Source of the DNA: Odiellus spinosus
Taxonomy: Eukaryota; Arthropoda; Arachnida; Opiliones; Phalangiidae
Direction: 5' to 3'
Assembly: GCA_963920705.1 (NCBI GenBank)
Contig: CAWUCO010000283.1
Location: forward strand, 372,001-436,000
Length of the DNA: 64,000 nt
The translations under genes were made by a program, and so were the position numbers. How positions within the stretch are numbered: position 1 is the stretch's first letter; each line of letters starts with the position of its first letter. This document shows, one piece after another, positions 1-64,000 of the stretch. The notes beneath the pieces were generated by a model. It was given only the letters and a program-made list of their open reading frames with translations. It had not been told where the DNA came from and made no database searches.

Positions 1-2
1 TC

Positions 3-179
3 AAAATTCGCATCCAGCAACAGAACCCGCTCTTTTGGCAACCGCGCTTAAAGGAAAATGCGGCTTCTTTTTGTAAAACTGCTCTTGTAAGAAAACGCTC
101 TTTATGGGAGTGCGCACATGGGAACTTCTCTTTTTGCAACTGGGCTTATGGCTATATACCAACAAAATTAAGTATTAGT
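3..179 (+). pseudogene. Upstream part of an ORF split by the palindromic element
   Basis: A reading frame is open from the window edge to the 6-bp target duplication ATTAGT (174-179), 59 codons without a stop. It continues in the same frame on the far side of the insertion (11909-12058). The DNA has a loose 16-17-bp periodicity (GCTCTTTT-like words), so part of it could be an old minisatellite rather than a gene. I do not recognise the product, and the start lies outside the window. The two observations, open frame and exact TSD, are seen directly; that it was once one gene is inference. Confidence 0.3.
174..179. repeat. Target site duplication ATTAGT, left copy
   Basis: ATTAGT directly precedes the left terminus AGTAGTAGGTG of the palindromic element. 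It recurs directly after the right terminus at 11903-11908. A 6-bp duplication next to 5'-AG...CT-3' ends is the known integration signature of Polintons/Mavericks. Confidence 0.8.
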
Positions 180-617
180 AGTAGTAGGTGAAAGGGGGAT
201 TCTCCCTCAGGAGCGAGGGAGCAAAATGGCTCACCGCTATCTATCCCCTCTCAGCTGCCACCCCCTTTTTAAGAGTCAAATATTTGTTATCTTATCACAT
301 TTTTTCTTATCTTAAGTTGTTATCTGGATTTTAAGATATGCTATCTTATATTTTCCAATTATTTTTTCTTTCCTATAGGTACAGGACTCTAAATTAAACC
401 TTTAAAACCTTTAAAACCTTTAAAATCCAAGTTTTTTACCCCCCCCCCCCCAATCTGATCTCCAATGTTTTATACCCAGGTTTTCACTATAATTAAAGGT
501 CTTTAAACTAGGTCTGGATTATGTTCGCTAAGACTCATATTTAATAATGCTTGTATGCTTAACATTAAGATAAGAGACAATATTTTTATAGATTAAGTAT
601 ATTTATTAGAAAACCCA

Positions 618-1245
618 TCACAAAACCAGTTATAAAATGCAAAATATCACAATTAGAAATATATTAAGACACGTTTGAAGTCAAATTATGGCGTTAAAAT
701 ATCCGTAAATTAGGTTTAAATATCATTAAGACCCATTTTTAACAGAAAAACCAGTTATACTATGCTAAACATTTCAATTTCAATTACATTAAGACGCTTG
801 AAATTAAATTATGGCATTAAAATATCTATAAATTAAGTTTAAATATCATTAAGGACTTATAACTGAAAAACCAACTGTACAATGCTAAATATCTAAATTT
901 TAATTACATTAAGACATGCTTGAGGATAAATTAAGGCATAAAAATATGTATAATTTAAGTTTAAACATGACTAAGGGTAATTTTTAACCGAAAAACCAGC
1001 TATACAATGCAAAATATCTAAATTTTAATTACTTTAAGACACGCTTGAGGATAAATTACGGCATTAAAATATCCATAATTTAAGTTTAAATATCATTAAG
1101 GACTGTTTCTAACAGAGAACCACTTATACAATGCTAAATTTTCTAATTTGAACTACATTGAGACACGCTTGAAGTTAAATTATGGCATCCAAATATCTCT
1201 AAATTAGGTTTAAATATCATTAAGAACTATTTTTAACAGAAAAAC
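618..1245 (+). repeat. Subterminal tandem repeat, five ~125-bp units (left arm)
   Basis: Five diverged units each begin near AAACCAGTTATACAATGC and end ATCATTAAG...TTTTTAACAGA. They lie between the outer terminus and the polymerase stop codon. The mirror set is at about 10838-11465. Iterated subterminal sequences often bind transposition or replication proteins, but that role here is inference. Confidence 0.8.
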
Positions 1246-1356
1246 CCGTTTAAATGGGGGTATTATCAATACAATTACATCATTTAAGTTCAAAAACCTA
1301 GCCATCGAAGTATGTTTTTACATGAATTACACGAATTACACGGGAAAAGCCTTAAA

Positions 1357-4300
1357 TCAATCAACTTCCATAGCGTTTTCTTTAGTCTTATAATGCCCAT
1401 GAGCCAGAGTTGTTACTCCATCTGGAAGTATGTATCTCTTATCATCTGCGGCTGTCATCCCGCACTTATTTTGTTGAATAGTATAGAGATCATGATTATA
1501 ACTCTGAATCTTCGATATTTCTACTCTTTTAATTTCTTTCTTAAAAAGACAGTCGCGATAACTCTGATGGTTTAAAGCATGTTTTACCACGCTCTTACTT
1601 ACACCCTTCGCTCGTTTCGTCTCCACACCCCCTTTAGCATACGAATAGAGTTTCGGTCTTAAGGCCACGAGTTCAGAGATAGGTTCACCGAAACTTTCAT
1701 CTTTCATCTTGCCAAGTTTCTTTTTATTAGCCTCGCTGTGAAGGAAATGAGTCTTGGGCATATCGGAAGTGTCATAGAGATGAGAATGAAGCAACATGTC
1801 TTTGTAGATATCATCCGTCTCAATTCGATAGGTTAAAGAGTCGGTGTCCGTCAACAGCAGCTTAGCTTTATCGCCATACTGTGCTCTTATTTGGTTGTAA
1901 TGGAAGTCATACATGAGGCACTTGCTTAGTTCAAGAATGCAGAAGCCAACATATATAGGTCGGTTGAGTAGAAGCTTCTTCCGATAGCTACTAACGGCAA
2001 CTAGATCCTCGTTGAACACATTGACAGACTTGAATGACGGAGAGGCCACGACTTTGGTCAAACGCTGCTCGGTGTGAATTAGTTCAACATTCGATCTAAT
2101 TCTCAAATTCTCCATCGTCTTGCCAAACACACTATTATTCATAAGCTTGAAAAACGACTTTTCAAACTCATTATCTGCCAGTTTCCTCTGTTCAGTATTG
2201 AAGTCTATGTAAGACTTCATCCATGGAGATTGATTAAATTCGATCACTTGATGGATTTTGGTTAGTCGCTTTCCTAAAGCTACATAGAGCTGAAGGTTGC
2301 GGTAATGTATGACGTAACCTGACTTGTCATTTAAATTGGGTAATAACTTTCTAACATTAGGAGAGTGTTTTAAACCTAATGTTTTTAACAACTCTGTAGA
2401 GTATGGTGAAAGCATATCTTCGGTAATGTTGATATTTTCAGGAGCTAATGGATAGTCATTGTGACTGTCATGTAAAGTGGATGGATACTCTAAATCTACT
2501 TTTAATATGTAGCCCTTAGCGGAATGGGAATCAACTTTTAAAAAATCAAGGCAGCTAATTTCTTCATCGCTCAACCAACGAAACCCACCAATTGGCATGG
2601 GTTGGGACATTGCCCAGCCATACAGATTATTAGCGTCATAATACATAATATATGTCTTAGGATCTGTGGGGCTATAATCCTCTAAATAAGGGTTATTTGC
2701 CTTGGCATATCGATGAGATATCATCGAGATACCCCCGCGAATACCTTCCTCGCATAATAAATGCATGTCAATATCAGTAAATAGTTCGAGTTCAACATTC
2801 GACTTCTTAAGACAAGCCTGCCAAGCGAGGCCGGGAGAAGTTAGAAAATGACCGCCAGGATCTAAACCATAATGTTTCGCACATACATCTCTAAAATTCT
2901 GAAAAACATCAGCTAGCAGTAATACATCCGTTTTATTATATAAATCCTGATACTCCCCGAGATTTTTAATTTTAAAACTCTCCCAAACTGTCTTGGCAAA
3001 GTCATAATCATCCAGAGAGAGAGATTCACCAGTCAAAATATTATGGAAGGCTTCTTTAGGTGGTAGCGATGCTTCTAAAAATTTATCCGCGCAATCTATA
3101 TAATCATAAGGAAATACTCCTTTCCTGGTTAACAGAGTGATCTTATCTTGAGGAATGCAAGAAGCTTAAAGTGTTGCAAGCCTGCCTTCGATAAATTTTT
3201 TACAAGACTGTCTAAGGAACTAGACATAAACTGAAATGAATCAATAAATTTATACCCACCTATTGTGAACGAAACATATTTCTCAACATTATTTGCAATA
3301 CAAAACAACTTCCTATCTTTATACTTTCCAGCGCTTGACATCAAAATGTGACTATCATAATTTCTTAAATTGTGGAATACAACAGGGATGCTTTTAGGGG
3401 CTTTGTAGTTTAAATTGCAAACGTTACAGGCAGGGCCACGATATCTACCAGTCATGTGATCATGATCCCTGACCTTTTCTACCAGCTGCTTCCTACAAAT
3501 ATGACAAATAGCTGCGTGTCTAAAACTCTCCTCCTCCTCTTCAGACATAACCATAGGTTTGTTGGTCCCAACCCTGCCTAAAAGTTCAGCTTCGATATCC
3601 ATTAAAGAATCGAGAAACCTTTCGGAAGTATCACTCCCCCTGTACTGAACCGGCCCCTTAAAAAGCTCGCCGTTATAGTCAACAACGAGATAGCAGAAGC
3701 CCGAAGGGATATGTTTCCCGATTTTAGTGGTGGAAGAACCGTTAGGGTCTGGTTTGCAAATAGATATTTTCGGGATCATGCATTCAAAATCGGCGTAAAT
3801 AATATAGGGGGTTTTAAAGGAATACCGATGACCCTCGAATTTCAATACATTTTCACCAACTATAGGCATTTCAATTCTTTGAGCTGCATGTGCACTACAA
3901 CTAGTTGAATGTTGTTCTAGAATAGCCCTATTACTAAATCTATGTAGACATCTTCTACAGTAGAACTTCATACACTTATGTTTGGTCAATGACCCAAGAA
4001 GACGACTCAAACTTCTAATTGAACAATAATGCTTTTGAAAACCATCAGATACAAGGAGCAAATCCACTTCCCTATCCTCTGTCACAATTTTCTCACTAAC
4101 GAATAGCGGAATTACCTCGCTATCTTCGTATCCAAAAACATTAATTGATAAATTATTCAACTCCTCAAATCTAGAAACTTGAAAGATCTCCATTGGAAAG
4201 GAAAATCCTTTAACGTAAAGATCATTCAGGAATGGTTCATAGCTTGAGACGCGATCACTATTCTTCACTATTTCTTTATGAAGAGAAGCTAGAATACTGT

Positions 4301-5201
4301 AGATAAAACAACGAGTATCCTTGTTTTGAACATTAACAATGGCTTTCTTAAGTTTTAGAGCCCGAGGGAGGTTCATATAACTAGACCCGTATAGAGGGGT
4401 ATACATCAAAATGTTTAAATCTAACCTTTCAATAGTGTCAACCACCCAACCACTACCAAGATGAATGAAATTGTTACACTGATTTAAAATATGAGCAAAA
4501 GACTGATCTAACTTAAGACTAACGATATCTTTAGAGGTTAGGGTTACCCGACAAAAACCGTGGAAAACCGATGTTGTATATCTATCCCCACCAAGATCTG
4601 AATCCATGACTCGTATAAACCTAACAACTACTGCCACGTACCATTTAACGGCCCTCTTGCCCTCTCCCATTACTCTTAAAATCTCGCATCTAAGTTTTGG
4701 CTTAACAAGTTGAAAAAACTTGCTAAGATCGGGATATTCAATCTTTGGGCGAAATTTATAGCAACCAACCCGTCCACCAATTGCGCTGACGTTTTCAAAC
4801 AATTCACAAGCATCCTCCGACTCACTACCTTCACCATACTCCACCTCAACATCTGATTCTACATCTAAACAACTGCCACAATTATGCGAATCCAAGTCAG
4901 ACTGCGTGTCGAAATGTTTAGAACATTGACCGCAAGCCTTCTGAACGGTGGAACCTAGAGAGAAAAAAGAAAAAATTAATAAAAACCATCAACTAATTAT
5001 AATAACGTTTAAATTTGAAAGATATATACCTAATAATCCTTCGTGAGCCACCCTATGCTTTTTCAAATTAGCAAGCCGTAAAAACACCTTGTTACAGATA
5101 TCGCATCTAAATACGGGCTGCTCGCCATGTTGTTCCTTCTCATGGCGTTTCAGATTTTTCCGTTGAGAGAATGTTCTATCACAGTTAGAGCATGAAAACA
5201 T
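1357..5201 (-). pseudogene. Family-B DNA polymerase, left-arm copy, frameshifted
   Basis: This is the mirror copy of the intact gene at 6876-10727, with the same layout: a zinc-finger exon (5201 to about 5030), a 75-bp intron and a long second exon. A 7-bp deletion near 3165 shifts the frame just after the exonuclease/EndoVII region, and a stop follows at 3129. The remainder, from the third exonuclease motif through polymerase motifs A (DANNLYG), B (NNSVFGK) and C (DTDS), stays open as a 559-codon frame (3036-1357). Two amino-acid differences from the right copy are also visible (Phe for Ser, Lys for Met). As it stands the arm cannot encode a whole polymerase; the two halves are present but out of frame. 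Confidence 0.85.
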
Positions 5202-5459
5202 TATTAAATTATAAAAATAGCCTCGATCGGGAGCTTGACATCAAGATGACTTTACTCTTCAAAGAACTAGCGTACAATGAATTTAAATCGAGAGCTACTG
5301 CTGGATATACCCCAAGATAAGATAAGGATAATGAGAACCACAAATATAGTCAATCTTTTCAGTTTAGACTACTATAAAATGCATGTACGAACCAGAACTT
5401 GAAATCCTTCCGAACTCAAAAACTTCAAAGTAAATAGGAAAATCTCCATAAACCTTATC

Positions 5460-5747
5460 TTATCCAAGTTGAAAATTCCAAGAAAGTATTGTATAGCCAA
5501 TATGTTGAAACATGTAAAACCCGACACATTTCACCACTCTCTTACAAACATAAAAACATGATATGATATACAAACTTGAATAAATAAAAATTAGAACGCT
5601 TAGAAAATTCACTCTTAGGCTTATCACATCTCCAAGTTTGTGTTTACAAGCAAACATAGCGAAACTCTTATTATAATTGTAAACAAGGGAAAAAACTATT
5701 TCATCATTGTATGTGGTAAAACCTAAATCGACATTGTAAAAATCCAT
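5460..5747 (-). CDS. Small hydrophobic protein, left-arm copy
   Basis: A 95-codon ORF identical in sequence to the mirrored one at 6330-6617. It starts with ATG and has a central hydrophobic stretch (about residues 47-70, VNFLSVLIFIYSSLYIIS...) long enough for one membrane helix. No family is recognised. It sits just upstream of the polymerase copy on the same strand, about 260 bp from it. It may be a short gene of the element or chance; conservation between arms is not evidence of selection because the whole arms are near identical. Confidence 0.3.
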   Translation of the reverse strand: MDFYNVDLGFTTYNDEIVFSLVYNYNKSFAMFACKHKLGDVISLRVNFLSVLIFIYSSLYIISCFYVCKRVVKCVGFYMFQHIGYTILSWNFQLG

Positions 5748-5797
5748 CTAGAAGTCAAATATTAATATTCTCTGGGATATAAGAGGATCAATTTACA

Positions 5798-5952
5798 GAT
5801 AAGGTCAATTCTTGATGCTTCCAGCTTATCTCAATAATGGATAAGAACTTGTAAGAACCTCTGATAAGAAATATCCCTTATCTTATCTCGACGCTATGTA
5901 ATCTATCTTATCTCATTCGTAGATAAACACTTGTAAAAACCCAGATAAGAGA
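5798..5952. promoter_or_regulatory. Cluster of GATAAG/CTTATC motifs near the palindrome centre (left)
   Basis: About nine GATAA or TTATC hexamer cores fall within roughly 150 bp, including tandem CTTATCTTATCTC. The mirror cluster is at about 6125-6279. The motif also recurs near the outer ends (about 280-350). It is GATA-factor-like, and its position upstream of the divergent genes suggests promoter DNA. Function is inferred only. Confidence 0.35.
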
Positions 5953-6022
5953 TATCTATAAGTAAGAAAAAAAAATTTAAAATCGAAAATAAATTTAAAA
6001 AAGGGGGAGGGGGGGGGCGTCT

Positions 6023-6053
6023 CCCATGTTCGCCTCGGCGGAGCATAAAAAGT
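6023..6053. other. Palindrome spacer with nested hairpin, flanked by G/C runs
   Basis: The non-mirrored centre is 31 bp long. It contains ATGTTCGCC-tc-GGCGGAGCAT, itself an imperfect hairpin, so the dyad continues almost to the axis. On either side are a G-run (6003-6017) and a C-run (about 6057-6068). Such a centre could fold as a hairpin telomere or a turn-around point in the replication of a linear element; this is inference. Confidence 0.6.
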
Positions 6054-6329
6054 AGACGCCCCCCCCCCTCCCCCTTTTTTAAATTTATTTTCGATTTTAA
6101 ATTTTTTTTTCTTACTTATAGATATCTCTTATCTGGGTTTTTACAAGTGTTTATCTACGAATGAGATAAGATAGATTACATAGCGTCGAGATAAGATAAG
6201 GGATATTTCTTATCAGAGGTTCTTACAAGTTCTTATCCATTATTGAGATAAGCTGGAAGCATCAAGAATTGACCTTATCTGTAAATTGATCCTCTTATAT
6301 CCCAGAGAATATTAATATTTGACTTCTAG

Positions 6330-6617
6330 ATGGATTTTTACAATGTCGATTTAGGTTTTACCACATACAATGATGAAATAGTTTTTTCCCTTGTTTACAA
6401 TTATAATAAGAGTTTCGCTATGTTTGCTTGTAAACACAAACTTGGAGATGTGATAAGCCTAAGAGTGAATTTTCTAAGCGTTCTAATTTTTATTTATTCA
6501 AGTTTGTATATCATATCATGTTTTTATGTTTGTAAGAGAGTGGTGAAATGTGTCGGGTTTTACATGTTTCAACATATTGGCTATACAATACTTTCTTGGA
6601 ATTTTCAACTTGGATAA
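6330..6617 (+). CDS. Small hydrophobic protein, right-arm copy
   Basis: A 95-codon ORF starting at ATG, reading MDFYNVDLGF... and ending ...ILSWNFQLG. It has a hydrophobic segment around residues 47-70 followed by a Cys/Lys-rich stretch (CFYVCKRVVKC), which looks like a single-pass membrane protein. No known family is recognised. It lies 258 bp upstream of the polymerase start on the same strand and downstream of the GATA-motif cluster, so it could share the promoter or be a leader ORF. Chance cannot be excluded at this length. Confidence 0.35.
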   Translation: MDFYNVDLGFTTYNDEIVFSLVYNYNKSFAMFACKHKLGDVISLRVNFLSVLIFIYSSLYIISCFYVCKRVVKCVGFYMFQHIGYTILSWNFQLG

Positions 6618-6875
6618 GATAAGGTTTATGGAGATTTTCCTATTTACTTTGAAGTTTTTGAGTTCGGAAGGATTTCAAGTTCTGGTTCGTACATGCATTT
6701 TATAGTAGTCTAAACTGAAAAGATTGACTATATTTGTGGTTCTCATTATCATTATCTTATCTTGGGGTATATCCAGCAGTAGCTCTCGATTTAAATTCAT
6801 TGTACGCTAGTTCTTTGAAGAGTAAAGTCATCTTGATGTCAAGCTCCCGATCGAGGCTATTTTTATAATTTAATA

Positions 6876-9800
6876 ATGTTTTCATGCTCTAACTGTGATA
6901 GAACATTCTCTCAACGGAAAAATCTGAAACGCCATGAGAAGGAACAACATGGCGAGCAGCCCGTATTTAGATGCGATATCTGTAACAAGGTGTTTTTACG
7001 GCTTGCTAATTTGAAAAAGCATAGGGTGGCTCACGAAGGATTATTAGGTATATATCTTTCAAATTTAAACGTTATTATAATTAGTTGATGGTTTTTATTA
7101 ATTTTTTCTTTTTTCTCTCTAGGTTCCACCGTTCAGAAGGCTTGCGGTCAATGTTCTAAACATTTCGACACGCAGTCTGACTTGGATTCGCATAATTGTG
7201 GCAGTTGTTTAGATGTAGAATCAGATGTTGAGGTGGAGTATGGTGAAGGTAGTGAGTCGGAGGATGCTTGTGAATTGTTTGAAAACGTCAGCGCAATTGG
7301 TGGACGGGTTGGTTGCTATAAATTTCGCCCAAAGATTGAATATCCCGATCTTAGCAAGTTTTTTCAACTTGTTAAGCCAAAACTTAGATGCGAGATTTTA
7401 AGAGTAATGGGAGAGGGCAAGAGGGCCGTTAAATGGTACGTGGCAGTAGTTGTTAGGTTTATACGAGTCATGGATTCAGATCTTGGTGGGGATAGATATA
7501 CAACATCGGTTTTCCACGGTTTTTGTCGGGTAACCCTAACCTCTAAAGATATCGTTAGTCTTAAGTTAGATCAGTCTTTTGCTCATATTTTAAATCAGTG
7601 TAACAATTTCATTCATCTTGGTAGTGGTTGGGTGGTTGACACTATTGAAAGGTTAGATTTAAACATTTTGATGTATACCCCTCTATACGGGTCTAGTTAT
7701 ATGAACCTCCCTCGGGCTCTAAAACTTAAGAAAGCCATTGTTAATGTTCAAAACAAGGATACTCGTTGTTTTATCTACAGTATTCTAGCTTCTCTTCATA
7801 AAGAAATAGTGAAGAATAGTGATCGCGTCTCAAGCTATGAACCATTCCTGAATGATCTTTACGTTAAAGGATTTTCCTTTCCAATGGAGATCTCTCAAGT
7901 TTCTAGATTTGAGGAGTTGAATAATTTATCAATTAATGTTTTTGGATACGAAGATAGCGAGGTAATTCCGCTATTCGTTAGTGAGAAAATTGTGACAGAG
8001 GATAGGGAAGTGGATTTGCTCCTTGTATCTGATGGTTTTCAAAAGCATTATTGTTCAATTAGAAGTTTGAGTCGTCTTCTTGGGTCATTGACCAAACATA
8101 AGTGTATGAAGTTCTACTGTAGAAGATGTCTACATAGATTTAGTAATAGGGCTATTCTAGAACAACATTCAACTAGTTGTAGTGCACATGCAGCTCAAAG
8201 AATTGAAATGCCTATAGTTGGTGAAAATGTATTGAAATTCGAGGGTCATCGGTATTCCTTTAAAACCCCCTATATTATTTACGCCGATTTTGAATGCATG
8301 ATCCCGAAAATATCTATTTGCAAACCAGACCCTAACGGTTCTTCCACCACTAAAATCGGGAAACATATCCCTTCGGGCTTCTGCTATCTCGTTGTTGACT
8401 ATAACGGCGAGCTTTTTAAGGGGCCGGTTCAGTACAGGGGGAGTGATACTTCCGAAAGGTTTCTCGATTCTTTAATGGATATCGAAGCTGAACTTTTAGG
8501 CAGGGTTGGGACCAACAAACCTATGGTTATGTCTGAAGAGGAGGAGGAGAGTTTTAGACACGCAGCTATTTGTCATATTTGTAGGAAGCAGCTGGTAGAA
8601 AAGGTCAGGGATCATGATCACATGACTGGTAGATATCGTGGCCCTGCCTGTAACGTTTGCAATTTAAACTACAAAGCCCCTAAAAGCATCCCTGTTGTAT
8701 TCCACAATTTAAGAAATTATGATAGTCACATTTTGATGTCAAGCGCTGGAAAGTATAAAGATAGGAAGTTGTTTTGTATTGCAAATAATGTTGAGAAATA
8801 TGTTTCGTTCACAATAGGTGGGTATAAATTTATTGATTCATTTCAGTTTATGTCTAGTTCCTTAGACAGTCTTGTAAAAAATTTATCGAAGGCAGGCTTG
8901 CAACACTTTAAGCTTCTATCTTCTTGCATTCCTCAAGATAAGATCACTCTGTTAACCAGGAAAGGAGTATTTCCTTATGATTATATAGATTGCGCGGATA
9001 AATTTTTAGAAGCATCGCTACCACCTAAAGAAGCCTTCCATAATATTTTGACTGGTGAATCTCTCTCTCTGGATGATTATGACTTTGCCAAGACAGTTTG
9101 GGAGAGTTTTAAAATTAAAAATCTCGGGGAGTATCAGGATTTATATAATAAAACGGATGTATTACTGCTAGCTGATGTTTTTCAGAATTTTAGAGATGTA
9201 TGTGCGAAACATTATGGTTTAGATCCTGGCGGTCATTTTCTAACTTCTCCCGGCCTCGCTTGGCAGGCTTGTCTTAAGAAGTCGAATGTTGAACTCGAAC
9301 TATTTACTGATATTGACATGCATTTATTATGCGAGGAAGGTATTCGCGGGGGTATCTCGATGATATCTCATCGATATGCCAAGGCAAATAACCCTTATTT
9401 AGAGGATTATAGCCCCACAGATCCTAAGACATATATTATGTATTATGACGCTAATAATCTGTATGGCTGGGCAATGTCCCAACCCATGCCAATTGGTGGG
9501 TTTCGTTGGTTGAGCGATGAAGAAATTAGCTGCCTTGATTTTTTAAAAGTTGATTCCCATTCCGCTAAGGGCTACATATTAAAAGTAGATTTAGAGTATC
9601 CATCCACTTTACATGACAGTCACAATGACTATCCATTAGCTCCTGAAAATATCAACATTACCGAAGATATGCTTTCACCATACTCTACAGAGTTGTTAAA
9701 AACATTAGGTTTAAAACACTCTCCTAATGTTAGAAAGTTATTACCCAATTTAAATGACAAGTCAGGTTACGTCATACATTACCGCAACCTTCAGCTCTAT

Positions 9801-10727
9801 GTAGCTTTAGGAATGCGACTAACCAAAATCCATCAAGTGATCGAATTTAATCAATCTCCATGGATGAAGTCTTACATAGACTTCAATACTGAACAGAGGA
9901 AACTGGCAGATAATGAGTTTGAAAAGTCGTTTTTCAAGCTTATGAATAATAGTGTGTTTGGCAAGACGATGGAGAATTTGAGAATTAGATCGAATGTTGA
10001 ACTAATTCACACCGAGCAGCGTTTGACCAAGGTCGTGGCCTCTCCGTCATTCAAGTCTGTCAATGTGTTCAATGAGGATCTAGTTGCCGTTAGTAGCTAT
10101 CGGAAGAAGCTTCTACTCAACCGACCTATATATGTTGGCTTCTGCATTCTTGAACTAAGCAAGTGCCTCATGTATGACTTCCATTACAACCAAATAAGAG
10201 CACAGTATGGCGATAAAGCTAAGCTGCTGTTGACGGACACCGACTCTTTAACCTATCGAATTGAGACGGATGATATCTACAAAGACATGTTGCTTCATTC
10301 TCATCTCTATGACACTTCCGATATGCCCAAGACTCATTTCCTTCACAGCGAGGCTAATAAAAAGAAACTTGGCAAGATGAAAGATGAAAGTTTCGGTGAA
10401 CCTATCTCTGAACTCGTGGCCTTAAGACCGAAACTCTATTCGTATGCTAAAGGGGGTGTGGAGACGAAACGAGCGAAGGGTGTAAGTAAGAGCGTGGTAA
10501 AACATGCTTTAAACCATCAGAGTTATCGCGACTGTCTTTTTAAGAAAGAAATTAAAAGAGTAGAAATATCGAAGATTCAGAGTTATAATCATGATCTCTA
10601 TACTATTCAACAAAATAAGTGCGGGATGACAGCCGCAGATGATAAGAGATACATACTTCCAGATGGAGTAACAACTCTGGCTCATGGGCATTATAAGACT
10701 AAAGAAAACGCTATGGAAGTTGATTGA
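6876..10727 (+). CDS. Family-B DNA polymerase with zinc fingers and EndoVII-like domain
   Basis: Two exons, 6876-7047 and 7123-10727, are joined by a 75-bp phase-1 intron (AG|GTATAT...CTCTCTAG|GT), giving 1258 codons. Two C2H2 fingers open the protein (CSNCDRTF..H....H and CDICNKVF..H...H, residues 4-53), and a further Cys/His cluster (CGQC) follows across the splice. A C2HC-type finger lies near 385-410 (YCRRCLHRF). The 3'-5' exonuclease motifs are YADFECM (~442), HNLRNYDSH (~583) and NKTDVLLLADVF (~732). Inserted between them is an endonuclease VII-like zinc domain (CHICRK...DHDHMTGRYRG...CNVCN, ~540-566). Polymerase motifs A (YYDANNLYGW, ~830), B (NNSVFGKTMEN, ~996), C (LLTDTDSL, ~1093) and RPKLYSY (~1158) are all present. 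This is the viral/organellar, usually protein-primed PolB type found in Polintons and related viruses. It appears complete and catalytically intact. Confidence 0.9.
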
Positions 10728-10837
10728 TTTAAGGCTTTTCCCGTGTAATTCGTGTAATTCATGTAAAAACATACTTCGATGGCTAGGTTTTTGAACTTAA
10801 ATGATGTAATTGTATTGATAATACCCCCATTTAAACG

Positions 10838-11465
10838 GGTTTTTCTGTTAAAAATAGTTCTTAATGATATTTAAACCTAATTTAGAGATATTTGGATGCC
10901 ATAATTTAACTTCAAGCGTGTCTCAATGTAGTTCAAATTAGAAAATTTAGCATTGTATAAGTGGTTCTCTGTTAGAAACAGTCCTTAATGATATTTAAAC
11001 TTAAATTATGGATATTTTAATGCCGTAATTTATCCTCAAGCGTGTCTTAAAGTAATTAAAATTTAGATATTTTGCATTGTATAGCTGGTTTTTCGGTTAA
11101 AAATTACCCTTAGTCATGTTTAAACTTAAATTATACATATTTTTATGCCTTAATTTATCCTCAAGCATGTCTTAATGTAATTAAAATTTAGATATTTAGC
11201 ATTGTACAGTTGGTTTTTCAGTTATAAGTCCTTAATGATATTTAAACTTAATTTATAGATATTTTAATGCCATAATTTAATTTCAAGCGTCTTAATGTAA
11301 TTGAAATTGAAATGTTTAGCATAGTATAACTGGTTTTTCTGTTAAAAATGGGTCTTAATGATATTTAAACCTAATTTACGGATATTTTAACGCCATAATT
11401 TGACTTCAAACGTGTCTTAATATATTTCTAATTGTGATATTTTGCATTTTATAACTGGTTTTGTG
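10838..11465 (-). repeat. Subterminal tandem repeat, five ~125-bp units (right arm)
   Basis: Mirror image of the array at 618-1245, between the polymerase stop codon and the outer terminus. The units share GGTTTTTC(A/T)GTTA...CTTAATGATATTTAAAC cores. Confidence 0.8.
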
Positions 11466-11902
11466 ATGGGTTTTCTAATAAATATACTTAATCTATAAAA
11501 ATATTGTCTCTTATCTTAATGTTAAGCATACAAGCATTATTAAATATGAGTCTTAGCGAACATAATCCAGACCTAGTTTAAAGACCTTTAATTATAGTGA
11601 AAACCTGGGTATAAAACATTGGAGATCAGATTGGGGGGGGCGGTAAAAAACTTGGATTTTAAAGGTTTTAAAGGTTTTAAAGGTTTAATTTAGAGTCCTG
11701 TACCTATAGGAAAGAAAAAATAATTGGAAAATATAAGATAGCATATCTTAAAATCCAGATAACAACTTAAGATAAGAAAAAATGTGATAAGATAACAAAT
11801 ATTTGACTCTTAAAAAGGGGGTGGCAGCTGAGAGGGGATAGATAGCGGTGAGCCATTTTGCTCCCTCGCTCCTGAGGGAGAATCCCCCTTTCACCTACTA
11901 CT

Positions 11903-11908
11903 ATTAGT
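11903..11908. repeat. Target site duplication ATTAGT, right copy
   Basis: Second copy of the 6-bp duplication, directly abutting the right terminus ...CTACTACT. Confidence 0.8.
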
Positions 11909-12058
11909 TATCTACTTTTCTTTGATAAACAAAAACTTTGTTACACCGATGAATTTAAATCTTTAACCGGTAACTTACAACTCTCTGGACCTCAAGCACA
12001 AGACATTACCGAGAATATCGAAGAACACGTATTAATTACTTTCGAGGACGATGCTTAA
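11909..12058 (+). pseudogene. Downstream part of the ORF split by the palindromic element
   Basis: Reading on from the target duplication in the frame of the left fragment gives 49 codons and a TAA stop. The residues look protein-like, with an acidic end (...ENIEEHVLITFEDDA). The stop lies about 25 bp before satellite array A. I do not recognise the family. Either a host gene or the coding part of an older element was interrupted here. Confidence 0.35.
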
Positions 12059-12080
12059 ACAAGCACCAGAACAGAAGATT

Positions 12081-14158
12081 CTGATTTGAAAGACCTGATG
12101 TGAAAGACCTGATGTGAAAGACATGATTTGAAAACACATGATTTGAAAGACATTTGAAAAACATGATTTGAAAGACCTGATTTGAAACCACTGATTTGAA
12201 AGACCTGATTTGAAAGACCTGATTTGAAAGACCTGATTTGAAAGACCTGATGTGAAAGACCTGATGTGAGAAACCTGATGTAAAAAACCTGATGTGAAAA
12301 ACCTGAGGTGAAAAGCCTGATGTGAAAAACCTGATGTGAGAGACCTGATGTGAGAGACCTGATGTGAAAGACCTGATGTGAAAAACCTGAGGTGAAAAGC
12401 CTGATGTGAAAAACTTGATGTGAAAAACCTGATGTGAAAAACCTGATTTGAGAGACCTGATGTGAGAGACCTGATGTGAAAGACCTGATGTGAAAAACCT
12501 GATGTGAAAAACCTGTTTCGAAAAACCTGATTCGAAAAACCTGATTCGAAAGACCTGATTCGAAAGACCTGATTCGAAAGACCTGATTCGAAAAGCCTGA
12601 TTCGAAAAGCCTGACTCGAAAAGCCTGACTCGAAAAGCCTGACTCGAAAAGCCTGATTCGAAAAGCCTGATTCGAAAGGCCTGATTCGAAAGGCCTGATT
12701 CGAAAGACATGATTCGAAAGACCTGATTCGAAAGACCTGATTCGAAAGACCTGATTTGAAAGACCTGATGTGAAAGACCTGATGTGAAAGACCTGATGTG
12801 AAAGACCTGATTTGAAAGACCTGATTTGAAAACACTGATTTGAAAAGACATGATTTGAAAAGACATGATTTGAAAACACATGATTTGAAAACACATGATT
12901 TGAAAAACATGATTTGAAAGACCTGATTTGAAAACACATGATTTGAAAGACATTTGAAAAACATGATTTGAAAGACCTGATTTGAAAACACTGATTTGAA
13001 AGACCTGATGTGAAAGACCTGATGTGAAAAACCTGATGTGAAAAACCTGAGGTGAAAAGCCTGATTTGAAATACTTGATGTGAAAAGCCTGATGTGAAAA
13101 ACTTGATGTGAAAAACCTGATGTGAGAGACCTGAATTGAGAGACCTGATGTGAAAGACCTGATGTGAAAAACCTGATGTGAAAAACTTGATGTGAAAAAC
13201 CTGATGTGAAAAACCTGATGTGAGAGACCTGAATTGAGAGACCTGATGTGAAAGACCTGATGTGAAAAACCTGTTTCGAAAAACCTGATTCGAAAGACCT
13301 GATTAGAAAGACCTGATTCGAAAGACCTGATTCGAAAAGCCTGATTCGAAAAGCCTGACTCGAAAAGCCTGACTCGAAAAGCCTGACTCGAAAAGCCTGA
13401 TTCGAAAAGCCTGATTCGAAAAGCCTGATTCGAAAAGCCTGATTCGAAAAGGCTGATTCGAAAAGCCTGATTCGAAAAGCCTGATTCGAAAAGCCTGATT
13501 CGAAAGGCCTGATTCGAAAGGCCTGATTCGAAAGGCCTGATTCGAAAGGCCTGATTCGAAAGGCCTGATTCGAAAGGCCTGATTCGAAAGACCTGATTCG
13601 AAAGACCTGATTCGAAAGACCTGATTCGAAAGACCTGATTCGAAAGACCTGATTCGAAAGACCTGATTCGAAAGACCTGATTCGAAAGACCTGATTCGAA
13701 AGACCTGATTCGAAAGACCTGATTCGAAAGACCTGATGTGAAAGACCTGATGTGAAAGACCTGATGTGAAAGACCTGATGTGAAAGACCTGATTTGAAAG
13801 ACCTGATTTGAAAACACTGATTTGAAAAGACATGATTTGAAAAGACATGATTTGAAAACACATGATTTGAAAAACATGATTTGAAAGACCTGATTTGAAA
13901 ACACTGATTTGAAAGACCTGATTTGAAAGACCTGATGTGAAAGACCTGATGTGAAAGACCTGATGTGAAAGACCTGATGTGAAAGACCTGATGTGAAAGA
14001 CCTGATGTGAAAGACCTGATGTGAAAGACCTGATGTGAAAGACCTGATGTGAAAGACCTGATGTGAAAGACCTGATGTGAAAGACCTGATGTGAAAAACC
14101 TGATGTGAAAAACCTGATGTGAAAAACCTGATGTGAAAAACCTGATGTGAAAAGCCTG
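12081..14158 (-). repeat. 14-bp satellite array A
   Basis: Roughly 148 tandem copies of a 14-bp unit, plus-strand consensus CTGATTCGAAAGAC. Variants with TTTG, GTGT, GGTG and ACTC cores are grouped in blocks, which shows local homogenisation. The minus strand has no stop in any of its three frames over long stretches; each frame spells the same 14-residue period (SNQVFRIRSFESGL). The array is cut at 14158 by the BEL/Pao element and resumes as array B. Confidence 0.95.
14154..14158. repeat. Target site duplication GCCTG of the BEL element, left
   Basis: GCCTG precedes the LTR at 14159 and recurs after the other LTR at 20482-20486. It is a satellite-unit fragment, so the element landed inside the array. 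Confidence 0.8.
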
Positions 14159-14525
14159 TGAAACGGATCGACTATACTTCGTCGAGCGACTGAATTTTAA
14201 CTAAAGGTTAACATAGATTAAATTTAAAAGAGACGTTTTCGTAGATAAAATCACTTTATTATAGCGCTAAAGCGCGCGTGGTTGATCGTTTAAAACATTG
14301 AAGTTAACTGACTAAATACAGGTTTTTCATTTTACAACTCGCTTCTTATCTGTAGGTGAAAACTGCAAGCTCTATATCTTTTTTATCTATAACAAAGTCC
14401 CTAAATTAGGCTTACATCATAGTGATGTCATACATTATTTTTTGGTCTAATAATAATAGTTTTTCTTTAAAGTTTATACCTATACCTAAACCTAAAAAAC
14501 CTAATACGTATATGAATTCTCTTCA
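14159..14525 (-). repeat. BEL/Pao 3' LTR
   Basis: 367 bp from TGAAACGG to ...CTCTTCA on the plus strand. It matches 20115-20481 with about two substitutions (for example TATCTATAA versus TATCGATAA). Confidence 0.92.
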
Positions 14526-14537
14526 TTCTCCCCCCAA
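14526..14537 (-). other. Polypurine tract of the BEL element
   Basis: The minus strand reads TTGGGGGGAGAA immediately before the 3' LTR start TGAAGAG. This is where plus-strand DNA synthesis is primed in LTR elements. Confidence 0.75.
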
Positions 14538-14606
14538 TGAGTAACTCATTAAATTATGCACATTATAAGAATATTTAAAATTTCACAGCGCAAAAATATA
14601 GCTAAA

Positions 14607-17027
14607 CTACTGAATTTCTATGGGATACAACAATTTTAAAGGTCTTTTAATAATATGTCCATTTGTATTTCGAATTGAACAAGCTCTTATTATTCCGTCA
14701 CGTCCGGGATGTAATTCTGTGATTCGGCCAGTCTTCCAAAGGTGTCGAGGTAACCGATCATCCTTAATAGTGACAACGTCATCGATTTTGATCTCTGGTT
14801 GATTATCTTTGGCTCGAATAACCTTCTGCGCAGTTCGAAGTTCAAGTAGATATTCCTGTCTCCATCGGATCCAAAAGCGGTTGAGTAACTCCTGTCTAAA
14901 TTTCCATCTCTTGGTCAGATTATCTTTCGTTGACCGGACTTCAAACATTTTAAATTTGCGGGAAGGAAGCGCGTCGTGTCGTCGTCCTATTAAAAAATGT
15001 GACGGGGTTAACGGTGATGGCTCATCTTGGTCACTACTAATGTAAGTGATCGGTCGCGAGTTCATTATGGATTCTATTTCAATCATCACAGTTTCCATTT
15101 CTTCAAATGTGAGGAGCGCGCGTCCCAATGTTCTTTTAATGCAATCCTTCATGGTCCTTACCATCCGCTCCCACATGCCACCCCACCATGGTGCACGGTC
15201 TACGATAAATCTCCACTCTATACGTTTTTCTCCAAAATACTCCTTGAGTTCGTCTGTTACAACTGAGTCCCATAACCTCGATATCTCCTTGTCGGTTCTT
15301 TTGAACGTTTTGGCGTTGTCAGACAGAAAAATATTACTGACTCCTCGTCTTCCAATGAATCTCTTCAGAGCCAGGATGAAGTGCTCAGCGCTAAGACTTG
15401 AAACGAGTTCGAGATGTACGGCTCTGGTAGTAGCGCACGTAAAGAGGGCAATGTAGCTTTTGGATTGGTTCCAAGATTTCGTTTCATCGTTATAATGCTT
15501 TATAATCACAGGGCCAGCGAAATCGACTCCAGTAGCTTGGAAGGCTATGCTTGCTGTAACTCTTTCGGGTGGTAATGGCGCTGTGTCTTGTTCAAACGGT
15601 TTCGATTTCAAGATTCGGCATTTCTGGCATTTGGATAATACGTTTTTAATTATTTGACGTCCTCTTGGTACCCAGAATCTTGATCTCAAACTGGCTAACG
15701 TAGCACTAACACCCATGTGCTTCAGTTGAACGTGATACTTCATAATGAGAAGACGTGTAAATGCGTGATCTTCTGGTAGTAGTATAGGGTGTTTCTCTTC
15801 GTATTCTAAATCCGAAAATTGAAGTCGTCCGCCAAGTCTCAATACATCTTCTTGATCCATAAAAGCTTTTAAATCGGATATCCTTGAACTTTGAGCTATG
15901 GCAACGTTATTCTTGACGGCCATAATTTCGTCTTGAAACGATTCTAACTGCGTTCTTCTGATCCAATACATCTCTCCCTCTAAGATTTCTTCGGTACTGA
16001 GAGCTCCTGTGTGCCGCTTCTCTAAATGAAGTTTCAGATTTGAAATGTATCTCTTCACACAAACTATAGTTCGTATCACTCTTTCATAATTTGAGTGATT
16101 CGTCAACTCCAGAAGCGCTTCCCTTTGTGGCGTCTTTATATTCAATGCTGCTAATACTTCAACCATGGGCTTTAGTCTTCTTTCAGCTTCGATATGGAGT
16201 TCATCTTTGTTTACTGATATTGTTTTAGCTTGTTCTGGCCATTCTCGTTCAGACTTCCTTAAGAACTCCGGACCCTTCCACCATAGATCACTTGATATTA
16301 GATCTATTACATTCAACCCTCTGGTCAAAATGTCTGCTGGATTCATCACTCCTGGAATGTGTTTCCACAGGGCGGGGTCACATGCGTTTTGGATTTCGCT
16401 AGTCCGGTTACTGATAAAGGGTTTCCATTGCTTGGTTGCAGCCTTGATCCATGAAATGGTTATCGTCGAGTCACTCCAGAAATGAACCGTTGGATTTTCC
16501 TTGACGAAATACGATCGTACTGTGGTCATTAATTTGGTTCCCACCACGGCGCCCATAAGTTCAAGCCTTGGAATGGTTAACTTTTTAAGTGGAGCCACTC
16601 TTGATTTGGCTACCACTAAATTTACGGTTACGTCTTCCTTGGAGTTTTCAATTCTAATGTAGACTGCGGCTCCGTATGCTTTCTCGCTCGCGTCTGTAAA
16701 GCAGTGTAATTGTACTTTATCTTCTCGCATTGTTCCGTAAAATCGGGGGATTTTAATTCCTTCTAAATGACGTAACTCCGAACACCACTTCTCCCATCGT
16801 TCCTTCAAGTCTTCCGGTATCGTTTCGTCCCATTGAGTACCCCTCTGCCAAATCTCTTGAAATAGGCATTTAATTCGGATCGTGAATGGGGTCACAAATC
16901 CTATTGGATCAAAAATTCTGGACGAAGATTGCAGAATAAACCGTTTTGTGTTCTCTCGGCTACAAAGAAATTCCAACAGACTTGTTACATCGAATCGGAA
17001 GATATCATTTTCTGGCTGCCATGCCAA
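14607..17027 (-). pseudogene. BEL/Pao pol, C-terminal part: RNase H, integrase, DUF5641
   Basis: An 806-codon open segment. Early residues hold the Pao-type connection and RNase H (CFTDASEKAYGAAVY, then SDSTITISW). A zinc-binding HHCC integrase head follows (KYHVQLKHMG...CQKCR). The catalytic core shows VDFAGP and SDNAKTF, and the downstream region contains the third acidic residue. The last ~100 residues fit the DUF5641 tail (IKIDDVVTIKDDRLPRHLWKTGRI). It ends in a normal stop just before the polypurine tract. Upstream it is separated from RT by a frameshift in an A-run near 17160 and an in-frame TAA near 17065, so it cannot be made as part of a full Pol without those lesions. Confidence 0.88.
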
Positions 17028-17154
17028 ACCTAATACTTTCAGAGATACTCCTTCTGGCCTCAGTATTTATGTTTCCGTTTCCTTGATTTCTCCAAGTTGA
17101 TTACGAAGCCAGGGCGAATTTGATTGAAATTTTCTCAAGGGCATTCCTGCGTCT

Positions 17155-17922
17155 TTAAGAATTTTTTTTGGCTTCACGTGCTAATCTTAGCGCGTTATTT
17201 TCGTCTTGTGCTCCTCCGAGCAAATCGTCAACATACAGAGAACTCTTCAATAGTTCATAAGCTTCTGGTAATGTGTCCTTATATTTCCCCAGATGATATC
17301 TGATGGTGCCGGCAAGTAAATATGGACTTGCGTTCATCCCAAAAAGAACTCTGGTCATCCGTAGAACCACTTTCTCCGAATTGTTTGATTCGATGTCGTT
17401 ATTTTTAATCCAGAAAAAACGAGTAACGTCGCGATCTTTCGGTGTTAATGAGACTTGTAAATATGCTTTTTCGATGTCTGCAGTAAATACGACTTTATAT
17501 TTGCGAAATTTGAAGAGAAGTCCAAGTAGATCGACGTTCAATGTCGCACCGGGATGAAGGCAATCATTTAAAGACGGCGAACCTTTGGCGTGAGAAGACG
17601 CATCAAAGACTACTCTCGTTCTTGTCGTGACTCTATCTTGCTTTATAACTTCTCGATGGGGTAAGTAAAACATTCTTCCTAACTGGCCACTTCCATCAGC
17701 CACTTCCGCAATTCCACTGTCTAGATATTTTTCGATGACTTCTGCATAATCCTTGAACAATTTTGTATCTTTTCTAAATTTCTTGAGTTGGTGTTCAAAT
17801 CTTCGTTCAGCTACAGCTCGGTTGTTGTTGATAAGTGTTGCGTACTTTTTCCACGTCAACCCAACAGTATATCTGTGTCCATCGTATTTTGGATTCAAAA
17901 TCCTTCCTGATGATTTCTTCAT
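17155..17922 (-). pseudogene. BEL/Pao pol, reverse transcriptase part
   Basis: A 255-codon open segment with RT signatures: a VFDASSHAKGSPSLNDCL motif, FTADIEKAYLQV for the first catalytic aspartate, and SLYVDDLLGG for the YVDD box near 17225. The start is set by a frameshift relative to the protease segment (overlap 17807-17922), not by a genuine ATG. The end is caused by a shift in a run of eight adenines. RT catalytic residues are intact. Confidence 0.88.
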
Positions 17923-19171
17923 TTACGGATTTTTCAGATGGTTTGTCGACAATTCCCAAGGAGTCCAGGTCCCAGAATGCTCTCAATCCTTTCGATATTG
18001 ATCGGTCTTCTTCCTCTCCGATTAAGGAATTGAATACACATACATTATAGACTCCATCATTATTGTTCTTATGGCGCACGTTAGAAGCTGGTCCGAGAAG
18101 ACACCATCCGAACAAAGTCTCGGTTGCCATTAAGGAATCTTGTATTTTTTCCATGTTACTGGTAACGATTTTCCAATAGACATCCGCTCCCACCAAAAGC
18201 CCAATTTCTTCTTCGGAATCTCTTCTCGCAGTTGGATAAACATCGGCCAATTGAATACCCTTCTCTTCCGCTATCGTAATGATATCTTCACTAGGAAAGC
18301 CTAGTATTGCTGCGCTGATTTTTGGTGATTCTACGGCTTCGATTGAGATTGACTGAGAATTGTCGAGGTTTCCAATGCTTAGCTTCACTCTTCGTCTTTC
18401 TATTTGCCGATTTCCGGCTTCAAAGCTATGCATGTTAAGAGTTTCCTTTCCAATTTCGGGTAAATTTAACTTCTTGGAAACTTTATCCAGCAAGTAAGTA
18501 CGGTGACTTCCATTATCCAAGAAATAACGAATGACTAAATTCTTCTTCCCATTTGTAACTCTTGCCCATCCGGTTTGAAGGTAAATTTCCGATTTCGTGT
18601 TCAGCGTCCCCATTAACGTAGTGCTGGATTCTGTTTTATCAGTCCTTGATTTTTCCTGTTGGTTAGGGAATTCTTGTTCACAGACTGTCTGATGATGGCG
18701 CCGACCACAATATTTACAGGAAACTCTCTTGACTCTGCAAAACCTCGCTATGTGATCTGATTCTAGGCATACAAAACATCTTGATTGGGATTTTATGATT
18801 TCTTTTCTTTCCATTGATGAAAATTCTTTGCATTCTTCCATTCGATGTGATTTCTTGCAAAAGATGCAGCTTGATTCTTTCCTTGCTGGTCTTGAAGCGT
18901 TATTAAACGACATTGTGGAAAATGGTGGCGTGGATCTTGGTTTATAATTCGAATAATTGTCTTTACGATGTGACGTTGGTTCAAAACGGACCTTGAACTC
19001 CCGATCGGTTTGGTTTACCGTCGTGGTACTCTTCAGTTTTGTTGCTTGCTCTCGGCTTTCTACTTGGTCCTTTAGGAATTCTATAAGTGTCTTCAATTTT
19101 GCTCCTTTTTCTTTTCGACTGCGTAACGTATAACTTAATACGATGTCTTCGGGTAAAAGTTCGGTTACCAT
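17807..19171 (-). pseudogene. BEL/Pao gag C-terminus, zinc knuckles and DUF1758-type protease
   Basis: A 454-codon segment in the same frame as the gag segment, separated from it by one TAG at 19193-19195. Three zinc knuckles are visible (CIFCKKSHRMEEC, CFVCLESDHIARFC, CKYCGRRHHQTVC). They are followed by an aspartic protease region with the active-site motif FLDNGSHRTYL at about 18509-18520. The family normally has D-S-G or D-T-G, so Asn here is unusual. The last ~30 residues read out of frame after a frameshift near 17900. Confidence 0.87.
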
Positions 19172-19192
19172 AGGTATTAGAAAGACAGCGTA

Positions 19193-19984
19193 CTATTCCG
19201 TGTTTTTATTCAACGATTCCAGACTTTTTATGTTGATGTATAAGGTGTCGAAAAATCTTCTTAGACCTGTCGTGTCAGACGATTTTCTTACTGGCTCCAT
19301 ATTTCGTAGTTTAGTCATATGTGCTTGAATTAGAAGATCTTCTCTTCCAAATCGCTCAGTTAACGTTTCAATAGCAATCTTGTAGTTTCTGCCCGTCAAG
19401 GATAATCCGGCAATGCAGGCTTGGGCCGTTCCGCTCAGATAGCATTTTAAGTAAGTGAACTTTTCTTCGTCTGCTAAGTTAGGGTTATTGTGAATGGATA
19501 CTTGAAACTGTGGCCAAAATTCTTGCGGTAATTTGACTGTGGGTTTCTGAATGAGTGGAACTTGACCCTCAACATTACGAATTGAGAATAATTCATTTTC
19601 TATGCCATGAATGGATGCAACTGGAGTTGACTGTTCAATAGGCGTACCCAATAGTCTTAGTGACGCTCCTTTTCCTTCATTCGTCAAGTCTTGCAGGGTT
19701 ACTTGACAAAGTGCTTTACAATTCATTATGTTATCTAAGTACTCTTCACATTCCAGTAGTTCTGCATCATATTCATCGGTATCGTTGATTTGATTTTGAA
19801 TAAACGCATCCAATTCTTTTAACTTTACTTCACTATCTTGGAGTTGTAATAAGTACTTTGTTACCGCAGTTCTTGATATAGGTTTCGCGGCAGCTCCAAA
19901 TTCACTTTCAATTTTTTGAATTAACTTCGTGAGTGTGCCTCTTATTGAACCTCGTTTTCTTTTCGACTTCGAGTACACATCCAT
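19193..19984 (-). pseudogene. BEL/Pao gag, N-terminal part
   Basis: 263 codons from ATG (MDVYSKSKRKRGS...) through a coiled-coil-like region and a DUF1759-type gag core (LPQEFWPQFQVSIHNNPNLADEEKFTYLKCYL). It stops at a single TAG (19193-19195) that lies in frame with the following protease segment. This could be a read-through site, but given the other lesions a nonsense mutation is as likely. Confidence 0.87.
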
Positions 19985-20096
19985 AACTTTAGTTGATGTG
20001 TGGAGTCAAGTTCACTTATGCAATAATCTTTCCGGATCACAAAAGTCTTACACGTCCGCTCACGATCAATTTTAACTCTTTTCGCAATTAACTATG

Positions 20097-20114
20097 TCCC
20101 GGGTCTCGGCACCA
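20097..20114 (-). other. Primer-binding site of the BEL element
   Basis: The plus strand reads TCCCGGGTCTCGGCACCA directly before the LTR, i.e. the 3' end of a tRNA including CCA. On the element strand this is TGGTGCCGAGACCC, next to the 5' LTR. The tRNA species was not assigned. Confidence 0.8.
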
Positions 20115-20481
20115 TGAAACGGATCGACTATACTTCGTCGAGCGACTGAATTTTAACTAAAGGTTAACATAGATTAAATTTAAAAGAGACGTTTTCGTAG
20201 ATAAAATCACTTTATTATAGCGCTAAGGCGCGCGTGGTTGATCGTTTAAAACATTGAAGTTAACTGACTAAATACAGGTTTTTCATTTTACAACTCGCTT
20301 CTTATCTGTAGGTGAAAACTGCAAGCTCTATATCTTTTTTATCGATAACAAAGTCCCTAAATTAGGCTTACATCATAGTGATGTCATACATTATTTTTTG
20401 GTCTAATAATAATAGTTTTTCTTTAAAGTTTATACCTATACCTAAACCTAAAAAACCTAATACGTATATGAATTCTCTTCA
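20115..20481 (-). repeat. BEL/Pao 5' LTR
   Basis: 367 bp, the partner of 14159-14525. It begins TGAAACGG and ends CTCTTCA on the plus strand. Confidence 0.92.
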
Positions 20482-20843
20482 GCCTGAGGTGAAAAGCCTG
20501 ATGTGAAAAACCTGTTTCGAAAAACCTGATTCGAAAGACCTGATTCGAAAGACCTGATTCGAAAGACCTGATTCGAAAGACCTGATTCGAAAGACCTGAT
20601 TCGAAAGACCTGATTCGAAAGACCTGATTCGAAAGACCTGATTCGAAAGACCTGATTCGAAAGGCCTGATTCGAAAAGCCTGATTCGAAAAGCCTGATTC
20701 GAAAAGCCTGACTCGAAAAGCCTGATTCGAAAAGCCTGACTCGAAAAGCCTGATTCGAAAAGCCTGATTCGAAAAGCCTGATTCGAAAAGCCTGATTCGA
20801 AAAGCCTGATTCGAAAAGCCTGATTCGAAAAACACGATTTGAA
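20482..20843 (-). repeat. 14-bp satellite array B
   Basis: Continuation of array A beyond the BEL insertion, starting with the duplicated GCCTG. About 26 units, mostly CTGATTCGAAAGAC then CTGATTCGAAAAGC types. It ends ...GATTTGAAAAACTTTACGC, the same border as array C. Confidence 0.95.
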
Positions 20844-22152
20844 AAACTTTACGCAACTTCGTGTTTAAAGGAATCTCGAAACGCCATTCAAATTGTTCAA
20901 AGAGCGTTTATGCATGCATAACAAGCCAGTGCTATAGCATAATTCTTTTCAGCCTCTTTTACAATGTCATGGGTCTAGCTATTTCTATGGGCTTGACCAT
21001 CTTGTTATCATTGAATCGTTGGATTAACAAAAGATAATTGCGCAGTACAGCCTAATGATACCGATGTATTTATTTATATTGCTAGAATTTGTATTCTACT
21101 TATTTTCATTTAAAATAAACATTTCACACGGGTTACCAAGGTAAACCATAATAAAGAAGATTAGATATAAAGGCGCATTCACAGGGTGTTCAAGATAAAA
21201 ATGACTTAATAAAAAATAGATGTTATATCTATTTTTTATTAAGTCATTTCGTTTCCATATAAAATGGCTTAAAGCCGCATTCGCACGTGTATCCAAGATA
21301 AATTAATAAAGATTAGATAAAAAGGCGCGTTCACAAGTAGCCAAGTTGAAAATTACTTAATAAAAATTAAATATAAAGACACGATCACACGGATATTCAA
21401 GATATAGAGATGTAATATTTTATGGGGCGTGTACGTGAAAATTTGAAATGTATTTTGCTATTTCTGCTAAATATTGCGAATGAGAAAATTTATATATATT
21501 CATCTTGTAATCAAATATTAAATATATAATAATAAATCTATATAAATAAAAATGAAAATTTGTCTCGCGCTCCTATATGTGTTTTCCTATATAACATTCT
21601 TCCGATTCCGATGAAACTTTGGTGAGTTGTTGCGCGCACGCCCGCGAAGGTTCCTGATTTAGTTAAATCATTAAACAGAAGGTGGCGCGGCAGTCGTTTC
21701 AACAAATGTGTGTATTTCCAATACCATTCACCCGATTGAGATGAAACTTTGTTGAAGGGCGTGGCATGGTTCATGGGGTAAATTTCTGCAGTATTCGAGA
21801 GACTGAAAATAGAACTAAACTTTCGTAGATACGTCATTCACGTGACGCTCCGCTTCCAAGTGTCGTTGGAACTTCACTATGTAATATCATTAAATATGCC
21901 TCTTTAACTTTCTACCAGTATGTGACAATAGTTTCGTAGCCGCGAACTTTTAAGGACTTTTCATGGTAAAAATAGTGTAGCCCCAAAAGTAACCATATAG
22001 CGAGAAGTGTGCATATTTCTTTTTTACTTATTTAAACGAAAAAAAAATTAAAAAATAAACCTTAACATAGTTTACATGGATTTTATTAGATTTTTTTTTT
22101 TTTTGAAGTTTTAGAGTTGGTACGAGGAGAGGTAATATTTTGGTTTCCCAAC
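20844..22152 (+). repeat. 1.3-kb satellite-associated tail, copy 1
   Basis: Nearly identical to 28801-30105 (a few substitutions and indels). Both follow a 14-bp satellite array at the same border. It contains several copies of AAGATTAGATAAAAAGGCGCGTTCACA and GTATCCAAGATA, also found in reverse near 62970 and 63380, and a short inverted repeat AATAAAAAATAGATGTTATATCTATTTTTTATT at 21208-21240. Short ORFs here are shared by both copies but show no domains. The right end is cut after TTTTGGTTTCCCAAC by the LINE. Confidence 0.9.
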
Positions 22153-24806
22153 AGTACTGAGAGATATTGATACAACTGACCATTTTCCTTTTTATGTTGA
22201 GTGTGATTCTCCAATATCAATGAGACCGAAATTACGTATTAGAAACTTTTCCCAATATAATATTAACAATTTCATGGGAAAAATGAGAACTAAAAACTGG
22301 AATCATCTCACTAATCATACAAACATAAATTTAGCTTTTGATGAATTTCATGATTTTTTTCTAAAAGTATATAATGACTCTTTCCCATTTTTTGAAGTCA
22401 CTAAAAATGACTCACATAAATGGATAACGAGCGAGTGCCTGTCATGTATCAAGGAAAAGAAAAAGCTTAAAACTAAATGCAGTCGGAACCCATCGGTAGA
22501 AAATTTGCGCATTTATAAAAATATGCGAAATAAATGTAATAACCTGTTAAGAAATGCGCGTATAAATTTCTATAAAACCTCACTCGATAAAGCTCATAAT
22601 AATCCGAAAAAAAAACATGGAAGTTGATCAATAAGTTACTGTGTAAGGGAAAGGAAAAAACTGACAAAAAGGCCCAATACTCACCTGATGACTTCAACAT
22701 TTTCTTTAATCCCCCTCCTCAGATTGATACAATGAACACGTCTCAAAAACACCTCCAAGGTGTAAAAAATATCACAAATACTATGGTTCTCTTAGATACA
22801 GACGAGACAGAAGTACTTAGAATCCTCAACAACCTTAAACTTGATTCGTCTCCAGGATTTGATGATTTTACCCCGAAAATTATTAAGCTGTCATCGCAAT
22901 ACTTACTCACCCCTCTAACAACCCTGATTAATATGTCTTTTCGGCTAGGCGTATACCCAAACCGACTTAAAAAATCTATAATTGTTCCAATATATAAATC
23001 AGGTAATAAAGACATGCCTACTAACTATAGACCACTGTCCGTTCTATCTTTGCTAAAATATTTGACAAATGCTTTTATTCGCGTATTTTAAGTTTTTCGA
23101 ATAAATATCAATTGATATCAAATAGACAATTCGGATTTAGGGAAAATTCTAATGTAGAGCTTGCCAATATCCAGGTGTATAAAAAATTATTGACTACTTG
23201 GATAGAAACAACTATGTCATATCTGTCTTTTTAGACTTAAAAAAAGCATTTGACTCTGTCAACCATGATCGCTTACTAGCCAAGCTCCTGAGTATGGGAA
23301 TTAGAGGAAACAGTTACCAGTGTTTAAAATCATATTTAAGGAACCGAAGCGGTCAAACCAAACTTAACCATGAACTATCAGGTGAAAGATCTATACATCA
23401 AGGTGTCCCGCAAGGTTCCATACTATCTCCCCTACTATTTAACCTTTTTATAGATGATATCACACGCCTGGATGGTGCTGATAATCTGACCCTCTACGCG
23501 GATGATACCATCAGCTTGGTTGGTGGACCAGTTTTAGACAGCCTTATATTAGATACTAATAGAATCCTTAGCAAATTGGATAGATGGCTATTGGACAATT
23601 ACCTTGAATTAAATAAGACCAAAACTGTTTACATGATATTCTCTAATATTAATAAAGACCGCACTAGGACCCATGAGGTAATGATAGGTCAAACTGTACT
23701 ATCTGAGGTAAAAACCTTCAAATATTTAGGCGTTTGGTATGATTCCCACCTCACGTGGAACGAACATATTAATCGTGTAGCTGGCAAAATGGCCTATAGC
23801 ATCTACCAGAAGCCGATGAAACCCTCCTTTGAAGTCTACTACTCCAATGTTCCATATAGCGCTCCTCTCTGTATGGGTAAAATTCCCAATTTTACGAGTT
23901 AGAAGGGATCCTACTTCATCCCCCCTGTCTACGGAACATTGGAAATTCTCTCTCTCCACAAACGACGACGTTTTTTGGACGAACTCCGAGGCTGCTAGAG
24001 ATATTCGCTCGACGAACTCCCGCTCCGAAAACATCTACCGTTAGGAGGCGTACGGATCGCGCCTTTTGAGAATAACCCATACAGAGAGGGGTAGACAAGA
24101 CCCGGGAGTAATAGACTTCAAAGGAGGGTTTCATCGGCTTCTTCATCTACCTAATCCACCAAAACCGGAAAATATTTGGAAAAAAGACCAAACTGTTACT
24201 TTACTACTCCCTGTTCTACTCCCATTTGGTGTTATGTATAGCTATTTGGGGTAACACATCCGGGCGAAATTTAAACAGAATGTTTATGCTCCAAAAACGC
24301 GCCCTTAGAATAATTGAAGATGTGTCATATTTGACACATACTTCTCCAATTTTCGCAGCTCTCAAAATTTTAACTGTGTACCAAGTGTATGAATATTTTT
24401 ATTTAATATTATTATATAAGTCACTACAGAGTTCTATATATAAGCCTTTTAATTTTAGTAAATTATCCAGGTATTTTACGCGCAAAGAATACATCTTGGA
24501 AGTTCCCTATGCGCGCACTAATATGAAACTAAATTCTCTCTTCTGTAGAAGCCCTAAAATATTCAATAATATAAATCCGCCTTCAAATATTAACCTTAGT
24601 AGGTACAAATGTATAATACGGGTAATATTTTTAACACTAAAGAATAGATTTTGAATTGTTTACCTATTTGCTTATTTTTATTTTGCCTAACCTCTCCGTA
24701 ATTACTATACTATTAATCTACCTTAATGTGATCTAAAAGTCGTCTTGCGACTTGGCCTTCAATGACAATTGTATAATTTTGTAGCCAAAATAAATTATTA
24801 TTATTA
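22153..24806 (+). pseudogene. 5'-truncated non-LTR retrotransposon (Jockey/CR1-like), interrupted
   Basis: The copy starts inside the end of the APE endonuclease domain (DTTDHFPFYV is the SDH-type motif). It continues through the linker to a reverse transcriptase: SSPGFDDFTPKIIK, VPIYKSGN, YRPLSVLS, FLDLKKAFDSVNHD, GVPQGSILSPLLFNLFIDD and the catalytic YADDT (about 23497-23512). The C-terminal domain (MLQKRALRIIEDV...) ends at 24654. Lesions are a frame change near 22620, a frameshift around 23085-23190 and a MITE at 23808-24143. The 3' end is a TTATTATTATTAT tail directly against satellite array C, as expected for TPRT. ORF1 is absent. Confidence 0.88.
23808..24143. mobile_element. 336-bp MITE inserted in the LINE RT
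   Basis: Terminal inverted repeats begin AGAAGCCGATGAAACCCTCC and extend about 35 bp, with further imperfect pairing inward (CTCCTCTCTGTATGGGT against ACCCATACAGAGAGG). It is flanked by an 8-bp duplication CATCTACC (23800-23807, 24144-24151), which points to the hAT or a similar 8-bp-TSD superfamily. Removing the element and one TSD copy leaves the LINE frame open through the junction. It has no coding capacity. Confidence 0.85.
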
Positions 24807-24807
24807 T

Positions 24808-27800
24808 GATTTGAAAGACCTGATTCGAAAAGCCTGATTCGAAAAGCCTGATTCGAAAGGCCTGATTCGAAAGACCTGATTCGAAAGACCTGATTCGAAA
24901 GACCCGATTTGAAAGACCTGATTTGAAAGACCTGATTTGAAAGACCTGATGTGAAAGACCTGATGTGAAAACACTGATTTGAAAAGACATGATTTGAAAA
25001 GACATGATTTGAAAGACATTTGAAAAACATGATTTGAAAGACCTGATTTGAAAACACTGATTTGAAAGACCTGATTTGAAATACCTGATGTGAAAGACCT
25101 GATGTGAAAGACCTGATGTGAAAGACCTGATGTGAAAAACCTGATGTGAAAAACCTGATGTGAAAAACCTGAGGTGAAAAGCCTGAGGTGAAAAGCCTAA
25201 TGTGAAAAGCCTGATGTGAAAAACCTGATGTGAAAAACCTGTTGTGAAAAACCTGATGTGAAAAACTTGATGTGAAAAACCTGATGTGAAAAACCTGATG
25301 TGAAAAACCTGACGTGAGAAACCTGACGTGAGAAACCTGACGTGAAAAACCTGACGTGAAAAACTTGATGTGAAAAACCTGATGTGAAAAACCTAACGTG
25401 AAAAACCTGACGTGAGAAACCTGACGTGAGAAACCTGACGTGAAAAACCTGATGTGAAAAACCTGATGTGAAAAACCTGATGTGAAAAACCTGATGTGAA
25501 AAACCTGATGTGAGAGACCTGATGTGAGAGACCTGATGTGAGAGACCTGATGTGAAAAGCCTGATGTGAAAAGCCTGATGTGAAGGACCTGATGCGAAAG
25601 ACCTGATGCGAAAGACCTGATGCGAAAGACCTGATGCGAAAGACCTGATGCGAAAGACCTGATGCGAAAGACCTGATGCGAAAGACCTGATGCGAAAAAC
25701 CTGATTCGAAAGACCTGATTCGAAAGACCTGATTCGAAAAGCCTGATTCGAAAAGCCTGATTCGAAAGCCTGATTCGAAAAGCCTGATTCGAAAAGCCTG
25801 ATTCGAAAAGCCTGATTCGAAAGGCCTGATTCGTAAGGCCTGATTCGAAAGACCTGATTCGAAAGACCTGATTCGAAAGACCTGATTCGAAAGACCTGAT
25901 TCGAAAGACCTGATTCGAAAGACCTGATTCGAAAGACCTGATTCGAAAGACCTGATTCGAAAGACCTGATTCGAAAGACCTGATTCGAAAGGCCTGATTC
26001 GAAAGGCCTGATTCGAAAGGCCTGATTCGAAAGACCTGATTCGAAAGACCTGATTCGAAAGACCTGATTCGAAAGACCTGATTCGAAAGACCTGATTCGA
26101 AAGACCTGATGTGAAAGACCTGATGTGAAAACACTGATGTGAAAACACTGATTTGAAAAGACATGATTTGAAAAGACATGATTTGAAAAGACATGATTTG
26201 AAAACACATGATTTGAAAGACATTTGAAAAACATGATTTGAAAGACCTGATTTGAAAACACTGATTTGAAAGACCTGATTTGAAAGACCTGATTTGAAAG
26301 ACCTGATGTGAAAGACCTGATGTGAAAGACCTAATGTGAAAGACCTGATGTGAAAGACCTGATGTGAAAGACCTGATGTGAAAGACCTGATGTGAAAAAC
26401 CTGAGGTGAAAAACCTGAGGTGAAAAACCTGAGGTGAAAAACCTGAGGTGAAAAGCCTGAGGTGAAAAGCCTAATGTGAAAAGCCTGATGTGAAAAACCT
26501 GATGTGAAAAACCTGATGTGAAAAACCTGTTGTGAAAAATCTGATGTGAAAAACTTGATGTGAAAAACCTGATGTGAAAAACCTGATGTGAAAAACCTGA
26601 TGTGAGAGACCCGATGTGAAAAGCCTGATGTGAAAAGCCTGATGTGAAAGACCTGATATGAAAGACCTGATGTGAAAGACCTGATGTGAAAGACCTGATG
26701 TGAAAGACCTGATGTGAAAAACCTGATGTGAAAGACCTGATGTGAAAGACCTGATGTGAAAGACCTGATGTGAAAGACCTGATGTGAAAGACCTGATTCG
26801 AAAGACCTGATTCGAAAAGCCTGATTCGAAAAGCCTGATTCGAAAAGCCTGATTCGAAAGACCTGATTCGAAAGACCTGATTCGAAAGACCTGATTCGAA
26901 AGACCTGATTTGAAAGACCTGATTTGAAAGACCTGATTTGAAAGACCTGATTTGAAAGACCTGATTTGAAAGACCTGATTTGAAAACACTGATTTGAAAA
27001 GACATGATTTGAAAGACATTTGAAAAACATGATTTGAAAGACCTGATTAGAAAACACTGATTTGAAAGACCTGATTAGAAAACACTGATTCGAAAAGCCT
27101 GATTCGAAAAGCCTGATTCGAAAAGCCTGATTCGAAAGACCTGATTCGAAAGACCTGATTCGAAAGACCTGATTCGAAAGACCTGATTCGAAAGGCCTGA
27201 TTCGAAAGACCTGATTCGAAAGACCTGATTCGAAAGACCTGATTCGAAAGACCTGATTCGAAAGACCTGATTCGAAAGACCTGATTCGAAAGACCTGATT
27301 CGAAAGACCTGATTCGAAAGACCTGATTCGAAAGACCTGATTCGAAAGACCTGATTCGAAAGACCTGATTCGAAAGGCCTGATTCGAAAGGCCTGATTCG
27401 AAAGGCCTGATTCGAAAGGCCTGATTCGAAAGACCTGATTCGAAAGACCTGATTCGAAAGACCTGATTCGAAAGACCTGATTCGAAAGACCTGATTTGAA
27501 AGACCTGATGTGAAAGACCTGATGTGAAAACACTGATTTGAAAAGACATGATTTGAAAAGACATGATTTGAAAACACATGATTTGAAAGACATTTGAAAG
27601 ACCTGATTTGAAAACACTGATTTGAAAACACTGATTTGAAAGACCTGATTTGAAAGACCTGATTTGAAAGACCTGATGTGAAAGACCTGATGTGAAAGAC
27701 CTGATGTGAAAGACCTGATGTGAAAGACCTGATGTGAAAGATATGATGTGAAAGACCTGATGTGAAAAACCTGATGTGAAAAACCTGATGTGAAAAACCT

Positions 27801-28800
27801 GTTGTGAAAAACCTGTTGTGAAAAATCTGATGTGAAAAACGATGTGAAAAACCTGATGTGAAAAACCTGATGTGAGAGACCCGATGTGAAAAGCCTGATG
27901 TGAAAAGCCTGATGTGAAGGACCTGATGTGAAAGACCTGATATGAAAGACCTGATGTGAAAGACCTGATGTGAAAGACCTGATGTGAAAAACCTGATTCG
28001 AAAGACCTGATTCGAAAGACCTGATTCGAAAAGCCTGATTCGAAAAGTCTGATTCGAAAAGCCTGATTCGAAAGACCTGATTCGAAAGACCTGATTCGAA
28101 AGACCTGATTCGAAAGACCTGATTTGAAAGACCTGATTTGAAAGACCTGATTTGAAAACACTGATTTGAAAAGACATGATTTGAAAGACATTTGAAAAAC
28201 ATAATTTGAAAGACCTGATTTGAAAGACCTGGTTTGAAAGACCTGATTTGAAAACACTGATTTGAAAGACCTGATTTGAAAGACCTGGTTTGAAAGACCT
28301 GGTTTGAAAGACCTGATTTGAAAACACTGATTTGAAAGACCTGATTTGAAAGACCTGATTTGAAAGACCTGATGTGAAAGACCTGATGTGAAAGACCTGA
28401 TGTGAAAGACCTGATGTGAAAGACCTGATGTTTAAGACCTGATGTGAAAGATCTGATGTGAAAGACCTAATGTGAAAAACCTGATGTGAAAAACCTGATG
28501 TGAAAAGCCTGATGTGAAAAACCTGAGGTGAAAAGCCTGAGGTGAAAAGCCTGAGGTGAAAAGCCTGATTCGAAAAACCTGATTCGAAAGACCTGATTCG
28601 AAAGACCTGATTCGAAAGACCTGATTCGAAAGACCTGATTCGAAAGACGTGATTCGAAAGACCTGATTCGAAAAGCCTGATTCGAAAAGCCTGATTCTAA
28701 AAGCCTGATTCGAAAAGCCTGACTCGAAAAGCCTGATTCGAAAAGCCTGATTCGAAAAACCTGATTCGAAAAACCTGATTCGAAAAACATGATTTGAAAA
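24808..28800 (-). repeat. 14-bp satellite array C
   Basis: About 285 units of the same 14-bp family as A and B over 4.0 kb. Marker blocks with GACATGATTTGAAAA and a short GACATTTGAAAAACATG unit recur near 24985, 26165, 27000, 27545 and 28170. They separate runs of TTCG, TTTG, GTGT and GGTG variants, an irregular higher-order pattern. A run of ATGCG variants (25585-25690) is unique to this array. Minus-strand frames are open for up to 954 codons, but this is a property of the repeat unit. Confidence 0.95.
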
Positions 28801-30110
28801 ACTTTACGCAAATTCGTGTTTAAAGGAATCTCGAAACGCCATTCAAATTGTTCAAAGAGCGTTTATGCATGCATAACAAGCCAGTGCTATAGCATAATTC
28901 TTTTCAGCCTCTTTTACAATGTCATGGGTCTAGCTATTTCTATATGCTTGACCATCTGGTTATCATTGAATCGTTGGATTAACAAATGATAATTGCGCAG
29001 TACAGCCTAATGATACCGATGTATTTATTTATATTGCTAGAATTTGTATTCTACTTATTTTCATTTAAAATAAACATTTCACACGGGTTACCAAGGTAAA
29101 CCATAATAAAGAAGATTAGATATAAAGGCGCATTCACAGGGTGTTCAAGATAAAAATGACTTAATAAAAAATAGATGTTATATCTATTTTTTATTAAGAC
29201 ATTTCGTTTCCATATAAAATGGCTTAAAGCCGCATTCGCACGTGTATCCAAGATAAATTAATAAAGATTAGATAAAAAGGCGCGTTCACAAGTAGCCAAG
29301 TTGAAAATGACTTAATAAAAATTAAATATAAAGACACGATCACACGGATATTCAAGATATAGAGATGTAATATTTTATGGGGCGTCTACGTGAAAATTTG
29401 AAATGTATTTTGCTATTTCTGCTAAATATAGCGAATGAGAAAATTTATATATATTCATCTTGTAATCAAATATTAAATATATAATAATAAATCTATATAA
29501 ATAAAAATGAAAATTTGTCTCGCGCTCCTATATGTGTTTTCCTATATAACATTCTTCCGATTCCGATGAAACTTTGGTGAGTTGTTGCGCGCACGCCCGC
29601 GAAGGTTCCTGATTTAGTTAAATCATTAAACAGAAGGTGGCGCGGCAGTCGTTTCAACAAATGTGTGTATTTCCAATACCATTCACCCGATTGCGATGAA
29701 ACTTTGTTGAAGGGCGTGGCATGGTTCATGGGGTAAATTTCTGCAGTATTCGAGAGACTGAAAATAGAACTTTCGTAGATACGTCATTCACGGGACGCTC
29801 CGCTTTCTAGTGTCGTTGGAACTTCACTAAGTAATATCATTAAATATGCCTCTTTAACTTTCTACCAGTATGTGACAATAGTTTCGTAGCCGCGAAGTTT
29901 TAAGGACTTTTCATGGTAAAAATAGTGTAGCCCCAAAAGTAACCATATAGCGAGAAGTGTGCATATTTCTTTTTTACTTATTTAAACGAAAAAAAAAATT
30001 AAAATTAAACCTTAACATAGTTTACATGGATTTTATTAAATTTCTTTTTTTTTTTTTAAAGTTTTAGAGTTGGTACGAGGAGAGGTAATATTTTGGTTTC
30101 CCAACTTGTT
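28801..30110 (+). repeat. 1.3-kb satellite-associated tail, copy 2
   Basis: Second copy of 20844-22152 with its right end intact: ...GAGGTAATATTTTGGTTTCCCAACTTGTT. The terminal 20 bp (30091-30110) is the reverse complement of motifs at 49996 and 61038. No gene is visible in it. Confidence 0.9.
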
Positions 30111-30207
30111 TATTAGTACGGGATGCGTATATTAACATCAATATTTTTAATTGAACTTATTTTTAAATTAGAAAATATAAATTACAATTTTTTTCAAATA
30201 TTAAACT

Positions 30208-30384
30208 TCATTGTCTACTATCACTACTCTCACTGTCACTATTTTCTGCAATAAAATGGTCTTTTTCAAGCAGCAAGTTCGTACTATCACAAGTTACAGC
30301 TTCTAGCATTGATGGAACTTGATTCCCGTCGAACCATTTTGGTTTATATTGACCACTCTCCAAGTTCCATCCATTGTAACTTCT
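30208..30384 (-). CDS. C-terminal coding fragment, unknown
   Basis: An open frame on the minus strand of about 58 codons ends at TGA (30208-30210). It has protein-like composition: an aromatic start (YNGWNLESGQYKPKWFDG), then an acidic/Ser-rich tail (ENSDSESSDSRQ). The frame opens after AAATTAG/ATAG dinucleotides that could be splice acceptors, so this may be a last exon. It is too short for the ATG-based ORF search and no domain is recognised. It may come from a transposase tail or a host gene. Confidence 0.3.
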   Translation of the reverse strand, partial: RSYNGWNLESGQYKPKWFDGNQVPSMLEAVTCDSTNLLLEKDHFIAENSDSESSDSRQ

Positions 30385-30811
30385 ATTTTTCTAATTTCAA
30401 AATGAGTTCACTTCTAGGAATTAATGTTAATATCCCGTATTAATAAATAAAGTCCACTTATTTAAAAATTCCTGTTTTTCTTTAAAGCCAGAGAATAATC
30501 ATAAATGCTGAAATCATTACGGGAAATACGATAATTAAGGAAAAAATATGTTCGTATCATCTCAATAAACCAATCTGAATGCAAATTTCAATTTTTTTTT
30601 TTTTTATTAAAAATCGTCATTTTTCGTACATTTCAAACGTGTCGCTTGTACCATGGTTCATATTTTAGAGAGAGAAAACTTGTATATTAATTTTCAGCAC
30701 CTTGAAATATACTAGAAACCATAATCAAAGCTACCCCGCGAAGCAATTTTATATATTAAATTTATTTTCTTAAACCGTGCGTTGATAAGAAATTAGTGGG
30801 TGGTGCCAGAC

Positions 30812-31180
30812 AAAATTAGTCTGATTTGCCGTTTGCCCCCACTTTGATTGTAAGAATTAGGATTTTATGAAAGTACACGTCCAGACCTTTGAAAGTACAC
30901 GTCCAGACCAATGAAATGAGACCAATTCCAGGTTTGTACCTTATGGATCGATTAATGTTCCCCTTTGGCCGTGACGTAATCAGTCTGATTTGACGTATGG
31001 CCCCACTTTCTCCATCTGACTCAATAGATCCGTTTTATACTCGCAAATGGCCAGTAGATGGCGCATATTTCAGCCGTGTACTAATAAGTCGATTAATTGG
31101 TCTCCGAACGTGACGTCATAAGACTGATATTTCCCAAAAGCCCCCACTTTGGCCCGTAAGACAAACAGTTATTGGTTACC
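30812..31180 (+). repeat. Degenerate ~150-bp tandem units
   Basis: Three diverged copies share a TGACGTAATCAGTCTGATTTG-like block followed by GCCCCCACTTT (about 30812, 30969 and 31110). A 20-bp tandem duplication GAAAGTACACGTCCAGACC lies at 30866-30905. No coding potential is seen. Confidence 0.5.
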
Positions 31181-31262
31181 CATCAGAAAGGCTATTCAAA
31201 AATATAATCATCCACCGTGTACCTTATAGGTCGCTTATTTTGTCATGGGCTCTTATACTAAT

Positions 31263-32874
31263 ATATCAAAAATGTCTTTGCGAACAAAGACCCAGAAGGA
31301 CATGTTATGGCCTTGAATGTCTGAAGTGACAGATATTTAATTTTCTTTTAAAACATTAAATTTAAATACAATTAGATTTTCTTTTAAAACATGAAATTTA
31401 AATATAATCACAATCTGGCACGATTTAGAGTTTCAAATTTCAAAACAACTGATTTTATTCACTCGGAAATATTTAAGAAAAAATATAACAGACGATTTTC
31501 TCCCATTGACGCTTAACATTAAATTTCGCTTAATTATTTTTCAGGGAAAACGTGTATTGAACTGTTATTTTTCAGTATGACGCGAGTCCAATTTTTGTTT
31601 TCTTAATTTAACCCGAATTTCCACGACTCACAATTGAACGGATCGTTAAAAATACTCGCCGGTTTATTGGAATTGGAATATGATAAAGGGAAATGTGTTT
31701 TTTAAAGCCCGTTTAAAGTCACCTTCTTTTCTAACTTAGCAGACGACGCAAACCATAACAATTTGTACTTTCAAAGCTATATTGCGCGCGCAAGGGAAGA
31801 GAACTTCAAAGCGACGAATTTTAGAGCGGATAAGGTTTTTAAATAAATTGTAATACTTTCATTTTTCTTTTCATTAAAACCGTACAATTTAAATGATGAT
31901 TTCCATAAGGGACAACTAATTAGTTATTAGGAGTTATAATAAAACATTATCCATGGATTAGGTTTGTTCGTTTGCAACCAAAATTAAAATATTGGGAATT
32001 TTTATTCCCTTTAAATTCCTTGTATAAGCATTCATAAGCTAATATGAACGAATTGCCTCGACTAAAGTCGAGGACTTATAACAAAATATTATCCATGGAT
32101 TAGGTTTGTTCGTTTTCAACCTAAATTAAAAAATAAAATATGGGGATTTTTTTATTCCCTTTAAATTCCTTGTATAAGCATTGATAAGCTAACATGAACG
32201 AATTGCCTCGACTAAAGTCGAGGAGTTGTAATAAAACATTATCCATGGATTAGGTTTTTTCGTTTGCAACCTAAATTAAAAATAAAAATATGGGGAATTT
32301 TTATTACCTTTAAATTTCTTGTATAAGCATTCATAAGCTAACATGAACGAATTGCCTCGACTAAAGTCGAGGAGTTATAATAAAACATTATCCATAGAAA
32401 ACATTATCCAATTAAGGTATGAGAACAGATCATAGAACCTTGATTCTATGCCTAAAGCCAAAGCTAAATTAAGTAAATTTTTCTATCGAACGAAAAGTTT
32501 CGTTTTGTTTGGCACGTAATCCCTGAAAAATAATTAAGCGAAATTTAATGTTAAGCGTCAATGGGAGAAAATCGTCTGTTATGTTTTTTCTTAAATATTT
32601 CCGAGTGAATAAAATCAGTTGTTTTGAAATTTGAAACTCTAAATCGTGCCAGATTGTGATTATATTTAAATTTCGTTTTAAAAGAAAATCTAATTATATT
32701 TAAATTTCATGTTTTAAAAGAAAATTTAATTGTATATAAATTTCATGTTTTAAAAGAAAATTTAATTGTATTTAAATTTAATGTTTTAAAAGAAAATTAA
32801 ATATCTGTCACTTCAGACATTCAAGGCCATAACATGTCCTTCTGGGTCTTTGTTCGCAAAGACATTTTTGATAT
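31263..32874. mobile_element. Foldback-type element with ~290-350-bp inverted arms
   Basis: The left arm (31263-31550) is mirrored by 32522-32874. The outer end is ATATCAAAAATGTCTTTGCG, including the hairpin GTCTTTGCGAACAAAGAC. The inner end is AATTATTTTTCAGGGA. The right arm is longer through a local amplification of a ~35-bp ATGTTTTAAAAGAAAATTTAA unit. The core has a three-to-four-unit tandem array and no ORF. Related ends occur at 40990-41065 and 49890-49975, so this is a dispersed non-autonomous family. Confidence 0.75.
31931..32393 (+). repeat. ~147-bp tandem repeat, three units plus a partial
   Basis: Units start at about 31931, 32071, 32220 and 32369 with AAAACATTATCCATGGATTAGG. Each ends with a perfect small hairpin CCTCGACTAAAGTCGAGG. 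The array lies inside the foldback element. Confidence 0.85.
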
Positions 32875-32943
32875 AATATCTGTCACTTCAGTCTAGCACG
32901 AAAGTGTTAACTTCTATATTAAAAGACTAGCCCTTTAAAAAGT

Positions 32944-33443
32944 GATTCAGTCAAATCTCTACATTTTTACCATTGCCCTTTAAACCCAATTAAAATAAAA
33001 ATTTTCATTATTTTTGATGTTAATAGCTGGGGACAGCCGCACTTGATTCAGTCGGATCTCCACATTTTTACCATTGCGCTTTAAACCCAATTAAAATAAA
33101 AATTTTCATTATTTTTGATGTTAATAGCTGGGGCAGCCGCACTTGATTCAGTCGGATCTCTACATTTTTACCATTGCCCTTAAAATCCCAATTGAAATTA
33201 ATTTTTTCATCATTTTTGATGTTAATAGCTGCGGCAGCCGCACTTGATTCAGTCAGATCTCTACATTTTTACCATTGCCCTTTAATCCCAATTAAAATAA
33301 ATTTTTTCATTATTTTTGATGTTAATAGCTGGGGCAGCCGCACTTGATTCAGTCAAATATCCACATTTTTACCATTGCCCTTTAATCCCAATTAAAATTA
33401 TTTTTTTCATTATTTTTGATGTTAATACCTCCGGCAGCCGCAC
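32944..33443 (+). repeat. 100-bp tandem repeat, five units
   Basis: GATTCAGTC blocks at 32944, 33045, 33145, 33246 and 33346 define a 100-101-bp period. Each unit ends TTAATAGCTGGGGCAGCCGC. No coding capacity. Confidence 0.9.
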
Positions 33444-33458
33444 ATTATTTATTTATTA

Positions 33459-34222
33459 ATGAAACTTGAAAAGTTCAACATTCGAACCTTGGTCTACCAT
33501 TTAAAAGTGATTATAACTGTAACAAATAATTCCTCTTTTAGTTCTGCGATCCAAGGGATTTAGATTTTTTGAAAGAGACTTACCTTTCAGATTCATTTTC
33601 TAATGCTTCCAGATATTTTTCGGGTTTAATTTAAGATTAATTTCATAATTTTACACCGATTACTTTGGCCACAGTCTATTTATAAAAACGGCAAAAGTAT
33701 GAAGGATGAGAATTAGGTTATTAGCGTCCAAATCAAGAGCGCTCCTCATGCACGTGATTTTAAAAAGCCATATAAAACCTAAGCCTAATTTTTCAAATTA
33801 GGCTTAGGTTTTTGGCGAATCTATTTCTCCGCCTTGTTGTTCCCTCCGTTTTCATGAATAGATTGTGGGCCAACTAATCGGTGCAAAATTATGAAATTAG
33901 CCTTAAAATAAAGCTCGAATCTTAATTCATACCACACGGAAAATCCAAGTTTTAAAAATATCCGGAAGTATTAGAAAATAAATCTGAAAGGTAAGCCACT
34001 TTCAAAAAACCAAATCCCATAGAATAACATTACGAATTTTGGCCATGCGCGAAACCGGCTAAGTACCAAAAAAAGGGTCAACTTTAGAATTAATTTTAAA
34101 ATACTTAGACTTAATATTTTTAAATGAAACATGAAAAGTTCAACATTCGAACCTTGCTCTATCACTTAAAATTGATTTTAACCGTAATAAATAATTCCTC
34201 TTTTATTTCAGCGATGCAAGGG
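33459..34222. repeat. Nested repeat block with direct repeats and a 17-bp hairpin
   Basis: A ~99-bp direct repeat (33459-33557 and 34124-34222, ATGAAACNTGAAAAGTTCAAC...) brackets an imperfect inverted repeat (about 33583-33665 against 33873-34010). At its middle is a perfect 17-bp stem AAACCTAAGCCTAATTT with a 3-nt loop (33775-33811). The whole resembles a small foldback or MITE-like element. No gene. Confidence 0.65.
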
Positions 34223-34451
34223 ACATGTCCTCGAAAAAGTCGATTTTAATGTTATTTCAATGGGGAAATGGAGCGTTCTGATTGGCTAGAGGCTGAATTT
34301 GTGAAATAACATTACAGATGATGATGGGCTCATAACATAGAACGCTGTCGCGTTCATAGAATATGACCGTGAGCGTTGTTTATGGGATATATTGGAAAAG
34401 ACGTACATTCCAATATCCCCGCTTGTGAGCCAACCCGCAGTCATTGCAAAC

Positions 34452-34548
34452 TAAAATCATGTTTTTTCAAATCATGTTTTTTCAAATCATGTTTGCTATC
34501 CGTGTTTTTCAAATCATGTTTTCAATCCGTGTTTTTCAAATCATATTT
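34452..34548 (+). repeat. Stray 14-bp satellite relic, opposite orientation
   Basis: TTTTTTCAAATCATG and TTTCAATCCGTG units repeat at 14/28-bp spacing. Reverse-complemented, they give GATTTGAAAAACA(T/C)G, the same family as arrays A-C but inverted and about 6 kb away. Confidence 0.7.
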
Positions 34549-36437
34549 TTCATTTTTGACATACTCGAGCCCAACACCCATAAGCTCTGTTATTGTTTCG
34601 TTTGCGACGACTTCTTTGTTGTTTTCATTACTGAGAGACTAGAACCGAAAATTCGTATCTCGTTCGCGACAACCCCTTAATAACGACGATTTTTTTCTGT
34701 ATTGTATATCTATGAAGATATGAGATTTTTCTCAATTATTTTTATAATGACCTGTAGTAGTGTGGAAGAGCCTCTGGCACTCGATCGTCATTTTAACAGC
34801 ATGCATGTTTTAAATTTAGCTCTGGTGGATAACAGACGAAGATATTCGATGACGTTTTTCGTCTTCTTGCACGACGCCATCGCCAACACCGCAGTGAGTA
34901 TAGTATCTAGACCCCACTAGGGTTGGGTCTAGCTAGAGACAAGTTAGATCGAGTGTGAAAGGTTATGTAAAATGAGTGCACACCATGTGTAAAGTTAGAT
35001 TGGCGAGACTGTCATTGTGTGTTTTTGACCCCAAAGAAAGGGCGCGAAAAAGACTAAATTTAATTCGTGACTCTAACTACTACTTATTATTGGCATTCTA
35101 TTAGCCTTCTTGGATTACGATCCATACTATTAATTATGGCAAATGATGATACCATAATATAACTACTACAAAACATAACTAATATAAACACATGATAATT
35201 ACAATACACTACAACTATAAACAAATTAACATAACTACTATAAACAAATAAACTATAATACAACAACCCCCAAAATATCGTGCATCATGCAACGACCGAT
35301 GCCAGTCTACTACTATAACTATTTATATATATATACACGAATTAAGTTCTACTATTTATACACGCTACTATTAAATGTACTCATCACTTATCGCGAGAGT
35401 CCGATGGTTGCGAGGCGAGGTGCTTCTATTGATGACGTAGCTTCGGCTACACTGACTCCGATTGATGAAGATATCGCCTATGGCTGGAATAGTGATTACC
35501 AGCCATCAGGATCCAAAAATGGACTTAGTTTCTCCCCAAGCTTCAGTTCATCGCGGCCAGCGCGGAACTTCAAAGTTCGGAATTCGACATAGCCAAAATA
35601 TCGGCTCCTGGCGAGGTTGGCGGGCGAGCTTAGTTGGGCTTCCTCGGAGTTTTCCAAAAATCAAGAGTTGTGTGTCTTCCAAGTCAGTGCAGCCCAGTTT
35701 TGTTTGCATGGTCACGTGATGGCATGAACCTCCGGATGGTTCAGGGAGCCAATCACGGACCGTTAAAATGGCGTCGTTTTAGGACGCGCACCCGCGTCAT
35801 TTCAAAAGTGGTGCAATCTTATTTTAGTTTGCGCCATTGTTCCAATTATCGATGATATGAAAGGTATCGGCAGAATGCCTAAAAGCATTCGCTGATTTAT
35901 GACGCGCACTCGCGTTATTTCCAAAATGGTGCAATACACCATTGTTAAATTTTACCAAGGATACGAAAAGTATCGGTATGGTGATTAAGACTAAAAGCAT
36001 CGGCCGATTTAAAATTATACCGGCATCGGAAAAATATATACACATGCACTTTTAAAATATACGAACAATACTACAATCTAAATCGCCCCTTTATATATTG
36101 GGCCCTTTCTTGACTCACGGCGTGGCAACCGTTTTTATTTTGTTAAAAAGGAAGATAAGGAAAAGTAAAAAATATGCGCGCGGGCTTCCAGATAATTGCC
36201 AATAGGTAGGACGTTTCACTCAAGGGTCATAAATAAGGTTGGGCAAGAATGGAATCTATTTGAAAGAATCTGTCAGTAGTTTTCCCGAAACTTGGCTTTT
36301 CTACTATTTAGCGGAGAGCGAAATATTCCCTTCAAAGATGCGATACAATTACTAACACATAATGAAATACTGCCAGAAGTATATATGTATGAAGTATAAT
36401 CTACTTCTGGTATATGGGACTAAAATTATTCGCTACA
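34549..36437 (-). other. Non-coding region including the presumed gypsy 3' LTR edge
   Basis: No convincing gene. The segment ending CGCTACA at 36437 directly abuts a C-rich stretch (CTCCCCCCACC). On the minus strand this is a polypurine tract followed by TGTAGCG, i.e. the start of a 3' LTR. The other LTR boundary cannot be fixed because no second LTR lies in the window. A diverged ~118-bp tandem duplication with GACGCGCAC(C/T)CGCGT(C/T)ATTTC is seen at about 35781-36020. Short ORFs here show no domain. Confidence 0.45.
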
Positions 36438-36671
36438 CTCCCCCCACCTAAGAGCCGAACGGACCCCGGAGGCAAATAGACTAGAAGCTCACTTACAAAA
36501 CATAAAAACAATACATAAAAATTACGCTAAAAAATATACAAAAAAAACACTTGGCTTTGGAGAAGCTGATGGGGCGACGATTTTTAAAGAGACCGGGGGG
36601 TACCAAACCCAGCGACTTTCGTACGAAAAACTAATTTCTTATCCCAACGCTTTTAATTCCAAAGTTACAAC

Positions 36672-38357
36672 TTACTTGCGATTTCGCAGGACCATGTGAA
36701 AGCTATCGTCGGCTGGAGGACGAACGATATTGGGCTTTCGTTTGGGTTTCCTGACTACGGGGCTTTCTTTCTTTTCGAGGTCACGCTCGTTAAAGAGCTT
36801 TAGTTCCCTCAGATGAAAAGTCCCACTCAACTGTTGACTGCTATCTCTCGGTGCTAATTTATAGGTATACGGGGATAGCTTTTGATCCACTACAAACGGA
36901 CCTTCCCAGTCATTCGCTAATTTTGCTGAAAATCTGTCACCAGCACTAGATTGGTGGTGAGATTTTTTCATGACTAGTTCTCACTTTTCAAATTCAACTT
37001 CCCTCTTTTTCTTATTGTATAAGGCCGCGTTCTTCAGCTGTGCTACCTTTAAGTTTCCCTGGGCTTTTGTAATTGCGTCACTAATGATTTTAGCTCTGCC
37101 GAGGGGATCAATGGCCTCGCAGGCTTTTGAGATCTGGTTTTGGTCAACATTCATTATGGCCGGCTCTCGAATTTCTCGACCAAAATTTAAAAAATACGGC
37201 GAAAAGCCGGTTGATTCATTTTTCGAGGAACGCAGCGCCATAATGAATTGTTGTAGCCCCTCGTCCCAATACTGGTGACTTTCGGTGACGTAACATTTGA
37301 TCATCATCCCGATATTTTTATTAACCCTTTCTGTTTGGTTGCTTTGCGGGGAATAAAAGGAAGTAAAACGCTGTTTAATTTGGAAGAGACTACAAACTTC
37401 CTTCATGAGGTTTGACACGAACTGCGGGCCGTTATCACTAACTATACGTTTTGGTACACCAAAACGCGTGAAAACCTGATTAATTAAAAGGGCGGCTATA
37501 TTCTTAGTTGTGGCTTTCTTTAATGGAAATGCCTCCACCCATTTCGTACAATAATCTACTATTACTACTATATGAGTGTTACCACTCTTACTACGAGGGT
37601 ATTCGCCTTTAAGGTCGATACCTATTACTTCCCACGGCTGAGAGGGTTCAGCTGATTTCCTAAATCCCGCTTGTTTGATTGGGGGTGATTTATGTTCTTG
37701 GCAGCTCTGACATGACTTGACGTAATGATGGACATCCTTGGTCATCCCTTCCCAGGTGTAGTATTTTCTAATGCGTTCTAAGGTTTTAGCGGTGCCCTGG
37801 TGACCAGACGATTTGATATCGTGGCAAGCCGCTATTACGACATGGACAAGATCTTTGGGTACTACTATATAAAATGAGTCTACTACTAGGGGACTGCAGT
37901 GGGTTCTACTATTGTCACTGCAATTGGTACAAAGGTTGTTACTACTATTACTATGATTATCACATGATTTTCTACTATTTTCATGGTGATTAATACTACT
38001 ACTACTACGATTATCACAAGATTTTCTACTATTTTCATTGTGATTAATACTACTACTACTATGATTATCACAAGATTTTCTACTATTTTCATTGTGATTA
38101 ATACTACTATGATTACCACAGGATTTTCTACTATTGTCACTGTGATTTAAACCTTTGTCACCCATACCTGACTGACGTAATGATATTCGTCTATATACGA
38201 TGCCGTCAATTAATTTGCAGGTTGGCCCAACTCGTTTAACCCATTGTCCTACGCTATCCTTAGCGTCCGATGACCCTCCCTCCAGAAAGGTCAAAAGGCG
38301 GCTAATTTTAACGTCTAAACGCTGTTTTTCTATTATAATTTTAAATAATTGAGTCAA
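36672..38357 (-). pseudogene. Ty3/gypsy integrase, one internal stop, 5' truncated
   Basis: A 458-codon segment (38357-36981) is followed, after one TGA and three further sense codons, by an in-frame 99-codon segment (36971-36672). It has an integrase zinc head (H...HQGTAKTLERIRKYYTWEGM...CQSCQ). The core carries IGIDLKGEYPRS, FGVPKRIVSDNGPQF and SNQTERVNK as the D,D,E residues. A C-terminal GPY/F module (NDWEGPFVVDQKLSPYTYKL) precedes a basic tail. An 18-residue repeat (SRKSCDNHSSSSINHNEN-type) is inserted ahead of the zinc head. No RT or RNase H lies upstream, so the copy is truncated at about 38360. The TGA sits where the family has a Gly codon (KGELV-like). Confidence 0.85.
37890..38157 (-). 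repeat. 54-bp tandem repeat inside the integrase N-terminus
   Basis: Four to five in-frame 54-bp units encode Ser/Asn/His-rich 18-residue repeats (NSRKSCDNHSS...INHNE). A multiple of three keeps the frame. They contain ACTACTACT microsatellite cores, which probably drove the expansion. Confidence 0.85.
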
Positions 38358-41320
38358 ATTTTGAAAAGTAAATGTAATCAGAGATTTATATTAACAAAGG
38401 AAATTATTCGTAGTTTAAACTTAAATACGTACCTAATTACGGAAAAATATAATTTCAGAAACCTGAAATCCATTACTAAATCTCAAAATTCGTAGGAAGA
38501 TTTCGCAATCCATCGAAATCCCGTACAATTTTTTCTGAGTGTCCGACCCCTCGATTTGATATATGTCAGCCGGGAATTCAAGGCAAATGACTTTTTTTAA
38601 ATTTCGCTACATAGATTATAAGAAAATGTATAGTTTAGATTAGTCATGCAAGCTCCGTCATCTGGAGTAATTAAACTTAGCAAAATGGAACGTATATTAG
38701 CTCAGAGCTATTCGATAAAGGAATATTGAAATTACAAAAAGGATTATTTAATTTGCAGCTTATTCCTCGAATCTAAAACCAATACGCGATAAAAAATAGA
38801 ATTAATCGGTATTACAACTTGGGAAGGAACGCGAATTCTTACACGATAAAACTGATGTAAAACCCGTTTCAAGTAGTATTAATATTTTTAGATTATGAAA
38901 ATGCTGAGACTGTCGCTAAGCTGTTTGAGCGTAGTCACTAAACGTTCTTGAGATGGAGGGACTAATAATAATAAAAAAATTGAAAGCAGAAGGGTGGTAA
39001 TATCGCGCGATAATGCGTTATTATTAATCGATAAGGAGCGGAAAGTTAAATAAGGTTAGAACCGGCTTAAATATTTGAAAACATGGTTAAAAATGATTAA
39101 ATCCACAGCCAATCAAAGATCGTTGTTAAATATACCAAGTGCGAGTATCGGAGTCAATTAAAAAAAAAGGGAAATATATAGGAAAATACAGTCTTCAAGG
39201 TTCACGAAAATAAGCGAGCTTTTCAGAGGCATTTAAGAGCCCCATCGAAAAATAGAAATAAAAATGTTTGCCAAATAGAGGACGACAATTGTCTTATTTT
39301 CACAAAATATTTCGACTGATTTTCCCTTAATTTTAGGTTTTCGATCACGATTTGATTAAAAAAGGAATGGGAAAAATATACGTAATCCAATAAAATAGGT
39401 GCAAATTCAAAATATCTTTCGGTCTCTTTTTTTAGAATAAATAATAAACAAGCGAATATCGTTTTATTGTGAAATTTAGGAGCAAAGCTTTATATCCCAA
39501 TTAACGTAGGACGGAGGTGATTTATTAATCCCTTTATAATCTAAAAGAACCAATTCGAAAACTGTGTAACACTTAGCACGCGACGGTATATACTCGAGTT
39601 CAAGGAAAGTTGGTAACTAGTACTCTTATTCCAATGAGATCTCTCATTTTGTATCATTACGCGTTAACCTTTTCCAGCTTACCAAATCTTCTCGCGGGAG
39701 AGTCTTCATCGATTCGAGTCTCCATGATTAAAACTTGGCTTTTCGAAACTACACTTTCAGTTACACGCAACAGCGCGAAATACGATAACAATCTTGAGAC
39801 AATCGCGGTTCGAGCGTAGAGTACCCTTCTTTCTCTTCGCTTTCATGATGGAGAAGATTGTATACAACGTGACTGTAATGATGATGAGTCCCAAGGTATC
39901 ATCACGTCATATTTCGTGTATTTAATACTGGCGTTCGAGAGCAGTTGGCACGAACTATTTAATTACTTTCCCTGTGAGGTTAACGTCGCGTATCAATCAG
40001 CGTTGCATTTGGTCATTTTGTAAACTACTCTTGAACAAAAGAATATACCAGATAAATAGTTTAAAACAAATTTTTAACGCCGCAGGAGAAGCCTTGGCTG
40101 GAACCGTACGACTCAACAGCCAGGATGAGCTACTACTCGTTCGAAAACAACAAACATCTGAGGTAGTAAAGCGAATACCTAAGAAATAGAGCGCCGCGTG
40201 CCGCAAATCGAAACTTCGAGTAATTTATATTTAAAAAAAAATTTACAGATACATTTATATACCGATGGACGATTTAATGAATGGAAAGGTTTGATAACTT
40301 GAGTTTAAAAACAATCTTTTTTTTTTACGGAGAAAAGAAAATGGTATCGATTGAAAAACCTTCATAGGCGCGAAACGTCTCGTAAATATAGTTTTTCGTT
40401 CAATACCATTTTGTTTAATTTCGGCTATAATTATACTTATTTTCAAGAGGAGTTGGATCAATGAAAAAATATGAGGGGAATTGATAAACAACGTGTTAAA
40501 TATCATAAAAATGGGTGATTTTAACAATCAACGAAGGGATAAGCTTATTTTAGGTACTTCGAATATTAAACTTCTTTAGCGGTTCATAGCGATGAGCGAA
40601 GGACCAAATGGTTCTAATGAAGCTTGTCTAAAGCAACACGTCCGGTTTGTCTTCCTCTATTAAAGACCTATATGAAACGGAAGTTTTGATTGTACGTTTT
40701 TTGTTCTAATGCAAGGGAAGGCAGATTAAGTCACAAACGGAATAATTCATAATCCGAATAAGGCGTAACCTTATTGAGTAATAAACGGAAAAAATAATAA
40801 AAAAGTTCCAAACTTGGATTAATTCGTAACCGGAATAATTCATAAAGCTCATGTTCGAAATAGGAATAAATCGTAAAAAACGTTTACTAGAGTAACTCGT
40901 AAACGGAATAACTCGTAAACTCAAATAACCATAATAATTCATAAAGCTCTGTTTCGAAAATGGAGTAAGCCCTAATCGAAATTACACAAAAAATGTCTTT
41001 GTGAACAAAGACTCAGAAAGACCTGTTATGAGTTCGTATGGCTCAAATGACAGATATTAATTTTTCTTTTAAAGCGTAAAAGGACATGGCACACTTTCTA
41101 CGGGTTTTGGCTTTCTATGGATTTTCTTTAAATTGAGATATATTGTGAAGCTTAGTTAAAAGAGCAAAATTGTCCAATGATACTTTTCCCTATAGCTCCA
41201 ACGGATTGTCCAGCATCGATGGTTAAAGTTTGGACACTCGTACTTGGATCTGGGATTTTCCATAACATTTTTTTGTCATGAATCTAAAATCCTAAATAAT
41301 CTCAATCACTAAATTAAAAG
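38358..41320. other. Long AT-rich stretch without recognisable genes
   Basis: No ORF longer than 102 codons and no domain. Around 40730-40940, short CGTAA-CGGAATAA-TCATAA words recur irregularly, suggesting a decayed microsatellite. At 40990-41065 a diverged copy of the foldback terminus is found (AAAATGTCTTTGTGAACAAAGACTCAGAAAG). Confidence 0.6.
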
Positions 41321-41375
41321 TTGCCAAGTTGGTAACGCGCAAGCTTGGTAATTGCAGAAACCCATGTTCGATTCC
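41321..41375 (+). promoter_or_regulatory. tRNA-like Pol III promoter (A and B boxes), SINE-head candidate
   Basis: TTGCCAAGTTGG (41321-41332) matches the A-box TRGCNNAGYNGG at 11 of 12 positions. TGTTCGATTCC (41365-41375) matches the B-box GGTTCGANNCC at 10 of 11. The 32-bp spacing is tRNA-like. A plausible anticodon arm lies between, but no full cloverleaf with a good acceptor stem was found, so a tRNA pseudogene or SINE head is more likely than a tRNA gene. Confidence 0.35.
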
Positions 41376-42273
41376 CCGAAAAACCTTTGATTTATTATTT
41401 TATTTTAGTAATAAGTTCAAAATTATTTGTCATTTTGAAACATTTGAAATAATGGAGGCGAAAACCACAATACAAATCAGGATAATACTTATAAAAGCAT
41501 GTGCAACGAATATGGGTATAATCTTGCCCAATAAAACAAATATTCACTGGTTTTCCCACATAAGGGAAAATAATACGGTACTTAATAGAAATCACAATCT
41601 CCTTTAGATTTATTTAAAATTCTGGTAATTCAAATAGCATAAATATTCCCACAGAGATTAATATGAAATAAAAATAATAATCTACTAGCCAAATGATTAA
41701 GAAAGATGGAAACAGTGTGCTTTGCTGTTTAATAGCTGTTGATAATTGATTGAACCAAAGAATTCGTAACGACATCAGGGATGTTTTTCAGATTGGGGGG
41801 CAAAATCTGCAAATGTGATAATTTTTTTTTGTTTGCTTCCTAGTTCCTACAATGAAATTTATTTTCAAATTCGTACCTATTTCAGATGGGGGGGCTAAAT
41901 ATGTTTCTTACAAAATGTATGTATTTTTCAAATACATACGTCCTAGTCCTACCCACAAGTACTGTAAAACCCCAAGTATTGTATAGCAATATTCAAATGA
42001 TTCACTAGAGTCGAGACAGCTTAGGAGAGTTTTCGGTCGTATTTTTGTTATTTTCGTTAGAATACAAAAGAATTGAAAAAGGCCCATACTTTGTTAATTT
42101 TTGGATATTATGTCCACAAAATATTCCGTCAATTTTCTTTTTTTTTTTAGACTTTACTTTAGTTAAAACGTTAAACGTAGAGAATTCTTACAACAGCCCA
42201 ACGGCGAGTTCAGTCTAGTCAGGGCTGAGTTTCGGGGTTTATGTTTTTCACTTTTAGTTTAATTTTTGGCTAT

Positions 42274-43283
42274 GGTGGTGGCGGGTAATTCCGTCCGCTT
42301 TTTATAAAATCACCAAGAAAACTCTCCCAATGTTAACCGTGTCCAATTTAGGAATATCTTATTATAAATTGAACTTTTGCGTGTATTTTAAGCTAATTTG
42401 CTTTCCATAATTTTGATTGGTCTAAAAGATACGAGACGTTTTTCAAAGTCAGTCGAGGCGGCCAATTCCGTCCAGAAGAGTGTAATTCCGTCCGGTCTGA
42501 ATCTAATCGCAGGACAGTGGCGGGTAATACCCGTCCACCCGTAAATAAGCAGCATGTAATTTCCGGACAACGTCCATTTATTAAATTCATAATATGTTAC
42601 TCAGTTTCAAAGGCAACTAAAACACCCACACAGGAAAAACCGAGCCATCTTATATTCTAAGCCTTATTTGAAAATATTGTTACGAAACACTACCGCCCTC
42701 TTTATTGAATTCACATTAAAAATATTTCCAGCGCTGAAAGACAGCGAAAAAGCGGGAAAAACCCGCTTTCTGCTTTAAAATCATTGAATTGTCAATCGTG
42801 AATGATTTTAGAGCTCGCAAATTCGCGTTTTAATTAGGTATTTTGAAGTTAATTAACTTTAAACTCGATGTGCAATCGAGTGGACGGAATTGGCCTCTGT
42901 CTGTTGTTTTTTCTTATATTCGATAAATAATTAAATACGGCGTCAAGATGAGACCGGAGACGCGTATTTTGTAGCTAAAGATCTGGTTTTTCGAATGCTA
43001 TCGGGTTCGTATCTGTACAATTTCCGTAATTGATTTAAATCCTTATTTCCGGAGCCATAAAAAGCTTCATTCCCTTAAATTGGCATTAACTTAATCGGAG
43101 TAAATTGGAACTTTGTTAATTATAGCCTATCTTAGCCGAACATTGTCATATGGCCTTGAAATATTTTTTTTCTGACGGGGCGTTTATCAGTATTTAAAAT
43201 AAGTCCTTTTTCGTTTAATTTGAGCAACCCAAATTAAAGATTTACATTTTTAAACCAAATGGACGGAATTACCCGCCACCACC
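42274..43283. mobile_element. 1.0-kb non-autonomous TIR element with subterminal repeats
   Basis: Perfect 23-bp terminal inverted repeats begin GGTGGTGGCGGGTAATTCCG. The core word AATTCCGTCC or its reverse recurs inside at about 42463, 42485 and 42892, with a variant (AATACCCGTCC) at 42528. Iterated subterminal motifs are typical transposase-binding sites of DNA transposons. No ORF of transposase size is present. No clear target duplication was found, so the superfamily is not assigned. Confidence 0.75.
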
Positions 43284-43559
43284 CAATATGTTTTTGAAGT
43301 ATACTTTTGCTTTTAGTTTAAGCGATTAAGTTGACGCGTGGGAATGTGAATGTATTATGTTTTGACAGCTTTGAAGGCTAACCTTCGTGATTTTTCTTAG
43401 GTGCTAGCCTCTTATAGTACCTTGGTTTGTTATAGTACTAAAATTTTTCTATATGAACATAATGAACTAGGTCTTGTAGTTTCTAAGAAAATACATTTTT
43501 AGAGCTACAAGATTTTAATACAAAATATTTCTCCGAATATAAAGGATAATTAAAAGAAT

Positions 43560-44220
43560 TTTTTAATAAATAATGTTTAGCAGGGGAAATGTTTTGGTGG
43601 GGGCAAGATCGATATTGCAGGGGGCCACCAAATTTATCGTAGGGGGGCAAGATCAACATTGGAAGGGGCAATGCCTCCTGTGCCCCCCCCCTAGTTGTTA
43701 CGCCCCTGAATGAGGTAGGAACGTTTCTTCAAAGGGGAAGGTGTTGCAAACACCAAATATCCCTCTTATCAGGAGGATAATGTCTGTGTAAACAACTCAT
43801 GTCAAGGGTTATTGACGGACAAATATAAAATGGCACAACGTGAATGATGATATCAATATTAAATCGGTACGACCACTGGGGCACTGTGGTCATCTCGGTT
43901 TGCCGAATCTAACACTGACCTTTTAAGGTGGTTAATGAACGTCAACTTGGTGACGAGCGTCGCCAAAGTACCATAGAACACTTGCAACGTTGCACATACC
44001 CCTAGGGTTCGTGCACCTGATTTGCAAGTGCAACAAGTACCAAGAATCGGCTTGCGTGAATCTTGAGATTATTTTAGCTCGAATTACGCCGGCCTCAAAC
44101 TGCTGGGTTTCGATGACAAATTAGTTTGTCACATCGCGTTGCGTTCGATCTTAAACATAACCTGGGGCCACTTTTACCCGATGCGTTCCAAATGTAATGT
44201 CACCAAAGTAACCCAAAGGA
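43560..44220. other. Repeat-like, no gene
   Basis: G/C-run-rich sequence (GGTGGGGGCAAGATC..., GTGCCCCCCCCCTAGTTGTTACGCCCCTGA at 43600-43710) looks like the end of a dispersed repeat. The remainder shows no coding signal. Confidence 0.4.
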
Positions 44221-44225
44221 AGAAT

Positions 44226-44835
44226 TTAAATCCCGGGTACTTGATCTTCGTCTATACCCATCCACCGTCCATTGCCTTGACGCAAATGAAGCCTTTCGTT
44301 CTCGACTCGTGCTTGTAACTCATTAAGACGTTGAGGTACCTCTAGCCTTCGCCGAGCCAAGTCTTCATCGGCGCCTTGAGTGTGGATGGGAGGATGAAAC
44401 ATTTTAATAATGGCGCAGGCTGCCCTCAAAAAATCTCCAAGATGCTCGCAATTATAAATAGCTATTATGTCACTGAAGAGCTTAAACATACTTTTCAGGT
44501 GACCATTTCGACTCTCCACAATCCATTGAAGCTTCGTAATAATTCGAGCAAGGTTCGCCTGAAGAGTTGTGAATTGGCGCTGCCCACCCTAAAAAATGGT
44601 GGGATTTCGTGGTTTTATCTTAGCTCGTCCAAGAATTCTATGGCGTACCTGTAGCCCCTTGTAAAGATCATTTTCCCGAAGCTAGCCTCTAATATTGCCC
44701 CTATCACTAGCAATATTTTCATTCATGTCGCGTGATTATTCCTGCCGTCGGAAAAATATGGCCCATGAACATCTAAGATATAACCGTCAGTAGCGCTAAC
44801 AAGTCCAGCTTTCAGTAACGTGTACTTTTTACGCG
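44226..44835 (-). pseudogene. Decayed DDE transposase, relative of the one at 53449-55596
   Basis: The last 97 codons (44519-44226) begin ESRNGHLKSMFKLF and end GRWMGIDEDQVPGI. These parallel EVRNGHLQTVYRFF and NPQWQRIEDSEFQ of the intact transposase below. Upstream on the minus strand (44835-44735), a separate frame reads LVSATDGYILDVHGPYFSDG, matching its TTTGYIIDIIGPYFANG region. Stops and frameshifts separate the pieces. The SWIM finger region is absent, so this is a diverged 3'-truncated relic. Confidence 0.7.
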
Positions 44836-44943
44836 TGGAATAAGATTACCTTGCGACGCGGAAATGGGAACTCTTCGGTTTTTTCAGTAAGTGCAATCTG
44901 AGAATAAAATGGCAACTTTTTCTTCTGGATTCCTATTGTACAA

Positions 44944-45764
44944 CCAGAAGCCGATCACATAGGAAGTTTACATCTCCGCTCCGCTTCAAACCCGTCTTTG
45001 ACGGGTGATCTAGATTTTTAGGCTACAGCTCGCCACCTGTCGGGGATGTCGCAAAATTCGGCACCGATTTCTAGGGTTGCCAGCTAGCGAGAGAAACGAG
45101 AACTAAATCGAGGCGTGTCTTAATTCTATAAGCCAATCATGCCCTAAATAAAATTTCGCTCCCCCCTTAGAGGAAACGAGACTAGCTGAAGATAGACTGC
45201 GACGTTTCCAGTTTGGGCGGCGGCACGCCGAGTTTTTTACCAGGCGACGGCGTAAGCCATGAACTGCGGGGTTTATCGGCGTTTATCGGCGTTTTTCGCG
45301 TCTCTCAGCTCTCCCATAAACGAGCATGCGCAGAATTTTCAATTTTACTTTAACTTTCGTGGTTTCCCTCGGAACTAAGGTCTCTCACCGTACCTGCACT
45401 TCGTGGCCAGTCAACAGCCGCTTACCCCTGTTGGCAGAGTCACGTTCAACTTTTTTAAGTCTTACGAAAGTTACGGAACATATTTAAAAGTTAAACTGCC
45501 CGTAATCGGCGGTGTCGGAGTCTACACCGGAAAACAAGTAACGTGCTCAAACTGCTAGTCATTGGCCGAGATATTTGTGGGCTGGCCTTATATGCCCCCT
45601 ATGCAATTCCCCCTACTTTAGAATTTCACGAGAGAGGAAAAACGAAAAATGAAAATTTTGAAGGGGTGCTGGAAATTTAAACCCCTTCACGCAAATCTTT
45701 CCGTCAAAGATGGTTACTATAGAAAGCATTACAGATGTAAACTTCCTATGTGATCGGCTTCTGG
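44944..45764. mobile_element. 0.82-kb TIR element
   Basis: A perfect 32-bp inverted repeat (44944-44975, CCAGAAGCCGATCACATAGG...; 45733-45764) bounds about 760 bp without ORFs. Flanking bases TGTACAA / TACAACAG continue the pairing imperfectly. No target duplication was established. It is a non-autonomous DNA transposon candidate. Confidence 0.7.
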
Positions 45765-45853
45765 TACAACAGATTTTCAAACACATGGTTTCGAATGAAC
45801 ATCTCATTATAAATCCTCTCGTCTAAAATCGCATTTCCTTAGCACTCCTCTCC

Positions 45854-46151
45854 AAGAAGGATCAGACAAGGAGAGGAAAAGTAGGGCTGCGTTGAGTTAG
45901 AGAGAGAAGAGCCAACCTCCCACTCGGGTGGAAAGGGGGATAGGAAATTCTCGAGGTAAACTGTTGTCACGTGGTCACTAGCGTCGTTGGCTACTACGAA
46001 GCTGATAAAGGATCCGTTTTACCCACGTGAGTCACGTGACAACATTTTACCACGAAACATCTCTACCCCCGTTCTCCCAGAGTGGGAGTTTAGGCCGACG
46101 CAGTAGGTACTGCGCCGTCCCCACTTTTCCTCTCCTTGTCCGATCCTTCTT
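45854..46151. mobile_element. ~300-bp MITE-like inverted repeat
   Basis: AAGAAGGATCAGACAAGGAG (45854 on) is mirrored by CTCCTTGTCCGATCCTTCTT (ending 46151); arms are 29 bp with one mismatch. Pairing resumes inside, for example GTTGTCACGTG against CACGTGACAAC. This is a small foldback element with no coding capacity of its own. Confidence 0.7.
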
Positions 46152-46392
46152 GTCCTCTCAAACAGGCTCTTTGGCGCCCGGGGGAGCTCGGGGTAAGGTT
46201 TATATCTGCCGCATTATAGCTGGCAACTCCGTCTCGTATTATTGTTCTCAAACCGACCACGTGTATAGACAACGCATGTTTCGCGTACGCATTGGCACTT
46301 TTTACCGAAGCAAGAAACGAAGTTCTAGTTCCCAGATAGCCCGCGTATCGAACACCCTCGGCCTTGAAACGCCTTTTGACCTAGATTTTTGG

Positions 46393-47248
46393 GTTAAGGG
46401 ATTTGAAGGGGGATTAAGGGATTTGAAAGGGGGTTAAGGGATTTGAAAGGGGATTAAGGGATTTGAAAGGGGATTAAGGGATTTGAAAGGGGATTAAGGG
46501 ATTTGAAAGGGGATTAAGGGATTTGAAAGGGGATTAAGGGATTTGAAAGGGGGTTAAGGGATTTGAAAGGGGGTTAAGGGATTTGAAAGGGGGTTAAGGG
46601 ATTTGAAAGGGGGTTAAGGGATTTGAAAGGGGGTTAAGGGATTTGAAAGGGGGTTAAGGGATTTGAAAGGGGGTTAAGGGATTTGAAAGGGGGTTAAGGG
46701 ATTTGAAAGGGGGTTAAGGGATTTGAAAGGGGGTTAAGGGATTTGAAAGGGGGTTAAGGGATTTGAAAGGGGGTTAAGGGATTTGAAAGGGGGTTAAGGG
46801 ATTTGAAAGGGGGTTAAGGGATTTGAAAGGGGGTTAAGGGATTTGAAAGGGGGTTAAGGGATTTGAAAGGGGGTTAAGGGATTTGAAAGGGGGTTAAGGG
46901 ATTTGAAAGGGGCTTAAGGGATTTGAAAGGGGGTTAAGGGATTTGAAAGGGGGTTAAGGGATTTGAAAGGGGGTTAAGGGATTTGAAAGGGGGTTAAGGG
47001 ATTTGAAAGGGGGTTAAGGGATTTGAAAGGGGGTTAAGGGATTTGAAAGGGGGTTAAGGGATTTGAAAGGGGGTTAAGGGATTTGAAAGGGGGTTAAGGG
47101 ATTTGAAAGGGGGTTAAGGGATTTGAAAGGGGGTTAAGGGATTTGAAAGGGGGTTAAGGGATTTGAAAGGGGGTTAAGGGATTTGAAAGGGGGTTAAGGG
47201 ATTTGAAAGGGGGTTAAGGGATTTGAAAGGGGGTTAAGGGATTTGAAA
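46393..47248 (+). repeat. 20-bp minisatellite, ~43 units
   Basis: GTTAAGGGATTTGAAAGGGG repeats almost perfectly in 20-bp register. Units 2-7 carry GATTAAGGG, one unit (46912) has GCTTAAGGG, and the first unit is 1 bp shorter. The G-rich strand has G3 and G5 runs separated by 4- and 8-nt loops. Confidence 0.97.
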
Positions 47249-47254
47249 TCCCGT

Positions 47255-47888
47255 TGGGTTAGATGTTTTGATGGAATCTAGACCGGTTATTGCCTTTTTA
47301 AATCTCTTTGACCATAAATCTAGCCACGGCTTGTATGAAACTTGTTAAAAATTTGGCTGCTCTTCATCCCTCCAGTTGGTTTAGATATTTTAATGGAATC
47401 TAGACCGGTTGTTGCCTCTTTAGATCTCTACCAGCAGCACACATCTAGCAAAGGCTTCGTTGCAACATTTTAAAAAATATGGTTGCGCTTCATCCATCCA
47501 GCGGGTTTAGATGTTTTGATGTAAACTAAGCCGGTTATTGCTTCTTTAAATCTCTTTGACCCTAAATCTTGCCACGACTTAAATGAAACTACTTGTTAAA
47601 AATTTGGCTGCTCTTCATCCCTCCAGTTGGTTTAGTTGTTTTGATGGAATCTAGACTGGTTATTGCCTCTTTAAAGGCCCTATCTGCTCAGAAATGTGCC
47701 CCTTTAAAATTCCCCGTATGCACACAGCCTTGGATTGACTGTGCAATTGGTTATGGTCAATGTCGTCTGCTAAGCTAGAAAAGAAGGCGTTTTTATACGG
47801 ATATAAAAATTTCAACCTACCCACGGCTTAAATGAAACTTTTGAAAAATTTGACTGCTCGTCATTCCTCCATTTGGTTTAGATATTTT
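47255..47888 (+). repeat. ~115-bp tandem repeat, first block
   Basis: About five diverged units with the shared order: TTTAGATGTTTTGATGGAATCTAGACCGG, TTATTGCCTCTTTAAATCTCT, CTAGCCAAGGCTT, ATGAAACTTGTTAAAAAT, CTTCATCCCTCCAG. The array is interrupted at about 47889 and resumes at 48975. Confidence 0.85.
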
Positions 47889-48974
47889 GATGTTGTAACA
47901 GTTTTTCTTGCACATGGGGCTTCGATTTTTAAAATGGGTCCCATGTGTATTTAATTTTAAGAAAACTGTTATTCCTTTTAGTTGCCATGGCCCGCGCATA
48001 CAGCGGCATGGTAGCAATTATTTTTTTCTTATCTGGTACCCGAAGGTTGGAATCCCCTGATCCTTTGTGTGTAGCTCTCGTTCGCGAAGCCCATTGTGCC
48101 ACGCGCGCGGGGCTCACATCTTTAACTATTTTTCACCGGGTTCGCTATCTTTGAAATTCTTCAAGGGATAGCGCCCGCGTCCTTTTTCTTAATGGGTCGC
48201 TTCCCAGAACTCAAGCTTTTAACTAGCTTTATTCGTGGGGGAAGCGAATACCAAAAAACTATATTCTATTTTTAACTTCGCCTTGAAAAACTATTTTTAA
48301 GGAGGGAGAACTTTAGGACCCGAGGTTCCGACCAGTCGAGAAAGTAACTTGGTCGCAAAATGGTGCCTCCGTGACGTATCACGGAGGTACCGCCACTTCT
48401 AAGTGATTTCAATTTAAATTTATTTAAATTATATGTTTTAATCCGCGATACCGCGATTTAAACGAGGGACATGGTTCCCTAGGTTTTTATGATGGACGCG
48501 AGGGGCGCGACATCATTTTTGACGCTTGTGCGCGTTTTGTGCGCGAAATGATATTTTCGCGCGCTTTCCTAACTCTCCGGTTAAATTCGTGAGTTCTCTT
48601 AACATTTAATTCTATCAGGGGTACCAGCCTTCAAATCTTCCTTATTTAATTTATACATGAGTGCACCATGGTTTTATTGTCTCTTTATTATTTTATTATT
48701 TGTTATTTGATTACATTATTGGTTATATTATTTATTTGGCCCATAGAGGTTTAAGGGTTTAAGCCCCAAATAGATTTTATTAAACATTTTGATCTATAAT
48801 CTAAATTACCCGAGTCATACCTTTATTTCTTATACCAATTATTATTTTTATCTATTTAACCAATGACAACCGCTTGCTCCTGCGAAACCCTTTTTATTTA
48901 ATAACTTTTAATCTTTTAATTTTTACCCCATTTCCCCTAGACTTGGAATTTTATATCTTTTGTGGGAGCAAAAC
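47889..48974. other. ~1.1-kb segment splitting the tandem array
   Basis: Probably an insertion or older spacer inside the ~115-bp array. It has an imperfect hairpin near its left edge (ACAGTTTTTCTTGCACATGGG against CCCATGTGTA...AAGAAAACTGT, 47897-47972). A 9-bp-stem palindrome CCTCCGTGAcgtaTCACGGAGG lies at 48366-48387. No gene is recognised. Confidence 0.45.
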
Positions 48975-49745
48975 GTTTCAATGTAATCTAGACTGGCTGT
49001 TACCTCTTTAAATCTCTGCCAGCACACATCTAGCCAAGGCTTCAATGAAACTTGCTAAAAAACTTGGTTCGCTTCAACCCTGTAGCTAGTTTAGATGATA
49101 GGAACTAGACCAGTTATTACCTCTTACATTCTCTAGCACCACAATCTAGTCAAGGTTTAGATGAAACTTGTTAAAAATATGGTTTTGCGCTTCAACCCTC
49201 CAGCTGGTTTGGATGTTTTGAGGGAATCTAGACTGGTTATGGCGTCTTTTAATCTCTGCCCGTTCAAATATAGCCAAGGCTTCGATGAAACTTGTTGAAA
49301 ATAAGGTTGTGCTTCATCCCTTCAGCGGGTTTAGATATTTTGATGGAAACTACACTGGTTATTGCCACTTAAAATCTCTAGCAGCTCACATCTAGTCAAA
49401 GCTTAGATGAAACTTGCTAAAATATGGTTGTGCTTCCAGCTGGTTTAGATGGTTTTATGGAAACTAGACCGGTGATTGCCTCTTAAAATAGTAGCGCCAC
49501 GGATCTAGCCAATACTTAGATGAAACTTGTTAAAAATATAGTTGCGCTTCATCCCTCCAGCGGGTTTAGATGCTTTGATGGAAGCTATACCGGATATTGC
49601 CCCTTAAATCTAGCCAAGGCTAAGATGAAATTTGTTAAAATAAGGTTGCGCTTCCAACTGGATTAGAAGTTTTGATGGAAACTGGACTTAAAATTTATGT
49701 TAGAACAATACTTTCGATTTGGCCAAGGCTTATATGAATTTAATT
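48975..49745 (+). repeat. ~115-bp tandem repeat, second block
   Basis: Six to seven units of the same family as 47255-47888, more diverged and of variable length. Confidence 0.85.
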
Positions 49746-49995
49746 AAATATTGGCATGTGTTTTTTCTCTAAAGTGGGTCTGATGTATCGATTTTAAATA
49801 TTGGTATGGAAAAACGTATAATTAGTCCAGAATTTTAAAGTTAATATTTAACTCAGCAGTTTACAACAAATTGTAAGACTGAAAAGACAGATATTATACC
49901 AAAAGACCCAGAAAGACGTGTTTTGATTTCGGATTGCTGAAGTGACTGATATTAACATAAAATTTTCTTTTAAAACAAAAAAAAAAACATAAAAT

Positions 49996-50015
49996 AACAA
50001 GTTGGGAAACCAAAA
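49996..50015 (+). repeat. Shared terminal motif AACAAGTTGGGAAACCAAAA
   Basis: Exact 20-bp match to 61038-61057 and to the reverse complement of 30091-30110. It follows directly on a foldback-end relic (49890-49985). It marks the left edge of a separate repeat running rightward (TAGTACCTCCTC...). Confidence 0.75.
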
Positions 50016-51318
50016 TAGTACCTCCTCATTTTCTCTCTAGCTTTCGCTTTTTCAGTTCCTCTTTAAATATACCTTCGTCTCCTTCCATTTTTTAAAAGAT
50101 TTAAATTTTCAAAGTAAATAAAACACCAACTATATAATAAATAACCCAAATTAATTTTGAATAAATTCAACGCAGCAATTTCAGGATTGTGTTAATTAAC
50201 TCTTAACACACAAAAAATGCTAAAAAATAAAAAAAACTAGGAAATATTTCGATCTTCGAAGTATAAAAGTCGGTAACCAAAATATATCAGAAAATCAATC
50301 TGAAAATCGTAAAATAGCTCTTTTATGAAATCCAAAAATGAGTACAGAGAAAAATGAATCAGAAAAATCTTTTGATTTTCAAACTAATATTTCAGTCGCA
50401 ATTCAGTAATAAAAATAAAATTAGAATTCAAGTCATTGAAAATATACCAAAAATGTCCAAATAAGAATATTTCAAACAAATAATAAACATATCAAACAAA
50501 TAATTCAAATTCAAAATTAATACCTTACCAACTAATTGTATTCAAACGAATCAAACTTAATTTAAAATTTTGACGAGCCAAATCGCTAGAGAACAAGCTT
50601 CGTCAAAGATTTCAAAATAATGAAGTGATTGTAAGTTCAATAAATTAAAATTTAGATAAGAAAGGTCAAGGTCCCTCAGTAAAAACATATCGACGTTTAG
50701 AAAGCCCTAGAGTATTTGTAGACCAAGTAACGCCATTAGGCAAAATTTTGATCAAAATCAACTTATGACCTCGACATGACCTACACAACCGTAAATAAAC
50801 GGATTCAATAAACAATTAACGCATTAGCTTTCCGCTAACCAAGCTAAAATAAGGACTGTGACGTACAACTTCGCTTTCTGGTACTACTCAGTCTACAGAT
50901 ACCCTAGAAAAAGCTGTAAAGTAAATTTTAGATATATAAGCCTCCTTCTAAAATACGTTTTTTTGTGGTATGATGCTGTGAGTTAAGAAGGGATGTCTCT
51001 CTTTTGGCCCCACAATCAATTTTTTATAATTTTTTTTCAGGCAGGGCGGGCCTGAGTAAAAATATACCAAGTTGTGAAACAAACGTCATTTTACGTGACT
51101 CCAAACTAACCAAAACGTAACCGAAAATACACAACAGTAGGCATTAAAAGACTGGTTCTACTATACTTAATCGGGATTAACATTAAATTTATGTGGGGAA
51201 AAGTGTGAAACTAAAACTAGCAGTCATTAAGAGATCCAATCACGTGATTATATTTTCCCCACTCGGTCTACATTTCACTCTAGGGTCAACCATATCATAT
51301 ATACCAAATAACACACGA
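50016..51318. other. AT-rich stretch without recognisable genes
   Basis: No ORF of note and no tandem structure beyond A/T-rich low complexity. The left part presumably belongs to the repeat that begins with the 20-bp motif. Confidence 0.5.
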
Positions 51319-51599
51319 GCAATTTCAATGTCAATCCGGTTTAAGAAAATTCGTCAACTGTAAATTGTGGCATGAATAACTTGTTCGATTTGCGCATGCA
51401 AACACACAACAATTTCGCGCGAAACGAGCGAGAATTCTAAAAACTTAATTTGAAAGCCCGTCCTAGTTATTAATATCAATTCTTACGCTACTGTTCGCAA
51501 GTTTTCCAGAAGATTACAGTATTTCCCCATACAAAGCTGATTCTCACAAGAATATCAAAATTGCTTTATATTTTGCATGCGTAAAGTGATTTCCGACTT
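51319..51599 (+). repeat. Dispersed repeat, left half, split by the DDE/SWIM element
   Basis: It aligns with 62341-62600 (shared TGTCAATCCGGTTTAAGAAA, GAAACGAGCGAGAATT, ATTACAGTATTTCCCCATAC, TTTGCATGCGTAAAGTG). The right half resumes at 56239. The copy at 62341-62730 lacks the insertion. Confidence 0.8.
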
Positions 51600-53284
51600 C
51601 AAAGAACAACAGCAACTCCCCATAAGAGTCTGGGTCCACGTAATGTTAAAAATTTTCGTCTCTTTTATGATAAATTCGTATTATATTATTAAAATAGGGT
51701 AGTTGGGGGATAATTTAAAGCTAAAATTCGAGCTCACAACTGTAAATTTTGGGAATTACAACGAATGGAAGGTTTCTTCCATAATGTAAAGAATAGGAAG
51801 AATCTATGACTTCCGTGCCGGATATGAAAGCCTTCCCCCACACGAAAATCTTGAACGGTTATTATTTTAGATTCATAATTATGTTAGGAAAATATTAGGA
51901 AAGAATTATTTTGTAACTGCCACGGGTATAGTGCTGGCGGCAAAATGAAATTCGTATATTTTTGGTCTACTATGCCTCGAAATCCTCGAAAACGCCTGTA
52001 GAAGTGTTCCACTTGTCAAGCATTCATGCAGTAGGCTTTTGCTAGCTTTACAGGGGTCGTGCAAAGACTATATAGCTTACTTGAATAGTCTTTGGTGTAT
52101 AAGAAACTCGAAAAATAAATAGAGAAATCATACCAATTAGAAGATACTGGAGTAGTATCTTTAATTTTTATTTCATATTAAACAAAACACACTTGTATAA
52201 AACGGACAAATTATTCATTTAACGCTAAGGTTTTCTACGTTTAACGTATGTCTGGTAGTTCAAGCTCAGTGGCATCTTCACACACTACACGCAATTTTGA
52301 CTGGTACCAACTGCCTCGATCTTCATGGCGACGATAACCAAGATACCAGATTACGCTGCTAAGGTGAACACAAGTACCTATCGTCAAACTACCACCTTTG
52401 CAATTGCAATACCAGCCTTTAATGGCATTTGCACCTGTCCCGTTCGGTACATAACGAATTAGAGCTTGGTGAACAGCTGAGGTGGAAAATTGACCAGGCA
52501 CGCGTATACGAATTAAGTCATGTTCAACTTTGGACACTTCGACGCTGAAAGAGCCGGATTTCTCTATAGTCAACGCCACATAAGATTCAGCGCGTTTCGT
52601 TTTAAAGTCGCTCATTACCACCTCACGTACATCACTTTCACGAAGTACAGGGAAGTCTTGAAATTCACTATCCTCAATTCGTTGCCATTGAGGATTTTCT
52701 TTCGTAGAGACTGCCAGCATTTTTTCGACGGAGTCTTCCCAGGAACCTTTAAGATGTAACTCCGGGTGGTAGGCGTTCAACAGCGCAGCAGCAATTTGAA
52801 GAAGTTCCGGAACTAATGGTAACATATGCACAGGTATACGGTTTTGAAAAAAACGATACACCGTCTGCAAATGCCCATTCCTAACTTCAACCGGCCACCT
52901 GAAGTACGTTACTTGTCGGGAACGATTAACTTCTTGCGTGTTTACTTGCTTCTCGCCTTTAGACAAGAACGAAGGCATTTGTAAATCCATACCCAGTTCA
53001 GTCAGTACGCTGTTGGAGTCTCGAAAACCGCGGTCTGCCAGTACAACGTCACCAACTTGAAAGAAAGACTGGAGTTCTTCTCTCTTTTTGATAGAATGGT
53101 TTAAAATGCGCCCGTCGTTATTGCGGCCATTAGCAAAGTAGGGTCCGATTATATCTATTATGTAACCCGTAGTTGTTACCATTAACATTGGCTTGAGGAT
53201 ATGCTGGCCTTTGTGCACACAGAAGGATTTGTGAAGAACGGTATAGTCCTTGGATCTTCCAACCTTGATATAGGTGCCATCTAC
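51600..53284 (-). repeat. Left inverted arm of the DDE/SWIM element
   Basis: 1,685 bp, the reverse complement of 54553-56238 apart from a few substitutions. It ends exactly at the codons for the VDGTYIK motif. Confidence 0.92.
52241..53284 (-). pseudogene. Transposase 3' half, inverted copy
   Basis: An open frame from the VDGTYIKVGRS motif to the natural stop, identical in length to the 3' half of the plus-strand gene. It carries a Lys codon (ATCCTCAAGCC context) where the plus copy has an amber stop, so the plus-copy stop is the derived state. The ORF extends about 25 codons into the unrelated spacer, which supplies a spurious start. It lacks the N-terminal zinc region. Confidence 0.85.
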
Positions 53285-53448
53285 ATATATTAAAGATGTC
53301 TTTAATATTTTTTGCCAGCCAGGTTGGCGAAAAATAATTAAACCTGTTTTTATAAACATTAAAAAAATTGTAATATCTGGTTTGAACCATAATCTTAAGA
53401 ACTTTCCTTATCAATAACATCAATGTGAGAGTCACTTGGAATTTGGAG

Positions 53449-55596
53449 ATGGCTCCAAATACATGTTACGCGTGCAATCGGAAAGTTACCAATAGTACAA
53501 GTAGAGGTATAGGCACTCACGTAAAGGCTGGCTTTGCTCGTTTTCTTCGTTTTAGTGAAGGGTTATTACCACTTGTAATTAATAGCAAAACAACGAAGAT
53601 TTGTTTAAAGTGCTCGGGTCTGTCACGAAAGTTTCAAACGTTCTTAAATGCTAGCAAATCGTCCTTCAGTAGTGACCATGGCTCTTCAACGTCATCGTCT
53701 CCACCACAAAAACGAAGACAAATGACGCAAGTATCTAATCCATCAACGTCAACAGTACCTGAGCCATCAACGTCTACAGTACCTGAACCAACAAAGTCCA
53801 CAGTATCTAATCCATCACCGTCACCAATACCTCAGCCATCAACGTCGCAATTACCACGAAAGCGTACGTCATCAAACACTATTGCCATAAAGCACAGTTG
53901 TGTTCGGCCCCTGCCAAAGACTTGCTTCATTTGCGGTGTTAGTACACGAACCAGGGTAAAAGCCGAAGTGAGAACAAGTATATTTGTGGAAAGAGCCATA
54001 TTTATTCATCGGGACAACCGAATGTGCTCCACGCATCTCGTTAACGGAGAGCTTCCCACCGAAATAATTGCTGGAATTCAGGTTTCCGCTAGATCAACCA
54101 TTATGACTGCCACGGACATTGAGCAACTATTACAGGACCTCAGGAAATGTGTTAACGACCTACGGACGCCGAGCTTTGACAACTTCATACAAAGTGATGA
54201 AGACTGTAAAGTATTAACTTCATTGTCCCTGCACGAGTTCCTAGAGTTGCATTCGACTATTGAGGACATTATTCGTACCATCAGATGCTGTTCGTCGAAG
54301 ACAGCTCTAGCAGTATTATTGGTGAAATTACGATTGGGTATCTCCAATAAGGTGTTATCAACTTTATTTCATTTAACTGAAAGATCGGTATCAAACACGG
54401 TAAAAGCGGTTATTATGGCTTTATCGGAGCATTTCGTGCCACATAATTTTGGCCTGCAACACTTATCACGTGACAATCTGATAACAAACCATCAATCTGG
54501 AGCAGCTGTAAAACTCTTTGCTAACAACAAGCCTAATTGTCTTATTACCATTGTAGATGGCACCTATATCAAGGTTGGAAGATCCAAGGACTATACAGTT
54601 CTTCACAAATCCTTCTGTGTGCACAAAGGCCAGCATATCCTCTAGCCAATGTTAATGGTAACAACTACGGGTTACATAATAGATATAATCGGACCCTACT
54701 TTGCTAATGGCCGCAATAACGACGCGCGCATTTTAAACCATTCTATCAAAAAGAGAGAAGAACTCCAGTCTTTCTTTCAAGTTGGTGACGTTGTACTGGC
54801 AGACCGCGGTTTTCGAGACTCCAACAGCGTACTGACTGAACTGGGTGTGGATTTACAAATGCCTTCGTTCTTGTCTAAAGGCGAGAAGCAAGTAAACACG
54901 CAAGAAGTTAATCGTTCCCGACAAGTAACGTACTTCAGGTGGCCGGTTGAAGTTAGGAATGGGCATTTGCAGACGGTGTATCGTTTTTTTCAAAATCGTA
55001 TACCTGTGCATATGTTACCATTAGTTCCGGAACTTCTTCAAATTGCTGCTGCGCTGTTGAACGCCTACCACCCGGAGTTACATCTTAAAGGTTCCTGGGA
55101 AGACTCCGTCGAAAAAATGCTGGCAGTCTCTACGAAAGAAAATCCTCAATGGCAACGAATTGAGGATAGTGAATTTCAATACTTCCCTGTACTTCGTGAA
55201 AGTGATGTACGTGAGGTGGTAATGAGCGACTTTAAAACGAAACGCGCTGAATCTTATGTGGCGTTGACTATAGAGAAATCCGGCTCTTTCAGCGTCGAAG
55301 TGTCCAAAGTTGAACATGACTTAATTCGTATACGCGTGCCTGGTCAATTTTCCACCTCAGCTGTTCACCAAGCTCTAATTCGTTATGTACCGAACGGGAC
55401 AGGTGCAAATGCCATTAAAGGCTGGTATTGCAATTGCAAAGGTGGTAGTTTGACGATAGGTACTTGTGTTCACCTTAGCAGCGTAATCTGGTATCTTGGT
55501 TATCGTCGCCATGAAGATCGAGGCAGTTGGTACCAGTCAAAATTGCGTGTAGTGTGTGAAGATGCCACTGAGCTTGAACTACCAGACATACGTTAA
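53449..55596 (+). pseudogene. DDE transposase with N-terminal zinc motifs and C-terminal SWIM finger; one amber stop
   Basis: 716 codons from ATG at 53449 (the upstream GTG frame extension is ignored) with a TAG at codon 399 (54643-54645). The N-terminus has Cys clusters (CYACNRKV..., CLKCSG) and a low-complexity Ser/Thr/Pro linker with STVPEP repeats. A second Cys set (CFICGVS...CSTHL) follows. The helix-turn-helix-like region is LGISNKVLSTLFHLTERSVSNTV. The DDE core shows IVDGTYIKVGRS (~369), LADRGFRD (~451) and VEVRNGHLQTVYRF (~501). The SWIM finger is CNCKGGSLTIGTCVH (~661-675). DDE_Tnp_4-type transposases move DNA by cut and paste. The stop separates the first Asp from the other catalytic residues, so this copy is presumably inactive unless the stop is read through. 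Confidence 0.85.
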
Positions 55597-56238
55597 ACGT
55601 AGAAAACCTTAGCGTTAAATGAATAATTTGTCCGTTTTATACAAGTGTGTTTTGTTTAATATGAAATAAAAATTAAAGATACTACTCCAGTATCTTCTAA
55701 TTGGTATGATTTCTCTATTTATTTTTCGAGTTTCTTATACACCAAAGACTATTCAAGTAAGCTATATAGTCTTTGCACGACCCCTGTAAAGCTAGCAAAA
55801 GCCTACTGCATGAATGCTTGACAAGTGGAACACTTCTACAGGCGTTTTCGAGGATTTCGAGGCATAGTAGACCAAAAATATACGAATTTCATTTTGCCGC
55901 CAGCACTATACCCGTGGCAGTTACAAAATAATTCTTTCCTAATATTTTCCTATCATAATTATGAATCTAAAATAATAACCGTTCAAGATTTTCGTGTGGG
56001 GGAAGGCTTTCATATCCGGCACGGAAGTCATAGATTCTTCCTATTCTTTACATTATGGAAGAAACCTTCCATTCGTTGTAATTCCCAAAATTTACAGTTG
56101 TGAGCTCGAATTTTAGCTTTAAATTATCCCCCAACTACCCTATTTTAATAATATAATACGAATTTATCATAAAAGAGACGAAAATTTTTAACATTACGTG
56201 GACCCAGACTCTTATGGGGAGTTGCTGTTGTTCTTTGG
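54553..56238 (+). repeat. Right inverted arm of the DDE/SWIM element
   Basis: The 3' half of the transposase gene plus about 640 bp of 3' flank, ending ...GGAGTTGCTGTTGTTCTTTG. Confidence 0.92.
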
Positions 56239-56560
56239 TAGGCTACACATACTTGCGCGCTGGCGAACTCGATTTTACGCGTGTCACAAATACACTTATC
56301 CTTCTCTGAGTAAAATGACGTTATTATGCTTAAAATATTTGCAAAATTGAAGCTTAGCGGATTTTACACGCACTAATTTATTTTGGACATTCGGAGAAAT
56401 TAAAAACAACTCGGGACATGTAGCGGATTCTCTCAGTATTCAGCAGAAATGAAAAAAAATAAGCTTACACTACCTTTGCTTGAATTTAAGCGCGTGCTGA
56501 ACACTCAAACTGGTATTTGACACACAAGTGATACTTAATCCCTAGACCTTTCATTGTGTA
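56239..56560 (+). repeat. Dispersed repeat, right half
   Basis: It continues the repeat cut at 51599 (GTCACAAATACAC...AAATGACGTTATTATGCTT, TTTTACACGCACTAA). It matches 62620-62760. Confidence 0.75.
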
Positions 56561-57038
56561 ATGTTCTTAAAGAGACACAATAGATTAAATTAGCCACATT
56601 TCTAAGTAATGCGATTTAAATTCAATCGCCTCGGTTTGAATCGCCAAAAGATCGTGGGAAAAGGCCTCTTATCACCGAAATATAGATGAGAAACGATTGC
56701 CGACACAATCGAAGACGACGCCATCGCGCAAGCGAGAGGTTTCACCACAATTCCAAAGGCTAACGTACCCCAACCATTGGTGAAGTGCATCTATGAGTAC
56801 CGAATCTGTAAATCTCGTTTATATAGGCCGGGAAGAGATATATTATTAAAGTTAAAAAATCAAATGATAAAAAAATCTTGCCTACTTTTTATTTACGGTG
56901 AATTATGGTGAATTTAATGGGATAGTGATGATATAATATAAAAGTCAAAATTAAAGGGTTTAAAAGGGCTACCCGAGTAGAAGAACCCAGTGAACGTAAT
57001 TTTCAGTTATCGATAAAAAATACCATTAAAAATAGCTT

Positions 57039-57483
57039 ATCTACTGTTTAATAAATTAAATTTTTGTTCATCAATTTAAAACCACTTAATAAAGCTCGCT
57101 AGGTTTATGTTTTAACCTTTTCGTAACCCATTCACCCACCTTTCTCTCTATTACTTCATATACCTTATCTATCTTTCATTACTGAAATCTTTGTTTAAAC
57201 AATAAACTATACTTTCTCTCTATTAACTCGAATTCAATGGATATTCCTTATCATTCTACTGTTTAAGAAATAAAATTTTTGTTTATCATTTTGAAGCAAT
57301 TAACAAAGCTCGCCTAAGCTTATGATTTCACCCTTTTGTAAACTTACTTTCTATTACTTCATATACTTTATCAATATTTCATTATTGAAATCTGTGTTTA
57401 ACTAAAGATACTCTCGTACCCGAAAGAAGTCTTATCAAATTTTGTCAAAAGTACCTTTGTCTGTATTAATTCGAATTCAGTGG
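57039..57483 (+). repeat. ~220-bp tandem duplication
   Basis: Two diverged units begin CTACTGTTTAA(T/G)AAAT (57039 and 57257). They share AACAAAGCTCGC, TATTACTTCATATAC and AATTCGAATTCA(A/G)TGGA. Confidence 0.7.
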
Positions 57484-57504
57484 ACGGTGGGAGCTTGGAT
57501 ACCT

Positions 57505-58045
57505 TTTATTTAGATTCTCCAATCCACCCCAAGTTTGCAGCAGGCCTAAGCCTATACTACCCGTTATACCTTTGCTTTTTTGACTAAATGATTTAGCGCA
57601 TGCTGCAAACTCAAGCTGGTATTTGTTTAATTTTTTGGACAATTTCTTAATTTTCTTCTAAACTATCTCGAATTTTAAATTGATTTTTCGACAATATTAA
57701 TAATCAGATTAAGTTTAACCATTTTGATATTTTTAATTATAATATAAATTAATATTGCCTTTTATTTCCCTTAACGATATCACACCATAAGGCTCATTTG
57801 CATTCACTCCAAAAAGGTAGTATATAAACCGTTCGAAGTGAACCGTTCAAGTGAAGTGGCCATGAAGTTGGGAGGAAAACCCCATCCCTTCAATGTCTAG
57901 ACGGTTCTTGATCTCTAGGCGCTTGGTTCGCAATGTTAATTTAACCATTGGTGGGGCGATGTTTGGAGAGTGGAAAATCGATGTGGACCATATTAGTGAG
58001 GGACGCTTCGCTAGTATGGCCCGCTGAGATCGGAAACTGGAGGTT
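57505..58045 (+). repeat. 0.55-kb dispersed repeat, copy 1
   Basis: It matches 63435-64000 at high identity (CACCCCAAGTTTGCAGCA..., ACGATATCACACCATAAGGC, GACCATATTAGTGAGGGACG). No long ORF. Confidence 0.85.
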
Positions 58046-58480
58046 GGACCTTGGTGTGGGGATGGTCGGAGGTGATTATAACAGTGGGAGACGTCCCATT
58101 GCGAAAAATCGCCTTCAACTGTCCAGCATCGAGGTTTGACCGTAAAGTGGATGGTGGAATGCAATTGGAGACGTCCTGTTGTATATAATTGCACGACACC
58201 TGAAACTCAATGTGGCAGCCACGCTTAAAGGAGCTCCACGAGCTCGGTCATGTGATATCCGCTTATACAGTAAGTAACACACACACAGATACGACCAGTG
58301 TAATACCTCCCCCTGAACTAAACTTCAGTCGGGGAGGTAAAAAATTGATTTCTTAATAACCTTTAATTTTTTTACCAGCGGCTACTGAAATGATAAAGAA
58401 ACGAAAGAAAAATATTTGTCACGTTGCGTTATTATATTTGAGCTTTTGAGGATTGATCCAATCTCGTTTTTTTCGAATAA
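58046..58480. other. Continuation of the repeat, no gene
   Basis: The sequence downstream of the shared block runs on (the second copy leaves the window). Two GGAGACGTCC blocks (58088-58096 and 58168-58177) and two AGTCGGGGAGGT/ACCTCCCC-type words are visible. No coding frame is supported. Confidence 0.35.
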
Positions 58481-58483
58481 TAG

Positions 58484-58726
58484 ATAAAGGAAGATGACAT
58501 AGACCTATTTCCGGTTATGGCTCAATATCCCAACGGACTAATGAAAGAGTACATGCGAGAAACAAATTCAGCGTTAAACACGACTGTACCAGTTACAGAA
58601 TCTTGTCTTAGACTTTTCTCCGCAAAAAACGAGACGGTGCATTTGGAATCCCCTGGAACGTTTGACGAGATACTCAAAATGCCGATCGAAGTAACGTCAA
58701 ATTTATGTTATATAAGAAACATGTAA
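58484..58726 (+). pseudogene. Protein-like coding fragment 1, unknown
   Basis: Open from 58484, right after TTTTTTTCGAATAATAG (a possible splice acceptor), to TAA at 58724-58726, with ATG at 58517. 80 codons with balanced composition (DLFPVMAQYPNGLMKEYMRE, FSAKNETVHLESPG). No family is recognised. It is followed in the next 1.8 kb by other protein-like pieces in other frames, which suggests a decayed gene or separate exons. Confidence 0.4.
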
Positions 58727-58846
58727 AAAAGGAGATAGTGTTATGGTCAGTCCTCCTAAATCTGAACGCTTTTAATTCTGAACACTTTCATTTAAAAATG
58801 TAAAACATAATTTGGTTGGGTCTATTTAAAGATGGGTCTATTTAAA

Positions 58847-58978
58847 GATGGAAGGGCTCATTTTGTAGATTAAGAACGGGGCTATTCGCGGAACGCAACT
58901 TCAACACTTTAGGAAAAGACCGAGAGAAGGTACGACCCTAATTATCCAACCGCGATATTTAGCCTAATTAACTAGACC
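58847..58978 (+). pseudogene. Protein-like coding fragment 2, unknown
   Basis: Stop-free run of about 43 codons ending at TAA (58976-58978), basic and protein-like (QHFRKRPREGTTLIIQPRYL). It is too short for certainty. Same strand as its neighbours. Confidence 0.3.
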
Positions 58979-59287
58979 GTTTTTAAGGGAATGCTTCCCT
59001 TTACTGTTCGGGAAATTAGGTTTCACGAGCTTCGGGAAAATCTCGGGCTTATATGTTATAAGATAGTTCAGTTTTAGAAGCAGGGAGTGTTCAGAATTGG
59101 AATAGGGGCGTCCAGAATCTTCAAATGCCTTTATTCAAACTTGATATTAAGATAGTTAACTTCGTCGCTACAAATTCCATATCAATCGAGATCTCAGATT
59201 TCTTAAAAAGAGTTCGGAGATAGGCAACCCTTTACACCCTACATTCTTTTAGACACCTAATTATATATTTAGGGAACTCTTCTATGA

Positions 59288-59473
59288 TTAAGAAAATTTG
59301 ATATTAAAACTGCAATAGCTTTTGGAAATGAAATCACTCGTGAAAAGAAAAGCTATTTGATTAAAGAAAAGTTGCAAAGTCAACGAGTCGTTCTTAAACA
59401 ATGTGGAACAGTGGAACCAACATTCCATCACTATTTATCACCAGAAAAATTATTAGGAGGAATTTTTAGTTAA
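59288..59473 (+). pseudogene. Protein-like coding fragment 3, unknown
   Basis: 61 sense codons between stops, with no ATG at the start. It contains FGNEITREKKSYLIKEKLQS and CGTVEPTFHHYLSPEKLLGG and ends at TAA. The composition is strongly protein-like for such AT-rich DNA. GCAATAG (about 59311-59317) could be a splice acceptor. Confidence 0.4.
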
Positions 59474-59780
59474 AATATATATATAATCGAATATTTTCAA
59501 ATTGAAAAGAAATTTGGTTAAACGCGAGAATTTTTAAGCACCAGCTTGCGGGAGTATCTACTGAATGTTAGGGTTGAGCTTTCCCAATATCGTTTCGGTT
59601 GATTTCTTAGGAAATAGGAGAATAATTTGCGAAAAGCCAAATAGGTTATTCTTTGCTCGAAGGAATATTTTCGACCCATTATAAATTTGGTCTAGGTTGT
59701 GGAACTGTCCCTTAAACGATAGTCTGGTTTTTAATTGCAGCCCCTCAGATAATAGCGAATAATCGCTATTTTGTTGTGCA

Positions 59781-59858
59781 GACTTTACGAAATCTATTTA
59801 TAGACACTAAATATTGGCAGACTTTATGAATTTTATTTAAAGACACTAAATATTGGCA
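59781..59858 (+). repeat. 39-bp tandem duplication
   Basis: AGACTTTA(C/T)GAA(A/T)T(C/T)TATTTA(T/A)AGACACTAAATATTGGC occurs twice in a row, just upstream of fragment 4. Confidence 0.8.
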
Positions 59859-59877
59859 GATTTGGATCGGAGTTGCG

Positions 59878-60075
59878 ATGGTGTTCAGTTTTTTGACCAC
59901 GATTGAGATTATCGAAAAACGAATCGTAGGAATTCGAAGAGCAGTAATCAGTTGCGCCTACGATAATCTATTTCAACAGTTCGGGGCCATTTTGGGAAAA
60001 GGTAAGAGTCGTTTAAAGATTCCGAATGAATTTATTACAGTTACCAAAAAACCAAGCTCGAATGGCGTTGGTTGA
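59878..60075 (+). pseudogene. Protein-like coding fragment 4, unknown
   Basis: 65 codons from ATG (VFSFLTTIEIIEKRIVGIRR, CAYDNLFQQFGAILGKG). A consensus-like donor AAAAG|GTAAGAG lies inside it at about 60000, so the exon may end there. Unrecognised. Confidence 0.35.
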
Positions 60076-60090
60076 AATGTGGTTTATTAA

Positions 60091-60360
60091 CACCAGATTA
60101 CCATTACGACAGCGCCAAAACAGCGGAAAAAGCTCTCCCCTGATGAAGAAAGTGGTAAATCTGCTTTACAAATTCAATATTTTGGGTCTGGAGTAGCAGG
60201 CCTATTTTCGAAGCTTCTTCAAGTTTGGCAGCCCGAATAAACGTACCATTCTTATTTTGACAAGGTTACAACATCTCCCGATTGCCGGCTATCAGAATTG
60301 CCACCGGAACTTGGTTTCTACAACTCGTGGTTCTCTTCACCTTATTATGCGCGGTTATAA
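60091..60360 (+). pseudogene. Protein-like coding fragment 5 with one internal stop
   Basis: A 90-codon frame from 60091 to TAA at 60358 with a single TAA at 60238-60240. The residues look genuine (KLSPDEESGKSALQIQYFGS, then DCRLSELPPELGFYNSWFSS). It overlaps an 83-codon TTG-started frame (60282-60533) that picks up similar-looking sequence (DFLRASSYLRLYAEPNDEYD), consistent with a frameshift near 60350. Gene identity unknown. Confidence 0.4.
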
Positions 60361-60579
60361 GAGCTAATTACTTGACAAAACACCAAAAAAACATCGACTC
60401 CGTAAAAGACTTCTTGCGAGCTTCATCATACCTCAGACTATACGCTGAGCCTAATGACGAATACGACATTTGCCATTCAGTAATGAAAAATCATTTCCAT
60501 TTTTCTTTTTACCATTCCGTAAGTGTCAGATAGATTTGAAACCTTAAAATATGAGCATAATGCCCGGTGCGATTAAAAA

Positions 60580-60607
60580 TTGAAAAAAAAAAAAAAAAAA
60601 AAAAAAA
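60580..60607 (+). repeat. A(27) homopolymer
   Basis: A long A-run following TTAAAAATTG. It may be the tail of a retroposed sequence, but no matching SINE or LINE body was recognised upstream. Confidence 0.4.
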
Positions 60608-61037
60608 ATTCACGTGATATCATAGGTAAATATTTTTCTCAAAGAATTTGTTTTACTAAATGAATATTCCACGCGAACCACAAACAAAACTGATGGACTA
60701 AGAAATAATGTTTTAGTCCCAATTGCGGCAACATTTAGGGCAGATGATCAAGTAGTTTTAAACTACAGCGTTTGCTTCATTTGCTCTTTGAAAATCCACT
60801 GAAACCGTTTTAATAAGTTCACTACTTATAGCGAGAGTAGCATCTCGCGGCTGTCATATTGTACTAATTATTCAATCACGTATGAATATCGCGTCTTCCG
60901 CTCCCCAGAATGAGACAGAAAATGTAAATTTTGTCATTTGTTAGAAATGACGTAGTTTACTATTTCTGTTTGACAAGGTGTTAGTGAAAAATACCTTTAT
61001 CGGCGTACTTATAAATTACGTTACCTATGGTGATATA

Positions 61038-61057
61038 AACAAGTTGGGAAACCAAAA
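61038..61057 (+). repeat. Shared terminal motif AACAAGTTGGGAAACCAAAA
   Basis: Third complete copy of the motif seen at 49996 and, inverted, at 30091. It is followed by TTTTACCACCCCGACC. Confidence 0.75.
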
Positions 61058-61363
61058 TTTTACCACCCCGACCACGCAACCTAACCCTATCTTAAATAAA
61101 AAAGAATAGAAACGTGTATATACGTAGGCTAAATGAAGAGGAAGAGTAGAAGGCCGAGGGTTCTTTTGATTCACCGCTCTGTGTTTTCCCTCTATGTTAT
61201 AGGGTATATATATTTCACTCGTTACCCTCGAGAATTCAGAGAATTAAAAACGGTGGAATGAAGTAATTAATATGTTACGCGTTAGGTAGTAGGATGAGGA
61301 ATAGACACACAAAATATAATGTTTATTTTCAATGTAAATATGGGGAATACAAATTCTCGCAAT

Positions 61364-61830
61364 TTAAATAAATCCATCTGAATCATTAGGGGGTCCTGCA
61401 CGATATGTTTGATAATCCATTGATTTGATGAAGACGAACGACTCAGATTGGGATGGCACGAGAGAGAAGAAATTAAAACGACGAAGATTCTGTAGCAAGA
61501 AATATTTTGGGCTGAAAGCTCCATTTACAACCCTTCCTCGGTAGATGATTAGCAAATACTTCCGGTAGAGCTTAGCAAATACTTCCGGTAGAGCTTATGT
61601 CTGAATTTCATGTACTGGCGTGCTAATAGAAGACCATTGCTGATGCTTTCATCATTCGAGTGATCCCAGTTATTGGAAGAATCCAAGGATAGAGCTGGTT
61701 GGTATCTCACATTTCGAGTCTCAAAACACTCGCTGCTTGTACGTGCCTGTTCATCGTGGCCAAGACGTCTCTTAGCTAGACGATAGTAACATCCACAAGC
61801 AAATCGAAGTCGAAAGATATTAGCAATCAA
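61364..61830 (-). CDS. Possible terminal exons of a minus-strand gene
   Basis: On the minus strand, 61830-61549 is open for 93 codons from a TTG, not an ATG (FACGCYYRLAKRRLGHDEQA, ...SLDSSNNWDHSNDESISNGL, ...QYMKFRHKLYRKYL). A 23-bp tandem duplication at 61551-61596 lies at its end. Downstream, another frame ends at TAA (61364) with SESFVFIKSMDYQTYRAGPP and is preceded by pyrimidine-rich DNA and CTACAG/CTGAG acceptors. Together they could be the last two exons of a host gene, for example a cytoplasmic tail. The family is not recognised and the splice sites are inferred. Confidence 0.3.
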
Positions 61831-62340
61831 TTACTTTACAGCCTATCTTTATAATTCCAACATTTCTAATCCAAAAAATTCATCTCACTTAAGTATTTGT
61901 AGCTCTCCATCGTCTCGTCTCCTGGTCTGCTAACGAAGTTCAATGAGCACGGCGGCTTTTGATAACGAAATTTATCGGAAATTTTTCTTGGTTTTATAGT
62001 GGAGAAAATTGAAGTCTATTTTTGTTTTTTCCAAACATCAGATGTCCATTTTTAATTCCAATTCGTATATATTGTTGTTTTTTAAACACGGGAAGCCTAT
62101 TGTACTTCTGTTCTAGGAGAGTTTTCACGACTATCATTTTTCTTAAGAGGTTTAACATTTTGTATCAATCTGCCTCAGCTTTATATCTTATCACCTTGAA
62201 CTGGTTAAAGTTGCACCGAGTGTAATCGAAGGTATTATTAGGTTCCAATCGATTAATTAGAATTTTAACCCAACCTCTACATTTACCTCGATTTTAAGCA
62301 TATACGCAAATAGGCGAAATTAAACGTCAAAATACGAGCA

Positions 62341-62730
62341 AATTCAATGTCAATCCGGTTTAAGAAATTGTGGTATTACCAGCCTGGTTCGATCTGCGAT
62401 TGCGCACACGCAACATATACATTTTCGAAACGAGCGAGAATTATAGAAAAATATTTTTAAAGCTCGTGCTAGTTATTAAAACCAATTCTTACGACACTGT
62501 TCGCAAATTTGCCAGAAGATTACAGTATTTCCCCATACATAAAGCTGATTCTCCCAAGAATATCAGAATCGCTTTGATATTTTGCATGCGTAAAGTGGTT
62601 TCCGCCTTGAAATTTGGTGGGCGCGAGTCACAAATACACGTATCTTCCTTTGCTTAAATGACGTTATTATGCTTGAAAGCTTTGCAGAATTGAAGCTTAA
62701 CGGGTTTTACACGCACTAACACTTGTAAGT
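62341..62730 (+). repeat. Uninterrupted copy of the repeat hit by the DDE/SWIM element
   Basis: It aligns with 51319-51599 joined to 56239-56560. Around the insertion point this copy reads GTTTCCGCCTTGAAATTTGG followed by GCGCGAGTCACAAATACAC. A third, more diverged copy lies at about 63060-63290. Confidence 0.8.
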
Positions 62731-62939
62731 TATTTAAGACATTCGGTGAAGTTAAAAAAAAAATGAATTCTCTTTAATTCTTTCGGTTATTTAGTTCCGC
62801 CAAACGTACCAGCACGCATTCTTCGTAAATATATTTAAATCCTTACGCTGATAACGTGAATGCAGCAATTAATATCTTTAAGATAGGTAAGTAAATTTTC
62901 TCACTGGCTATACTCAGCCGAAACGGGGAAAAATCCAAA

Positions 62940-63434
62940 GTTCATGTATCCGTGCCTTATTATGCTGAACCCTATATCTTGGATACCCGTGTTAACGCGC
63001 CTTTAAATCTAATCTTTATTATGCAATTTTTATCTTTGATACCTTAAAGTACGCGCGATTGTCTAAAATATCTTTCTCGTGAATTATACGCTTGCGTACA
63101 CGCGACATTTTCGCGCGAAACACATTCGCAAATATCGCAAACACGCGAGAAATTGAAAAAATGAAATTGAAAGCGCATGCTAGAAACTTGTTTTTAAAAA
63201 AAAGTCCCCATACACTGTTTCAAACTTCGCTAGAAGGTAACAGTTTATCCCAGTACATAAAGCTGATTCTTTCAATATTCAGTCGAAATGAAAAAAAAAA
63301 AAAAAAAAAAAAAAAATATTATTTCCTATGTCCATGTATACGTGCCATATAATCATCCCTATATCCCTGTGAACGCGCCTTTACCTCTTATCTAAATAAT
63401 GTCGTTTCTATCTTGGATACCCGTGTAAACAAAC
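62940..63434 (+). repeat. Relics with GGATACCCGTGTNAACGCGCC units and an A-run
   Basis: GATACCCGTGTTAACGCGCC...TAATCTTTATTAT (62978-63022) and TTGGATACCCGTGTAAAC (63413-63430) are the reverse of units in the 1.3-kb satellite tails. A 26-bp A-run is at 63290-63316. No gene. Confidence 0.6.
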
Positions 63435-64000
63435 CTTTATTTAGATTCTTCAATCCACCCCAAGTTTGCAGCAAGACTAAACCTATACTGCCCGTTATAC
63501 CTTTGCTTTTTTGGACTAAATGATATTTGGAAAACAGCTTAGCGCGTGCAAGCTGGTGTTAATCGGTCACATTTCTTTAAATTTTTGGACATTTTCTTAA
63601 ATATCTTCTAAACTATCTCGAATTTTAAATTGATGTTTCGGCTATTTTATTAACATAATTAACTGCAACCATTTTAATATTTTTAATTATAATATAAATT
63701 AATATTGCGTTTCATTTCTCTAAACGATATCACACCATAAGGCTCATTTGCATTCATTCCAAAAAGGTACTATATAAAAACTGTTCGAAGGGCTTTATTA
63801 GTCTAGCAATGTGTCCATGAAAATGTGAGGAAAACCCCCTCCCGTTAATGTCTAGACGATTCTTGATCTCTAGGCACTTGGTACGCAACGCTGATTTACC
63901 CATTAGTGGGGCGATGTTTTGGAGAGTAGAAGGTTGATGTGGACCATATTAGTGAGGGACGCCTCGCAAATATGCCCTGCTGAGATCGGAAACTGGAGGT
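63435..64000 (+). repeat. 0.55-kb dispersed repeat, copy 2, running off the window
   Basis: Direct-orientation match to 57505-58045, with small indels such as an insertion after CTAAATGATATTTGG. It ends at the window edge in the GATCGGAAACTGGAGGT block. Confidence 0.85.

Follow-up and report, generated by a model that had tools for sequence, protein, structure and literature searches.

Adintoviruses carry capsid and integrase genes, and in foldback transposons and palindromic defective adenovirus genomes long inverted repeats fill most of the molecule and a strand can snap back. Termini of AG or AGT repeats are given as a Polinton motif in PMC8097293, and the PolB of a Spodoptera Maverick is described in PMC5803895 as having an endonuclease-VII-like domain, as does the polymerase reported here. 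We analysed a window, i.e. a whole stretch of 64,000 nucleotides of Odiellus spinosus DNA (contig CAWUCO010000283.1, positions 372,001 to 436,000), in which a preliminary description had noted a Polinton-like element whose layout it knew from no described family. A literature search, with subscription papers largely outside its coverage, agreed with this, turning up no described case of a palindromic, fold-back or polymerase-only Polinton.

Structure of the element and its polymerase gene

The element is a single palindrome of ~11.7 kb with arms of ~5.84 kb that are 99.7% identical and a 42-bp central spacer (Table 1). The inverted-repeat search placed the arms at 176-6017 and 6060-11906, 42 nt apart, in three blocks at 99-100% identity; in a two-piece alignment of the arms 15 of the 5845 columns differed, including 5 substitutions, a 7-bp indel and 3 columns of a poly-C tract. 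Read inward, the terminus is AGTAGTAGGTGAAAGG on both sides, from 180 on the left and, as its complement, up to 11902 on the right; the element ends AGTAGT...ACTACT and its end type is AGTAGTAGG. A perfect 6-bp target-site duplication (TSD), ATTAGT, is present on both flanks.

Table 1. Features of the palindromic element (window coordinates).
Feature	Position	Strand	Read from
Left target-site duplication, ATTAGT	174..179	.	end reading
Left arm of palindrome, outer end to centre	180..6017	-	inverted-repeat search and arm alignment
Left terminus: AGT repeats and G/C-rich subterminal sequence, present at 14 family termini	180..228	.	terminal search
125-bp subterminal repeat, 5 tandem copies, left arm	622..1250	.	
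Left PolB copy, frame broken by the 7-bp difference near 3159; ORFs 1357-3036 and 3129-4895	1357..4895	-	
Central spacer and hairpin loop; loop identical in 5 further family-A centres that were read, and related to those of family B and C169	6018..6059	.	
Right arm of palindrome	6060..11902	+	
First coding exon with two C2H2 zinc fingers, then a predicted ~75-bp GT-AG intron (by eye)	6876..7048	+	
Intact PolB frame, 1181 aa	7182..10727	+	
125-bp subterminal repeat, 5 tandem copies, right arm	10834..11462	.	
Right terminus	11854..11902	.	end reading
Right target-site duplication, ATTAGT	11903..11908	.	end reading

The PolB copies of both arms point outward from the centre. The right copy is intact, whereas the 7-bp difference breaks the left one into frames of 588 and 559 aa. 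Besides PolB, an ORF scan of the right half found no ORF of more than 95 codons, and genes of the usual size for an integrase, capsid, ATPase or protease are therefore absent. These results bear out the preliminary description in its claims of one 11.7-kb palindrome with a 6-bp TSD, read here at both ends together with the termini, of inverted repeats that span the whole element and leave out those four genes, and of membership of the Polinton/Maverick lineage, for which a protein-primed PolB, AGT-repeat ends and a 6-bp TSD were all found. Its further claim that each half is a complete polymerase unit reading outward holds for the orientation of both copies and for the completeness of the right half; the frame of the left half is split.

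A protein search with PolB returned 7969 homologues. The best fold match was phi29 polymerase, which is of the protein-primed type and which the exonuclease and palm of PolB resemble; a sequence search of the PDB with PolB gave no match. The right-arm frame also carries an endonuclease-VII-like zinc motif. In the N-terminal part the fold matches were weak (E 0.06-0.4; OTU 4boz, E 0.06; Y-family polymerase 6jum, E 0.12), and together with a published scheme of TP-vOTU-EXO-PALM polymerases they tentatively suggest TP-like and vOTU-like regions; C196 and H289 were invariant in 15 of the 15 sequences aligned. As DNA, the centre of the palindrome was predicted to fold into a hairpin (-39 kcal/mol, z -8.7), but because any palindrome folds likewise this is informative only for the shape of the loop.

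Elsewhere in the window, a 1686-bp inverted repeat reported as 100% complementary (51600-53285 and 54552-56237, with 1266 bp between) has a DDE_Tnp_4 transposase frame in its right arm, mirrored in the left, i.e. it is a second transposon with a large inverted duplication, so that inverted duplication in this genome is not restricted to Polintons. Arrays of 14-bp repeats at 12081-14152, 20491-20847 and 24807-28799 (two of them CTGATTTGAAAGAC-like) give rise to spurious long open frames, and a 20-bp repeat, GGGTTAAGGGATTTGAAAGG, is present at 46391-47248 in 43 copies that are 99% alike. A Pao-type retrotransposon frame lies at 14607-17027 and a second, integrase-bearing retrotransposon frame at 36981-38357.

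Sister palindromes and the evolution of their arms

We searched the 443-Mb assembly (286 contigs) for further copies; only the best candidates were scored, and all copy counts are therefore lower bounds. A query of the terminal 521 bp gave 14 full-length matches that form seven facing pairs (family A, which includes the window element), six of them spaced ~11.72 kb apart and the seventh, on C17, spaced 16.3 kb apart with a 4.6-kb insertion in one arm. A second set of matches, ~80% identical to the query, forms six more pairs (family B): four are spaced ~11.55 kb apart, that on C72 has a 2.8-kb insertion in one arm and that on C137 has deletions. Two family-B fragments were also found, one of 1297 bp at C8:5.50M and one of 116 bp at C137:0.504M that carries the flank of another copy. 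Among the scored hits this query matched families A and B only, with no lone complete family-A arm among them, and the pairing of all 14 full-length matches upholds the view that the element is not the end of a longer ordinary Polinton.

The PolB search, in which the best 39 of 646 candidates were scored, added an older relative (81%) at C8:2842618-2853345 and a distant relative at C12:8005092-8019209 in which a convergent pair of PolB genes reads inward. No family-A monomer was found among the scored matches to the terminal query and to PolB. At C2:2278525, which carries a 74% PolB, the 4.0 kb read on the 5' side held no second PolB, and reading 3.5 kb beyond the gene at C13:19.84M gave no result. 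The oldest palindrome (C8:2.84 Mb) is embedded in a satellite array with, from match offsets, a periodicity of ~23 bp.

Fifteen palindromes have thus been read at both ends: seven of family A, six of family B, the older relative and the distant relative. The copies seen were all chromosomal. Their TSDs are 6 bp long, perfect in 15 of 15 and no two alike, i.e. the palindromes moved as units. The preliminary description had proposed a search for other palindromes with different TSDs, and this yielded 14 further loci, each TSD being different; recurrence of the layout at 14 further loci with perfect TSDs excludes a chance arrangement. That description had also read the element as a dimeric replication intermediate integrated as a unit. 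Integration as a unit with a TSD was confirmed, but the seven A and six B copies, the older relative and the variants shared between arms speak against a single accidental dimer and indicate that the palindrome is the inherited form.

An intact PolB frame from family A and one from family B are 89% identical in amino acids over 1181 codons, with dN 0.052 and dS 0.487 by NG86 and 0.055 and 0.384 by YN00 (dN/dS 0.11-0.14), and of the 26 arms that make up the 13 elements of these families, 21 have the full-length frame open. The substitution ratios indicate that PolB is evolving under purifying selection.

We compared the arms of six family-A elements, leaving out C17 because of its insertion and excluding the poly-C tract as well as everything inward of column 5800. 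The arms within an element differed by 0, 0, 1, 2, 6 and 8 events, whereas arms of different elements differed by 11.7 on average. True pairing of the arms scored 17; 45 of the 10395 possible pairings were as tight or tighter, the least being 13. In 14 of the 29 variable events the two arms agreed in all six elements, and C7 has four private substitutions, each present in both arms. Arms therefore evolve in concert in young copies, with new mutations reaching both arms. Both arms of C14 and of C5:9.44M equal the right arm of the window element exactly over 5830 bases, and at two sites (window positions 2011 and 5326) the right arm has a new state while the left arm still agrees with the other lineages; we read C14 and C5:9.44M as copies probably made from one arm. 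Two variants close to the centre are arm-specific and common to C12 and C5:3.53M, which implies that homogenisation was incomplete in some rounds.

In family B, the arms of C11 and C1 are identical over 5700 bases, and in the aligned parts the arms of C137 and C72 are 99.2-99.4% and 99.3-99.5% identical, respectively. In the old copy at C8:2.84M, the stretches read (ends and centre) show an arm identity of ~92-95% (a difference of ~5-8%), which indicates that the chromosome does not keep arms equal. The two arms are therefore alike in a new copy and diverge with time.

Possible exchange of centres and a probable second origin

A 381-bp query from the centre found all seven A elements and six B elements (with a one-sided match in C137), together with paired matches at no fewer than five further loci (C169, C14:18.93M, C8:4.70M, C3:3.46M and C3:3.09M) and part matches near C13:19.847M (two) and at C11:2.223M (one). 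At C169 all of the 3.0 kb read forms a palindrome (98.8%). The central part matches family B at 93-95% identity, whereas the adjoining PolB, present in several open pieces, is only 38-48% identical to that of the window element, a mosaic that may reflect exchange of the central segment between elements. The palindromic layout is therefore common to families whose PolBs differ by 11% to >50% in amino acids.

A monomeric PolB-only element of 7.65 kb is present at C5:2256186-2263830, with terminal inverted repeats (TIRs) of ~614 bp at 99.35%, ends AGTAGA and TSD AGAGTT; judged by eye from the ORFs, it lies within the PolB gene of a different Polinton-like element. The C12:8.0M palindrome is a relative of this monomer. 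Its arms are without the right TIR, its loop corresponds to the stretch immediately internal to that TIR and its centre contains a CCTAA repeat; it seems to have arisen by chance fold-back of a monomeric relative. Since PolB reads inward in this palindrome, palindromes probably arose at least twice.

A PF03175 search of the assembly gave 161 matches, with the best 77 of 571 candidates scored. The listed matches represent 77 loci, of which 75 have no listed opposite-strand partner within 20 kb. The sole opposite-strand pair among them (C4:1736311/1741751) is facing and 5.4 kb apart, possibly a further palindrome. One locus reads PolB, BIR and A32-like ATPase, the ATPase being below the Pfam cut-off. 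The remaining loci are presumed to be ordinary Polintons, which are possible integrase donors. Viral contigs gave no match to a single PolB protein and two matches to a PolB alignment. Both matching contigs have further ORFs that by eye are ordinary Polinton genes, and the longest inverted repeats found were 62 and 37 nt (in 15.4 kb of the 17.4-kb contig and 13.5 kb of the 15.1-kb contig), so that palindromic relatives were found only within the host. An ORF of one of these contigs, L038, that presumably encodes a capsid protein had no match in the host genome in a search that, being without a positive control, is uninformative.

A hairpin model, its alternatives and known systems

We lean towards a reading in which the window element represents a Polinton-derived, PolB-only transposon lineage that takes the form of a full-length palindrome, would replicate through a hairpin and would be integrated in trans. 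Every gene except that for the protein-primed polymerase would have been lost, with the element persisting as a palindrome. PolB would prime from its own predicted terminal-protein domain at the AGT-repeat ends and displace one strand; this strand, being self-complementary, would snap back into a 5.86-kb hairpin with one terminus; and PolB would then start at that single end and copy round the central loop, restoring the 11.7-kb palindrome. Mismatch repair in the hairpin would make both arms alike, so that in this proposal the arm becomes the unit of inheritance. An integrase acting in trans, most likely from the ordinary Polintons of the same genome, would insert the product with a 6-bp TSD.

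The concerted pattern of the arms could also arise by conversion between them soon after insertion, and it is conceivable, if unlikely, that the palindromes replicate as ordinary two-ended duplexes whose arms are kept alike by gene conversion in the chromosome. Long palindromes do undergo conversion, and the outer part of C12 looks converted, with two differences near the centre remaining. However, the persistence of arm differences (~5-8% in the parts read of C8:2.84M, ~0.8% in C137 and the 7-bp difference in the window) makes in-place conversion a weak explanation, and both arms of C14 and of C5:9.44M match one window arm but not the other. Rather less probable is that the element is a defective genome, i.e. 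a non-autonomous parasite of ordinary Polintons that is copied and integrated by their enzymes, its own PolB being a passenger. Adenoviruses have palindromic defective genomes, the element is without an integrase, and the genome is rich in PF03175-type PolB loci, one of them beside an A32-like ATPase and a BIR gene. Against this, the low dN/dS between palindromic families and the 21 open arms argue that its own polymerase matters, and the first 521 bp match families A and B only, among the scored hits.

Repeated fold-back of a monomeric element, each palindrome being an independent accident, seemingly accounts for C12:8.0M, whose loop can be traced to the C5:2.26M monomer, but as a general explanation it is very improbable: the position and related sequence of the centre are common to families A, B and C169, the centre is common to the seven and six copies within families A and B, and no family-A monomer is among the scored matches. 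An artefact of assembly or sequencing, e.g. unsplit fold-back reads, is less credible still. Near-identical inverted arms are a recognised artefact signature, and the window contains the further inverted repeat at 51600-56237 with its reported full complementarity; yet the arms stop exactly at the TSD in 15 of 15 palindromes, they differ from each other, and nearly all of the listed PF03175-type loci (75 of 77) are without a listed partner within 20 kb.

Returning to the hairpin reading, we are evenly divided over a wider proposal, namely that there is a class of self-synthesising transposons living as hairpins, with one protein-primed terminus and a closed loop outside the chromosome and a full palindrome inside it, in which the arm is the inheritance unit and the central loop serves as a replication cassette that elements hand on to one another even when their polymerases are highly dissimilar. 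If true, this would mean that the loss of one end does not stop a protein-primed replicon from persisting, even when it encodes nothing but its polymerase, and that self-folding keeps its sequence clean. The many near-identical copies would make the cycle of Polinton replication and integration testable in a small element, and may show how capsid-less, plasmid-like lineages can branch from virus-like transposons.

With foldback transposons and palindromic defective adenovirus genomes the element shares long inverted repeats and a strand that could snap back, but here they belong to a lineage that is coding, present in many copies flanked by TSDs, and conserved in its polymerase. Its PolB is 47% identical to a PolB named Parasteatoda house spider adintovirus; unlike adintoviruses, the element is without capsid and integrase genes and is palindromic. 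It resembles Polintons/Mavericks, as these are described in PMC8097293, in its protein-primed PolB, AGT-repeat ends and 6-bp TSD, and differs from them in having no integrase, ATPase, protease or capsid gene and in carrying its one gene twice. Whereas the inverted repeats of vertebrate Mavericks measure 46-1447 bp, here the repeat spans the whole element instead of forming short ends around a unique interior. Cytoplasmic and mitochondrial linear plasmids, presented in PMC11071308 as capsid-less relatives that keep the protein-primed polymerase, offer a further parallel; in contrast to these, the window element is chromosomal, flanked by TSDs and palindromic throughout.
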